Shown here: piece by piece, positions 1 to 39,866 of the stretch
How the letters are laid out: each line of letters begins with the position of its first letter
How positions within the stretch are numbered: the stretch's first letter is position 1
IMG/VR virus record: IMGVR_UViG_3300044956_000756
Span: 1-39,866 of that record
Length of the DNA stretch: 39,866 nucleotides
Origin: a virus
Strand: one strand, 5' to 3'
Notes under the pieces: model-generated
Database searches by the model: none
Seen by the model: the letters and a program-made list of their open reading frames with translations, nothing else
What the model was told of the DNA's origin: nothing
Position numbers and translations under genes: made by a program

Positions 1-828
1 TTCGACTCGGGCGTCGGCGGCTTCTCGGTGCTGCGCCACATCCAGGCGCAGCTGCCGAACGAACATCTCCTCTACTTCGCCGACTCCGGCTTTGCTCCCT
101 ACGGCGACAAGCCCGAAGACGTCGTCATCGACCGCGTGCTCGGCATCGCCGCCTTCCTGGTATCGCGCGGCGTGAAAGCGCTGGTCGTGGCCTGCAACAC
201 CGCCACCGTCGCCGCCGTGCGCATCCTGCGCGAGCGCTATCCCGACATGCCGATCGTCGGCGTCGAGCCGGGACTGAAACCCGGCGCCGCCAGCACCCGC
301 AATGGCCTGGTGGGCGTACTGGCCACCGAACGCACGCTCGCCGGCGAAAAATTCCTACTGCTGCGCGACCAGATCGTCGAAGCGACCGGCGCGCGCTTCC
401 TCCTGCAAGCCTGCGTGGGCCTGGCCGACCAGATCGAGTTCGGCGAACCGGGCAGCCCGGCGCTGGATGCGATGCTGGAGCGCTACATCGCCCCGCTGCT
501 GGCGCAAGGCGCCGACACCCTGGTGCTCGGCTGCACTCACTACCCGCTGGTGCAGGCCTCGATCGAGGGCGTGATCCGCCGGCATACCGATGCCGAGGTC
601 ACGCTGATCGATACGGGCGACGCCGTGGCGCGCCAGCTGGCGCGCCTGCTCGAGGCCGCGGGACTGCTGCGCCCTGCCGGAATTGAAGCCGCGCACCTGC
701 AGGGATTTACCAGCGCCAGCGGCACCGCCCTGGGCGCCGCTTTCGCCAGCCTGCTGGGGCAGCATCCGCCCGTGCACGAGGTCGCGATCGGCGCCACGCT
801 ATCGAACCCGGCAGGCACGCACATTTAG
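1..828 (+). CDS. murI: Glutamate racemase MurI, 5' end cut by window
   Basis: Converts L-glutamate to D-glutamate for peptidoglycan precursors in the cytoplasm. The frame is open from base 1 and begins in the FDSGVGG motif, which carries the first catalytic region, so only about 10-15 N-terminal residues are missing. Both catalytic cysteines of the Asp/Glu racemase family are visible, in VACNTAT and in LGCTHYPLV. The gene ends 73 bases before tRNA-His and is ordinary host DNA. Family assignment is certain; the exact start lies outside the window. Confidence 0.97.
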   Translation, partial: FDSGVGGFSVLRHIQAQLPNEHLLYFADSGFAPYGDKPEDVVIDRVLGIAAFLVSRGVKALVVACNTATVAAVRILRERYPDMPIVGVEPGLKPGAASTRNGLVGVLATERTLAGEKFLLLRDQIVEATGARFLLQACVGLADQIEFGEPGSPALDAMLERYIAPLLAQGADTLVLGCTHYPLVQASIEGVIRRHTDAEVTLIDTGDAVARQLARLLEAAGLLRPAGIEAAHLQGFTSASGTALGAAFASLLGQHPPVHEVAIGATLSNPAGTHI

Positions 829-830
829 AC

Positions 831-859
831 TTGCCAGTTCGGGAAGCGCTTTGTATAAT
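831..859 (+). promoter_or_regulatory. Sigma-70 type promoter of tRNA-His
   Basis: TTGCCA at 831-836 and a perfect TATAAT at 854-859 are separated by 17 bases, the optimal spacing. The tRNA starts about 40 bases downstream, so this is very probably its promoter. Confidence 0.8.
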
Positions 860-901
860 CTTGTTCTGTCTCGGAAACAGCGAGACAAGAAGTAAGACAG
901 T

Positions 902-978
902 GGTGGCTGTAGCTCAGTTGGTAGAGTCCAGGATTGTGATTCCTGTTGTCGTGGGTTCGAGTCCCATCAGCCACCCCA
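902..978 (+). tRNA. tRNA-His (GTG anticodon)
   Basis: The acceptor stem GTGGCTG (903-909) pairs with CAGCCAC (968-974). An extra G at 902 faces C975, the G-1:C73 pair typical of tRNA-His. CCA is encoded at 976-978 and the anticodon GTG lies at 936-938 in a seven-base loop closed by CAGGA/TCCTG. The D and T arms match bacterial tRNA-His. The prophage is integrated in this gene: by location, the half 3' of the crossover now comes from the phage while the 5' half is host DNA, and the joined gene looks fully functional. Confidence 0.97.
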
Positions 979-983
979 AGAAT
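931..983 (+). repeat. attL: attL core, 53-bp direct repeat in tRNA-His
   Basis: This stretch runs from the 5' side of the anticodon stem through the tRNA end and 8 bases further. It recurs at 37638-37690 with one difference (T947 versus C37654). The last 36 bases are identical. Direct repeats made of a tRNA 3' portion are the usual footprint of tyrosine-recombinase integration. Confidence 0.93.
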
Positions 984-1075
984 ACTTTCAGATTCAAGCA
1001 CTTATAGAAATCTGAATATTTCGGATAGTGAAATTTCCAACGAATTTGCGAAGTTTCCAATGAGCCGAGACAACG

Positions 1076-1099
1076 AAGCCACCCTTGAGGTGGCTTTTT
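1076..1099. terminator. Hairpin terminator just inside attL
   Basis: AAGCCACC (1076-1083) and GGTGGCTT (1089-1096) form a perfect 8-bp stem with a five-base loop, followed by T residues to 1099. It would end transcription from tRNA-His after the prophage replaced the host's own downstream sequence. Confidence 0.8.
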
Positions 1100-1137
1100 G
1101 TTGTCCAATTGGTTCCGCCGCAACCCTTGGAGTCCTC

Positions 1138-1497
1138 ATGTTCATCAAACGCCAGCAGCACCCATCTATCGAGTTCATCCCGGCCGACGGTCAACAGGAA
1201 CCGCACCTGGTGCACTACTTCAGCGATCGGGGCGACCCGTTCAAGTCGGTGCTGCCGTTGCTGGTGGAAGGCGCTGGCCAGGACGACGAGCGCGTTTTCA
1301 TGGTCGAGTCGCCGCTGAGCGAAGTAGTGAACTGGACAATCGACCTGAACCGGCACCAGGATTTCCCGGACCGCGTGCTGGTGGACGAGAGACACCGGGC
1401 CTTCTTCGAAGCAGTCAGGGCGTCGCTCACGCGGGCAATTGCGCAGGTCGACGGAATTGAGTATGCGCGGTTGGATGAGCCGGAGGAAGATGGTTGA
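1138..1497 (+). CDS. Hypothetical prophage protein, 119 aa
   Basis: I do not recognise this protein. The frame is open further upstream into the tRNA, but ATG 1138, with GGAG about 6 bases before it, is the first sensible start after the terminator. The product is acidic, has no membrane segment or signal peptide, and ends in an Asp/Glu-rich tail. It lies alone at the attL end on the strand opposite the late genes, a position where accessory 'moron' genes are common. Coding status is likely but not proven. Confidence 0.55.
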   Translation: MFIKRQQHPSIEFIPADGQQEPHLVHYFSDRGDPFKSVLPLLVEGAGQDDERVFMVESPLSEVVNWTIDLNRHQDFPDRVLVDERHRAFFEAVRASLTRAIAQVDGIEYARLDEPEEDG

Positions 1498-1844
1498 GCA
1501 AGATCAAGCTTGGGCGGCCGGCGGCCAGTATGCTGGTCGGATCACCACCGGCCATCGACGTCGAAATATATGCATATTGACGATGGCGTTAACATCCCTA
1601 TTTAGGACATGCGAGGAAGTGTAGGGAAATGCAGGGACACATTGGGATAGGTAGTTAACTGACGGTCCCGTCAATTTGCGCTACACTACGCGCGTGTTCT
1701 GGGTCATCCCGATCAAGGGAGGCGTTAAGTGGGAACACGGTCAACTAGCAAAGTTATCCACAGCGGCCGCGTAGCCGCGTGTTGCTTTGCGCTTCCGCAC
1801 AACGTGTGCGCTATAAAAATAATAAAAATACTAAGGAGTGTTAC
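1498..1844. other. Gene-free region with palindromes and a DnaA-box match
   Basis: No credible gene is seen. The region holds TCGACGTCGA (1555-1564) and ATATGCATAT (1568-1577), two perfect 10-bp palindromes almost touching; GACGG-TC-CCGTC (about 1661-1672), a short inverted repeat; and TTATCCACA (1754-1762), a perfect match to the DnaA-box consensus. The end of the region is AT-rich and leads into a strong ribosome site for the next gene. It probably contains the promoter of the 1845-2412 gene pair. Whether the palindromes bind a phage or host regulator is unknown. Confidence 0.5.
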
Positions 1845-2042
1845 ATGAAGAAACGATCAGCTTTGTATGCTGGGATACTGTCAGGCTTGGCTGCTCCTGT
1901 TGCAGCCTTCCAGACTACGCCGTACCCGCGTTTGCAGGACCCTGATTTGGCTCGCATTAGAAAAGATGTAGTGCGAGTTGGATTGGACTTTTCAAAGGTA
2001 ATTGCACGCGAGCATGGCAAAACGAACGTCAAGTCCAAGTAG
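1845..2042 (+). CDS. Small prophage protein, 65 aa, partner of DUF2335 gene
   Basis: ATG 1845 follows a strong AAGGAGTG ribosome site. The N-terminus (MKKRSALYAGILSGLAAP) is a hydrophobic signal or anchor-like segment. It is followed by a short soluble part with an LARIRKDVVRVGLDF motif, which resembles small proteins often found directly upstream of DUF2335 genes in prophages. It overlaps the next gene by 29 bases in another frame, which suggests coupled expression. The function is unknown; a lysogenic-conversion role is an inference from location and strand. Confidence 0.7.
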   Translation: MKKRSALYAGILSGLAAPVAAFQTTPYPRLQDPDLARIRKDVVRVGLDFSKVIAREHGKTNVKSK

Positions 2043-2412
2043 ACCACCAACGCCGCAGCCGCAGCCTAGTCATCAACATCAGCATTCGATCGTGGCACAA
2101 CAGTGGACGGGGCCATTGCCACCGCCTGCTGCTCTCGAACATTTTGACCGCGTGATTCCTAACGGTGCTGATCGAATTATGAAGATGATCGAACAGGAGC
2201 AGGCACATCGAATTGCATACGAAAACGAGACTCTCACCGCTGTGAAGGGTGATAACAAGCGTGGTCACTACATCGGTGCCATTGCGTGTTTCGGTGCCTT
2301 AGGTGGAGCGATTTATACTGCATCGATCGGCGTGCATTGGTCGATTCCAATAGCATTCCTCAGCTTGCCAGTAGTAGGAATGATCAAAGCATTCATGCCG
2401 GCCAAGAAGTGA
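2014..2412 (+). CDS. DUF2335-like predicted membrane protein
   Basis: The 132-aa product begins with a Pro/Gln/His-rich segment, continues with a helix around residues 43-70 (LEHFDRVIPNGADRI, then QAHRIAYE) that matches the DUF2335 pattern from memory, and ends with two hydrophobic segments (about residues 85-105 and 108-125). ATG 2014 is preferred over an in-frame TTG four codons earlier. It overlaps the end of the previous gene. Known members are small inner-membrane proteins, frequently in prophages, without an established function. Confidence 0.75.
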   Translation: MAKRTSSPSRPPTPQPQPSHQHQHSIVAQQWTGPLPPPAALEHFDRVIPNGADRIMKMIEQEQAHRIAYENETLTAVKGDNKRGHYIGAIACFGALGGAIYTASIGVHWSIPIAFLSLPVVGMIKAFMPAKK

Positions 2413-2425
2413 TGCCTTAACAAAA

Positions 2426-2493
2426 CACCGGTTCTCATAAATGGGAACCGGTGAAGCTTGTAAGCTTAGCCCGTCTCTCGACGGGCTTTTTTA
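2426..2493. terminator. Two hairpins between convergent operons
   Basis: CACCGGTTC/GAACCGGTG (2426-2434 and 2445-2453) forms a stem without a strong T run. AGCCCGTC/GACGGGCT (2468-2475 and 2480-2487) forms a classical terminator followed by TTTTTT on the plus strand. It ends the DUF2335 operon. The final codons of the minus-strand lysis gene at 2466-2669 lie inside it, so it may also limit late transcripts. Confidence 0.85.
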
Positions 2494-2669
2494 TTTTTGA
2501 AGATGAGGACGTGGCGCAACGCCGCCAAATCAGCTTCTACCTGCCGCAACCGCGCCAACTCCTGCGCGCTGATCAGTTGCAATGGCGTCCCGTCGCCAGC
2601 GCCGCGGTGGACGGAGCACACGTGAGTCGTGCCCTCGGACGTGTGGGCGTGAAGGTCCAGGGTGCTCAT
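2466..2669 (-). CDS. Small last gene of the lysis/late operon, 67 aa
   Basis: ATG at 2669 overlaps the Rz stop in an ATGA junction, which suggests translational coupling. The product has a His-rich N-terminus (MSTLDLHAHT), a predicted helix with heptad-like leucines (ELARLRQVEADLAALR) and a basic C-terminus. I do not recognise the family. It is the most distal late gene and runs into the bidirectional terminator. Confidence 0.6.
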   Translation of the reverse strand: MSTLDLHAHTSEGTTHVCSVHRGAGDGTPLQLISAQELARLRQVEADLAALRHVLIFKNKKARRETG

Positions 2670-3169
2670 TTCGCGTTCAAGGTCCGGCATTCTTCGAAGC
2701 GCTGCTGGAGGCGGTCGAACTTCCGCACGATTCCTGCAACAGCTGCTCCGTCGCCGAGAAGCGCTGCAGCAGCGTCCGGCACAAGTTCCGCTCCATCTCC
2801 GTCAGGTACAAGTCCGGCGGCAGCGGGTCGATCACCGGTCGGGGCGGCGTCTGGTACTGGCCCTGCGGGGCAGCGCAGGCTGTCAACGCCAGCACGCACG
2901 CGGCGCTGAGCAGCTTCGAGGTTCGTTGCATGTTCCTGTTCCTTTCGATGGGCCGTAGTGTCTTGCTCGAGCAGGCGGGTGCGAAGGCCGGATTCGATCG
3001 CCAGGGCCGCCACCGCGGCAGCGTCACGCGCTTCCTTGCCGTCAGCGACAGCGGCGTCGTAACCGGCCTGCCGCTGCTCGGCACCGTAGTGGCGCACACC
3101 GAACCAGACGCCGATCAGCAGCAGCACCGTGGCCAGCGCGGTGCATAGCAGCCGGTGGAGCGCGCTCAC
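2666..3169 (-). CDS. Rz-like i-spanin
   Basis: The 167-aa product has one N-terminal membrane segment (about residues 5-24), then a long Ala/Glu/Arg-rich helical periplasmic region. This is the layout of Rz inner-membrane spanins, which bridge to the Rz1 lipoprotein and fuse the inner and outer membranes at lysis. It starts by an ATGA-type overlap with the endolysin gene and holds an embedded lipoprotein gene in another frame, the classical Rz/Rz1 arrangement. Assignment rests on topology, order and the nested gene rather than on sequence motifs. Confidence 0.85.
   Translation of the reverse strand: MSALHRLLCTALATVLLLIGVWFGVRHYGAEQRQAGYDAAVADGKEARDAAAVAALAIESGLRTRLLEQDTTAHRKEQEHATNLEAAQRRVRAGVDSLRCPAGPVPDAAPTGDRPAAAGLVPDGDGAELVPDAAAALLGDGAAVAGIVRKFDRLQQRFEECRTLNAK
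2677..2931 (-). CDS. Rz1-like o-spanin lipoprotein nested in Rz
   Basis: Starting at ATG 2931, the 84-aa product has a short basic N-terminus, a hydrophobic stretch and a lipobox LTAC with the acylated cysteine at residue 19. A proline-rich segment follows (QTPPRPVIDPLPPD), as in Rz1 lipoproteins. The whole gene lies inside Rz in a different frame. Rz1 sits in the outer membrane and pairs with Rz across the periplasm. The C-terminal part is longer than in lambda Rz1. Confidence 0.85.
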   Translation of the reverse strand: MQRTSKLLSAACVLALTACAAPQGQYQTPPRPVIDPLPPDLYLTEMERNLCRTLLQRFSATEQLLQESCGSSTASSSASKNAGP

Positions 3170-3636
3170 GCGATCACTCCACCTGACCGTCGGAACGCCA
3201 GAACGAGCATCTCGAGGTCGTTTTCATGCTGTCCATACCCGGCGCCAGGTAGCGATGCCCAGCGGGAGCGGCATTTGGTGACCGCTGCCGATACACGGCC
3301 AGCCTCGATATCGGCCATGGCTTTGCACTCGCGGATCATCTGGACGGCGATCGCATCCTGGCTGGCGGGCGAGAAGTCCTTCAAGCCGAGCTGCTTCTTG
3401 TAGGCGTCGAAAAAGCGCGCGAGGATCTGGTAGCGGCCCGCGGCCGTCGACTTAATGCCGAGGCGCGGCAGGTCGACCAACTGGCGGGGGTGGTCCGCGT
3501 AGCTCGAGAACAGGCGGGGATGGTCCTTCGTGCTACCGACCAGGACGTTGTAGCCGTTATCGGAAACGGCAAGCAGGCGCGCCGTCAACTCGCTGACGGC
3601 AATCATCTGCAGGAAGGCGCGGAGGTTCGGACTCAT
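3166..3636 (-). CDS. Endolysin, lambda R-like lytic transglycosylase
   Basis: This 156-aa protein degrades peptidoglycan at the end of the lytic cycle. It matches the lambda R type: a conserved Glu at residue 16 (AVSELT) in the catalytic position, the FSSYADHPR motif, the STAAGRYQ motif and a C-terminal basic segment. No signal-arrest segment is present, so release depends on the holin. ATG 3636 has a strong AAGGAGGT site and overlaps the holin stop as ATGA. An upstream extension of the frame is a shadow of the holin gene. Confidence 0.9.
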   Translation of the reverse strand: MSPNLRAFLQMIAVSELTARLLAVSDNGYNVLVGSTKDHPRLFSSYADHPRQLVDLPRLGIKSTAAGRYQILARFFDAYKKQLGLKDFSPASQDAIAVQMIRECKAMADIEAGRVSAAVTKCRSRWASLPGAGYGQHENDLEMLVLAFRRSGGVIA

Positions 3637-4013
3637 AGCACCTCCTTTGCTTCCTTGACCATGTCCGCCAGGTCCGCGTCCTTGCGCTTCTCGAGGTACT
3701 TGAACAGCGCGCGGACCAAGCCCCAGCCCGGCAGGCCGCAGGCGAACGCGAACGCGAGCATTGCGATCATGCCGAGCGGGTCCTCGACCCAGTGCTGGAA
3801 GCCCAGCCAACGCACCAGGGCTGAGCCCCCGCCTATCGAGCTGACCAAAGTACAGATCAGGGCCGCGCGCCATTCCTGATCGGTTTTCGGTTTGGTGAGG
3901 CTCATTACGACGAAGGCGGCCAGGCCGGCGCCGATCGCGCCCATGCCGGCCAGGCCGCCGATGATTTTCCAACCTGCTGCGCCGGCGGCTGCGCCGGAAA
4001 TTGGTTCGCTCAT
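3633..4013 (-). CDS. Putative class I holin with three membrane segments
   Basis: The 126-aa product has hydrophobic segments at about residues 14-38, 52-72 and 79-100 and a charged C-terminus rich in Lys, Glu and Asp, the usual holin form. It lies directly before the endolysin with an ATGA junction. ATG 4013 (MSEPIS) is chosen because related proteins start this way; ATG 4028 is an alternative and neither has a clear ribosome site. Function is inferred from topology and position. Confidence 0.75.
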   Translation of the reverse strand: MSEPISGAAAGAAGWKIIGGLAGMGAIGAGLAAFVVMSLTKPKTDQEWRAALICTLVSSIGGGSALVRWLGFQHWVEDPLGMIAMLAFAFACGLPGWGLVRALFKYLEKRKDADLADMVKEAKEVL

Positions 4014-4056
4014 TTGATGTACTTTCATTGTTGTTAAACGCTAGGTTAGGAAGGTG

Positions 4057-6066
4057 CTACGAGAGGCCGGCAGCAGAAAGACGTTTTCGAATCGACTGCA
4101 CCTCGGCCACCAGGTTGGCAATTACCTCGGCAGAGCCGTACTCGACGGCCTGGTAGATTGGATGCCCTTGTTCGTCCAGGGCATCCTTCTCGCCATGGAC
4201 GGATGTCGGAGAAACGGCTTGCAGCTCATGCGCAATGAAGCCCGCGCCGGATGAGCCGTCGACCTTCCAGACCCACGACACCGGGCGAATGCGATCGATG
4301 AAGTCGCCTGAGCCGACAAGTGGCTGCACGAGGTCCTTCAGCCGGTAATCCGACGAGGTGTTGTAGGTGGTCGAGGAAGTATTTACAACAACCGACCCGA
4401 CGGTCGTGCCAGCCTCGTTTTCGTACAAATCAGCCGCATAGCCATCCGAGCCCAACCGCGTTGCACGCGCGCTGCGGAATGGCGCGCCATTGGTCCGAAA
4501 GGTCGAGATGGTCGAGTTCGCATCGCTTCCACCGACGACGACCGTGCCGTCACCGCGAATGTTCAGGATCGAGGTCGACGCATACGCATCGGCGCCTGCC
4601 GCAAACTTGAGCACCGAGCCTGTATTCACAGCATGGAAACGCCCTTCATTGGCCAGGTCTGGATAGAACGTGGTCGCGTATTTGCCTGTCACACCTGTAC
4701 GGCCAAGGAACGTGCGACCGAAGTGCAGTACCTCGCCCCAGAAATACTTCTGACCCGTCTCGCCGCCTGTGAGGTCTTCAACCTTGTTGTTCTGCGCGGT
4801 TGTGACCACGCTGGTGTCCACGTTGGTCTTGATGTTGTTCCACTTCGCCCCGCCGTCGAACACGATCGGACTGCTGATGGAGTTGTCCCAGTCCCAGATC
4901 CAGCCGGTGAAGGTGTTGTTGCACGCGCCGAAGAAGTAGACGGGCAGCCCCGGGTTGTCGCCAGTCTGGTGGTGGAAGTTCAGGAACTGGTTCGCAGACA
5001 CTTCGGCCGGCACATTGTCCAGGCCCACTACCGACATCAGATGCTTGGCGAACGATGTGAAGTTCTCAAACACATTACTGGTGATCCAGTGCCAGCTCGA
5101 GTTGTCGCCGACCGTGCCAGAGTTCCCGCATGCGACCGTCAGCGTGTACTTCATGTTGCTACCAGAACTGAAATCGCGAAAGTGAACGAACGTGATGAAC
5201 TCGCGCGCGTTGACTGCCTGGAGGTGCAACATCGACCCTTTTGGAAACGCAGCGCTGTTCATGCGCAAGCCACTGATGAAGGTCGGGTATGTATCCAGAA
5301 ACTGATCGGATCCATCCAGCAGCATGCCGACTCCATCCCATGCGGCATTTGTCATGTCCAGCTGCGCCAAGTTGCCATGGAAGGATACTCCGCGGCGAAT
5401 GCGGATGACTGGGCTAACAGTGCTGGTAAAGTTCAGCACGGCTTTCGGATCAATTTTCAGGCACGAACCAGCCGGCACGTCGAAAGTATCGGCAAAGTGG
5501 TAGGTTCCCGCTGGGATGAAGACGGTACGCCTTCCACCATTTAAGTAAGCCTCAGCCTTGGTAAATGCCGAGGTATGGTCAACTGCGGCGCCGGAATAAA
5601 CAGCCGTGCGCTGTTCGTTCGACATAAAGTCGAGAAGGCTCTTTCGCTCGCGCAGCACGTCCAGCACGGTGCGCACAACCGCGCCGGCGGCGTCCTGCAT
5701 GAATCCCATCAGCCCAGAACCAGACGATGCAGCTACAGCGGCAATCAGGGAGTTGGTTGTGTTATCGACCCCGTCAGCCTTTCGCGTCCAGACCGTTGAG
5801 CCGTCTGCTCGCTTTAGGGTGATATCGTAGGAGCCAGCACCCAGGTACAACGGCGCGTTCAGTTCGCCACGAGCATTCAATGCGATGTACTGCCCACCCG
5901 CTCCATCAAGCGTGTAGGTGTGCGGCACCGTGCCGTCCGGATCGGTATAGGCAGTTTTTTGTGCCGTGGTCCCATGCGAATAGGTATAGATCCTTCCACC
6001 GACTAGCAGTCGGCCCGCGTCGGTGAACTCCTGCAGGTTGAAATTTGCTGGCTGGCTAGCTGGCAT
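4057..6066 (-). CDS. Tailspike/fibre with S74 self-cleaving chaperone
   Basis: Receptor-binding protein of 669 aa. Residues 1-100 resemble the N-terminal adaptor of podovirus spikes (QEFTDAGRLLVGGRIYTY). A beta-helix-type region follows, with a pectate-lyase-like entry (VFIPAGTYHF, about residue 190). The last roughly 110 residues carry a peptidase S74 intramolecular chaperone: the SSDYRLKD Ser/Lys motif, then FIAHELQ and a C-terminal helix. S74 domains help the trimer fold and are then cut off. ATG 6066 lies inside the mature adaptor start; the longer frame runs through terminator hairpins and is rejected. The spike probably binds or degrades a surface polysaccharide; specificity is unknown. 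Confidence 0.88.
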   Translation of the reverse strand: MPASQPANFNLQEFTDAGRLLVGGRIYTYSHGTTAQKTAYTDPDGTVPHTYTLDGAGGQYIALNARGELNAPLYLGAGSYDITLKRADGSTVWTRKADGVDNTTNSLIAAVAASSGSGLMGFMQDAAGAVVRTVLDVLRERKSLLDFMSNEQRTAVYSGAAVDHTSAFTKAEAYLNGGRRTVFIPAGTYHFADTFDVPAGSCLKIDPKAVLNFTSTVSPVIRIRRGVSFHGNLAQLDMTNAAWDGVGMLLDGSDQFLDTYPTFISGLRMNSAAFPKGSMLHLQAVNAREFITFVHFRDFSSGSNMKYTLTVACGNSGTVGDNSSWHWITSNVFENFTSFAKHLMSVVGLDNVPAEVSANQFLNFHHQTGDNPGLPVYFFGACNNTFTGWIWDWDNSISSPIVFDGGAKWNNIKTNVDTSVVTTAQNNKVEDLTGGETGQKYFWGEVLHFGRTFLGRTGVTGKYATTFYPDLANEGRFHAVNTGSVLKFAAGADAYASTSILNIRGDGTVVVGGSDANSTISTFRTNGAPFRSARATRLGSDGYAADLYENEAGTTVGSVVVNTSSTTYNTSSDYRLKDLVQPLVGSGDFIDRIRPVSWVWKVDGSSGAGFIAHELQAVSPTSVHGEKDALDEQGHPIYQAVEYGSAEVIANLVAEVQSIRKRLSAAGLS

Positions 6067-6079
6067 TGGTCGTCCCAAA

Positions 6080-6139
6080 AAGCAAAGCCCCGCAAGTGCG
6101 AGGCTGGAATAAAAAAAGCCCACCGGATTAGGGTGGGCT
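6080..6139 (-). terminator. Tandem minus-strand hairpins before the tailspike
   Basis: On the minus strand AGCCCACC and GGTGGGCT (6139-6132 and 6124-6117) form a stem followed by seven T residues: a strong terminator after the ejection genes. A second stem (about 6104-6085) with a T-rich tail follows at once. The tailspike may therefore depend on antiterminated late transcripts or on a local promoter. Confidence 0.75.
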
Positions 6140-6158
6140 GGCAAGTACAGCTGAGTGC

Positions 6159-8225
6159 TTATTTCAGTTGCGCCGGGGTAGTCAACCTGGCGCCGACCTG
6201 GCCGCCGAGCACGCCGATGTTGTTCGACAGCAGCATGTTCCGGCGGTTGATACTCTCGACTAGGGCCTCAATGCTGTTCAGATTGCGCGCGCCGGCGCCG
6301 CCCCGGGCCAGCAGCATATTGCCCATCTCGTCGCGCACTGACTGCGGCGTGGCGACACGGCTCCAGGCGTTCTTCAACGAACCGATCCCGGACAGCACGT
6401 TGCCGGTCTTCAACGCAGCGGTTCCCTGGGCGATGTCATTCGCCACCGTCATGTCGAGGTCGCCCATGCCGGCGTGGCGCGCGGCAGTTTGCGATCCCCG
6501 ACCAACGCTCTGCAGTTGCTTGAGCTCGATCTCCTTGTACACGTTGGCGGCGAACTTCCGGTAGGCCCGGTCGGTGCCGAAGATCGCGCGCAGCTTTTCC
6601 TGCATCGACGGGTTCTTCCACATGTTCATGACCTCGGTCGCACCGCCCTGATTGCCAAGCTTTTCGCGGAGCCCTTCGAAGGCGCCAATTCGGAATGCCT
6701 GCTGTTCGTTCTGCGACATCCCCTTCAGCTTGGCCAGGATCTTCGTTTCGTTGTGGTTGATCGCTGCGCGGCCGGCATTCCCGGCGTCCACCAGGGAGGA
6801 CGGGGCTTCGAAGGCAGCACGGGCTTTGCGGTACAGGGATTGGCCCGTCTGCGTGTTCGTGGTCGCCTGGTCCAACTGGCTTACTAAAGTCTTGCGCAGC
6901 ACCTCGAGGCTGGCCCCGAGCGAAGTGAGCTTCCCTTCCGAGGTCGCGCTCGGTTTCATCAGCAAATCGTCGACGGCCTGCTTTACATGGTCCAGGTCTC
7001 CCATGTTCCACTTGTTCGGCGCCGCCGCGTCGAGCGTGAACGGCATCTGGCGCGCGGTCGCAATATCGCGCGCTAGCTTGGTTGCCCCCAGCGCTTCTGC
7101 GGAAGCAATGGTCTTGGCCAGCTCCTGACTGGGCACCACGTCGATCGCGCGCAGCTGCGCATACAGCGGCGCAGAATCGCGCTGCCGGCGCGCAATCAGT
7201 GAATCAATGGTCGTTGGCAGGCGCTGTCCCTGCGTGTCGAGCGCATCTTCAGCCGCGGCGCGCAGGCGGTGGCTGACGCCGGCGGTACGCTTGTGCAGGA
7301 GCTTTTCGACCGCGTTCTTCGTGCGGCCCGGTAGGATTGCGAGCGTGTCGAGCAGCTCCCTAGTGCTCTTGCCGCCGGCGTCGGCCAGTACCGCTTCATC
7401 ACCCAAGTTGGAGAAACGTCTTGCTGCCTGAATCAGCGGATTGCTTACTCCGCTCGTAAAGAATTCGCCCTCCGCATCGCGTGCAATCGCTTCGGCGACC
7501 TTCAGCTTGGCGTGTCCCGCCGCACGACTCTTGTTGAAGCGCTGCGCCACGTTGCTGCCGACCGCACCCAGCACTGCCGCCGTCGGCGTAGCTGCGATCC
7601 CGAGAGCCGCGCCAGCGCCGGCGCCGCGTGCACCGTCAGTCAGCATCCCGCCAACCGTATCTGCGTTCGAGCCGGCGGTTCCGGTAACGCCGCCGTAGAC
7701 GGCGCCGATTCCGGCCGCCTGGGCGGTGCGCGGCATGATGCCGACGACACCCTTTGCCCCGGCCGCCGCGCGCAGCGCATTGGGCAGCAGGCCGCCGACC
7801 GGCAGCGTGGCCACGATCGAGCCGCCGATCTCGCCAGCGCCGTTCGCGATCGGGCTCGCGGCCTTATACGGCGCATTCTCTGCATCGAGCCTGGCCTTGC
7901 CGGCATCGGCGTCGTCGACCAGCCACTTACCAGCGCGGCCGAGCATGGACGTCGGATCTTCGTCGAGCGCGACCAGACCCTTGCCTGCGAACCGCTGCGC
8001 GCCCAAGACCAGCTTGCCAAGGCCAGTCCCGGCGCCGGCCGCGAAGCCTTTCGCTCCGTCAACCAGCGTGCTGCCGCCGGCAACTTGCGCGGCCGGCGCC
8101 GGCCCGGCCGGAGGCGGCTCCTTGGCCAGCTTGTAGGCCTGGGCCACGGTCTCGAACTCCGGCGTGCCCTTCTTGTCGGCGTTCTTGACGATCCAGGCCG
8201 CGTATTCATCAGCTGTTGCCATCAT
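6159..8225 (-). CDS. Large internal virion / ejection protein, 688 aa
   Basis: Long Ala/Gly-rich protein with an N-terminal segment (DEYAAWIVKNADKKGTPEFE) seen in internal proteins of podoviruses, hydrophobic glycine-rich stretches around residues 130-215 that could insert in membranes, and a mostly helical C-terminal half. It starts at ATG 8225 with an ATGA overlap to the preceding gene. Position between the DNA-transfer genes and the tailspike, as in P22 (gp7, gp20, gp16), supports a role in ejecting DNA through the cell envelope. No lysozyme or transglycosylase motif is seen. Family-level function is inferred. Confidence 0.72.
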   Translation of the reverse strand: MMATADEYAAWIVKNADKKGTPEFETVAQAYKLAKEPPPAGPAPAAQVAGGSTLVDGAKGFAAGAGTGLGKLVLGAQRFAGKGLVALDEDPTSMLGRAGKWLVDDADAGKARLDAENAPYKAASPIANGAGEIGGSIVATLPVGGLLPNALRAAAGAKGVVGIMPRTAQAAGIGAVYGGVTGTAGSNADTVGGMLTDGARGAGAGAALGIAATPTAAVLGAVGSNVAQRFNKSRAAGHAKLKVAEAIARDAEGEFFTSGVSNPLIQAARRFSNLGDEAVLADAGGKSTRELLDTLAILPGRTKNAVEKLLHKRTAGVSHRLRAAAEDALDTQGQRLPTTIDSLIARRQRDSAPLYAQLRAIDVVPSQELAKTIASAEALGATKLARDIATARQMPFTLDAAAPNKWNMGDLDHVKQAVDDLLMKPSATSEGKLTSLGASLEVLRKTLVSQLDQATTNTQTGQSLYRKARAAFEAPSSLVDAGNAGRAAINHNETKILAKLKGMSQNEQQAFRIGAFEGLREKLGNQGGATEVMNMWKNPSMQEKLRAIFGTDRAYRKFAANVYKEIELKQLQSVGRGSQTAARHAGMGDLDMTVANDIAQGTAALKTGNVLSGIGSLKNAWSRVATPQSVRDEMGNMLLARGGAGARNLNSIEALVESINRRNMLLSNNIGVLGGQVGARLTTPAQLK

Positions 8226-9481
8226 TTCCCTCCGAGGATTGCGTCAGCACGTGCACGGACGTCGTCCGCTGCCGCCGGCGCAGCTGGAGCGCCGACGTTC
8301 TGGCCCAGGTCCTGAATGATCACTTCCGGACGCAACCCGTAGGTCTTGGCCTTGTTGCGGTAGTCCGCGTCGATCGCGCGCTGGCCGTCTTGTGCCGCCG
8401 CGTAGATCTGCTTCGTGATGTTCTTGAAGTCCTTCACCTGGTCGGGCGTCAGCACCTTGCCGAGCTTCAAGTGTTGGAAGTAGTTTGCCGCCCGGTCGAG
8501 CACGCCGGTGGCGGCCAGGGCCATACCCAGTTCGGATTCGCGCACCACCGAGCCCGGGTCGAGCAGCTTCATGAACTTCGTCGCACCGGCCAGCGTGGCT
8601 GCCGGCGAGGTGGTTGCCTTGTCGAGCGTCGCATTCAGCTGCTTGTAGGCGTCCGAGGTTTCCTTAAATGCCTTCGATTGGTTGCGGTAGTCATCGGCCA
8701 GCTTCATCTCGGTGTCCTGGTCGCGGCGAATCACGGCTGCGTCGCGCGTCGCCTTCGCCATTTCGCGGGTAGCGCCTGCATTCTCGCGCGACACAGCCCG
8801 GTCAGCTGCACCCTCGGACACGATTCGTTTCTCAGTGATGCCAAACTGGCGGACCTGCTCGGCCTGCTTGGCCGCCTCGAGCTGCTGCTTCAGCTGCTCC
8901 GTCACCGACTGGCCGCCCTGAAGCGCCGCGGCTTTCCACTTCGCGAATGCCTGCGAATCCTGGGCGGCCTGCTGGATCATCGTCACGCCGCGGTCATACT
9001 GACCAGGCTGCTTGAACAAGCCGAGGGCCTGGCCTTCCTGCGCCCATGCGAGCGCGTCTTCCGGGGTCTGGACCATGGCAAGCTTCTGGGCGTGGAAGTC
9101 GTGCAGTGCGATATCGCGCGCCAGACTGGTCTTCTCCGCGTCGGCCTGGTCCTTTGCGGCTGCAGCCTTGCCCTTTTGCTGGTCGATCAGCGACTTGCTG
9201 AGGGAGTCCGCTGCAGCGAAGCCTTCCGGCGTGCCGGTGGCGCGCATCGCCTGGATGCGCTGTTCGTCGGTCGCACCCTGGGGCAGGCCCGTCAAGGCCG
9301 AACGCAACTGCGCCGAGCGCTGGCGCGCCTGCTGGCCTTCCTCGAACTGCTGCCGCCCTGCCGCCAGGGTAAGCGCATTCTGCTGCAGCGACTGTTTGCG
9401 CGCATCAGCCTGATCCAGGTCGGCGGAGTACTCCATCACCGACTTTGGTGCGGTGAGGTATTGCTGAAAAATATTTGGCAT
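8222..9481 (-). CDS. Putative ejection/internal virion protein, 419 aa
   Basis: The product is highly helical, Gln/Ala-rich and largely coiled-coil-like, with no membrane segment, typical of podovirus internal core proteins. It starts at ATG 9481 (MPNIFQQY) with only a weak ribosome site and overlaps the next gene by ATGA. It stands between a DNA-transfer protein and the large internal protein, matching the three-gene ejection module of P22-like phages. Sequence family is not recognised precisely. Confidence 0.65.
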   Translation of the reverse strand: MPNIFQQYLTAPKSVMEYSADLDQADARKQSLQQNALTLAAGRQQFEEGQQARQRSAQLRSALTGLPQGATDEQRIQAMRATGTPEGFAAADSLSKSLIDQQKGKAAAAKDQADAEKTSLARDIALHDFHAQKLAMVQTPEDALAWAQEGQALGLFKQPGQYDRGVTMIQQAAQDSQAFAKWKAAALQGGQSVTEQLKQQLEAAKQAEQVRQFGITEKRIVSEGAADRAVSRENAGATREMAKATRDAAVIRRDQDTEMKLADDYRNQSKAFKETSDAYKQLNATLDKATTSPAATLAGATKFMKLLDPGSVVRESELGMALAATGVLDRAANYFQHLKLGKVLTPDQVKDFKNITKQIYAAAQDGQRAIDADYRNKAKTYGLRPEVIIQDLGQNVGAPAAPAAADDVRARADAILGGK

Positions 9482-9529
9482 TCTTGTATCCCGAAGAACC
9501 GCGGTTATGTGGGCGTGGGCGTTTGAGCG

Positions 9530-10249
9530 TCAGGGTGAATATCCCGGGCCGTAGTAGTTGAAGTTGTCGGTCTGGTCCCGGGCGCCCTCGACAATAGGTG
9601 AGCTGGACCCGCCTACCTTCCTGCCATAAAGTGCCGCAAGCTGGTTGCCGGCATTGCCCCAGATATTGGCTTGGGCCAGGCGCGCAGATCCCGCGGTTTC
9701 CCCGGCCGCCACCATCAATGCGCTGTTCCTTCCTGCCATGTCGGCGCCGGAGGAGGAAATGCTCTGGGTCGCTGTTTGCCCGACCCCTGCGAGCGCCGCC
9801 AGGCGGTTCAGCCGGTCGGTGCGCGCCTGGTTCTCTCGTGCGTACGCCGCGCTGTAGCCGCTCGCGGCATAGTCGGTGCCGTACTGCGCCGCTGCCTTCA
9901 GCGCGGCGCCGGAAACACGCCCGCCAGATGCGGCAATCCGACGATCGATCGCCTGCTGGCCCTGCGTCAGCCCGAACTGATAGCCCGGCTCCATCTGGAT
10001 TTTGCTGGTATCGAGCGGGGTGTCGTTCTCGGCAGCGAGCTTTCCGAGCGCTACCTTGCCGGCCTCCAGATAGGGAGCCTGGTTGGCTTGCGTGATGTCG
10101 AACTGGCGGCGGTTCTCGGAAATCGCGTCATTCGTTCCCTGGGCCGTTTTGTCGGCGGCCTTGCTCACTGCCTTGGAACTCATGTACGCGCCGCCGATGG
10201 CAGCTGCGCTCGCGCCAAGCGCGACTACTGTTGATGCGGCCCATACCAT
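9530..10249 (-). CDS. DNA transfer/ejection protein, P22 gp7-like position
   Basis: The 239-aa product begins with a hydrophobic glycine/alanine-rich segment (about residues 5-25), then EPGYQFGLTQGQQAIDRR and SGGRVSGAALKA motifs. These are shared by many phage proteins annotated as DNA transfer or injection proteins. It ends in a Tyr/Pro/Gly tail. ATG 10249 follows GGAGAG. The role is to leave the capsid with the DNA and help form a path across the cell envelope. Confidence 0.72.
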   Translation of the reverse strand: MVWAASTVVALGASAAAIGGAYMSSKAVSKAADKTAQGTNDAISENRRQFDITQANQAPYLEAGKVALGKLAAENDTPLDTSKIQMEPGYQFGLTQGQQAIDRRIAASGGRVSGAALKAAAQYGTDYAASGYSAAYARENQARTDRLNRLAALAGVGQTATQSISSSGADMAGRNSALMVAAGETAGSARLAQANIWGNAGNQLAALYGRKVGGSSSPIVEGARDQTDNFNYYGPGYSP

Positions 10250-10251
10250 TT

Positions 10252-10737
10252 CTACTCTCCCTTCAATTTCCGTTGGTTGGCGACGAACTGGGCATTCTCG
10301 CTACCGCCCACAAGCTGCTGCGTGGTGCAGTCGGTCAGCATGACCGCCAGCTTGTCCAGGTCCGTCTCGTCGGTCGGGTGGTAGCAGGTCATGACCGTTT
10401 CCTCGAGCGCGTGCGCAGCGCGCTTGATCCCGGCTTCCGAGATGCCCGTGTACGGCGCGCAGATCTCCTCGATGCCGTCGTCGGTCATCAGGAGGATTCG
10501 CCCCTTCGAGATCGTGGTGATGTGCTTCGTCTTGTGCACCGCACCGACGGCCGTGACGCCCTTTGGAATCGTCATCTCGCGCGCGAACAGGCCTGGCGCG
10601 AAGAAGTGCCGCACCGGGCACTCGACCTGCGGCAGGTCCGTCATCGACTCCTGCAGCCGGATGATCTTCTCGCGCATCGCGGCCGGGTCCGACTGCGGTA
10701 CCGGCTCGAAGCCCTTTCCGTAGGTGACCTTGATCAT
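10252..10737 (-). CDS. Cupin-like phage protein, 161 aa
   Basis: ATG 10737 overlaps the stop of the preceding gene (ATGA). The sequence has the pattern of a small cupin family common in phage structural clusters: GLFAREMTIPKG, VHKTKHITTISKG, then PYTGISEAGIKR and YHPTDETDLDKL. Two conserved His residues lie in the first beta-strand pair. Role in the virion is unknown; position among neck and tail genes suggests a structural or assembly function. Longer upstream frames overlap the neighbouring gene and are rejected. Confidence 0.7.
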   Translation of the reverse strand: MIKVTYGKGFEPVPQSDPAAMREKIIRLQESMTDLPQVECPVRHFFAPGLFAREMTIPKGVTAVGAVHKTKHITTISKGRILLMTDDGIEEICAPYTGISEAGIKRAAHALEETVMTCYHPTDETDLDKLAVMLTDCTTQQLVGGSENAQFVANQRKLKGE

Positions 10738-11105
10738 CCGGCCACCCCGATCTCGCCCTCGCCTGACACCGACAGCGCGCCGGCGGTGCTGGCCCCGCCC
10801 ACCAGGAAGTCGGCGGCGTCGATGCGCAGCAAGCCGTACCAGTCGTAGGAGCTGTTCGCCGGGACCACCTGGCCCTGGCCGATCACCTCGGTCCCGGCGG
10901 CGTTCGCGCCGGTCGCGCCCAGCCACATCGAGAATGCCGCCGCGGCGTTGGTCCTGTTCGTGACGCGCAGGTGCTTCAGCACGATGTACTGAGCAGATGC
11001 CCCGGCATTCACCCCGCCCTGCGCCGTCGGCGGGTTGAGGAGGTTGGTGGACAGCGCCGCCGTCAGTGCGATGGGGCCGAAGCGGAAGGTTTTGTTCGAT
11101 GCCAT
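10734..11105 (-). CDS. Putative virion structural protein, 123 aa
   Basis: The product (MASNKTFRFG start at 11105) is rich in Ala, Gly, Thr and short beta-type segments, with no charged helical regions. It resembles small head- or neck-associated proteins of short-tailed phages with a C-terminal GALSVSGEGEIGVA-type segment. It lies between the collagen-like protein and the cupin-like gene and is joined to the latter by ATGA. Family function is not established. Confidence 0.65.
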   Translation of the reverse strand: MASNKTFRFGPIALTAALSTNLLNPPTAQGGVNAGASAQYIVLKHLRVTNRTNAAAAFSMWLGATGANAAGTEVIGQGQVVPANSSYDWYGLLRIDAADFLVGGASTAGALSVSGEGEIGVAG

Positions 11106-11113
11106 GAAGTTTC

Positions 11114-11782
11114 CTAACTTGAAAGTATTCCGTTTGCGACCAGGGCGGCGATCACGCCGGCAAGGTTGCCGCCCGAGGCCTTGGGGCCCTGCGCCGGCTT
11201 TCCGTTGCAGCCGAATCCGCCCGAAACCTCGACGCTGGTAAACGCGCCGGCGGCCGGCTCGACGCTGCCGATCGCCGGCGGCGCCGCGAAGTCGCCCAGC
11301 ACCGCCACCGTGCCGCTCTTGTCGGGCATGGTCCAGGTGCGCGCGGCGGTGGCGGCCGAGCTGATCCAGCTGGTCACCGTTCCCGTGGCATTCTTCAGGT
11401 TCAGCCTGAACTGGGTGAGCCCGGGCACACCGTCCGCGGCATCCTTCGACCTGAGCGGCACGTAGACGCCGTCCACGGCCGGCGGCACGAGCATCTGCTC
11501 CTCGCCCGGGTCGTCCTGCAGCAGGAACAGCGGCAGGCCTGGCTCGCCCTGCAGGCCTGCCCGGCCCGGCGGCCCGGGCAGGACGTCCGGCGTTTCCGAT
11601 CCTTCGCCCAGGAATGCCGTCAGCGCCGCACTCTGCGCGGTAAGGTTCGCCGTGGCCTGCACCTGGTTGTTGAGCGATTCGAAGTACCGTGCCCATTCGG
11701 GCGACAGGAACAGGTCGACCTTCCGGCCGCTGATCTCCAAGGTGCCGAGCGCGACCCGGGTTGGTGGTGGAACTCTAAGCAT
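11114..11782 (-). CDS. Tail/neck accessory protein with collagen-like patch
   Basis: The 222-aa product starts MLRVPPPTRVALGTL and has a short Gly-X-Y stretch (PGPPGRAGLQGEPGLP, about residues 69-84) of the kind that trimerises phage fibre proteins. The C-terminal half contains a repeated-type segment (TWTMPDKSGTVAVLGD) found in tail-fibre and head-fibre proteins. It overlaps the gp10-like gene by 8 bases. It is probably a trimeric accessory protein or needle/fibre component. Confidence 0.65.
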   Translation of the reverse strand: MLRVPPPTRVALGTLEISGRKVDLFLSPEWARYFESLNNQVQATANLTAQSAALTAFLGEGSETPDVLPGPPGRAGLQGEPGLPLFLLQDDPGEEQMLVPPAVDGVYVPLRSKDAADGVPGLTQFRLNLKNATGTVTSWISSAATAARTWTMPDKSGTVAVLGDFAAPPAIGSVEPAAGAFTSVEVSGGFGCNGKPAQGPKASGGNLAGVIAALVANGILSS

Positions 11783-13160
11783 CGTCGATCGCCACTGCGT
11801 GAATGTTGAAGGGCACCGGGTCCGAGCAACGGATGCGGAAGACGCGGTCGCTGGCCGTGCCCAGCATCTGCCAGCGCACCTTCTGCATCCAGCGACCGAT
11901 CGCGCCCAGGGAGCGCATCAGCCTGGGGCCGAAGGTGAACCCGCCATCGTTCGAGATCTCCAGCGTCACGTTCCCGCCATGGCCGGTCGTGCAGGCCAGC
12001 TCGAGGCTGCGGAACGTGATCGGTTCCATGCTGGCCTTGACCATGTGCGGCCAGGTGCGCTCACGCACCAGCGGGTCGGCGCCGTAGGTGTAGGTGTTCT
12101 GGTCGATCAGGTACAGGTTGCCCTGCGCGTCGCCGGCATACTGGCCGCCGTTCACCAGGCAGACCGAGGTGACGCGCAGCGGCGCCCAGCCCGATCCCCA
12201 CTCGGCCCGCTCGTGCCACTGCTGCATGGCCGCGTCGTAGACCAGGGTGGTGGCCAGGCCCGGGGCATTGATGCCGATGAACTCATGGCCGTCGACCTGG
12301 TAGGCCCACATGGTGGCGGCGCCGAGGTCCGTTGACTTGGCCAGCATCTGCTCCATTGCCCTTGTCGACCTCCGGACAGGCTCGTGTCCCGACATCTGAT
12401 AAACAATGCCTCGGCCTTTGCGAGTTTGCCCAATCCAGAATATTGAGTCGGCAGCGACAATGCACGCATTCGGACCGACACACCCGACGTCGATCTTTGC
12501 CGAGTTGTTGCGCGCGAACGGGAACATCGCTCCGCCGCTGTTGCCCCAGATTTCGGTGGTGTAGGCGCCGAGCAGGACCAGCTCGCTGTGCGACACCAGG
12601 GCGCTGACGATGTTGTCAGGCTGCGAATCCGCCGACGAGAAGTCGAGCGCGTCCATCGAGCTCGCGTCGTCGAGCGCGGTAAGGTAGAACTGGTCGGTAC
12701 CGGGCGCCACGAAGACCATGTAGCCGTCGATAAAGCCGACCGACTTCGAGCCGCGCCATCCCTCCGCCGTGATTCCGGCGAGGATATTGGTGTTTAGGTT
12801 GAACACGTCTCCGCCGGCGCCGCCAACGATCACCAGCTGGGTATTGTTGTGCGCCATACCAACCGGGCCGCCAGCGCTCGACAACGTACCCCGGCCGACT
12901 GGCACACCGTTGACGATTTCCAGCAGCTCGCCGCCGGCGACCACGAACCAGCGGCCTTCGACGTTTCGCTGGCCGCGCACCTCGGCGCCCAGCGACAGGT
13001 AGGTGGCCAGGCCGGGCGCCGAAACCTGGGTCAGCACGCGGGTCTCGCCCAGGCCCTCGACCTGCTCGAGGTAGCAGTTAATCGCGGTCTGCACCGCCGC
13101 CTTGCGGTCGTCCAGGTGGTAGCTGGGGCCGATGCAGGCGATGAAGTTGCGACCGGCCAT
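11775..13160 (-). CDS. Packaged-DNA stabilisation protein, P22 gp10-like
   Basis: The 461-aa product matches the P22 gp10 type of tail hub/plug proteins: beta-propeller-like repeats, an NVEGRWFVVAGG segment, GAYTTEIWGNSG and a C-terminal immunoglobulin-like end. Such proteins extend the portal tube and seal DNA in the head after packaging. ATG 13160 is chosen because its TGATG junction with the upstream stop is preceded by AAGGGATGG; ATG 13169 three codons earlier is possible. Confidence 0.82.
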   Translation of the reverse strand: MAGRNFIACIGPSYHLDDRKAAVQTAINCYLEQVEGLGETRVLTQVSAPGLATYLSLGAEVRGQRNVEGRWFVVAGGELLEIVNGVPVGRGTLSSAGGPVGMAHNNTQLVIVGGAGGDVFNLNTNILAGITAEGWRGSKSVGFIDGYMVFVAPGTDQFYLTALDDASSMDALDFSSADSQPDNIVSALVSHSELVLLGAYTTEIWGNSGGAMFPFARNNSAKIDVGCVGPNACIVAADSIFWIGQTRKGRGIVYQMSGHEPVRRSTRAMEQMLAKSTDLGAATMWAYQVDGHEFIGINAPGLATTLVYDAAMQQWHERAEWGSGWAPLRVTSVCLVNGGQYAGDAQGNLYLIDQNTYTYGADPLVRERTWPHMVKASMEPITFRSLELACTTGHGGNVTLEISNDGGFTFGPRLMRSLGAIGRWMQKVRWQMLGTASDRVFRIRCSDPVPFNIHAVAIDDA

Positions 13161-13825
13161 CAGTTCCATCCCTTCAGGATATTGCCGCCCGCGCTATGCG
13201 GGGTCAGCGGGTTCGCCGATAGCATTGCAGGGCGGACGTTTGCGTTCGCGACGTTGAAGCGGGCACGCTTCTCGGCCAGCAGCAGGCTGGCGTTCACGCC
13301 ACCGAGCAGCGCCGGGGCCATGGCCACCGCCAGCGAGGCGGCGAAGGCGCCCTGGTATCCGGACGGCAGCGTGTACTCGGTGTCGAGGTCGACGAAGCTC
13401 GAGAACGGCGCGCGCGTGAGCAGGCTGAGCGTGTTGCCGGCCGCCGCCGGGTAGAGGTAGACCGTTGCCAGGCCGTCGAACGCCCAGACTTCCGGCCTGC
13501 CCCCCTGCTCCTTCAGCTGGATGCCGTTGTACTGCTCCATGGTGATGGACGTCATGGGGAAGCCATCAGCCTGTGCCGCCATGATTTCATCGCCAGGACC
13601 GATCGCGGCGAACGGGCCGGCGGCCAAGGTAAAGCTCGAACCGGTCACGCTCGCCGAGGCGATCACGTCCTGGGGCGTCATGTCGCGGCCCGCGCTCCAG
13701 TCGTCGGCGATCGCGTTCAGGCGGCGCAAGCACGCGGCGGCCAGGTCGGCGTCGAGCACCTCGCCTGGCGACAGCCGGTTCATGCTCTCGAGCGCGAGGG
13801 TGATGATGGTGCGGGCCGTGACCAT
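13160..13825 (-). CDS. Head-tail connector, P22 gp4-like tail accessory factor
   Basis: The 221-aa product starts MVTARTIITLALESMNRLSPGE. It shows the helical N-terminus followed by a beta-rich middle (FPMTSITMEQYNGI, RPEVWAFDG) that I associate with gp4-type connector proteins, which attach below the portal. Its place between coat and gp10-like genes fits P22 order. ATG 13825 is close behind the preceding small gene. Confidence 0.78.
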   Translation of the reverse strand: MVTARTIITLALESMNRLSPGEVLDADLAAACLRRLNAIADDWSAGRDMTPQDVIASASVTGSSFTLAAGPFAAIGPGDEIMAAQADGFPMTSITMEQYNGIQLKEQGGRPEVWAFDGLATVYLYPAAAGNTLSLLTRAPFSSFVDLDTEYTLPSGYQGAFAASLAVAMAPALLGGVNASLLLAEKRARFNVANANVRPAMLSANPLTPHSAGGNILKGWN

Positions 13826-13828
13826 GGT

Positions 13829-14008
13829 TTATTCGCCTTCGAGCGGCTGTGCGTCGCTGGTCGAGGCCTCGGCGGCCGCGGCCTTCGCCTTCTTCGGGTC
13901 GACGTAGCCCGGGCCGTAGCCTTGAGCGGTCAGCGCCTGGTGCTCGGCCTTGTCGTTTGCGACAGCGAAGCCGACGCCCTTGGTCAGGGCCATGTTCAGT
14001 GGGTACAT
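13829..14008 (-). CDS. Small protein after the coat gene, 59 aa
   Basis: ATG 14008 follows a clear GGAG site. The product begins MYPLNMALTKGVGFAV, includes EHQALTAQGYGPGY and ends in a Lys/Ala/Glu tail. Similar short proteins follow coat genes in other P22-like phages of Burkholderiales, from memory. No function is known; a capsid-associated role is possible. The longer open frame reaching 14281 is a shadow of the coat gene. Confidence 0.62.
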   Translation of the reverse strand: MYPLNMALTKGVGFAVANDKAEHQALTAQGYGPGYVDPKKAKAAAAEASTSDAQPLEGE

Positions 14009-14064
14009 GCTTTCTCCTGTGGATAAGTGGAACGGGCCAGCGCTGGGCCGGCCCGGATCCGGGT

Positions 14065-15339
14065 TTAGTTGGTGCGACGGACAGCGAAGTTCGGCAGGGT
14101 CACCGCGGCACCCCACAGGATGTCGAAGCGGCTGATGAACTTGTTCGCCGTGATGTCGTAACCGCGCACGAAGCGCAGCGTGACGCCGCCTTCGTCGGCC
14201 AGCGACGCCTGGTAGGCCATGTCCATGCCGCCCGGCAGTTCCTGCTTCGGCGAGACGAAGGTCAGCGCATCGCGGTGCCACACCATGTTCTGGGTGTAGG
14301 TGGTGTTCGCCGCGCCCGAGGTGATGGTGATCGCGGCGTTGTCAGCTGGACGCGCGGTGACGTTCTGGTAGGCGCCGCCGGCGATGATGGCCGGGCTGCA
14401 GACGATGGTCGCGTTGCCAGCGGCGTCGGACGACACGGGAGCGGTGACCAGGAACGACTGCAGCACGCCCGTCGACTGCTTGGTTTCCGGATTGACCGAG
14501 AACACGCCGGCGATGGTGAAGGTGTCGCCCTGGTTCAGGCGCAGGGCGGCAGCGGCCGTCCAGCCGTCGGTCACCAGGTTGGTGGTCGCCTGGTACGGGT
14601 TGTCGGTCGCGCCGGCGTTGGTGATGCCCTGGTTGGCGCCGTTCACGAGCGGCGCACCGCCCAGTGGACCGACGGTGTGCGATGGCACGTTCTGCGACAT
14701 GGCGATGTCCAGGCCGGCGCCGGTCTTGATCACACCGGTCTTGTACTGCTCGGCCAGCACGCCCTGGTTGTTAAACAGGCCGGCCAGGCCAGCGACGATG
14801 TTCGCGTTCGCGCCCGGCTCGATGGCCGCCATGCGCTGGCCGTCGCGCGGCACGCTCATGCGGTCGAGCGGCACACCGGCCTGCAGCAGGTCGGCGAAGG
14901 TTGCCGGCGGGGTGCCGGGGGTGCCCACGACCTGGTGGGTACTGTTCTTCAGCAGGTTGCCCAGGCGGTAGTCCAGCAGCGCGGCCAGTTTCAGGCCGGC
15001 CGGTTTCAGGTAGCGGTCCTTGAAGGCCTTGCTGACCTTGCCGTCGCTGCCCACCGAGGTGGTCAGTTCGGTCGAGCCGATCGCGAAGTCCAGGCCCAGC
15101 AGCGGCTGCAGGGTGATCGGCACGCTGCGCTCGGTGATGTCCTGCGGGTTGGCGGTTTCGCCATCGCGGTGGGTGAACTGCACCGGCGCGCGTGCGCTGA
15201 CGCTCTGGCCCGGCTTCAGGTCCTTGTCCCAGGAATCCTTGTAGTCCGAGTTGGTGTTGCCGAGGAATGCGCTGCTGTTGTGCGCGATGCGCAGGACTTC
15301 GTTCGTGATGACCTGCGAGGTGACGAGATTGTTTGCCAT
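14065..15339 (-). CDS. Major coat protein, P22 gp5-like
   Basis: The 424-aa product has the length and pattern of the P22 coat family: MANNLVTSQVITNEVLR at the start, RSVPITLQPLLG, a beta-rich insertion region in the middle, the conserved WHRDALTFVSP segment and the C-terminal SRFDILWGAA motif. It adopts the HK97-type fold and builds the icosahedral head. It lies directly after the scaffold gene, as in P22. Confidence 0.92.
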   Translation of the reverse strand: MANNLVTSQVITNEVLRIAHNSSAFLGNTNSDYKDSWDKDLKPGQSVSARAPVQFTHRDGETANPQDITERSVPITLQPLLGLDFAIGSTELTTSVGSDGKVSKAFKDRYLKPAGLKLAALLDYRLGNLLKNSTHQVVGTPGTPPATFADLLQAGVPLDRMSVPRDGQRMAAIEPGANANIVAGLAGLFNNQGVLAEQYKTGVIKTGAGLDIAMSQNVPSHTVGPLGGAPLVNGANQGITNAGATDNPYQATTNLVTDGWTAAAALRLNQGDTFTIAGVFSVNPETKQSTGVLQSFLVTAPVSSDAAGNATIVCSPAIIAGGAYQNVTARPADNAAITITSGAANTTYTQNMVWHRDALTFVSPKQELPGGMDMAYQASLADEGGVTLRFVRGYDITANKFISRFDILWGAAVTLPNFAVRRTN

Positions 15340-15351
15340 GAATGGCTCCTA

Positions 15352-16188
15352 TTAACGTTGTGCCTGCTCTTGGGCGTTCGCCCAGGCGATGTAGGCCTTG
15401 GTGTTGGATGGATCCGGCATGCCGTTGGGCACGCCGCCGCCGCGCGCCGGTTCGATCGGCGCAGGGGCATTGCTCGGCTTCGGCTTCGCATTCGATTTCG
15501 CGGCTTCGAGCTTGAGCTCGAGCTTGGCGATCGCGCGCCCGGCCTGCAGGGCGCCCATCTTCGAAATGCTGGCGGCTTCGTCCGCGTTGTCGGGGTCGGT
15601 CAGGTATTCGATGACGCCTTTCGGGTCGTCAGCGTGGAAGATCGCGTCGGTGGCAGGCTTGGGCGTGCCGCTGCGATCCGCGAGGCCGCCGAAAGCCTCG
15701 TCCAGTTCCGCCGAGAGCGTGTCGAACTTCTCCGGGCCCCATTCCTTGGCGAGCGTTTGAACGACCCCATGGCGACGCTCGGCCTCGGCCTGCTGCTCGC
15801 GCATCGTCGGTGCAAGCTTCTGGGCCTGCTCTGCGATTTGGCGTTGCAGCTCGGCGCGGGTCAGCGTCACGGGCTCGTCGTCGTCCACCTGGTTGTGGTC
15901 CTGCTGTTGCTGCTGCTGGCCGCCGGCCGGAGCCGAGGCGCGCAGCTCGTATTTCTGGCGAGTCAGGTTGTCGACGCGGCGGCGCAGGCGTTCGATTTCG
16001 CGCTGCTCCGGGGTCTTCTCCTTCTTCGTTTCCGCTGCTGCTCCGTTGCCGTCGCCCGCGTTGGCGGCGCCGCCGGTATTCCCGTCATCCTGGTTGGACT
16101 GGTCGAGGTGGTCGGCACCGGTGTTTGCGGTGTCGCCTGCCGCGGCGGCGGTGCCGCCCGTTGGCAATGCGGTGTCATTGACGTTCAA
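15352..16188 (-). CDS. Scaffolding protein
   Basis: The 278-aa protein is acidic at the N-terminus, poor in hydrophobic residues and largely helical, with a coiled-coil-like middle (PEQREIERLRRRVDNLTRQ), a glutamine run and a flexible Pro-rich segment before the C-terminal helix. This matches phage scaffolds, which guide coat assembly and then leave. It lies between portal and coat genes. The start is TTG 16188, in a TTGA overlap with the portal stop and with GGAG 8 bases upstream; no nearby ATG fits. Confidence 0.82.
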   Translation of the reverse strand: MNVNDTALPTGGTAAAAGDTANTGADHLDQSNQDDGNTGGAANAGDGNGAAAETKKEKTPEQREIERLRRRVDNLTRQKYELRASAPAGGQQQQQQDHNQVDDDEPVTLTRAELQRQIAEQAQKLAPTMREQQAEAERRHGVVQTLAKEWGPEKFDTLSAELDEAFGGLADRSGTPKPATDAIFHADDPKGVIEYLTDPDNADEAASISKMGALQAGRAIAKLELKLEAAKSNAKPKPSNAPAPIEPARGGGVPNGMPDPSNTKAYIAWANAQEQAQR

Positions 16189-18452
16189 AGTTCTGCTCCT
16201 TGTGGTTGGTCAGGCAAAGAAAAACCCGCACTTGGCGGGTCCAGGGTTTGCTGCTGGGCAGCGGAATCGTCGGGTGCTTGCGGCGGACCGGTGTCGTCCG
16301 GCGGCGCCGGCATGGCCGGATCGGGCGGCGCGGCGTCGCCCGGTGCCTGCTCCAGCTGCTCACCAGTCGGTGGCCGCTCCTCGCCGGGCAGCGGCGCCGG
16401 ATGGCTGAGCATTGCGTCAACGGTCTGCGCGACCATCAGCCGGATTTCCTCCGGCGTCATGGCCGCGCTTGTCACCTGCAGGCGCTTGGTTTCGGCCTCA
16501 TAGGCCTTGATGTCGAGCTCGCGCGCCTTGGCGTCCAGTTCGCCGCGCTTGTCGCGCAGCTGCTGCTCCGCCTCGTCGGCTTCCTGCTGGGCGGCGTGCG
16601 CATGCTGGATCGCCTCCTGCAGCGCATCCTGAGCCTGCTGGACCTGCTGCAGCAGCTGCTCCGGCTTCGGCTGCTTCGCCCCGTCCGGGTTCAGGATGGC
16701 CTGCACCGGCGCCGGCGCCATTGCGGTCAGCACCTGGGCCAGCTTGTCCGCGTGCGGGATGTCCAGGCTCTGGGCCCACAGCGGCGCGATCGCTGGCGTC
16801 ATCTCCGGGTTGTTCCGCATGACTTCGCCCAACGCCGCCTGCCCCTGGCTGCGCTGCGTGCTGTAGCTGGCCCCGATCACGACGCGGACGTCATACTTGC
16901 CGACGTTCGGATTGATGATCACGCCCTGGTCGGTCTGCTGCACAGGCTGTTTCTGCTCTGGGTCGACCGTGATGCTGCCGACCTTCATGTCGATGCCGAT
17001 GATGTTCTGCTGCCGCTTCGTGTCGATCAACTTCGCGGCCATCTGCACCACGATCCGGCCGACCTGACCCAGCGATGCGGCAAGGTTCTGCGGGAAGTGC
17101 GCCGTGCTGGCCTCGCCCTGCTCCTTGCGCGCATCGATGGCGACGCCAGACTTTTCGTTGCTCGGTGCGCCCAGGTTCGCCTGGTACATGCCGATCGACG
17201 CCTCGAGGTCGCGCAGCGCGTCCTGCGCGCCAATGATGTGGTTCTGCAGGTTGATCGAGACGTTCGACCTGCTCGGCGCCGCGATCGTGTTCCCTTCGTC
17301 GTCGCGGTCGTGGTACGGAAGGTACGCGCGCGAATCGATCGAGGCGCGATCCCACAGCGCTTCCAGGCCGGTGATCGCCCGGACAGGCACCATCCAGGGC
17401 GACTTCGGCGCGCTGCCCATGTAGGCCAGCTCCTCAGACTTGTGATAGTTGTACGCGCGCTGCGCGTTCATCGCGCGGCGTGGAATGCCGCAGTACTTCA
17501 GGCGGCCATCGCTCACGCCCCAGTAGCCGTACACGGGCACAATGCCGATCGAGTCGGCCGGGTAGTAGGCTTCTTTGCCGTCCTGGCCCTTCACGGTGTC
17601 GAGGATCGCGGCGCCGCTCATCGTGCGCCACTTCACGCACTGGTACTTGTCGCGGTAGTTGCGCAGGAAATGCAGCTGCATCCGCGCGGCCTGGCATGCG
17701 GCGTGGTATTCCTCTTCCGTGCCGGTGACTTCCTGGTTGTCCAGGCCGAGCCAGACGATGATGTTGCGGGTCTGCTCTTCCTTGTACCACTGCTCGGCCA
17801 CGACGATCGAGCTGCGATCGGACTGGCCGTCCATCTGCTGGTGGTCGGCGCCGAAGCTGACCTTCTCGGCCTTTGTACCGTACTTGCGCTCGAACTCCCT
17901 CGGGCTCATCGAGGTCAGCAGGTAGCCGAAGGTGGCGTCGCTGCCGTCCAGCAGCACGCTCCAGGGGTCGAACACCACGCGCAGCGGGTCGGCCTCCGCG
18001 CAGATGCGCGGTTCCTGGTAGCCGAGCGCACGGTCGACATATTCGGGCCGCACGATCAGGTAGCCGACGCCGGTACGGGCAGCCGAGGTCAGCGCGGTGC
18101 CGTAGTGGGTCTGCGCGCGGCTGGCGTATTCGAAGTGCCGCATCATGCCGTCCAGGTGCTCGGAGACCTTCACGTCGGAGCCCGAGCCGACCGGCACGGT
18201 ATGGATTGCCGGCGGCGACTGGATGATCTGGCCGGAGACGTTCGCCACGTACTGGCCGGTGTGATCCATCACCAGGCACGGCCGCGCGCCGCCCGGGTCG
18301 GTTTCGCGCGCGCGCTTGATCGCCTCGTCCCACTGCTGCGGGTTCGACGGGTCAGAGAATTTCAGATCCTCCTCGATCTGCTGCCGCTGCTCGCGCGTTG
18401 CCGAGATGGCGTCCTGGTACATCTCCAGCGCCTGTCGTAGATCGTTTGCCAT
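16185..18452 (-). CDS. Portal protein, P22 gp1-like
   Basis: The 755-aa product matches the P22 portal family. It starts MANDLRQALEMYQDA, contains DPLRVVFDPWS and DDEGNTIAAPSR segments and has a long helical C-terminal barrel rich in Gln and Ala. The last roughly 100 residues are Pro/Ala/Asp-rich and disordered. The portal dodecamer sits at one head vertex and conducts DNA. ATG 18452 forms a TAATG junction with the terminase stop; open sequence further upstream is a shadow of the terminase gene. Confidence 0.92.
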   Translation of the reverse strand: MANDLRQALEMYQDAISATREQRQQIEEDLKFSDPSNPQQWDEAIKRARETDPGGARPCLVMDHTGQYVANVSGQIIQSPPAIHTVPVGSGSDVKVSEHLDGMMRHFEYASRAQTHYGTALTSAARTGVGYLIVRPEYVDRALGYQEPRICAEADPLRVVFDPWSVLLDGSDATFGYLLTSMSPREFERKYGTKAEKVSFGADHQQMDGQSDRSSIVVAEQWYKEEQTRNIIVWLGLDNQEVTGTEEEYHAACQAARMQLHFLRNYRDKYQCVKWRTMSGAAILDTVKGQDGKEAYYPADSIGIVPVYGYWGVSDGRLKYCGIPRRAMNAQRAYNYHKSEELAYMGSAPKSPWMVPVRAITGLEALWDRASIDSRAYLPYHDRDDEGNTIAAPSRSNVSINLQNHIIGAQDALRDLEASIGMYQANLGAPSNEKSGVAIDARKEQGEASTAHFPQNLAASLGQVGRIVVQMAAKLIDTKRQQNIIGIDMKVGSITVDPEQKQPVQQTDQGVIINPNVGKYDVRVVIGASYSTQRSQGQAALGEVMRNNPEMTPAIAPLWAQSLDIPHADKLAQVLTAMAPAPVQAILNPDGAKQPKPEQLLQQVQQAQDALQEAIQHAHAAQQEADEAEQQLRDKRGELDAKARELDIKAYEAETKRLQVTSAAMTPEEIRLMVAQTVDAMLSHPAPLPGEERPPTGEQLEQAPGDAAPPDPAMPAPPDDTGPPQAPDDSAAQQQTLDPPSAGFSLPDQPQGAEL

Positions 18453-19897
18453 TAAAGTGCCCTTGCGCCTGAAGCGGCGGATTTTGTGAAGTCGTGCACG
18501 GGTTTCTTCTTGTCCCGGACCATGAAGGCCATCATCAGCGAGTCGGCCATGTTCGGCGACGGGATCTTCTTCGCCCGCATCTCGTCCTTGCTCACCAGCT
18601 GGATCATCTTCGAGCCCGCGGTGCGCTTTCGCTGCTGGCGTACCAGCTCGGTCTTCAGCTGCTGCAGGTCCTTGATGTCGCCGGCCAGGCTGATCATCGT
18701 GGCCGGGTCGTGGTATTCGCCCTTGACCACGGCCTCGTAGGTACGCCGGAACCGATCGGCCAGCAGCCACCAGCCCATGGCGCGCAGGTTGCGGAAGACA
18801 TCCTCGTTCTTGCGGTCGTCCTCGTACTTGCCCGGCCAGGGCGAGTCGCCGGCGCCGAAGCCCTGCACGTCGATATTCCGGTTGGCGATGCGCTCCTTCA
18901 GGCCGACCTTGACGCCGGCGCCGACACCGATGTTGTCGTAGACGACGATGTCGGCCCGGTAGTCGTAGGCGTCGTCGAACGCGCGGTTGATTGCGTCGTC
19001 GATATCGCCGTCCGTCCAGCGCTTCACGTCCTCGACCAGCACGCCGTAGCGCTTCGTCACCGCCTTGGCGTCGCTGCCGCTGTCCGCCGGGTCGAAGCCC
19101 AGGACACGGTCGCCGCGCGGCTTGAAGTTCAGCTTCTTGTGGGCGTCGATCGCCGCGTCGATCCATTCCGGCTCGATCACCGAGTCGGCGTAGTCGGCGT
19201 TGCACTCGCCTTCCCACACGTGCAGGTATTTTTTGAAGTTGGCCGCCTTGTCGCGCTCCATCTCGACGCGCAGCACGTCGGGGAATTTCGGGTTGTCCCG
19301 GTAGGACACCTTGCGCACGTAGGTGTAGTCGTCCTCGTAGACGCCTGGCCGGCCGGCCGCGATCTCGGCGTTGATGTGCTCTATATAAGGCAGGACGAAG
19401 CGGGTGTAGGTCGGCGCGTCGACCTCGTTCGGGTTGAAGCTGATCCAGATCTCCGAATTCGCCTCGCGAATGGTCGGAATCAGGACCTTCCAGCTGTTCT
19501 CGCTAACGTTCTCCGCCTCCTCCACCCAGACGACGTTGTAGCCGAACTTCGACTTGATCGAGGTGATGTTGCGTGCCAGGCCGACGAACTTCGCGCAGGA
19601 TCCGTTGAGCCCGTAGATGCCGTCGTTCTGCACCTTGAAGAAGTCGCCCAGGCCCAGCTTCTCGATCTTCGCCTCGAGCACCGCCTTGCTGGATTCGTCA
19701 ATCGAGTTCATGAACTCGCGCGCGCACAGCAGCTTGGTGCCGTACTGCCACATCATCCACACCAGGATCTCGGCGATTTCCTCGGTCTTGGCGCCGCCGC
19801 GGCCGCCGAAGGGAACCTTGATCCGCTTCGGGTACAGCAGGAACTCGAACGCCTCGAACAACTCGATCTCAAGCGGCTGCTCCAGTACGTTGCTCAT
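18452..19897 (-). CDS. Terminase large subunit
   Basis: Packaging motor and nuclease, 481 aa. The Walker A-like loop is GGRGGAKT (residues 31-38), the Walker B segment VVWVEEAE (122-129). The nuclease domain begins with GFDPADSG (Asp269, Asp272) and ends near PNMADSLMM. This is the Terminase_3 type with a C-terminal RNase H-like nuclease. It overlaps the small subunit gene by ATGA. Headful packaging is likely by analogy to P22, not shown. Confidence 0.93.
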   Translation of the reverse strand: MSNVLEQPLEIELFEAFEFLLYPKRIKVPFGGRGGAKTEEIAEILVWMMWQYGTKLLCAREFMNSIDESSKAVLEAKIEKLGLGDFFKVQNDGIYGLNGSCAKFVGLARNITSIKSKFGYNVVWVEEAENVSENSWKVLIPTIREANSEIWISFNPNEVDAPTYTRFVLPYIEHINAEIAAGRPGVYEDDYTYVRKVSYRDNPKFPDVLRVEMERDKAANFKKYLHVWEGECNADYADSVIEPEWIDAAIDAHKKLNFKPRGDRVLGFDPADSGSDAKAVTKRYGVLVEDVKRWTDGDIDDAINRAFDDAYDYRADIVVYDNIGVGAGVKVGLKERIANRNIDVQGFGAGDSPWPGKYEDDRKNEDVFRNLRAMGWWLLADRFRRTYEAVVKGEYHDPATMISLAGDIKDLQQLKTELVRQQRKRTAGSKMIQLVSKDEMRAKKIPSPNMADSLMMAFMVRDKKKPVHDFTKSAASGARAL

Positions 19898-20448
19898 GTC
19901 GGTCTAACAATCTTGAATACGGTGCCGCGCGCCGGGTTCGCCGGGCTGGCCTGCTCGGTGTCGCGCTTGTTCAGGTCGTCGATCGTGTCCTTGTTCGCCT
20001 TCAGCAGGTTCAGGCCGATCTCACTGGCGTCGTTTGCCATCTTGGTCAGCGCGGCGATGTTGGTCAGCGCCTCTCGGCTTTTGTCGGTCAGCGGCGCGGC
20101 GTCGTCGATCTCGGCCGCCTTGTTGTGCGCGATGCCGGAAAGCCGGTGCGCGGTGGCGGCGCCGAAGCGCGCGGCGCCGGCCAGGTGCTCGCTGATCGCC
20201 TTCAGGTCGTCGGCAAGCGAACGTGCGGCTATTTGTTCGGAAATGTTCAGTTTCGACAGCGCGCGCTCAGCTGCAACTATTTGATTTGCTGCATCTTTTA
20301 CGTTTTGGACCCGTTCGGAAAACCGACCGGAGATCGTCGACTTGCTGACCCCGAATTCCCGCGCCAAAGCAGAGGGGGTTTCACCGGCCAGCAGCCGCTT
20401 GCCGATCGATTCCCATTGCGCATCCGTCAACTTGGATTGGCGGCCCAT
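19894..20448 (-). CDS. Terminase small subunit
   Basis: The 184-aa product begins MGRQSKLTDAQWESIGKRLL and has an N-terminal helix-turn-helix (ARE FGVSKSTIS region, about residues 20-45), as expected for recognition of the pac or cos site. A long helical part follows for oligomer formation. It lies directly upstream of the large subunit with an ATGA overlap. The packaging site itself cannot be identified here. Confidence 0.83.
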   Translation of the reverse strand: MGRQSKLTDAQWESIGKRLLAGETPSALAREFGVSKSTISGRFSERVQNVKDAANQIVAAERALSKLNISEQIAARSLADDLKAISEHLAGAARFGAATAHRLSGIAHNKAAEIDDAAPLTDKSREALTNIAALTKMANDASEIGLNLLKANKDTIDDLNKRDTEQASPANPARGTVFKIVRPT

Positions 20449-20477
20449 GTTTCTACTCCAGCGGGTACCTCATGAAT

Positions 20478-20512
20478 AAAAAAGCCGCCCAGCGCATCGG
20501 TGCGCGGGCGGC
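20478..20512 (-). terminator. Minus-strand terminator before terminase genes
   Basis: GCCGCCC (20512-20506) pairs with GGGCGGC (20490-20484), and an inner GCGCA/TGCGC stem extends it. TTTTTT follows on the minus strand. It would stop early leftward transcripts ahead of the late genes, so late expression probably needs antitermination or its own promoter. Confidence 0.85.
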
Positions 20513-20867
20513 GGAACCCTGACCGAGATCAGGGGAGGAGACAATCGAGCCGGTTACAGCGTCCGGCGACGTAGCGCGCATGGGGAGCGCTCGTCTGTTC
20601 TGGCCGGTGCCAGAGACATGTTCGTGTACGTGTGGCGCCGTCTTCGAAGTCTCGCCGGGCGGGGGCTCCGGCACTTCTCGGGCAACTGTGGTCCCGTGCG
20701 CATCTCGTCGCGCTTCTACGCCGCCGTGCTCGGCAGTTCTACATCAGATGGGTCACATGATGTCCTCGCTCAGCAGGCTGTGAATGGACAGGCTGTAAAC
20801 GCAAAAAGCCCGCCAACAGGCGAGCTCTCTTTTCTCCGGACGTGCGAAATCGCCCAGTGACCGAACT
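20513..20867. other. Gene-free stretch between early and late operons
   Basis: Short frames on both strands lack ribosome sites and coding character. A second minus-strand terminator occupies 20826-20803 (AGCTCGCC/GGCGGGCT stem, then TTTT), just after the gene ending at 20868. Thus about 290 bases lie between two minus-strand terminators. Such a layout suits a late promoter with a short leader that is read through by an antiterminator (lambda Q-type control) or a small phage RNA. No promoter consensus was clear to me. Confidence 0.5.
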
Positions 20868-21296
20868 CTACAAGAAATAAAGCCGGGTTGCAACGTTCTT
20901 ACGCAGCTTGTGCTCGAGGTCGTCGCGCGCGGCCGTCAGCGTCGTGGCGAAATCCGCATTCGGGAAACGCCAGGCGGTCGCGATGCCCTGGCTCTTGTAG
21001 ATGGCCCAGCGGTGCAGCGCGGCCAAGCTGTCGACCATGGCGTTAACGGCCTCGCCCATCTTCAGGTCGGCGGCGCGCTGCGCGTCGTGCACGCTCACCT
21101 CGACCTCGGCATCGCTCGCCAGCTTCATGCCGCCGGCGCCCAGGTCCCGGTCATCCGTGCGCATGAAGTCGACCCAGCACGCGAGCAGCTGCGCATACGG
21201 GTCCGGCCGGTTGAATGCAGGTTGCGCAACTTCCGCGCGTCGGACGCGGCGCGCAGTCAGTGCGGGGAAGGTGTCGAGGGTTGCAGTGGCGGCCAT
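20868..21296 (-). CDS. Unknown phage protein in antiterminator-like position
   Basis: The 142-aa product has a WVDFMRTDDRDLGAGGMKL motif and an LHRWAIYKSQGIATAWRFPN motif. I recall the same pattern in many unnamed phage proteins near the end of early operons. It is the last gene before the two terminators and terminase genes, where lambda-like phages place the late regulator Q. No zinc finger or clear DNA-binding motif is seen, so a late-regulator role is only positional inference. Confidence 0.7.
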   Translation of the reverse strand: MAATATLDTFPALTARRVRRAEVAQPAFNRPDPYAQLLACWVDFMRTDDRDLGAGGMKLASDAEVEVSVHDAQRAADLKMGEAVNAMVDSLAALHRWAIYKSQGIATAWRFPNADFATTLTAARDDLEHKLRKNVATRLYFL

Positions 21297-21378
21297 GGCG
21301 ATCTCCTGTTGAGCTACCCGACCATGTTAACTTGTGCCAGCTGGAAATTTCCGGCAGTCATTAAAGGATTTTTGCATT

Positions 21379-21404
21379 GCCGCCCGACAGCGTGGCCGGG
21401 CGGC
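21379..21404. other. GC-rich hairpin between two early genes
   Basis: GCCGCCCG (21379-21386) and CGGGCGGC (21397-21404) form a perfect 8-bp stem with a 10-base loop, between the Tad2-fusion gene and the next early gene. No T run follows on either strand. It could attenuate transcription or protect RNA; a full terminator is doubtful. Confidence 0.5.
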
Positions 21405-21417
21405 GACATCGTGCAGG

Positions 21418-22311
21418 TCAGGCCGCAGCCAACGAGGTGAATGCCTCGATCCGGTCGCCCAGGATGCGCGAATAGTCGACCATGACGTCGTGCTGCGCGT
21501 GCAGTCGGCCCTGCTCGCTGTCGTCCAGCTGGGCGAACGTGGCGGTGTCGAAGAAGGCTTCGAGCTTCTGCTTGCGCTCGTCGAGCTCACGCTTCTCTTC
21601 TACTACCCTCTTCTGGTGCGGCGGCAGATCTGCAACTGCAGCCGGTGCCGCTTCCTGCTGCTGACCGGCGCCGTCGCCAGGTGCGCAGCCCGACTCGCGG
21701 ACCATGTCGACGTGCTGCTGCAGGCGTTCCTGCTCGGCAGGAGAGATACTCGGCAGCGGAGCCGGGCCTGTGGCCTTCGTCCCATCGTGATAGGTTTTCG
21801 TCTCGACCACGTCGACCATCATCCAGTCCTCGGCCAGCACGTCGGACTGCGACGGCGCCCAGCCCATCAGGATGTCGTCCTGAGCAGTTTTCAGGATCAG
21901 GTACGGCCGCACGGTCGCGCAGCCGCCGTTCTGCTCCGCATGAGCACGCGTATGCTCGTTCCAGAACGATGCCGCAGGAAGATCGAGCCGGCCAGCGCCG
22001 AGACAGACCCACTGGTTTGCGCCGTTCCACCCTGCGCGCGCCACGCGCATCCCACGCTTCAGCGCTTCCACAGCGAGGCCGAAAGTCATGGCGGTGCACG
22101 GGCGATATGCAGCGTCGAACTGCTCCTTCGGCGACCAGCTGACGTAGCCCGCGCGGCCCGGCACATTCGGCTTGCCGCCGTCCTGGTACTCGACCAGGTA
22201 GCCCTCGTCCGCGCCGTTCTCGTCCGCCGGCAGCGTCCAGCCGCGGAACAGGTTGTAGGCCGCCCGGCTCATGGCCTCGGCGATGACGATCTTGGTTCCG
22301 ATGAATCGCAT
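21418..22311 (-). CDS. Tad2-like (DUF2829) anti-Thoeris fusion protein
   Basis: Three parts are visible in 297 aa. Residues 1-70 (FIGTK, RGWTLPADENGADEGY, SWSPKEQF) match a domain often found next to DUF2829 in phages. Residues about 75-169 fit DUF2829: MTFGLAVEALKRGMRVARAGW, a Pro-Tyr-Leu-Ile-Leu-Lys strand, and W-x-P-S-Q-x-D-x-L-A-x-D-W at 151-163. Characterised DUF2829 proteins (Tad2) bind the cyclic ADP-ribose-type signal of Thoeris immunity. Residues 231-291 form a helical hairpin resembling phage proteins labelled crAss001_48-related. ATG 22311 follows GGGAG. The gene lies 13 bases after an Acb2-like gene. The domain call is strong; signal-binding activity is inferred. Confidence 0.8.
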   Translation of the reverse strand: MRFIGTKIVIAEAMSRAAYNLFRGWTLPADENGADEGYLVEYQDGGKPNVPGRAGYVSWSPKEQFDAAYRPCTAMTFGLAVEALKRGMRVARAGWNGANQWVCLGAGRLDLPAASFWNEHTRAHAEQNGGCATVRPYLILKTAQDDILMGWAPSQSDVLAEDWMMVDVVETKTYHDGTKATGPAPLPSISPAEQERLQQHVDMVRESGCAPGDGAGQQQEAAPAAVADLPPHQKRVVEEKRELDERKQKLEAFFDTATFAQLDDSEQGRLHAQHDVMVDYSRILGDRIEAFTSLAAA

Positions 22312-22324
22312 GTCGTCTCCCGTG

Positions 22325-22552
22325 TCAGAAAGTGGTCGGCTGCGCGATGCCGCGGATCGCCCACATGAAGCCCTGCTGCAGGTTGGTCTTGCCGAGCGCG
22401 ACGGCGCGCTGGTCGAGCGTCGTGCCCTGAGCCTGCAGCTTCTCGATCCAGGCGCCGACCTGGGCGGCCAAGGCCTTGCCCTCGTTCATCGCGTCGATTT
22501 CCTCCTGCGACAGATCGCGATAGCCGGAGATTTTCTTGTGCTGATTGTCCAT
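22325..22552 (-). CDS. Acb2-like anti-CBASS cyclic-nucleotide sponge
   Basis: The 75-aa product has the pattern of the Acb2 helical-hairpin family: an ISGYRDLSQEEIDAMN start, a variable helix, and a GKTNLQQGFMWAIRGIA end. Tyr11, Lys26 and Arg67 fall at positions I recall as ligand-contacting residues of characterised Acb2 proteins, which form hexamers and sequester cyclic di- and trinucleotides made by CBASS cyclases. ATG 22552 follows GGAG at good spacing. It is in the leftward early operon, so it would be made early in infection. Recognition is from memory and needs a profile search; the family name could be a broader relative. Confidence 0.75.
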   Translation of the reverse strand: MDNQHKKISGYRDLSQEEIDAMNEGKALAAQVGAWIEKLQAQGTTLDQRAVALGKTNLQQGFMWAIRGIAQPTTF

Positions 22553-22665
22553 CTGGTGCTGCTCCTTCAGGTTGGTACTGCGGTTGTGCGCTTGCGCGCT
22601 GGTTGGTTGCCGGGCGCCCGGCTGGGCTATACCCGATGACTGTTGATAATCTGAAACCCTTGGAT

Positions 22666-23721
22666 TTACAGGCTTTCTTCCAAGACTCGCGCCACTTTCG
22701 CGCCACCGAAACCCACTTTTTCGCCGATCACATCAGCGGCGCGGGCGGCCGTGTCGAGGTTCTTTTCCAGGTAGCCCATCGTGGTGGCGTGGCTCTTGTG
22801 GCGCATGACCCGTTGGATCGTCTGGATCGGCACGCCGGCCTCGGACAGGAGCGTGGCGAACGTGCCGCGCAGCCGGTGCGGCGTGATGCCCTTGAGCGAA
22901 CATTCCTTGTTGGCCCGGCGCATGGCCTGGCGCGCGAACCCGGGGGCGAAGGCTTGGCCGCTCGGCTTGGCCACGATCAGGCCATCCACCTGGCGCAGCG
23001 GCGCGAGGTGCTCGCGCAACCAGGCCGGCATCGGTACCGGCTCGGCCTCCCTACCCTTCGTGATGCCCGGAGTGTAGGTCGAGCGCTCCCAGTCCATCCA
23101 TTCCCAGCGCGCCGACGCCGCCTCGCTCTCGCGCAGGCCCAGCCCGAACATCAGACGCACCGCCGTGCCGACGTCCGGCGCCCGGGCCGTTGCCGCGTCG
23201 ACGGCATCGAACCAGGTCCTGGCTACGTCGATCGGCAGGAAGGGCCGCGGCTTCTTCTGCACCTTGAGCATCTTCACGCGCCAGGGCGACGCCGCCAGAA
23301 TCTCGCGCTTCACCGCCCACATGGTCAGCAGCTTCAGGATCCGCAGCCAGTGGTTCGCGCTCGATGGGGCGTGCGTCTCGAGGTGCCGGCCGCGCGCCAG
23401 CTCGACATCCTTCGTTGTGATCTCGCCGATCGGCTTGGCGCCCAGGTCGTACATGTGCAGCCGGCGGAACGTCTCGACGCTGCGGATGTGCGAAGCGCTG
23501 GCTACTGGCCTGTGGACAACTACCCACATGCCGGCCAGCTCGTCCAGCGTAGGCACCGGCTCGCCACCATTGGCGCGCACCACCGCGGCGTCGTACTGCC
23601 GCTTGGCGATTTCCTCTGCCTTGGTCTTGCTGGCCAGCCGGGTGCTGCGCTGCACGCGCACTCCGTCGACCTGGAAGCGGAAGTGCCAGATGCCGCTCTT
23701 CTTGAAGAGGGTCGCGCTCAT
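22666..23721 (-). CDS. Second tyrosine recombinase, in the replication operon
   Basis: A 351-aa phage integrase-family protein with all catalytic residues in place: Arg197 (GLRESE), Lys222, His282 and Arg285 (HRLRGTF), His308 (RHKSH) and Tyr317 (MGYLEK). An N-terminal arm-type domain and a SAM-like core-binding domain precede them. It begins by an ATGA overlap with the helicase gene and so is co-expressed with replication genes, far from either att site. It is not related closely to the attR-side integrase. It could resolve replication products or be the remnant integrase of another phage lineage. Confidence 0.9.
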   Translation of the reverse strand: MSATLFKKSGIWHFRFQVDGVRVQRSTRLASKTKAEEIAKRQYDAAVVRANGGEPVPTLDELAGMWVVVHRPVASASHIRSVETFRRLHMYDLGAKPIGEITTKDVELARGRHLETHAPSSANHWLRILKLLTMWAVKREILAASPWRVKMLKVQKKPRPFLPIDVARTWFDAVDAATARAPDVGTAVRLMFGLGLRESEAASARWEWMDWERSTYTPGITKGREAEPVPMPAWLREHLAPLRQVDGLIVAKPSGQAFAPGFARQAMRRANKECSLKGITPHRLRGTFATLLSEAGVPIQTIQRVMRHKSHATTMGYLEKNLDTAARAADVIGEKVGFGGAKVARVLEESL

Positions 23722-25076
23722 AGGTGGGCCGCCAGTCCACGGCCGCCGCGGCGCTGCTCCTGCTTCGCCGGCGGCGCCCAGCTACGGTCGAGGCTCGCGA
23801 AGCGAACCTGTTCACCGATGTACTGCAGTGCTACGCGGCCGGGCTTACCCTGCCGGCACAGTGCCACGTCAACCTCACATACCCCGACATCCATGGTGTC
23901 GGGGTTGTAGACCTCGTCGCGGTACAGGAAGATCACCGCATCGGCATCCTGCTCGATCGAGCCGGAGTCGCGCAGGTCGGACGGGATCGGACGCTTGTTC
24001 GGCCGCTCTTCCAATTTCCGGTTCAGCTGGGACAGCAGGATGATGGCGATATCGAGCTCCTTGGCCAGCCCCTTCAGGCCACGCGTGATCCCTTCGATCT
24101 GCGCGTTCCGGTTGTCACCATCGCCTTCCATCAGCTGCAAGTAGTCGAGGATCAGCAGCTTGAGGCCGTGCTTGCGTTTGACGGCTTTCGCATCCATACG
24201 CACGTCGAGCAAGCGCTGGCCGGCCTTGTCGTCCAAGTAAAGCTGCAACGAACTGATCTTGACCGTCGCATGGGTGAGCCCCGCCCAATCCTCGTTCCCC
24301 ATTTCCAAGGGTTCGAGCAGGTGCTGCAGCGGGATCCGGCCCAAGGTGGCCAGGTTCCGGTCGTGCAGCTGCGATTTAGGCATTTCCATCGACTTAATCA
24401 GGACCGGCTCGGTTTCCGCCACATTGCAGCCAATATTGAGTGCAAGTGCAGTCTTGCCCATCTTCGGACGACCAGCCAGCACTATCAGGTCACCGCCACG
24501 CAGACCGCCGCTAAGCCTTTGGTCAAGCGCCGGATAGCCTGTCGATATCGCCTTGCTGTTGCCGTCCATTCGGCGCTCGATCTCTTGGACGTGCGCGGTC
24601 AGCTCGTCGGCAGCACGCACAGGTTCGGTCCTCGTGCGGGCCCGGGCCAGCTTCTCAAGGACCGACGACGCCTGGTCGACCAGCGCAGTCGCCTCGTCCG
24701 GCGAGTTGGCCGCGGCTTCCGCGATCTCCCGACCGTAACGGATCAGGCCGCGCTTGATGGCCTTGTCGCGCACGATCGCCGCATGACGGCCAATGTGCGC
24801 GGACGACGGTGCCGACTGGGCCATCTCGTTCAGGTACCGCATGCAGTCCGGCACCTTGGCGCCGAGCGCATCGCCGAGCGAGACGACGTCGCAGCTGCGG
24901 CCGGCGGCCAGGTGCTGCATCAGCTCGCGGAAGATCAATGCGTGGTCGGCCAGGTAGAAGTGCTCGGCGCGCAGGTCGGCGATGCGGTCCACAGCGTCGT
25001 TGTCGCGCAGCAGCGCACCGATGACGCCCTGCTCTGCCTCGACGCTGTGCGGTGGTGGTTTGATGTCGTTGCTCAT
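23718..25076 (-). CDS. DnaB-like replicative helicase
   Basis: The 452-aa protein has the DnaB N-terminal domain (PPHSVEAEQGVIGALL), a linker, and a RecA-type core with Walker A GRPKMGKT (residues 202-209), Walker B LLILDYLQLM and the downstream LSQLNR and DLRDSGSIEQDAD motifs. It unwinds phage DNA at the fork, replacing the host helicase, as P22 gp12 does. ATG 25076 overlaps the stop of the replication-initiator gene (ATGA). The C-terminus is Gln/Arg-rich. Confidence 0.93.
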   Translation of the reverse strand: MSNDIKPPPHSVEAEQGVIGALLRDNDAVDRIADLRAEHFYLADHALIFRELMQHLAAGRSCDVVSLGDALGAKVPDCMRYLNEMAQSAPSSAHIGRHAAIVRDKAIKRGLIRYGREIAEAAANSPDEATALVDQASSVLEKLARARTRTEPVRAADELTAHVQEIERRMDGNSKAISTGYPALDQRLSGGLRGGDLIVLAGRPKMGKTALALNIGCNVAETEPVLIKSMEMPKSQLHDRNLATLGRIPLQHLLEPLEMGNEDWAGLTHATVKISSLQLYLDDKAGQRLLDVRMDAKAVKRKHGLKLLILDYLQLMEGDGDNRNAQIEGITRGLKGLAKELDIAIILLSQLNRKLEERPNKRPIPSDLRDSGSIEQDADAVIFLYRDEVYNPDTMDVGVCEVDVALCRQGKPGRVALQYIGEQVRFASLDRSWAPPAKQEQRRGGRGLAAHL

Positions 25077-26089
25077 GCTGCATCTTTCGATTCGAAGATT
25101 TTCTGGGCCTGCTTGCCCAGCGTGGTGAGGAAGTAGGCGCCGTTGCCGTCGATCGCCCACAGCTTCAGGTAGTTACCCTCGACGTACTTGCGGAAGGCCT
25201 GGCGCCAGTCCTTGTAGCGCTTCGTCTCGCCGGTGCCACCAGGGAGGAAACGGCGCCGGAACTCCACCCAGGCCAGGGCAATGAAGTCCTGCGGCAGGCC
25301 GGCGCTCTCGGCATAGCGCCACAGCGGAGCGTAGTCGCGCAGCGGCCTCTCGCCCTTCGTGGTGCAGTCCTCCAGGAAGGTCTGCAGGGCAACCGCCCCA
25401 GCTTTCGACCTGGTCGGCTGGGGGCCCCCGTCAGGGGGTTTGGGGGAAGTTGTTAACTGTCCCTGTCCCTCTCCCTGTCCCTTGGATGTGTTTTCACTAG
25501 GGACAACGCCGACTTGTCCCTCTAGTTGCCGAGCCGTGTCACCTGAAACAGACTCGCCTTGTCCCAGCGACATCATTGGTTTGTCGCCAGGGACAGGTAG
25601 CGGTTGTCCCACGGGACAGCCCGCAGCGAACCACGCATCGAACTCGGGGAACGGAACGTTTGCACCAGGATGTCGCTCGTTGTGCTTCTTGATCCGCGAG
25701 CATTCGGTCTTCAGGCGCTGGCGGAGTTTGGCCAGCCAGGCCTCGTTCGCCTTTCCGGCGACGACAGTGTGATAGAGGCGGCCGTCCGAGCACTTCACCC
25801 ACCCGCGCAGCGCGCCGGCCCGCACCTTCTGCCATTCCTTTACCACGCGGCCGTAACCCGCGTACTGCGCCAGGATCTTGTCGTCGTCTGGGAGACTTGC
25901 GGCCGGTACCTGGTGCCAGGATGCGCACCACAGCAGCACCGCGCAGCGGAACTCGTCGGCTTCGGAGGTCACGGACAGGTCGCTGTCGCGCAAGCGCACG
26001 ACGTCGAGCGGCATGAAGGCAAAGTCCTGCAGGTTGCAGTCGACTGGGGTGAGCGGTGCTGGCAGCGTCGTCAAGTCAGGCGCCTTCAT
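25073..26089 (-). CDS. DUF1376-type replication initiator candidate
   Basis: The 338-aa product has an N-terminal DUF1376-like part (FAFMPLDVVRLRDSDL, EFRCAVLLWCASW, then a Lys/Arg-rich segment), a low-complexity Gly/Gln/Pro middle and a C-terminal part with a KRYKDWRQAFRKYV helix, typical of phage replication proteins placed just upstream of a helicase. It takes the position of lambda O or P22 gp18. The low-complexity middle coincides with a cluster of TGTCCC/GGGACA hexamers. Initiator function is inferred from position. Confidence 0.75.
   Translation of the reverse strand: MKAPDLTTLPAPLTPVDCNLQDFAFMPLDVVRLRDSDLSVTSEADEFRCAVLLWCASWHQVPAASLPDDDKILAQYAGYGRVVKEWQKVRAGALRGWVKCSDGRLYHTVVAGKANEAWLAKLRQRLKTECSRIKKHNERHPGANVPFPEFDAWFAAGCPVGQPLPVPGDKPMMSLGQGESVSGDTARQLEGQVGVVPSENTSKGQGEGQGQLTTSPKPPDGGPQPTRSKAGAVALQTFLEDCTTKGERPLRDYAPLWRYAESAGLPQDFIALAWVEFRRRFLPGGTGETKRYKDWRQAFRKYVEGNYLKLWAIDGNGAYFLTTLGKQAQKIFESKDAA
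25458..25618. repeat. Cluster of nine TGTCCC/GGGACA hexamers, possible phage origin
   Basis: TGTCCC occurs at 25458, 25464, 25476, 25515, 25560 and 25605; its complement GGGACA at 25500, 25590 and 25613: nine copies in 161 bases. Two of them form a near-palindrome CTAGGGACAA-N7-TTGTCCCTCTAG (25497-25525). The cluster lies inside the putative initiator gene, as lambda ori lies inside O. An alternative is a slippage-derived repeat that only encodes a flexible linker. Confidence 0.5.
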
Positions 26090-26487
26090 GCTGCTGCCTG
26101 CTGAATCGAACCGAAGAGCGCGGCGACCGTCCAGTCGCGATGACGGAACGCAGGCCAGCTACTCACAATCGCCTGGTGCGGCACGTGCACGCGAAGGTCC
26201 GCGCGCGGGAGCTCTCGAGCGAGCTCGATCGGCACGGCGGTTGATGCACCAGGCGCCGGGCCGTGATGCCACATGTAGCATTTTCCCTGGTATTTCTCCA
26301 GCCGGACTCGAACACGGTGTGCGCGGCCTTCGCTCTCGAGGCGCTCGAGGCGTAGCCGAACCATGGACGGCGAGCATCCTAATTCGCGCGCCAGCTCGTC
26401 AACCAGGTGTGAGGAGGATTGAAGCGATTTTTCGATGGCCGAGAGCAGTTGCTCGGCCGGCAATTTGTTTTCGGTCGGGGGCGTCAT
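26086..26487 (-). CDS. Winged-helix type DNA-binding protein, 133 aa
   Basis: Residues about 10-60 form a winged-helix pattern (LLSAIEKSLQSSSHLVDELA, then a recognition helix SPSMVRLRLERLESEG and a basic wing). The C-terminal half is not recognised. ATG 26487 is preferred; upstream codons overlap the tiny gene at 26484-26564. It is joined by ATGA to the replication-initiator gene, so it may control or assist early replication. Confidence 0.7.
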   Translation of the reverse strand: MTPPTENKLPAEQLLSAIEKSLQSSSHLVDELARELGCSPSMVRLRLERLESEGRAHRVRVRLEKYQGKCYMWHHGPAPGASTAVPIELARELPRADLRVHVPHQAIVSSWPAFRHRDWTVAALFGSIQQAAA

Positions 26488-26564
26488 GGTGGCGAGACCT
26501 CCACGCACGGGCCACCGGCCGCCGTGTGACAGCTGGGCTGGTGAAAAATGGTTACCTGGTTCAT
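26484..26564 (-). CDS. Tiny tightly coupled early gene, 26 aa
   Basis: ATG 26564 shares one base with the previous stop (TGATG) and has GGAGG a few bases upstream. Its stop overlaps the next ATG as ATGA. The product is neutral, with two Cys and two His residues (HQPSC, PCVEV). Coupling on both sides suggests real translation, if only as a ribosome relay. The function is unknown. Confidence 0.45.
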   Translation of the reverse strand: MNQVTIFHQPSCHTAAGGPCVEVSPP

Positions 26565-26746
26565 CAGCGCTCCTCCGCGATGTCGACGGCCCGGCGCAGA
26601 TCCTGGCGGGCACGGTACTCGGCGCGCTGCTTGGTCACGTCGCCGCGGTGGGCGATCGCTTCCTTGTCGGCTTTGCGCCAGATGACGGCCTGCCGGCAGA
26701 TGTGCTGCTGGTCGTGCTGTGAAGGCTCGGTTGCCTGTTCGTTCAT
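26564..26746 (-). CDS. Small early protein, 60 aa
   Basis: A Gln/Arg-rich, charged helical product (MNEQATEPSQHDQQ start, ending DLRRAVDIAEER). ATG 26746 is preferred over ATG 26761 because TGAGG lies at good distance before it. It lies in the cro-led operon between two other short genes. No family is recognised. Confidence 0.55.
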   Translation of the reverse strand: MNEQATEPSQHDQQHICRQAVIWRKADKEAIAHRGDVTKQRAEYRARQDLRRAVDIAEER

Positions 26747-26794
26747 TGGTGTGTACCTCATGATGCTGCGGTGTGAATCGTCCATGCGCCGGCC

Positions 26795-27052
26795 TCAAAG
26801 ACGCATGCGCAGCTGGCCGCCTGCGCCGTAGTTCAGGCGGCCGGGCAGCGACAGGGCCATGTTCTGGCCATGTCCGGCCCTTCCTGGATACGACTGCTGA
26901 CGTTTACGCTTCTGCTCTGCGATCCAGGCTTTTGCAAGGGTGCGGAGCTGGGAGCTGTGCTTGACGTCGGCGGCGCCGCATTCTTGGTCGAACTCGACGA
27001 ACTCGTCGGCGTTCAGCAGGGCCTTGACGGGGATATTGCGGGGGGACTTCAT
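26795..27052 (-). CDS. Small basic early protein, 85 aa
   Basis: ATG 27052 follows a clear AGGAG site. Residues 1-50 (MKSPRNIPVKALLNADEFVEFDQEC, then SSQLRTLAKAW) resemble short ribbon-helix-helix DNA-binding proteins, with a Lys/Arg-rich following segment. It is the first gene after cro in the leftward operon, the place of lambda cII. A regulatory role is likely but not certain. Confidence 0.65.
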   Translation of the reverse strand: MKSPRNIPVKALLNADEFVEFDQECGAADVKHSSQLRTLAKAWIAEQKRKRQQSYPGRAGHGQNMALSLPGRLNYGAGGQLRMRL

Positions 27053-27101
27053 GGGGTGGTTCTCCTAGTGGTGGCGTTTCAGGACTTCGGGTGGTTCAGG
27101 A

Positions 27102-27332
27102 TCAAGTGGTTGTAGCTGGGCGGTGGGTGGCCTCGTGGAACATGTCGGCGCAATCTTGAGGAGATACAGCGCCTCCGGTTTCGCGTTCAATCTGCAGGGC
27201 ATAGTCCAGGGTGACCCGGGTAATGCCACGCACCCACTGGCTAACGAGGCCTTGCGACGCCGGTGGGGCAAGCTTCGAGCCAAAGTCACTTTGACTTTGG
27301 CCAACATCCTTCAGGTATTTGTCGAGGTGCAT
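27102..27332 (-). CDS. Cro-like (YdaS/Cro-type) repressor
   Basis: The 76-aa protein has a helix-turn-helix (QSDFGSKLAPPASQGLVSQW) followed by the TLDYALQIERETGG segment of Cro/YdaS-type regulators. It is divergent from the cI gene and heads the replication operon, as cro does in lambda. ATG 27332 has AAGGGCGG upstream; a TTG start at 27356 would place the N-terminus in operator O1 and is less likely. It probably binds the operators at 27352-27394 and favours lytic growth. Confidence 0.82.
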   Translation of the reverse strand: MHLDKYLKDVGQSQSDFGSKLAPPASQGLVSQWVRGITRVTLDYALQIERETGGAVSPQDCADMFHEATHRPATTT

Positions 27333-27351
27333 GTCTTTGTCCGCCCTTATG

Positions 27352-27400
27352 AGCAATGCTCTTAAATTCAGGATTCTACAGTAATAGCAATGCTTTTCAA
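27352..27400 (-). promoter_or_regulatory. cro promoter with operators O1 and O2
   Basis: On the minus strand, TTGAAA (27400-27395) and TAGAAT (27378-27373) are spaced by 16 bases. Operator core AGCATTGCT (minus strand) lies at 27386-27394 in the spacer (O2) and again at 27352-27360 near the transcript start (O1), flanked by AT-rich arms. A repressor bound here would block leftward early transcription. No equally clear promoter for cI was found. Confidence 0.72.
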
Positions 27401-27441
27401 GATATGCAGCGTAAAAAAAGCCGTGCTAATAAAATGACCAG

Positions 27442-28209
27442 ATGAAACGACGAGAACTTACGGCTGAGGAGAGGGAAGAAGCTGAGCGCCTTGCGCAGGC
27501 TTGGGAGAAGTACCGTGCTGAGAACAAGGGAGCGACGCAAGCTTGGCTCGCCGCTGAAGCCGGCCTAGGAACCCAGGGAGCGGTCAGCCAGTACCTGCGA
27601 GGTGCGATTCCTCTTAACGTTGAGGCACTTGCCGCTATGTGTCGCGTCATGCAGGTGGACCCGAACGCCATCAGCCCGCGCCTGATGTCAATTGTTCTTA
27701 TGCCTCCAGCTGACCCAGGACCTGATGGAAACTATGGGCTGCCCCCTGGCACCTTCATGAAGGTACGTGTCGTGGACGAAGACGACCCGAGCATGGTGCG
27801 GATCCCAAAGGTTAGACTTCGCCTTTCAGCAGGGATCAATGGATTTGAAGTTGAGCCAGAGCGTTACGATGGCTCAACCACCATGGTGCCAGCTGACTGG
27901 ATGATGCGAAATGGATACTACAAGGACAACCTGATTTCGATTGTCGTGAAGGGCGAAAGCATGGAGCCAACCTTGTACGAGGGAGACTTGGTTGTCATTA
28001 ACACAGCCGATAAAAAAATGGTCGACGGGTATGTCTATGCATTCAATTACGAAGGCGAACCGGTAGTAAAGCGCCTAGAGCGCGACGGCGGTCAGTGGTG
28101 GTTAAAATCCGACAATCAAGATCAACGGAAATACGGTAGAAAGATGTGTCGTGGCGATGCGTGTCTCATTATTGGACGCGTTGTTAGGAAGGAAAGTGAA
28201 AGGCTTTAA
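27442..28209 (+). CDS. CI-like phage repressor with S24 peptidase domain
   Basis: A 255-aa repressor with an N-terminal helix-turn-helix (WLAAEAGLGTQGAVSQYLRG, about residues 35-54) and a C-terminal LexA/S24 domain. The self-cleavage site is Ala130-Gly131, the catalytic Ser173 (GESMEPT) and Lys210 (VVKRL). RecA-stimulated self-cleavage would induce the prophage on DNA damage. The ATG at 27442 has no obvious ribosome site. The gene leads a three-gene operon of somewhat lower GC than the flanking genes. Confidence 0.93.
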   Translation: MKRRELTAEEREEAERLAQAWEKYRAENKGATQAWLAAEAGLGTQGAVSQYLRGAIPLNVEALAAMCRVMQVDPNAISPRLMSIVLMPPADPGPDGNYGLPPGTFMKVRVVDEDDPSMVRIPKVRLRLSAGINGFEVEPERYDGSTTMVPADWMMRNGYYKDNLISIVVKGESMEPTLYEGDLVVINTADKKMVDGYVYAFNYEGEPVVKRLERDGGQWWLKSDNQDQRKYGRKMCRGDACLIIGRVVRKESERL

Positions 28210-28478
28210 TGCTGTATTCGGAATTACGTTTGCGCGATGTACGCATGGCAGTAGTGTTGGTGGATAACGGGCAGCTTTACGACGACGGGCTAATCGCAAA
28301 GTTACAAACCCAACTTGCCATGCCAGTGATGCTGGTGACGCGTAATGAGTCGAACCTGACAGGTGCGAGTGCTAAGGCACAGTTTGATGCGGAGCCATAT
28401 TTATACGCGTTCCTCGCGTTAGACGAGATTGATTGGCTAGAGCTACCTGAACAAGAAGAATCTGAACTACCTTTTTGA
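28209..28478 (+). CDS. Unknown 89-aa protein directly after cI
   Basis: ATG 28209 shares a base with the cI stop (TAATG), so it is translated with the repressor and made in the lysogen. The product has a mixed alpha/beta pattern (MAVVLVDNGQLYDDGLIAKLQ, PVMLVTRNE) and an acidic C-terminus. I do not recognise the family. Its location corresponds to rexA in lambda. Confidence 0.78.
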   Translation: MLYSELRLRDVRMAVVLVDNGQLYDDGLIAKLQTQLAMPVMLVTRNESNLTGASAKAQFDAEPYLYAFLALDEIDWLELPEQEESELPF

Positions 28479-28488
28479 TGGAGTAACT

Positions 28489-29079
28489 GTGAATCTCTTT
28501 GAAGGCGCGAGACGGATCGCTTTAGTCATTTCAGCGATAGCAGTGATAGGCACCGTTGCAGGAGCATTTATTAATAAGCCTTATGTCGTCGCGAAATATC
28601 GAGTAGCTGACTTCAATGCGCCTGCCGTAAAGAGTGAGGAATGCAGGATTTCAACGGATAAAGTCCAGTACGAGACACTTCAAACTCCATCCGGAATCAC
28701 CTATAACCTCAACCTTTGTTTTGCTGGGCAGTTCTGGGAGAAGGAAAAAGAATACTTCATTCCCTACAAGCAGACACCCGACGGCGTTTGGGGCACATCA
28801 AAGTATTCCACTGAAGCGCAAGAATATGTTGATAATTATGTTCAATATATATTCAAGCTCTCCCCCACCGATTTCGCGGAAATAGAAGAAGAATATTCCT
28901 CGAAAAAGTGGTTCGAGGTAGGTCATGCGATAGGCTATTTACTTGGAGGCCTCGCCATATTCTGGACCCTCGTTTGGACTATTGGGTGGATCGTTCGCGG
29001 CTTCATGGGTATCCCTCGAGGCCAGGATCGACGCGCTGCCACGAACCCATCAACGGCCACCACTGTGGCTACAAACTAG
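28489..29079 (+). CDS. Two-segment membrane protein in rex-like position
   Basis: The 196-aa product starts at GTG 28489 and has hydrophobic segments at about residues 9-30 and 144-170, with a soluble loop of about 110 residues containing two Cys. It follows the repressor operon and precedes a strong terminator, so it should be expressed during lysogeny. Location matches rexB of lambda, a membrane exclusion protein, but no sequence similarity is claimed. Superinfection exclusion is a hypothesis. Confidence 0.78.
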   Translation: MNLFEGARRIALVISAIAVIGTVAGAFINKPYVVAKYRVADFNAPAVKSEECRISTDKVQYETLQTPSGITYNLNLCFAGQFWEKEKEYFIPYKQTPDGVWGTSKYSTEAQEYVDNYVQYIFKLSPTDFAEIEEEYSSKKWFEVGHAIGYLLGGLAIFWTLVWTIGWIVRGFMGIPRGQDRRAATNPSTATTVATN

Positions 29080-29099
29080 CAGCAGAATTCATCAGTCTC

Positions 29100-29124
29100 A
29101 AGCCCGCCTCGTGCGGGCTTTTTT
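29100..29124 (+). terminator. Terminator of the cI operon
   Basis: AAGCCCGC and GCGGGCTT (about 29100-29120) form a stem with a 5-base loop followed by a T run to 29124. It separates lysogenic transcription from the PRTRC operon promoter. Confidence 0.9.
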
Positions 29125-29188
29125 GCATTCTAGCAACAGTCTCATCGTGCACCTAGACACGAGGCCAGCAGAAACCCACAAAAATATA

Positions 29189-29227
29189 AGCATTGCTCTT
29201 GATCTTTTTAAAAGCATAGCTAATAAT
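29189..29227 (+). promoter_or_regulatory. pL-like promoter of the PRTRC operon, operators O3 and O4
   Basis: TTGATC (29199-29204) and AATAAT (29222-29227, spacing 17) form a plausible promoter. AGCATTGCT (29189-29197, O3) abuts the -35 element and AGCATAGCT (29213-29221, O4, one mismatch) abuts the -10. Both have AT-rich arms like O1 and O2 at the cro promoter. This strongly suggests repression by CI or Cro, equivalent to lambda oL/pL. Confidence 0.72.
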
Positions 29228-29276
29228 GAGCTCCATCATCCCAGCTCGTCTTGCGAGCCAACGAATGGAGCCCACC

Positions 29277-29426
29277 GTGAAACCCTTCCTGATCAAAGTC
29301 CGTACTGCCACCGCCTGCTTCACGTTTAGCGCCCTCGCGGCGTCCAGCACTGCCGCTGCAGTCCTGACGGCTGAAGTGCTGGGCGACCAGGCCTACGGCA
29401 TCACCGTCGTCGCCGGAGTGCGCTGA
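29277..29426 (+). CDS. Small first gene of the PRTRC operon, 49 aa
   Basis: GTG 29277 is favoured because ATGGAG lies 6-7 bases upstream; in-frame ATG 29265 and 29226 are alternatives. The product begins MKPFLIKVRTATACFTF and has a small-residue-rich helix (LAASSTAAAVLTAE) and a C-terminal strand. Similar short proteins occur near PRTRC genes as far as I recall. Its stop overlaps the next ATG. It does not look like an arginine-rich N-type antiterminator. Confidence 0.62.
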   Translation: MKPFLIKVRTATACFTFSALAASSTAAAVLTAEVLGDQAYGITVVAGVR

Positions 29427-29626
29427 TGGCCACTACTACCCAACTCACCCGCGTGATCGCCCTCGCCGTTCAGGACGCCACCGCGCAGCACCCGAACGAC
29501 GTTGAGCGCCGCGCTACCACCTTCACGCAGATGCTCTGCGGCGCGCTGCAGGGCCTCGACTACCCCGATGCGGCCAAGGCGATCCGGGTCATGCTGGGTG
29601 CCCGCGCGCCCGCCGACGGAGCCTGA
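29426..29626 (+). CDS. Small PRTRC-operon protein, 66 aa
   Basis: ATG 29426 overlaps the preceding stop (TGATG). The product is helical (LTRVIALAVQDATAQHP, DAAKAIRVML) and has no recognised domain. Coupled position between the first gene and the next short gene argues for real expression. Confidence 0.62.
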   Translation: MATTTQLTRVIALAVQDATAQHPNDVERRATTFTQMLCGALQGLDYPDAAKAIRVMLGARAPADGA

Positions 29627-29627
29627 C

Positions 29628-29819
29628 ATGGCCCGCGTCGAACCGGATCGCGCAGCGCTCGAGTTTGCCCGCCACCTCCTGGGCTCGAAGGACTCGCTCG
29701 ACACCATGCTCAAGAACCCGACGCTCAAGGCGGCGCTGACCGCCGCGGCCCGCCGGCACATGTGGCGCCGTGCCCAGTTCGACCCGAAGAAGCTCCAGGC
29801 CAACGACCACGACGATTAA
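29628..29819 (+). CDS. Small basic PRTRC-operon protein, 63 aa
   Basis: ATG 29628 follows the previous stop by one base. The product is charged and helical (RAALEFARHLLGSKDSLDTML, then RRHMWRRAQFDPKKL). It has no recognised domain. It lies 40 bases before PRTRC gene E. It stands where other PRTRC cassettes may carry parB but is far too short to be ParB. Confidence 0.62.
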   Translation: MARVEPDRAALEFARHLLGSKDSLDTMLKNPTLKAALTAAARRHMWRRAQFDPKKLQANDHDD

Positions 29820-29859
29820 CCACCGCCCTCCCCGGGCACCCAACCACGAGGACCACTCT

Positions 29860-30552
29860 ATGTTCAGCACCCTCCATGAGCTCGCGAAGCAGGCGACGCT
29901 GATGATCACCGTCGCCGCCGAGGGCGACGACCAGCTGCGCGTCAACGTGACGCCGATGCCGTTCGACACGAAGGCGAAGTCGAAGCTGCCGCAGCCGCTG
30001 TCGCTGCTGGCCACGCCGACCGAGTTCGATGCCGACTTCATCGCGGCGCTGTCGACCTGGCAGGCGCCGAAGCGCACGCTGATCCAACAGGCCCAGGATG
30101 CCGCCGGCGGCGCGCCCGCCGCTTCGGCGCCGGCCCTGCCCGCGCCGAAGGCTGAAGCCAAGACCGACAGCAAGACGGACAAGCCGCGCAAGGCCCGCGC
30201 AGGCAAAGGCGGCGACGACGACAAGAGAGGCGACGCTGTACCGGCTGCAGCCGCTGCCGCCGGCGAGGCCGCCGCTGCGGCCGACCAGGTGATGGACGCA
30301 ACGGCTCAACCGGGTACCGGCGAGCAGCCGGTGGCAGGCGGCGACGATGCGGGCACCGCCACCAGCGCCGCCGATGTGCCGGATCAGGATTCCCAGCCAA
30401 CCGCCGGCGCCGGCGGTGACGTCCCGGCCGGCGAGGCGCAGGACGGCGCAGCACCTGCGGGCGAGCCTGTCGCCGCGGCCGCTGGCGAACCTGCCGCCGA
30501 CGCTCCCACAGGCGACGAGGCGGTGGACAAGTTCACCCTGGACCTGTTCTAA
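29860..30552 (+). CDS. PRTRC system protein E
   Basis: The 230-aa product matches PRTRC-E: an N-terminal conserved domain (MFSTLHELAKQATLMITV, LPQPLSLLATPTEFD, about residues 1-80), a long Ala/Pro/Gly/Asp-rich middle and the conserved C-terminal end DKFTLDLF. The first conserved Met is used; an earlier frame extension is a shadow of the preceding gene. PRTRC-E has no known biochemical role. The low-complexity middle suggests a flexible linker. Confidence 0.85.
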   Translation: MFSTLHELAKQATLMITVAAEGDDQLRVNVTPMPFDTKAKSKLPQPLSLLATPTEFDADFIAALSTWQAPKRTLIQQAQDAAGGAPAASAPALPAPKAEAKTDSKTDKPRKARAGKGGDDDKRGDAVPAAAAAAGEAAAAADQVMDATAQPGTGEQPVAGGDDAGTATSAADVPDQDSQPTAGAGGDVPAGEAQDGAAPAGEPVAAAAGEPAADAPTGDEAVDKFTLDLF

Positions 30553-30564
30553 GCGGAGGCCGAC

Positions 30565-30966
30565 ATGCAAATTGACAACCTCATCCGCGAATTCCGCTAC
30601 AACGGCGTGGCCCTGGCCGACCCGAGCGCGGCGCTCAGCCTGCCCCAGGTGCGCGACTTCTACGCCAACGTCTACCCGGAGATCACCAGCGCCGATATCG
30701 AGGGGCCGGAACAGGTCGGCGCCAAGGCCATCTACACCTTCCGGCGCGCCGTCGGCACGAAGGGTGCAGGCGCGCGAGAGGCCGCACTGCTGCGCCTGCG
30801 CACCGTTGGCCGCCTGGACCCAGGCGCCAGGCCGGCCCACATCATCACCGCCGAGCAGGCGCGCGCCCCACTGGCCCAGCAGCTGGCCAAGATCCTCGAG
30901 CAGGCACGGCGCGCCACCGGCCCGCGTTGCCTCGCCCCATCCGTCAACCAGGTGGTCCTGCCGTGA
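30565..30966 (+). CDS. PRTRC system protein C, ubiquitin-like, with long tail
   Basis: Residues 1-67 match the PRTRC-C / prokaryotic ubiquitin-like family: EFRYNGVALADPSAALS, VRDFYANVYPEI, then YTFRRAVGTKG ending at Gly67. Many family members, as I recall, end at or near this glycine; here a further 66 basic, Arg/Ala-rich residues follow. Together with the E1-, E2- and JAB-like genes this suggests a ubiquitin-like modifier, possibly made as a precursor. ATG 30565 has GGAGG upstream. The stop overlaps the next GTG start. Confidence 0.85.
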   Translation: MQIDNLIREFRYNGVALADPSAALSLPQVRDFYANVYPEITSADIEGPEQVGAKAIYTFRRAVGTKGAGAREAALLRLRTVGRLDPGARPAHIITAEQARAPLAQQLAKILEQARRATGPRCLAPSVNQVVLP

Positions 30967-32030
30967 CTGCGATGCTGCCCGCCTCCATCCTGGCCCTGCC
31001 GGCGCTCGCGCCCGAAGTTCCGGCGCAGTACGTCCTCCCAGGCGAGGACCAGCTGGCAGTGCCGCTGACGATCGCCCTGCTCGAGGCCGGCGTGATCAGC
31101 GATGCCATGCTCCGCACGCCGCGCAACGAGCTGCTGGTGGATGTGTTTGGTGCCCAAGAGAAGCGGCTGGCCGAGCGCGCGCTCGCGCACTGGTGGACGA
31201 AGCTGATTCGCGCGCGGCCGTGCAAGTTCTTCCGCTGGGAACTGCACGTACAGCAGTTAGAGGACACCGGCCACGGCTACGACAAGACGAACACGGCCTG
31301 GTTCTGCTTCACGCGCATGGGACTCGGCAACAACTACCCGCCGCGGTTCGCCCTGGCGAAAGGCGTCGAGAAGCTCGAGCGCCTGCTGGAAGGCTTCGGG
31401 CAGACCGTGCTGGCGGTCTTGTACGACGCCTGCCGGCTCCTGCCAGATGCGCAAACGCCATGGTCTGCAGTGAGCTGGGCGCAATACGGCTACTGGAACG
31501 ACAGCAGCGACGACGTAGAGCTGCTCGAGAATCGCCGGATCGACGGCGGCTGGGACACCGTCCAGCAGCTGGTGGAGAACGAACAAGTCATAACCCGAGC
31601 GATGTTCTTCGCCGAGATGCCCGAGTGGGTATGCGCACCGAAGCGCGTACGGTCGCGCGTCGAGCTCGAGGCGGCGTCCACGACGGCATTCGCGCGCCAG
31701 GTGGTCGAGGTGTGCGATGGCCTGCACGCCCTGGTCAACAGCGCCGCTTTCATCCTCACGCCAGCCGACAAGGGAACCTATCGATGCGGCCGCGAGACGA
31801 TCGACGGCGCCATGATCCTGCTGTGGAAACAGTTCGATGTCGTCGGCGACACGATCGACGACTATCTCAACGACCTCGGCAACTGCGGCGAGTACTGCGA
31901 CTTCATCGATGCCAACCCGGTGCCGATGACCGCGGCCGGCATCCGCGACTTCATGACCAAGACCGAGCAGGCGATCCAGGTCGCCGTGCTGACCGAAAAG
32001 CTTGTTCTGCTGCTGGGAGATGAATTTTGA
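30963..32030 (+). CDS. PRTRC system protein F
   Basis: The 355-aa product matches PRTRC-F: DQLAVPLTIALLEAGVI, WWTKLIRARPCKFFRW, and WSAVSWAQYGYWND motifs. GTG 30963 overlaps the stop of gene C (GTGA), so translation is coupled; ATG 30972 is an alternative. The protein is soluble and has no recognised catalytic motif. Its conservation in PRTRC cassettes suggests a required but unknown part of the system. Confidence 0.85.
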   Translation: MTAMLPASILALPALAPEVPAQYVLPGEDQLAVPLTIALLEAGVISDAMLRTPRNELLVDVFGAQEKRLAERALAHWWTKLIRARPCKFFRWELHVQQLEDTGHGYDKTNTAWFCFTRMGLGNNYPPRFALAKGVEKLERLLEGFGQTVLAVLYDACRLLPDAQTPWSAVSWAQYGYWNDSSDDVELLENRRIDGGWDTVQQLVENEQVITRAMFFAEMPEWVCAPKRVRSRVELEAASTTAFARQVVEVCDGLHALVNSAAFILTPADKGTYRCGRETIDGAMILLWKQFDVVGDTIDDYLNDLGNCGEYCDFIDANPVPMTAAGIRDFMTKTEQAIQVAVLTEKLVLLLGDEF

Positions 32031-32770
32031 GCCTGCACACCGTGAAAATCGTGAGCGAAGGCGAGCGCGTCCTGCGCCTGGTCGGCGCCGTGCTGATGTA
32101 CCAGTCGAACGTCGGCGACGTCTACGCAACCTCGCACCCAGTCCTGTCGGACGCCGTGCACCCGGGCCGCCAGGTGATCGGCGCCGGCGTGCCGCTGTCG
32201 AAGGGCGCGCTGGCGAACTTCGCGAATGCCGTCGGCGCCGCTACGGCCTTCACCGGTTTCCTGCCGGACAACCTGCTGTTCAGCTCGCCGAACGTGATCG
32301 CCTGGTGGACGCCGGCCGCGGTGCGGATGACTTGGTTCAAGGCAGCAAGGGACAGCAAGCTGGAAGGCAACGGCATGGCCGCGCACCCGGCGCTCGTGTT
32401 CGTGGCCACACCCAGCGACTGGTTCGTGTTCGCGCTGCGCGAGGACGCGCGCCCGGGGCCGCACACGCGCCTGTACCACTCCCCGCACTTCAACGTGTGG
32501 GACGGCGGCCGGATCTGCACCGGCAACGTGGAACTGCCGCCGACCTTCGGCGCGGAGGTGATCGACCGCTACGAGCGCGCCTTCTTCCGTAGCCATTTCA
32601 CGCACCCGAACCGCAACAACGCTGTGAAGTGCAAAGGCGGCATGCAGCAGCTCTGGCGCGCCCAGCTAGCCAGCGCCGACCCGGGCGCGATGCAGCGCGC
32701 GCTCGTTGCTTCAAAAGAAACCCTGCAGGAAGCGATCACCCGCATCGCCGCCCGCGCCACAACCAATTAA
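32027..32770 (+). CDS. PRTRC system protein B, E2-like
   Basis: The 247-aa product matches PRTRC-B, which belongs to the prokaryotic E2 family D as I recall it. The candidate catalytic cysteine is Cys164 (GGRICTGN), preceded by the HSPHFNVWDG segment expected around an E2 active site. It starts at TTG 32027 within the stop of F (TTGA). Such an E2-like protein would take a ubiquitin-like protein from an E1 and pass it to a target. Activity is inferred. Confidence 0.85.
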   Translation: MSLHTVKIVSEGERVLRLVGAVLMYQSNVGDVYATSHPVLSDAVHPGRQVIGAGVPLSKGALANFANAVGAATAFTGFLPDNLLFSSPNVIAWWTPAAVRMTWFKAARDSKLEGNGMAAHPALVFVATPSDWFVFALREDARPGPHTRLYHSPHFNVWDGGRICTGNVELPPTFGAEVIDRYERAFFRSHFTHPNRNNAVKCKGGMQQLWRAQLASADPGAMQRALVASKETLQEAITRIAARATTN

Positions 32771-32784
32771 TAGAAGAGGACGAC

Positions 32785-33558
32785 ATGAAAAAGCAAGAAT
32801 TTGCCAACCAGTTCAGCGAGCTGCTCGACATCACCCGCGCATCGTTCAACACCTTCCTCGAGACGGCTGAAGCCGTCCTGCGCGAGCAGCGCCCCCTGCC
32901 GCTGGCCGTCGACGAGGAAACCGCGCCGGCCGACCAGCTGCAGATGGACATGGCCCTGCTGGCCGCGGCGCCGATCGCCGCCGTGCCGCGCTACGCGCCA
33001 TTCCACCCGCTGCAGGAAAACGGCCACCGCTTCCTGCTGGCGTCCGACGGCCTGCACCTCGAGGTGCGTCGACCCTGGCTGCACTACATCCAGCCCCTGG
33101 CCAAGCACGCCGCCGTGGCCATCCCGTTCGGCGAGATGACGAAGAAGTGCGAGCTGGACTTCGGCAGCATCGGAAGCGCGCTGGACCTGATGAAGGAATT
33201 CGCTGCGAAGGCGAAGACGGACGCGCCGATCGAGGCCGCGGCCAGCCTGCTGTGGGACCACGTGAAGAAGTCTTGGCGGATCGAATACCCGAAGATCATC
33301 GGCAAGGCCACGACCGGCAGCATCCAGTACGAGCAGGTAGTGCCCGGCCCGGATGAGAGCCTGGCGATCGACCTGCACAGCCACGGGCACCTCGGCGCGT
33401 TCTTCAGCAGCACCGACAACGAGGACGACCGCGGCTCGGTGAAGATCGCCGGCGTGTTCGGCGACCTGGACAAGGATCAGCCGACGGTGGCGTTCCGCAT
33501 GTGCGTGCTCGGGCTCTACATCGACATCCCGGTGCCGGCGTCGAAGATCTTCGGGTGA
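32785..33558 (+). CDS. PRTRC system protein A, JAB/JAMM peptidase
   Basis: The 257-aa product has an N-terminal helical region and a C-terminal JAB domain with the complete zinc motif H-x-H-x7-S-x2-D: His198, His200, Ser208, Asp211. JAB/JAMM enzymes remove ubiquitin-like proteins or trim their precursors. ATG 32785 follows AGAGGA. It lies between the E2-like and E1-like genes. The intact motif favours a working metallopeptidase. Confidence 0.9.
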   Translation: MKKQEFANQFSELLDITRASFNTFLETAEAVLREQRPLPLAVDEETAPADQLQMDMALLAAAPIAAVPRYAPFHPLQENGHRFLLASDGLHLEVRRPWLHYIQPLAKHAAVAIPFGEMTKKCELDFGSIGSALDLMKEFAAKAKTDAPIEAAASLLWDHVKKSWRIEYPKIIGKATTGSIQYEQVVPGPDESLAIDLHSHGHLGAFFSSTDNEDDRGSVKIAGVFGDLDKDQPTVAFRMCVLGLYIDIPVPASKIFG

Positions 33559-33562
33559 TCGC

Positions 33563-34339
33563 ATGCCGCATATCACGCCCCCCACCATGCTGAGCCATAG
33601 GGTGCGAATCGCCCTGATCGGCTGCGGCGGCAACGGCTCGCAGATGCTCACCGGCCTGGCCAGGCTGAACCACGCCATCACGGCGCTGGGCCACCCTGGC
33701 CTGCACGTGAAGGTGTTCGACCCGGACACGGTCAGCGAGGCGAACATGGGCCGCCAGCTGTTCGGCGCCTTCGACGTCGGCGCGAGCAAGGCGCACGTGC
33801 TGGTCAACCGGATCAATGCCTTCTTTGGGTTGGACTGGGAGGCCGTGCACGACCGCTACAACGACAGCTCGATGCAGTTCGGCATGGCGATCGCGTGCGT
33901 CGACAGCGCCCGGGCCCGCCACGAGATCCACGCGAAGCTGCAGCGCTATGGCGTGCACTACCTGATGGACCTGGGTAACCGCGCGGCCGACGGCCAGGTC
34001 CTGTTCGGCGAGTTATTCACAGGCCGGGCCGGGCTGGGCGCGCCGGCGAACAGTGCGCCGCTGCCGAGCCCGTACGCCGTGCTGCCGGAGCTGGTCGACC
34101 TGCAGGCGGTCGAGGACGACACCCCCAGCTGCGGCCTGGCCGAGGCGCTCGAGCGGCAGGAGCTGTTCGTGAACCAGTCGATCGTGACGCCGGCGCTGTC
34201 GATCCTGTGGGAGTTCTTCCGCAAGGGGCAGCTGACCTGGCACGGCGCCTTCGTGAACCTGCGCACCGGCAGCATGCGTCCGCTGAACGTGCGCGAGCCG
34301 GCCAGGGCGCCGGCGGCGGATCTCCCGGCGGCCGCATGA
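33563..34339 (+). CDS. PRTRC system ThiF-type E1-like enzyme
   Basis: The 258-aa product is a ThiF/E1 superfamily protein: nucleotide loop GCGGNG (residues 20-25), acidic strand end VFDPD, the arginine-glutamine pair Arg64-Gln65, Lys76 and Asp114 of the adenylation site, and a candidate catalytic Cys190 (DDTPSCGL). It would adenylate the C-terminal glycine of a ubiquitin-like protein and form a thioester. Starts 5 bases after the JAB gene. Its stop overlaps the next ATG. Confidence 0.9.
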   Translation: MPHITPPTMLSHRVRIALIGCGGNGSQMLTGLARLNHAITALGHPGLHVKVFDPDTVSEANMGRQLFGAFDVGASKAHVLVNRINAFFGLDWEAVHDRYNDSSMQFGMAIACVDSARARHEIHAKLQRYGVHYLMDLGNRAADGQVLFGELFTGRAGLGAPANSAPLPSPYAVLPELVDLQAVEDDTPSCGLAEALERQELFVNQSIVTPALSILWEFFRKGQLTWHGAFVNLRTGSMRPLNVREPARAPAADLPAAA

Positions 34340-34530
34340 GCACGACGTTCGAACAGGCCCGCGCCCTGTACGGCAGCGACGAGCAGATGGCCCGGGCCTT
34401 GTTCGACCAGGTCGCAGTCCTGCGCCTCGACCTGCAGCTGCAGCAGGCGCTGCGCCGGCGCGCCGAGGAGCGGCTGGAGAAGAAGCCGACATGGACAAAA
34501 AAACGCAACAACGAGGAAACCGAGAAATGA
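34336..34530 (+). CDS. Small coiled-coil protein after ThiF, 64 aa
   Basis: ATG 34336 overlaps the ThiF stop (ATGA). The product is a single long helix with heptad leucines (LYGSDEQMARALFDQVAVLRLDLQ is broken by few turns) and a highly basic C-terminus (KKPTWTKKRNN). It could bind DNA or a partner. I recognise no family. It is co-translated with the PRTRC cassette. Confidence 0.62.
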   Translation: MSTTFEQARALYGSDEQMARALFDQVAVLRLDLQLQQALRRRAEERLEKKPTWTKKRNNEETEK

Positions 34531-35204
34531 TGAACACCACCACCGTAAAGACCTGGCGCGAGCGCCTCGGCTTCGGCCCAGACTTCCCGCTTCATGCGCC
34601 GACCGACGTCGAGCGGGCGATGGAAGCGGAAATTGCCGCGCTGCGCGCCGCCCCAAGCGCCTTGGATTACCGCGCGCAGGGCCGCGAGGAAGCACTGGCC
34701 GTCATCCTGGCCCAGAGCCCCGAGTCCCCGTTTGGAGATTGCATCGGATGGGGCACTTCTGGCGCGCCAGATGACGATGGCGATTCGTACTGGAAGGAAG
34801 ACAAGTTGCGCGCGCTCCTGCACATCGACGACAGCAAGCATGACGCATACGACCGCGCCGAGGCTGCGTACTACGACTCCATGGGCCGGAAAGAGGAAGC
34901 CGAGCGGATGATGCGGATGGTCGAGAGCGCCCCGCTGTTCAAGCCGCTGCATGACTTTTTGGCAAAGCAGGAATCCGTCGAAGCGTGGGAGCTGATGCGA
35001 ATGCTCCAGATCGCCGCTCATCCTTCGCCGGAGAATGGAGCAGTAGCTTCGTCGAACCTGACCACTGTGCCGTGCCCATGCTGCGGAGACAGCAGTGCCG
35101 TGGGCTGTGACGAGTGCGGCGGACAAGGCCGCATCATCGTGGATCGCCGAGACCTCGCAGCCATTGCCGCTACCCCGGCCTCCCAGCAGGAGACCGCCAA
35201 ATGA
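34527..35204 (+). CDS. Zinc-ribbon-containing hypothetical protein, 225 aa
   Basis: ATG 34527 overlaps the previous stop. The C-terminal part carries CPCCGDSS and, eight residues on, CDECGGQG, a DnaJ-like zinc knuckle with paired Cys-x2-Cys motifs (about residues 180-203). The rest is acidic and helical. Phage proteins with such a tail are common but of unknown function. Its stop overlaps the next start (ATGA). Confidence 0.68.
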   Translation: MMNTTTVKTWRERLGFGPDFPLHAPTDVERAMEAEIAALRAAPSALDYRAQGREEALAVILAQSPESPFGDCIGWGTSGAPDDDGDSYWKEDKLRALLHIDDSKHDAYDRAEAAYYDSMGRKEEAERMMRMVESAPLFKPLHDFLAKQESVEAWELMRMLQIAAHPSPENGAVASSNLTTVPCPCCGDSSAVGCDECGGQGRIIVDRRDLAAIAATPASQQETAK

Positions 35205-35554
35205 AAATGGCAAAAGCATCCGAAAAGGACATCGACGCCGCTGGCAACATGTTGTCCCTTCTCCACCAGATCGACCGGGGCGACTACCCGAACCTTGAGG
35301 AAAGCGCCGACGTACCGGACTGGTTCGACGAGGACAACTTCGACCACCTGCGCGCGTTCTACGACGCCGTAAAGGGCACGCTCGACCGCGCGCCGGGCTG
35401 GCCAGGGCGGATCATCGGCGGCATGTGCTACGTGATCCTGTACGAGAAAAATGAAATCGTTGACCCGGATTCGGACGTGATCGAGCTGCATCCGCGCCTA
35501 GTGCGTGCGCTGCAGTCCCAACAGGCCGAGACAGAAAAGGAGATCGCACCATGA
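35201..35554 (+). CDS. Acidic hypothetical phage protein, 117 aa
   Basis: Starting at ATG 35201, the product is acidic (DVPDWFDEDNFDHLRAFYD) with a conserved-looking PGWPGRIIGGMCYVIL segment. Similar short proteins appear in many phages from memory, without known function. It is coupled to the preceding zinc-ribbon gene and to the DUF4224 gene. Confidence 0.68.
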   Translation: MKMAKASEKDIDAAGNMLSLLHQIDRGDYPNLEESADVPDWFDEDNFDHLRAFYDAVKGTLDRAPGWPGRIIGGMCYVILYEKNEIVDPDSDVIELHPRLVRALQSQQAETEKEIAP

Positions 35555-35787
35555 GCGGATACCTTACAGCTGACGAGTTGGCCGAGCTGGTCGACTGCAA
35601 ACCGAACCAGCGCACCAGGATGGTCACCTGGCTTCGGCAAAGGAAGTGGAAATTTGAGGTGGGTTCAACCGGGCTTCCCAGGGTCGCGCGAGCCTACCAC
35701 GATAGGATGATGGGTATTACCGATGAGCCGAAACGACAAAAATATGCGGACGAACCGAACCTCAAAGCCTTCGCCGGCGCCCACTAA
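35551..35787 (+). CDS. DUF4224 protein, excisionase-like candidate
   Basis: The 78-aa product (MSGYLTADELAELVDCKPNQ start) fits DUF4224, small winged-helix or MerR-like proteins usually found directly before a phage integrase. The gene overlaps the integrase start by 65 bases. A role as excisionase or directionality factor is likely by position and fold; it is not demonstrated. Confidence 0.78.
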   Translation: MSGYLTADELAELVDCKPNQRTRMVTWLRQRKWKFEVGSTGLPRVARAYHDRMMGITDEPKRQKYADEPNLKAFAGAH

Positions 35788-37042
35788 AGAGAAGACGGGG
35801 ATCGACAGGCTTTACAAGAGGACAGGCGTCAAGAAGGTGTCGTGGTATTACCAATACCCGGACGGCCGGAACGAAACCGTGGCAACGGCGCCGGTCGGCA
35901 ACAAAGAAGAGATCCGCAAGGCGGACATTGTCGCGAAGCGCAAGGCGATCGACATCCAGCAAGGGAGGATCATCGCCGGATCGGTCGCCGAGCTGATCGA
36001 CCGCTTCAAGACGGAGGAAGACCCGAAACACTACCTGGACCAGTCGAAAGAGGGTCTCGCGGTCAGGAACGGTACCTACGCGAACCTGATCAAGTTCTTC
36101 GGCCAGATGGCGCCGAATTCGCTCAAGACGATCCACGGTTATCAGTACGTCGAGGCGCGGGCGGCCGACGGCGCGCCGGCGAAGGCCTGGAAGGAGCTCT
36201 ACACCTTCTCGACCATCTGCAAGAAGGCGATCCGGTGGGGCGTGATGGAGGCGAACCCGTTCGTGGACATGGACACAGATGTGCTGGAAAAGGACGTGCG
36301 CACCGTCACCAGGTCGCAGATCGTCCGGTTCTATCTGTGGAGCCAGCGGCAGGACAACCGGGTTGTGCGCCTGATGGGCTGCATGGCCCTCTTCACCTAT
36401 CTGACCGGGTTCCGGACGGCGGAAGTGCGACCGATGCTGAAGACGGGATGCTCGCGCGAGGGCGTGACGGTGACGGGCGCCAAGCGGAAGCGTGGCGAGG
36501 CCGAGGTGCTGAAACTGCGGGAATGGTCGCCACGCCTGCGCATGGTGGTCAAGCGGATCGAGCAGGCCCAGCAGCACATGCCGTCGGTGCCGCCCGAGAC
36601 CGCGCAGACCATGGCGCGCATCGCAATCGCGATCGCAAAGGGCGAGACGGCAAAGGCGGCGGCCGCGGCGGCCGGCATGAAGGAGTCGACCTATTACTAC
36701 TGGGTCGCGCGGGTGAGGAAGGACGAGCGGGTCAGGCCGAAGGAGTCGGTCTACATGTTCCCGGCTGCCGGCGGGAAATGCTACACGAAGGGCGGCCTGT
36801 CGTCGTCCTGGCAGGAGGCCATGCTCGCCTACGTGAAGACGCTGGATCCGGAGGTGACCGAGAAGACGCTCACCCAGCACGCCGAGTACTTCGCCCAGCT
36901 GGACATCCGCCCGGCCGCGATCACGACCAAGCTGCGAAAACGGGATGCTGACGCCTACGACTTCGCCGCCCACGCGAACCCATCAACAACCCACAGATAT
37001 TATGATAGGCGCACCGAAAAGCGAGCAAGGTCTACCGAATGA
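35723..37042 (+). CDS. int: Tyrosine integrase with an internal HTH-like insertion
   Basis: Site-specific recombinase of 439 aa, the nearest recombinase to attR and so the probable enzyme for tRNA-His integration. Catalytic Arg231 (TGFRTAEV) and a Lys-rich beta hairpin (KRKRG) are present. Between this box and the second box lies an extra segment (about residues 290-335) like a Trp-containing helix-turn-helix (GETAKAAAAAAGMKESTYYYW). In the second box Arg396 is kept but the His is replaced by Leu393. His417 and the Tyr426/Tyr427 nucleophile region (THRYYDRR) are present. Start ATG 35723 overlaps DUF4224; ATG 35744 is an alternative. Confidence 0.9.
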   Translation: MSRNDKNMRTNRTSKPSPAPTKEKTGIDRLYKRTGVKKVSWYYQYPDGRNETVATAPVGNKEEIRKADIVAKRKAIDIQQGRIIAGSVAELIDRFKTEEDPKHYLDQSKEGLAVRNGTYANLIKFFGQMAPNSLKTIHGYQYVEARAADGAPAKAWKELYTFSTICKKAIRWGVMEANPFVDMDTDVLEKDVRTVTRSQIVRFYLWSQRQDNRVVRLMGCMALFTYLTGFRTAEVRPMLKTGCSREGVTVTGAKRKRGEAEVLKLREWSPRLRMVVKRIEQAQQHMPSVPPETAQTMARIAIAIAKGETAKAAAAAAGMKESTYYYWVARVRKDERVRPKESVYMFPAAGGKCYTKGGLSSSWQEAMLAYVKTLDPEVTEKTLTQHAEYFAQLDIRPAAITTKLRKRDADAYDFAAHANPSTTHRYYDRRTEKRARSTE

Positions 37043-37515
37043 GCATTGATTTCAAGGAATTCTTCGAATACCGCGACGGCAGTTTGTACTGGATCGCGCA
37101 CCCGACTGCAAAATATCTAATCGGGCGTAAAGCTGGTGGCTCCAACGGCAATGGCTACCTGGCGCTCCGGATTCTGCAAAAGTCGTACTACGTGCACCGG
37201 GTTATCTATGAAATGCATCATGGTGCAGTGCCGGAGCTTATCGACCACGCAGACGGCGATTTCCGCAATAACCGCATCGAAAATCTCAGACCAGCGACCA
37301 AGGCCGAGAACGCATACAACAGCAAAATTCCGGCGACTAACAGGTCAGGGATCAAAGGGGTGAGCAGAGAGAAGAGATACGGCAACTGGCGCGTTACCGT
37401 CAAGATAGACGGTAAACAAAAACACATTGGCGTGTTCCCAACGCTCGACCTTGCGAAGGCCGCCTATGAGCAGTTCACGCAGTCCGCGCACGGAGAATTC
37501 TTCCGCAAAAAATAG
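37039..37515 (+). CDS. HNH endonuclease with AP2 DNA-binding domain
   Basis: The 158-aa product has an HNH core (VHRVIYEMHHG, then IDHADGDFRNNRIENLR with His70 and Asn77/78) and a C-terminal AP2-type domain (SGIKGVSREKRYGNWRV, then GVFPTLDLAKAAYE). Many homing-type endonucleases have this architecture. ATG 37039 overlaps the integrase stop (ATGA). It is the last prophage gene before attR and its lower GC is noticeable. It could be a free-standing homing gene or have a role in packaging or excision. Confidence 0.88.
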   Translation: MSIDFKEFFEYRDGSLYWIAHPTAKYLIGRKAGGSNGNGYLALRILQKSYYVHRVIYEMHHGAVPELIDHADGDFRNNRIENLRPATKAENAYNSKIPATNRSGIKGVSREKRYGNWRVTVKIDGKQKHIGVFPTLDLAKAAYEQFTQSAHGEFFRKK

Positions 37516-37524
37516 ACAGAAATC

Positions 37525-37585
37525 TTACAACGGGTTTTTGCTCTCATAGCGGAAAACCGGCGCTGAAAATCGCAGCCCGTTGTAA
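37525..37585. repeat. Inverted repeat near attR (TTACAACGGG)
   Basis: TTACAACGGG (37525-37534) is mirrored by CCCGTTGTAA (37576-37585), a perfect 10-bp inverted repeat 41 bases apart, 53 bases before attR. Position suits integrase arm or excisionase sites; it lacks a T run typical of terminators. Confidence 0.6.
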
Positions 37586-37637
37586 CGGCCGAATCGCAAG
37601 GTCTTGATCTTGCAAGATAAATCATGGGTTCGCTGCT

Positions 37638-37690
37638 GGATTGTGATTCCTGTCGTCGTGGGTTCGAGTCCCATCAGCCACCCCAAGAAT
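37638..37690 (+). repeat. attR: attR core, 53-bp copy of tRNA-His 3' part
   Basis: Matches 931-983 except C at 37654 where attL has T947. The sequence upstream is not a tRNA 5' half, so this copy is a fragment and host sequence continues after it. Confidence 0.93.
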
Positions 37691-37705
37691 TCAGTAGCAA
37701 AAACG

Positions 37706-37744
37706 AAGGGTTACATGCTCGATGCAGGTAACCCTTTGTTTTTT
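37706..37744 (+). terminator. Host terminator of tRNA-His, now after attR
   Basis: AAGGGTTAC (37706-37714) pairs with GTAACCCTT (37728-37736) around a 13-base loop, followed by a T-rich tract to 37744. It was probably the original tRNA-His terminator before integration. Confidence 0.85.
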
Positions 37745-37759
37745 GAAGATCCTGATCTC

Positions 37760-37782
37760 AAGCCGCTCAAGCGGCTTTTTTT
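37760..37782 (+). terminator. Second hairpin terminator after attR
   Basis: AAGCCGC (37760-37766) and GCGGCTT (37771-37777) with a TCAA loop, then T residues to 37782. The ribosome site for the next gene follows about 25 bases later. Confidence 0.82.
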
Positions 37783-37815
37783 ACGTCCACGGACTATCAG
37801 GCCTGAAGGAAAAAA

Positions 37816-38403
37816 TTGAAGCTTCTTGTTTGCGCTGGAATACCGCTGGTGATCGCTGTCGCCTTAGGAATCGCAAGTGCGTTTCAAGGGAATTTTCTTG
37901 TAGCGCTTATATGGATCGGCATAGGGATCTGGATTGCCGCTGCAATACTGTTGGGATACCTCGACAGCCTGATGAACCCTGCGTTCGGCATTGGTTCGAC
38001 ACTCATCGCCGCCTTGAGCATCTTCGCTGCTTTCCATTACAGCAAGGCCACCAATTTTCCGCTCCAGCGTGCTTATCAGGAGGCAATGGAGGGTTTTCTC
38101 GTGCTCGGGGAAAGATGTGCTCCAATAACTCCTCCCGTATTCAAGTTGGCGGACCAAGGAGCCCTTGCTTGTGCGTACCAAGGCAACAGCGACATGTTTG
38201 GGCTTGTCGTGAATCTTGGCAAAGCCCTGTACTACGGGCCTACGATGAGCTTGCTTGACGGCGTCATGTCAATCGACAGTGACGGCCCTCGGAGTCATTG
38301 CGCTGTTGCTTTTGTAGAGGCTGAGAAGCTCTGCAAGAACCCTTTCCCGTTTATGAAGGAAGACGATCGCAATCTCCTGCGAGCAACAGCGAACGAGCGA
38401 TGA
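37816..38403 (+). CDS. Small membrane protein, 195 aa
   Basis: Start is TTG 37816 with GAAGGA upstream. Hydrophobic segments lie at about residues 4-22, 28-48 and 58-75; a soluble domain with Cys residues follows (KLADQGALACAYQGN). No family is recognised. It is at the host side of attR but of lower GC than the neighbouring cyclase, so it could derive from an earlier insertion at the same tRNA. Coding status is fairly likely. Confidence 0.7.
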   Translation: MKLLVCAGIPLVIAVALGIASAFQGNFLVALIWIGIGIWIAAAILLGYLDSLMNPAFGIGSTLIAALSIFAAFHYSKATNFPLQRAYQEAMEGFLVLGERCAPITPPVFKLADQGALACAYQGNSDMFGLVVNLGKALYYGPTMSLLDGVMSIDSDGPRSHCAVAFVEAEKLCKNPFPFMKEDDRNLLRATANER

Positions 38404-38539
38404 TGTCCTGCCGGGTAGGCAGCGTGCACCTTGCGCGCGGCATCAGCAACAGCCTCTATCTCCGCTCCTGCTCGACATTTTTATGCGGGATGGCTATCCT
38501 TGAAGTTCTGGCAACCCTGTCACGCAAGTGGCGCCCTTG

Positions 38540-39866
38540 ATGACCGAACAGCAGCCCGCTTCCACGCCCATCACCAGCCTGACAGCCAAGAAGCGTCCGG
38601 CGGTCCTCTACGCCATCCGCCTCCTGCTTCTGTTCTGCGCGCTGCTGGTCGCGGCCCAGGTCTGGAGCGCCTGGAGCGCGCGCCAGAGCCGCCTGGACGA
38701 GCATGCCGTGGCAACCTCGAACATGGCCAATGCCCTCGCCGCCCAGGCCGAGAGCACGGTGAGGATCGTCGATACGGTGCTGGCCGGCGTGGTCGAGCGG
38801 GTCGAACATGACGGATTGAGCCCGGCCTCGGGCGAGCGCCTGCGCAGCCACATGGGCAACATGGTGCTGCAGGTGAAGGAGCTGCACGGGCTGTTCGTCT
38901 ATGGTCCGGACGGCAGCTGGCTGGTGTCCTCGGTCGAGGGTCCGGTTGCCGCCAACAACGCCGACCGCGAATACTTCCAGCACCACCTGAATCATCGCAG
39001 CCGCAACACCTACATCGGCAAGCCGATCCGCAGCCGCTCGAGCGGCGTGTGGATCCTGCCGGTGTCGCGCCGGCTCGACAACCCCGACGGCAGCTTTGCC
39101 GGGGTCGCCCTCGGCACCATCCAGATCGCCTTCTTCGCCGACCTGTACGAAAGCTTCGACGTGGGCAAGGAAGGCGTGGTCGTGCTCGCACGCGACGACG
39201 GCACCCTGATCTACCGCCGGCCCTTCAACGACAAGCTGATCGCCACCAGCGTCGCGAACGGGCCGATCTTCGGGATGTATCGCTCCTCAGGTCCGGTCGG
39301 CACCGCCATGCTGCGCTCGAACATCGACGGCGTCGTACGCCTGTACAGCTACCGCCACCTGGGCAGCTTACCGCTGATCGTGGCGACCGCGCAATCGAAG
39401 AAGGAGATCCTGGCCGAGTGGGAGCAGTCGACCCTCATCATGACCGGCGCCACCGTGCTGGTGGTGCTGCTGCTGGCCTGGGTCGGCGCGCGCCTGGTGC
39501 GCCAGATCATGATCCGCGACCAGCTCGAGGCCGAGCTGCGCATCGCCGAGGAGCACCTGCAGGAACGCAACCAGGAACTGACGGTGCTGGCGACCCGCGA
39601 CGGCCTGACCGGCCTCGCCAACCGCCGCCATTTCGAGGAGACGCTGCGCCTCGAACTCAAGCGCGCCGGGCGGACCGGGGCGCCGCTGTCGCTGGTGCTG
39701 CTGGACGTCGATTTCTTCAAGAAGTACAACGACCATTACGGCCACGTGGCCGGCGACGACTGCCTGCGCCAGGTGGCGGCGGCGCTGCGCGGCGGCCTGG
39801 CCCGCCCGACCGACCTGGCGGTGCGCTATGGCGGCGAGGAGTTCGCCGTCGTCCTGCCCGCGACCG
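38540..39866 (+). CDS. Membrane diguanylate cyclase, dCACHE-like + GGDEF, 3' end cut
   Basis: Frame open from ATG 38540 to the window end, 442 codons. Predicted: an N-terminal membrane segment (about residues 22-42), an extracytoplasmic sensor of CACHE type (about 50-285, [10 protein letters not shown] and [11 protein letters not shown] motifs), a second membrane segment (about 300-320), a short coiled coil, then a GGDEF domain beginning [13 protein letters not shown] with the [12 protein letters not shown] metal-binding region and an intact GGEEF active site (RYGGEEF). It should make cyclic di-GMP in response to an extracellular ligand. It is ordinary host DNA. Confidence 0.93.

Follow-up and report, generated by a model that had tools for sequence, protein, structure and literature searches.

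Matched predicted operators at the cro/cI region and in front of a PRTRC ubiquitin-like operon in a lambda-type prophage

In the immunity region of phage lambda, cro and cI are divergent around a three-site oR, the last site of which lies at the repressor's own promoter; lambda oR3 overlies the -10 box of the cI promoter. The rex genes lie behind cI, an outward promoter (pL) has operators 24 bp apart at the -35 box and in the spacer, the repressor carries an S24 autocleavage domain, and int is distal. Heteroimmune lambdoid phages exchange such a block as a whole. The PRTRC system is described by the protein families TIGR03735 to TIGR03742, which include ubiquitin-like, E2-like, JAB-like and E1-like proteins. 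By titles and abstracts, none of the open-access literature on PRTRC is apparently on phages (subscription journals lie outside this scope, and priority is uncertain), and the available part of a 2006 survey of prokaryotic ubiquitin-like systems treats ubiquitin-like proteins of phages only for tail assembly. A lambda-type switch is a known design; a ubiquitin-like payload under such a switch appears to be unreported.

The window analyzed here, i.e., the whole IMG/VR record IMGVR_UViG_3300044956_000756 with its 39,866 bases, carries an integrated lambda-type prophage. A host tRNA-His gene ends in a repeat of ~53 bases, of which a near-identical second copy lies at about 37638-37690, and we read the stretches at 903-983 and 37638-37690 as attL and attR. 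The tRNA-His/repeat stretch matches the Burkholderia phages Magia and BgManors32. Leftward from 27332 run the Cro-like gene, a replication module (DUF1376/replication protein, DnaB helicase) and the late genes; a second gene of the phage integrase family (22666-23721, minus strand) lies within this leftward replication operon. Rightward from 27442 follow cI, two rex-position genes, a terminator, a promoter with operators, three small genes, PRTRC and the integrase. The features are as follows:

903-978: host tRNA-His gene
27102-27332, minus strand: Cro-like regulator (ATG at 27332) with a YdaS-type helix-turn-helix (HTH) and the putative recognition helix SQGLVSQWVRG (PHROG 35, E = 7.5e-8)
27373-27400, minus strand: predicted pR, TTGAAA-16-TAGAAT, for leftward transcription of the Cro-like gene
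27442-28209, plus strand: CI-like repressor (ATG at 27442) with an N-terminal HTH (TQGAVSQYLRG) and an S24 autocleavage domain (Pfam S24, E = 4.6e-20; PHROG 4, E = 1.5e-39)
28209-28478, plus strand: small gene in rex position, oriented like cI and kept with it in relatives
28489-29079, plus strand: membrane protein predicted from the translation, in rex position, oriented like cI
29100-29120, plus strand: intrinsic terminator of the cI transcript, AAGCCCGCCTCGTGCGGGCTT followed by a T run
29199-29227, plus strand: predicted pL-like promoter of the PRTRC operon, TTGATC-17-AATAAT
29265-29819, plus strand: three small genes heading the operon (starts at 29265, 29426 and 29628)
29860-30552, plus strand: PRTRC protein E (TIGR03741, E = 1.5e-18)
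30565-30966, plus strand: PRTRC protein C, ubiquitin-like, Prok_Ub (TIGR03738, E = 5.8e-28; PF14454, E = 5.6e-24)
30972-32030, plus strand: PRTRC protein F (TIGR03742, E = 1.2e-25)
32027-32770, plus strand: PRTRC protein B, E2-like, Prok-E2_D (PF14460, E = 4.6e-39; TIGR03737)
32785-33558, plus strand: PRTRC protein A, JAB-like (PF14464, DUF2016; TIGR03735)
33563-34339, plus strand: PRTRC ThiF, E1-like (TIGR03736, E = 7.4e-93)
35723-37042, plus strand: integrase of the tyrosine recombinase type, into which an HTH is inserted (E = 2.3e-6 for its profile match to lambda integrase)

A preliminary description of this DNA had likened its two operator regions to oR and oL of lambda, and the topology bears this out: cI is followed by two rex-position genes, a terminator and an outward promoter with two operators. 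Also as in lambda, cro and cI are divergent with three sites at oR, the last of them at the repressor's own promoter, the operators of the outward promoter are 24 bp apart at the -35 box and in the spacer, the repressor is of the autocleavable S24 type, and int is distal. Unlike in lambda, the sites in oR are 33 to 34 bp apart, only two clear oL sites are found (three in the related loci L033 and L035), and the pL operon is PRTRC instead of the lambda genes; the operator word and the HTH domains are unrelated in sequence to those of lambda. The distance between oR and oL is about 1.8 kb, compared with about 2.3 kb given for lambda in the available part of PMC5880393, and would allow looping by a CI octamer.

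In a profile search, CI matched lambda CI and LexA, and its cleavage residues (Ala130-Gly131, Ser173 and Lys210) are intact and invariant in the CI alignment. The family matched by the Cro-like protein, PHROG 35, is annotated as a transcriptional repressor; the match to Pfam YdaS_toxin (E = 8.8e-4) was under the cutoff. The -10 box TAATAA of cI lies ~10 bases before the ATG (27427-27442 region) without a ribosome-binding site and is kept in close relatives, suggesting that the cI mRNA is leaderless or nearly so, like that from lambda pRM. The gene at 28209-28478 overlaps the cI stop codon, and its protein, for which no family is known, travels with the C-terminal domain of the window CI in many relatives; it should be made in lysogens. 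The membrane protein encoded at 28489-29079 had no match in Pfam or PHROG.

The preliminary description had placed the word AGCATTGCT at 27352-27360, 27386-27394 and 29189-29197, and a copy with one mismatch, AGCATAGCT, at 29213-29221 (plus strand). All four were found again, the exact copies on the minus, minus and plus strands, respectively, and the record contains no exact copy besides these three. As also proposed there, both pairs overlap consensus promoters that point away from cI (minus strand, 27400-27373; plus strand, 29199-29227). A fifth site, at 27419-27427, was absent from that list; it covers the -10 box of cI, as oR3 does in lambda. The three oR sites form a direct repeat family with spacings of 34 and 33. 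We predict that the motif is an operator of the form AGC-N3-GCT with AT-rich flanks, its strongest form being AAGAGC...GCTCTT. The copy with one mismatch is among the two best sites because the operator really is AGC-N3-GCT, with the central three bases largely free. The sites, with their scores in the held-out model described below, are:

27352-27360, minus strand: oR site 3' of the pR -10 box, AGCATTGCT, full palindrome GAGCAATGCTC (score 26.3, rank 1)
27386-27394, minus strand: oR site in the pR spacer (score 24.2, rank 4)
27419-27427, plus strand: third, degenerate oR site, AGCCGTGCT, covering the -10 box of cI (TAATAA, 27427-27432) (score 18.9, rank 5)
29189-29197, plus strand: oL site 5' of the -35 box, AGCATTGCT (score 24.7, rank 3)
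29213-29221, plus strand: oL site in the pL spacer beside the -10 box, AGCATAGCT (score 25.7, rank 2)

Could the shared 9-mer be a coincidence of AT-rich promoter sequence, with no common regulator? The number of copies with one mismatch in the whole window is unremarkable (14, with 8.9 expected; 9 of 100 shuffles reached 14) and not significant alone. In first-order Markov models of the two gaps, at least two copies of AGCAWTGCT in the cro/cI gap had a P of 0.0001, and at least one exact copy in the 185-bp gap on the PRTRC side (29080-29264) had a P of 0.009. The oL words of the window are thus only mildly improbable by chance, the two words by themselves are suggestive but short of conclusive, and the case therefore rests on the comparison across phages. 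Three related phages (L055, L033 and L035) have a homologous Cro and AGC-N3-GCT sites in the cro/cI gap and behind cI. A symmetric weight model was built from 14 sites of these three phages only, with no sequence of the window in it. Its five best positions in the window were 27352, 29213, 29189, 27386 and 27419 (26.3, 25.7, 24.7, 24.2 and 18.9); the next position scored 13.6, and the best of 20 shuffles reached 16.8. Thus, the motif is not scattered over unrelated places in the window, and a coincidence would have to account for all five sites being picked by a model that had seen none of them. In addition, comparison of L055 with the window revealed an island of conservation that starts at 29180, past a nonhomologous stretch.

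When all relatives were searched for the literal word of the window, L033 and L055 alone had it at both places; in L035, an exact copy was present only on the PRTRC side. The first impression from this search, that the operators are poorly conserved, was rejected, as other phages carry other words. PRTRC-ThiF homologues were taken from 64 viral contigs and 20 contigs of bacterial genomes, and after removal of duplicates, 44 distinct loci with a recognizable cI and gaps on both sides remained. Palindromic patterns were scored jointly in the cro/cI gap and the cI-to-PRTRC gap of each locus. Throughout the 44 loci, the palindromic word is particular to the phage and recurs both at the cro/cI gap and before PRTRC, with at least 12 unrelated words among the loci. 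Examples are:

ATGCG-N4-CGCAT: L012 and L014
TAAACA-N3-TGTTTA: L013, L016, L019 and L066
TTAGC-N5-GCTAA: L017, L070 and L024
TCAAG-N4-CTTGA: L008 and L011
TACAA-N7-TTGTA: L006 and L015

The scores of the phages' own pairings summed to 791, compared with 462 ± 23 for permuted pairings (maximum, 569; none of 20,000 permutations reached 791). The own partner ranked first in 19 of the 44 loci and within the top three in 28, and the loci that outranked it were often phages with the same operator type. To control for base composition, we compared all other gaps of the same genome with the gap on the PRTRC side, which outscored every one of them in 36 of 41 loci. The match was absent from about eight of the 44 loci; in one of these, L020, the match can be seen by eye, the gap having been placed wrongly by the automatic procedure, and the mismatch in L009 looks like a problem of gap calling as well. 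Automatic gap calling was off in a few loci (L009, L035 and L047 were hand-corrected or omitted), and such errors lowered rather than raised the permutation statistic. This comparison of matched with mismatched pairings already refutes a coincidence, which we regard as hardly credible, and supports the shared-operator reading of the preliminary description: other repressors go with other words, matched at both places. A host regulator as the binder was rejected, since the operator word varies between phages. The PRTRC loci represent dozens of distinct phages or prophages, mostly of Burkholderiales where the host is known. With their many matched operator words, they are a natural library for repressor-operator specificity.

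A natural swap of the immunity block points in the same direction. The locus L010, from a sister phage, is 87% identical to the window DNA over 23271-27109 and 88% over 29259-34648 (98% for ThiF), whereas the segment in between, 27110-29258, which is exactly cro, oR, cI, the rex position and oL, does not align and is replaced. Along with the new repressor, both operator sets are switched to a TTAGG-type word, as expected for the block exchange of lambdoid phages. This swap would be hard to explain unless the PRTRC promoter has to match the repressor. A smaller exchange is seen in L001, whose CI (8781-9515) is 91% identical to the window CI from residue 97 and has a different N-terminal DNA-binding domain, a domain swap within cI that is accompanied by a different operator word.

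Despite the unrelated words, the geometry at oL is conserved, again at odds with coincidence. The operator centers lie about -6 and +18 from the start of the -35 box, ~24 bp apart; examples are (-6, 18), (-3.5, 18.5), (-6.5, 18.5), (-4, 20) and (-5.5, 19.5), and the ranges are 3.5 to 7 bases 5' of the -35 start and 15 to 20.5 bases 3' of it, in the spacer or over the -10 box. Roughly two thirds of the examined loci show this geometry; in the remainder (e.g., L017, L070, L024, L031, L006 and L015), the automatic promoter call was uninformative. A third oL operator, 24 bases past the second, is present in L033 (4064-4072) and L035 (4648-4656) and absent in the window and L055. The upstream site abuts the -35 box, its center 6 bases 5' of it, where some regulators can contact RNA polymerase, so that CI might activate the promoter and PRTRC might be a lysogenic (moron/defense) cassette, a role that would suit its relation, at the E1 domain, to E1-E2 antiphage systems. 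However, the second operator, at about +18 in most phages examined, lies inside the promoter, where a bound protein would block the polymerase, the -35 box is near consensus (TTGACA in many relatives) and not of the activator-dependent type, and PRTRC is kept in a phage without a recognizable cI. We therefore regard activation by CI as very unlikely and repression as the probable function of the oL sites.

Which of the two phage regulators would bind? Within one phage, the recognition helices of CI and Cro resemble each other, and from type to type they vary in concert: QGAVSQ and QGLVSQ in the window, TPQAVQQW in both proteins of L031 and KPPSVH in both of L010. Therefore, both probably read the same operators. 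This likeness would also suit a role for Cro alone or mainly at oL, with PRTRC turned down late in lytic growth and not fully silent in the lysogen, and so would the Burkholderia phage BgVeeders33 (B. gladioli isolate; OK665841, L092). Like the window, it has the six PRTRC subunits in the same order and a YdaS-type Cro; CII is also present. One operator word occurs three times beside cro (24612-24668) and twice, 25 bp apart, before PRTRC (24864-24905). Unlike in the window, no recognizable cI or integrase was found in this phage, which is possibly a natural cI deletion or nonlysogenic derivative, and a ligand other than CI must use the two operator clusters that it retains. On the other hand, co-variation tracks the whole immunity block, the two oL sites over the -35 flank and the spacer are ideal for repression by CI, and most relatives have a recognizable cI. 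Control by Cro alone or mainly is thus unlikely in our view, and direct repression by CI, with Cro as a probable second ligand, is preferred.

The six PRTRC subunits E, C, F, B, A and ThiF lie in one cluster and matched their models above the curated cutoffs. No protein of the cassette matched PRTRC ParB in NCBIfam, and PRTRC D was likewise not recognized; with six subunit models matched and none for ParB, this is therefore a PRTRC-type cassette without ParB. It differs from the known PRTRC system in lying in a temperate phage, under the predicted control of a phage repressor. The three small genes ahead of protein E, which had no family match in the profile libraries searched, could be the only ones driven by the operator promoter if PRTRC had an internal promoter. 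Against this, the intergenic gaps from 29265 to 34339 are at most 41 bp, a consensus scan of both strands over 29230-37800 found no promoter and no plus-strand terminator was found before 37760, and the operator promoter of other subclades, though its distance varies, is always upstream of the same cassette. An internal promoter of this kind, with the operator promoter serving the small genes only, is therefore quite unlikely, although a weak second one inside the operon may exist. On the same evidence, the integrase is probably the distal part of the PRTRC transcript. The cassette of the preliminary description thus keeps the operator promoter in front of it but is not stand-alone: with an operon that probably reaches the integrase, PRTRC sits in the position of the lambda pL operon. 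The integrase itself adjoins attR, and its HTH interrupts the catalytic region at residues about 298-340.

Taken as a whole, we consider it very probable that this is a CI-controlled lambda-type immunity region with PRTRC as the repressed early-lytic pL operon. From the sequence comparisons we conclude that PRTRC would be a direct target of repression by CI, and probably also by Cro, and hence an operon of the early lytic phase that is inducible by the SOS response. In the lysogenic state, CI dimers on the AGC-N3-GCT sites at oR would shut pR, CI on the site over the -10 box would tune the cI promoter, and CI on both oL operators would shut the PRTRC promoter, a repression that could be incomplete. 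DNA damage would lead to self-cleavage of CI through its S24 domain, and infection of a naive cell would begin without CI. By either route, the absence of CI would open both divergent promoters, and early in the lytic phase the cell would make the PRTRC proteins E, C, F, B, A and ThiF together with the downstream integrase. Cro would then probably occupy the same operators.

Such control would date PRTRC production to induction or infection and not to the quiet lysogen, which argues against a defense expressed by the lysogen and points to a lytic role. If BgVeeders33 cannot lysogenize, its retention of PRTRC also favors a lytic role. The fused E1-E2 protein of E1-E2 antiphage defense (PADLOC) was not found; ThiF gave a partial match to the E1 domain, and the other subunits gave none. 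We tentatively suggest, as a possibility with nearly as much for it as against it, that PRTRC serves these phages as a ubiquitin-like conjugation machine dedicated to early lytic growth, which loss of the lysogeny repressor turns on directly and which modifies proteins of the host or the phage during takeover, e.g., for counterdefense or replication. If true, PRTRC would differ here from the ubiquitin-like systems known in bacteria, whose role is defense of the host. With mitomycin C or removal of CI, there would be a simple switch to turn the cassette on and seek conjugates.

Four relatives with a related CI and no PRTRC (L001, L002, L004 and the Variovorax phage VarioGold) have matched operators, as judged by eye and unscored, before the same slot, with other genes inside. 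Therefore, the operator promoter belongs to the immunity module, with exchangeable payloads in the slot, and PRTRC is one among several possible pL-type operons. VarioGold (OP296522) resembles the window in its CI, which is 54% identical in the C-terminal part, and in its oR/oL layout, with operator words of the TAGC-N4-GCTA type that match between cro/cI and the region behind cI; unlike in the window, the slot is occupied not by PRTRC but by genes of replication and recombination type and one of the ParB family. The VarioGold paper does not use the word "operator" but reports induction of the phage by mitomycin C (PMC9658991), in support of SOS control for the repressor group to which the window CI belongs. 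In L004 (8184-8365) and L002 (11467-11665), a terminator and an operator promoter with a TTTATCA-type word precede a different gene set.

Follow-up and report, generated by a model that had tools for sequence, protein, structure and literature searches.

The DNA analysed here, a window of 39,866 nucleotides, carries a complete PRTRC cassette of ubiquitin-like conjugation genes within a prophage, and we regard this phage-borne cassette as confirmed. Its six genes, encoding E, C, F, B, A, and ThiF, lie in that order on the + strand at 29860–34339 (Table 1), with neighbors that overlap, as where the GTG start of F overlaps the stop of C, or stand no more than 15 bases apart. A preliminary description had given this order and coupling, both of which hold, and had placed the cassette at 29277–34339; the part from 29277 to 29819 instead comprises three small ORFs that are not cassette genes. 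ORF 29628–29819 weakly matches PHROG 6236, and neither it nor ORF 29426–29626 gave an informative profile match in NCBIfam, Pfam, or PHROG. The profile search suggested in that description placed all six proteins above the curated NCBIfam (TIGRFAM) cut-offs, with A and F scored from longer upstream starts. Pfam agrees, with C matching Prok_Ub, B Prok-E2_D, and A both DUF2016 and Prok-JAB; ThiF, an E1-like protein without a rhodanese domain, matches the ThiF family alone. With 25.7 against a cut-off of 26, E narrowly misses the Pfam PRTRC_E model, and no Pfam family matches F.

Table 1. Features of the prophage and its PRTRC cassette (window coordinates; scores in bits, with the NCBIfam cut-off second)
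Feature	Position	Strand	Remarks
attL	931–983	+	53-nt repeat over the 3′ part of tRNA-His (903–978)
OR-like operators	27352–27360 and 27386–27394		AGCAATGCT; feature 27352–27394; sequence scan
Leftward promoter-like site	27400–27373	leftward	with the OR-like operators
S24-type phage repressor (CI-like)	27442–28209	+	PF00717, E 4.6e-20; strand of the cassette
Terminator-like hairpin	29100–29120	+	8 pairs, T run; precedes cassette promoter
pL-like region	29189–29227	+	operator AGCATTGCT at 29189–29197; promoter-like TTGATC-17-AATAAT
Three small ORFs at the head of the operon	29277–29426, 29426–29626, 29628–29819	+	not cassette genes
PRTRC E	29860–30552	+	TIGR03741, 67.1 vs 37.95
PRTRC C	30565–30966	+	TIGR03738, 96.8 vs 45.95; PF14454
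PRTRC F	30963–32030	+	TIGR03742, 90 vs 58.4
PRTRC B, E2-like	32027–32770	+	TIGR03737, 186.5 vs 131.45; PF14460; Cys164, His193
PRTRC A, DUF2016 + JAB/JAMM metallopeptidase	32785–33558	+	TIGR03735, 199.4 vs 101.8; PF09436, PF14464
PRTRC ThiF, E1-like adenylating enzyme	33563–34339	+	TIGR03736, 310.4 vs 144.75; PF00899; Cys190
Tyrosine integrase	35723–37042	+	helix-turn-helix-like insert (about 299–342); adjoins attR
attR	37638–37690	+	other copy of the 53-nt repeat, near integrase

The surrounding element is a temperate phage, as had been proposed: besides the S24 repressor, it is bounded by direct att repeats that are 98% identical, the left one in a tRNA-His gene found with ARAGORN. The integrase gave no direct match to any integrase model in profile searches; it aligns over its own length to a protein of a related locus (L024:13180–14277; E 5e-32, 27%) that scores above the PF00589 cut-off and is without the insert. 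PHROG matches to portal, scaffold, head closure, and DNA ejection proteins fit a P22-like head, and we presume, as did the preliminary description, that the phage is P22-like. Misclassification of a plasmid as a virus is ruled out for the window by the att repeats together with terminase, portal, capsid, and lysis genes. Elsewhere, the phage encodes a Tad2-like anti-defence domain.

Lambda keeps recombination genes in its pL operon, and the cassette occupies a comparable position. The exact word AGCAWTGCT occurs three times in the 39.9 kb window, always flanking the repressor gene and once in the cassette promoter region, against a mean of 0.32 in shuffled sequences, where three copies were reached in 1 of 100. 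Operator-like sites coincide with promoter-like sites on either side of the repressor gene; the pL-like region also holds a one-mismatch copy (29213–29221), of a kind that occurs at chance level in the window (11 vs a mean of 8.6). Since terminator-like sites are fewer than in shuffles (5 vs a mean of 8.8), the upstream hairpin is to be judged on its own shape. The repressor's strand, an operator-like site at the promoter, a preceding terminator, and an integrase at the end are those of a lambda-type pL operon, and these sequence features make it likely that the cassette is under phage repressor control. Of 40 relatives, 12 have at least five 10-mers (overlapping words counted apart) in common between the sequence preceding the repressor and the gap from repressor to E, and 28 have fewer; the 12 become 8 once L070, L071, and L072, which duplicate other rows, and L082, where 2.7 are expected, are set aside. 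One relative, L052, shares the window's own operator word. The placement of the cassette in a pL-type operon thus stands, but it does not fill the whole operon as had been claimed, because it is preceded by the three leading ORFs and followed, between 34339 and the integrase, by others.

The catalytic residues named for the window, namely the JAMM motif of A, GCGGNG and Cys190 of ThiF, and Cys164 of B, were correctly identified and proved invariant in an alignment of phage and prophage rows (near-duplicates included; L059, L061, L086, and plasmids set aside). His198, His200, Ser208, and Asp211 of A are kept in 83/83 rows, as are Arg96 and Trp98 of A and Gly20, Gly22, Gly23, and Gly25 of ThiF; ThiF Cys190 and B Cys164 and His193 are invariant in all 81 rows. 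Each of the six genes has a dN/dS of 0.06–0.49 across nine pairs. Together, the kept catalytic residues and dN/dS values below 0.5 speak against silent cargo, a reading that we reject.

Protein C looks like a pro-ubiquitin, to judge by its sequence, because the motif closing its domain is constant and the tail that follows is sometimes a separate ORF. In the window, the ubiquitin-like domain runs to Gly67 (FRRAVGTKG) and is followed by a 66-aa tail; GTKG closes the domain in 80/80 rows holding the domain end, and most C proteins carry a tail beyond it, of 57–100 aa in most phage loci. C of only 67–70 aa occurs in 12 loci, or 11 if the copy L080 is dropped; it stops 0–3 codons past the GTKG glycine, and an ORF of its own directly after C encodes the tail. 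The tree set contains 57 fused and 11 split forms, requiring at least five changes, and the tails fall into three types with no BLAST match between them. Among plasmids, C ends exactly at the glycine in all six without an A gene and continues past it in six of eight with one (Fisher p 0.0097, uncorrected for kinship), the exceptions being L088 and L097, where A is present though C already stops at the glycine. As precursors whose tails are exchangeable, the C proteins form a naturally occurring series of putative pro-ubiquitins on which JAB maturation could be tested.

The cassette and the RecT/YqaJ pair nearly exclude one another. RecT was found in none and YqaJ in one of 49 cassette-bearing records, whereas 20 of 26 cassette-less sister records have RecT, 19 YqaJ, 22 either, and four neither (1/49 vs 22/26, Fisher p 6e-14; by cluster, 1/37 vs 20/24, p 3e-11). 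The cassette-bearing set comprises 47 of 64 viral loci, the window, and the isolated phage BgVeeders33, leaving out L059 and L061, which have ParB near the cassette, and 15 further loci; we suspect the record of L059 to be a plasmid rather than a virus, and that of L061 is likely plasmid-like. The cassette-less set comprises 25 of 39 replication-gene loci plus L173, with absence of the cassette judged from retrieved flanks; left out were L174 and L175, which bear the cassette, and a further 12, of which 11 are on contigs below 16 kb and four show RecT by tblastn. The sole cassette-bearing record with YqaJ, L056, has Band_7 and RtcB genes between YqaJ and the cassette. A Pfam search of 76 ORFs that come from 28 cassette-bearing loci and were picked by hand out of 276 matched no RecT, Erf, or Rad52-type family. 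In the 15 cassette-less loci with matches to both repressor and RecT, the RecT gene shares with the L174 cassette its strand and its side of the repressor. Sisters found through the repressor (L167, L168, and the identical pair L170/L171) matched RecT and YqaJ, with RecT of L168 below the cut-off; L169, which ends soon after the repressor, matched neither. L161, found through its integrase, has neither gene, its slot holding a PemK-type gene and unknown ORFs.

The preliminary description had suggested that the cassette may modify host or virion proteins during lytic growth; the near-exclusion points instead toward DNA recombination or replication, which that description named only as what lambda has at this position. 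It hints that these phages may use protein tagging in place of recombination. We tentatively propose, at somewhat less than an even chance, that the cassette is an early-lytic conjugation module whose tagging takes over some of what a Red module does. The prophage repressor would bind the upstream operators and hold the cassette off until induction or infection switches it on. A would then cleave the C precursor after Gly67 to release the ubiquitin-like protein and a small tail protein, ThiF would adenylate Gly67, and B would hand the modifier to target proteins, from which A may also remove it. Because the cassette sits in the RecT/YqaJ slot and almost never coexists with that pair, the likeliest targets are replication or recombination proteins of host or phage, whose tagging would protect or recombine phage DNA, partly replacing the Red module. 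The fuller scenario, in which a large temperate phage group dropped RecT and its exonuclease and redirects host replication and recombination proteins early in the lytic cycle by a JAB-matured cassette, is possible if on balance doubtful.

For E and F, roles as adaptors or ligase-like factors are guesses, since F shows no recognized fold and no structure matched E significantly. AlphaFold models E as an ordered N-terminal domain (about 1–82) followed by a long low-confidence linker; its C-terminus in the window is the hydrophobic motif TLDLF, and E ends in a TLDLF-like motif in 26 of 65 and in a hydrophobic-[DN]-hydrophobic-hydrophobic pattern in 54 of 65. This resembles the beta-clamp motif, which makes it a lead only. 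F is modelled as mostly alpha-helical (pLDDT 87.3), and its Glu139 and Asp299 are invariant (A3). Neither protein matched a PDB structure at E ≤ 0.001, which is no sign of a novel fold. For F, a further structure comparison was uninformative, its top match reaching Z 4.0 with an rmsd of 3.0 across 80 residues; a viral structure library gave a single uncharacterized phage protein, and a PDB sequence-profile search two unrelated-looking proteins (E 0.015 and 0.74).

An early anti-host or counter-defence role, in which the modifier is placed on host defence or housekeeping proteins during lytic growth, independently of recombination, and the slot is shared with RecT/YqaJ only for its early promoter, is rather unlikely. 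It accords with the early pL location and likely repressor control, with the other cargo that the slot accepts in L161, and with the Tad2-like domain of the same phage, but near-absence of RecT/YqaJ from 49 records spanning three terminase profiles is unexpected for freely added cargo, and some plasmid cassettes have dnaN, ssb, or helicase genes nearby, a DNA-metabolism setting. (In the terminase count, 28 of the 49 viral records match one of the three profiles used at E ≤ 0.001, some weakly, and the window's best type, phrog_3717, lies outside them.) Alternatively, the prophage might use the cassette for antiviral defence and attach its modifier to proteins of competing phages, those of the virion among them. 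Bil-type systems are ubiquitin-like antiviral defences. ThiF weakly matches PADLOC E1–E2 models (best E 9.1e-9), and ubiquitin-like conjugation in CBASS is reported to aid anti-phage defence (PMC10097602). We consider this improbable: the operator-like sites imply lytic control, and the cassette should then be off in a quiet lysogen; it occupies a recombination-gene slot rather than an accessory site; and PADLOC matched none of E, C, F, B, or A, short of the several specific matches expected of a known anti-phage system.

The preliminary view that PRTRC cassettes are known mainly from plasmids and genomic islands needs changing, as they are common in phages of this group: the survey of other phages that it recommended found all six genes in 57/64 IMG/VR loci and in BgVeeders33. 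Among literature matches listed, seen partly in excerpt and covering few subscription journals, we found neither a report of the cassette in phages nor a stated function for it. The ThiF model TIGR03736 scored above its cut-off in 2 of 369 class-level genomes (one being the center genome) and 19 of 392 family-level genomes. That the cassette is plasmid-derived cargo in transit, with a partition-linked function and no role in the phage, is very improbable, for although ParB lies upstream in 12 of 14 plasmid cassettes and PRTRC genes are discussed among plasmid partition functions in the accessible portion of PMC7466150, the ParB profile TIGR03734 exceeds its cut-off in one of 50 related records (L061; the window record lay outside this search), pMOL28 ParB has no tblastn match in the window, the 65 phage loci form one branch of the ThiF tree, and all six genes are under purifying selection.

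A near counterpart of the cassette is the type 6d operon described by Iyer, Burroughs and Aravind (2006, PMC1779556), all five components of which, as given in the excerpted text, are present in the window. C (TIGR03738, Prok_Ub, with GTKG in 80/80 rows) corresponds to the ubiquitin-like protein with a C-terminal glycine of the domain, ThiF (PF00899, conserved residues) to the E1-like protein without rhodanese, and B (PF14460, Cys164/His193) to the E2-like protein with a cysteine and downstream histidine. A (DUF2016 + Prok-JAB) corresponds to the JAB protein with its N-terminal domain, whose conserved arginine and tryptophan are, in our reading, Arg96 and Trp98, and F, with its helical model, Glu139, and Asp299, to the alpha-helical protein with conserved charged residues. 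The type 6d row in that excerpt names bacteria, not phages, whereas the window cassette lies in a phage early operon, includes an E gene, and has exchangeable tails after the glycine of C.

The plasmid PRTRC cassette of pMOL28 (Cupriavidus metallidurans) has the E-C-F-B-A-ThiF order and six profile families in common with the phage form, which differs in its own ThiF branch, longer A, long C tails in most loci, likely phage-repressor control, and lack of the ParB-family member that gives PRTRC its name. Burkholderia phage BgVeeders33 (OK665841.1), a sewage isolate, has the six genes in order at 25958–30435 and, unlike the window phage, Mu-like tail genes; it is described as a myovirus in the portion of PMC9658991 available. 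Its cassette is annotated as hypothetical proteins and a "dinucleotide-utilizing enzyme".

The RecT/YqaJ (Red-type) module of cassette-less sisters (L167, L168, L182, and others), which share a repressor or replication gene with the cassette phages, lies on the same side of the repressor and the same strand as the cassette; the protein families differ, and functional equivalence is suggested by exclusion only. New here are the C domain ending in GTKG with its tails and the near-exclusion of RecT/YqaJ from cassette records. Because its slot is defined, under operator-like control, and known to be filled by RecT/YqaJ in other phages, the function of the cassette can be tested directly in plaque, burst, and recombination assays. 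CBASS Cap2/Cap3 and other anti-phage ubiquitin-like systems also use E1, E2, and JAB domains, whereas the window cassette has separate E1 and E2 proteins and its own ubiquitin-like protein; if the replacement is true, ubiquitin-like tagging here would serve a bacterial virus in DNA metabolism, not cells in defence.

Each of the six cassette proteins (E, C, F, B, A and ThiF) scored above the curated NCBIfam cut-off for its PRTRC family, and Pfam profiles identified its ubiquitin-like (Ubl), E2-like, JAB and ThiF domains, bearing out the assignment made from the sequence in the preliminary description. The catalytic positions singled out there are retained when phage and prophage sequences are aligned, counting near-duplicates: the JAMM residues of A do not vary in any of 83 rows, nor do B Cys164 and ThiF Cys190 in 81 rows each. 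B His193 (81/81) and ThiF Asn61, Arg64, Gln65 and Lys76 (83/83) are likewise invariant. Across all cassette genes dN/dS was 0.06–0.49 (nine pairs), with E highest. The F frame ends early in one Burkholderia prophage (L082); its close relative L053 has full-length F.

The IMG/VR virus record, 39,866 bases long, very probably contains a complete prophage of roughly 36.7 kb flanked by host DNA, given the tRNA-His gene and the 53-nt repeat at both ends. Its minus strand encodes lysis, tail fibre, DNA ejection, head closure, capsid, scaffold, portal and terminase functions, together with a DnaB helicase and a replication protein. On the plus strand, the S24 repressor is followed by two small genes, a hairpin resembling a terminator, then the cassette and lastly an integrase. 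Lambda has the same order: repressor, small genes, terminator, pL, early genes and int. This att-proximal integrase had no direct match to any integrase model; it aligns with the PF00589 integrase of a related prophage (L024, E 5e-32), from which a helix-turn-helix/transposase-like insert at about residues 299–342 is absent. A second tyrosine recombinase lies beside DnaB in the replication region, and a protein combining Tad2-like and crAss001_48 domains is likely an anti-defence gene of the same phage.

Positions of features in the window and, where a record is named, in related loci
Feature	Position	Strand
tRNA-His	903–978	
53-nt repeat, two copies 98% identical	931–983 and 37638–37690	
Tad2-like (Thoeris anti-defence) and crAss001_48 domain protein	21418–22311	−
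Second tyrosine recombinase (PF00589, phrog_1)	22666–23721	−
AGCAWTGCT, exact copies	27352, 27386, 29189	
AGCAWTGCT, one mismatch	29213	
Leftward promoter-like site	27400–27373	
Rightward promoter-like site	29199–29227	
S24 repressor	27442–28209	+
Att-proximal integrase	35723–37042	+
PemK/MazF-type toxin gene	L161:3959–4366	
YqaJ, with Band_7 and RtcB between it and E	L056:1909–6395	
F frame with early end	L082:7472–8092	

Exact copies of AGCAWTGCT number three in the whole window, against a mean of 0.32 in shuffled sequence, where three were reached in 1 of 100 shuffles; one-mismatch copies overall are at chance level. Because these words sit at promoter-like sites on both sides, control by the S24 repressor probably extends to the replication side as well as to the cassette. 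For 40 relatives, we counted 10-mers common to the sequence preceding the repressor and the gap between repressor and E. Five or more were shared in 12 of 40 (expected 0.2–2.7), falling to 8 without three copies and one row of high chance expectation; the other 28 had fewer than five, and the window itself has two. The shared words differ among relatives, and L052 has the window's own.

The survey of other phages called for earlier recovered 64 distinct IMG/VR loci with ThiF. A genome collection added 20, some being the same elements as viral ones, with titles naming Burkholderiales (17), Rudaea (two) and Novosphingobium (one). All six genes were found by tblastn in 57/64 viral and 18/20 genome loci, the remainder being truncated contigs, divergent loci or plasmid-like ones, and also in Burkholderia phage BgVeeders33; the main text of two papers on this phage mentions neither ThiF, ubiquitin nor PRTRC. 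In a quick ThiF tree (84 rows, SH-aLRT support only), one branch (support 97) holds 65 phage rows, with three more divergent viral rows outside; the closest row to the window, L007, is 98% identical. Three terminase profiles jointly match 28 of 49 viral records and no record is matched by two, which indicates that the cassette, as judged from these profiles, travels among phages of differing packaging type. A 2006 paper already described this type of operon, as its row 6d, and listed bacteria as the holders (PMC1779556); another reports PRTRC genes on Pseudomonas plasmids (PMC7466150). A literature search over titles and abstract openings returned no phage form.

Plasmid cassettes differ in their surroundings. 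Among 14 drawn from a spread of 394 plasmid records, ParB lies upstream in 12 (in L099 with other ORFs in between), the two exceptions both being Bacteroidota, whereas a ParB profile exceeded its cut-off in only 1 of 50 phage-type records, the plasmid-like L061. It did so in 5 of 18 host genomes; in the fetched cassette flanks of host genomes, tblastn found ParB for L086 only. Both L061 and L059 are entered in IMG/VR as 'virus' records and have ParB close to a PRTRC ThiF; they are probably fragments of plasmids or integrative elements.

Using the repressor and the replication protein of the window as queries, we retrieved sister phages that lack the cassette. RecT and YqaJ genes occupy the pL side in L167, L168, L170 and L171, the last two being identical; L161 lacks both genes, and L169 is truncated. 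In L161, whose integrase is 85% identical, a PemK/MazF-type toxin gene lies between repressor and integrase. Of 26 cassette-less records (25 carrying the replication gene and one the gene next to the repressor), 20 have RecT (17 of these over cut-off), 19 have YqaJ and 22 have at least one of the two. In 49 cassette-bearing records (BgVeeders33 and 48 viral ones, the window among them), RecT was not found and YqaJ occurs once, in L056 (Fisher p 6e-14 by record). By clusters of near relatives the contrast is 1/37 versus 20/24 (p 3e-11), with deeper kinship uncorrected. In the 15 cassette-less loci where repressor and RecT were both matched, RecT takes the side of the repressor and the strand that the cassette takes in L174. 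Pfam searches of 76 plus-strand ORFs of at least 150 aa, hand-picked from 276 in 28 cassette-bearing loci, returned integrases and scattered others, no RecT, Erf or Rad52-type family, and a single YqaJ, that of L056, where Band_7 and RtcB genes separate it from E. Two of the 76 matched the reverse transcriptase family RVT_1.

The simplest account is that the cassette would be a Ubl conjugation system acting early in lytic growth in place of a Red-type module. We favour DNA replication or recombination proteins as its putative targets because of the near-exclusion of RecT/YqaJ and, more weakly, because dnaN, ssb and helicase genes lie near some plasmid cassettes. The strongest rival is anti-host action, which could be exerted from the same slot. 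A role in anti-phage defence is less likely, since a lysogen would be expected to keep the cassette switched off.

In C, the ubiquitin-like domain closes with GTKG in all 80 phage rows that contain it (FRRAVGTKG in 78), and most phage C proteins extend 57–100 residues further. Twelve loci (11 if L080, which duplicates L046, is dropped) have a C that stops 0–3 codons past the Gly, and all 12 carry a separate tail ORF of the same kind just after or overlapping the short C. When mapped on a quick tree with 68 rows, of which 57 are fused and 11 split, the fused or split state requires at least five changes and the tail types at least ten; the three main types, sorted by our own patterns, gave no cross-type BLAST match at E 1e-3. 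Separate ORFs, repeated changes and types without cross-matches together indicate that the tails, on sequence grounds, are independent proteins, often fused exactly behind the Gly. Such a fusion leads one to expect a peptidase cut, with A the obvious candidate: where plasmid cassettes have no A (JAB) gene beside ThiF, C already ends exactly in Gly in 6/6 (L091, L095, L096, L098, L099 and L100), and in those with A it runs on in 6/8, a small sample with kinship uncorrected. In eukaryotes, ubiquitin is fused to ribosomal proteins; the phage C–tail fusion is comparable, likewise placing another protein directly behind a Ubl.
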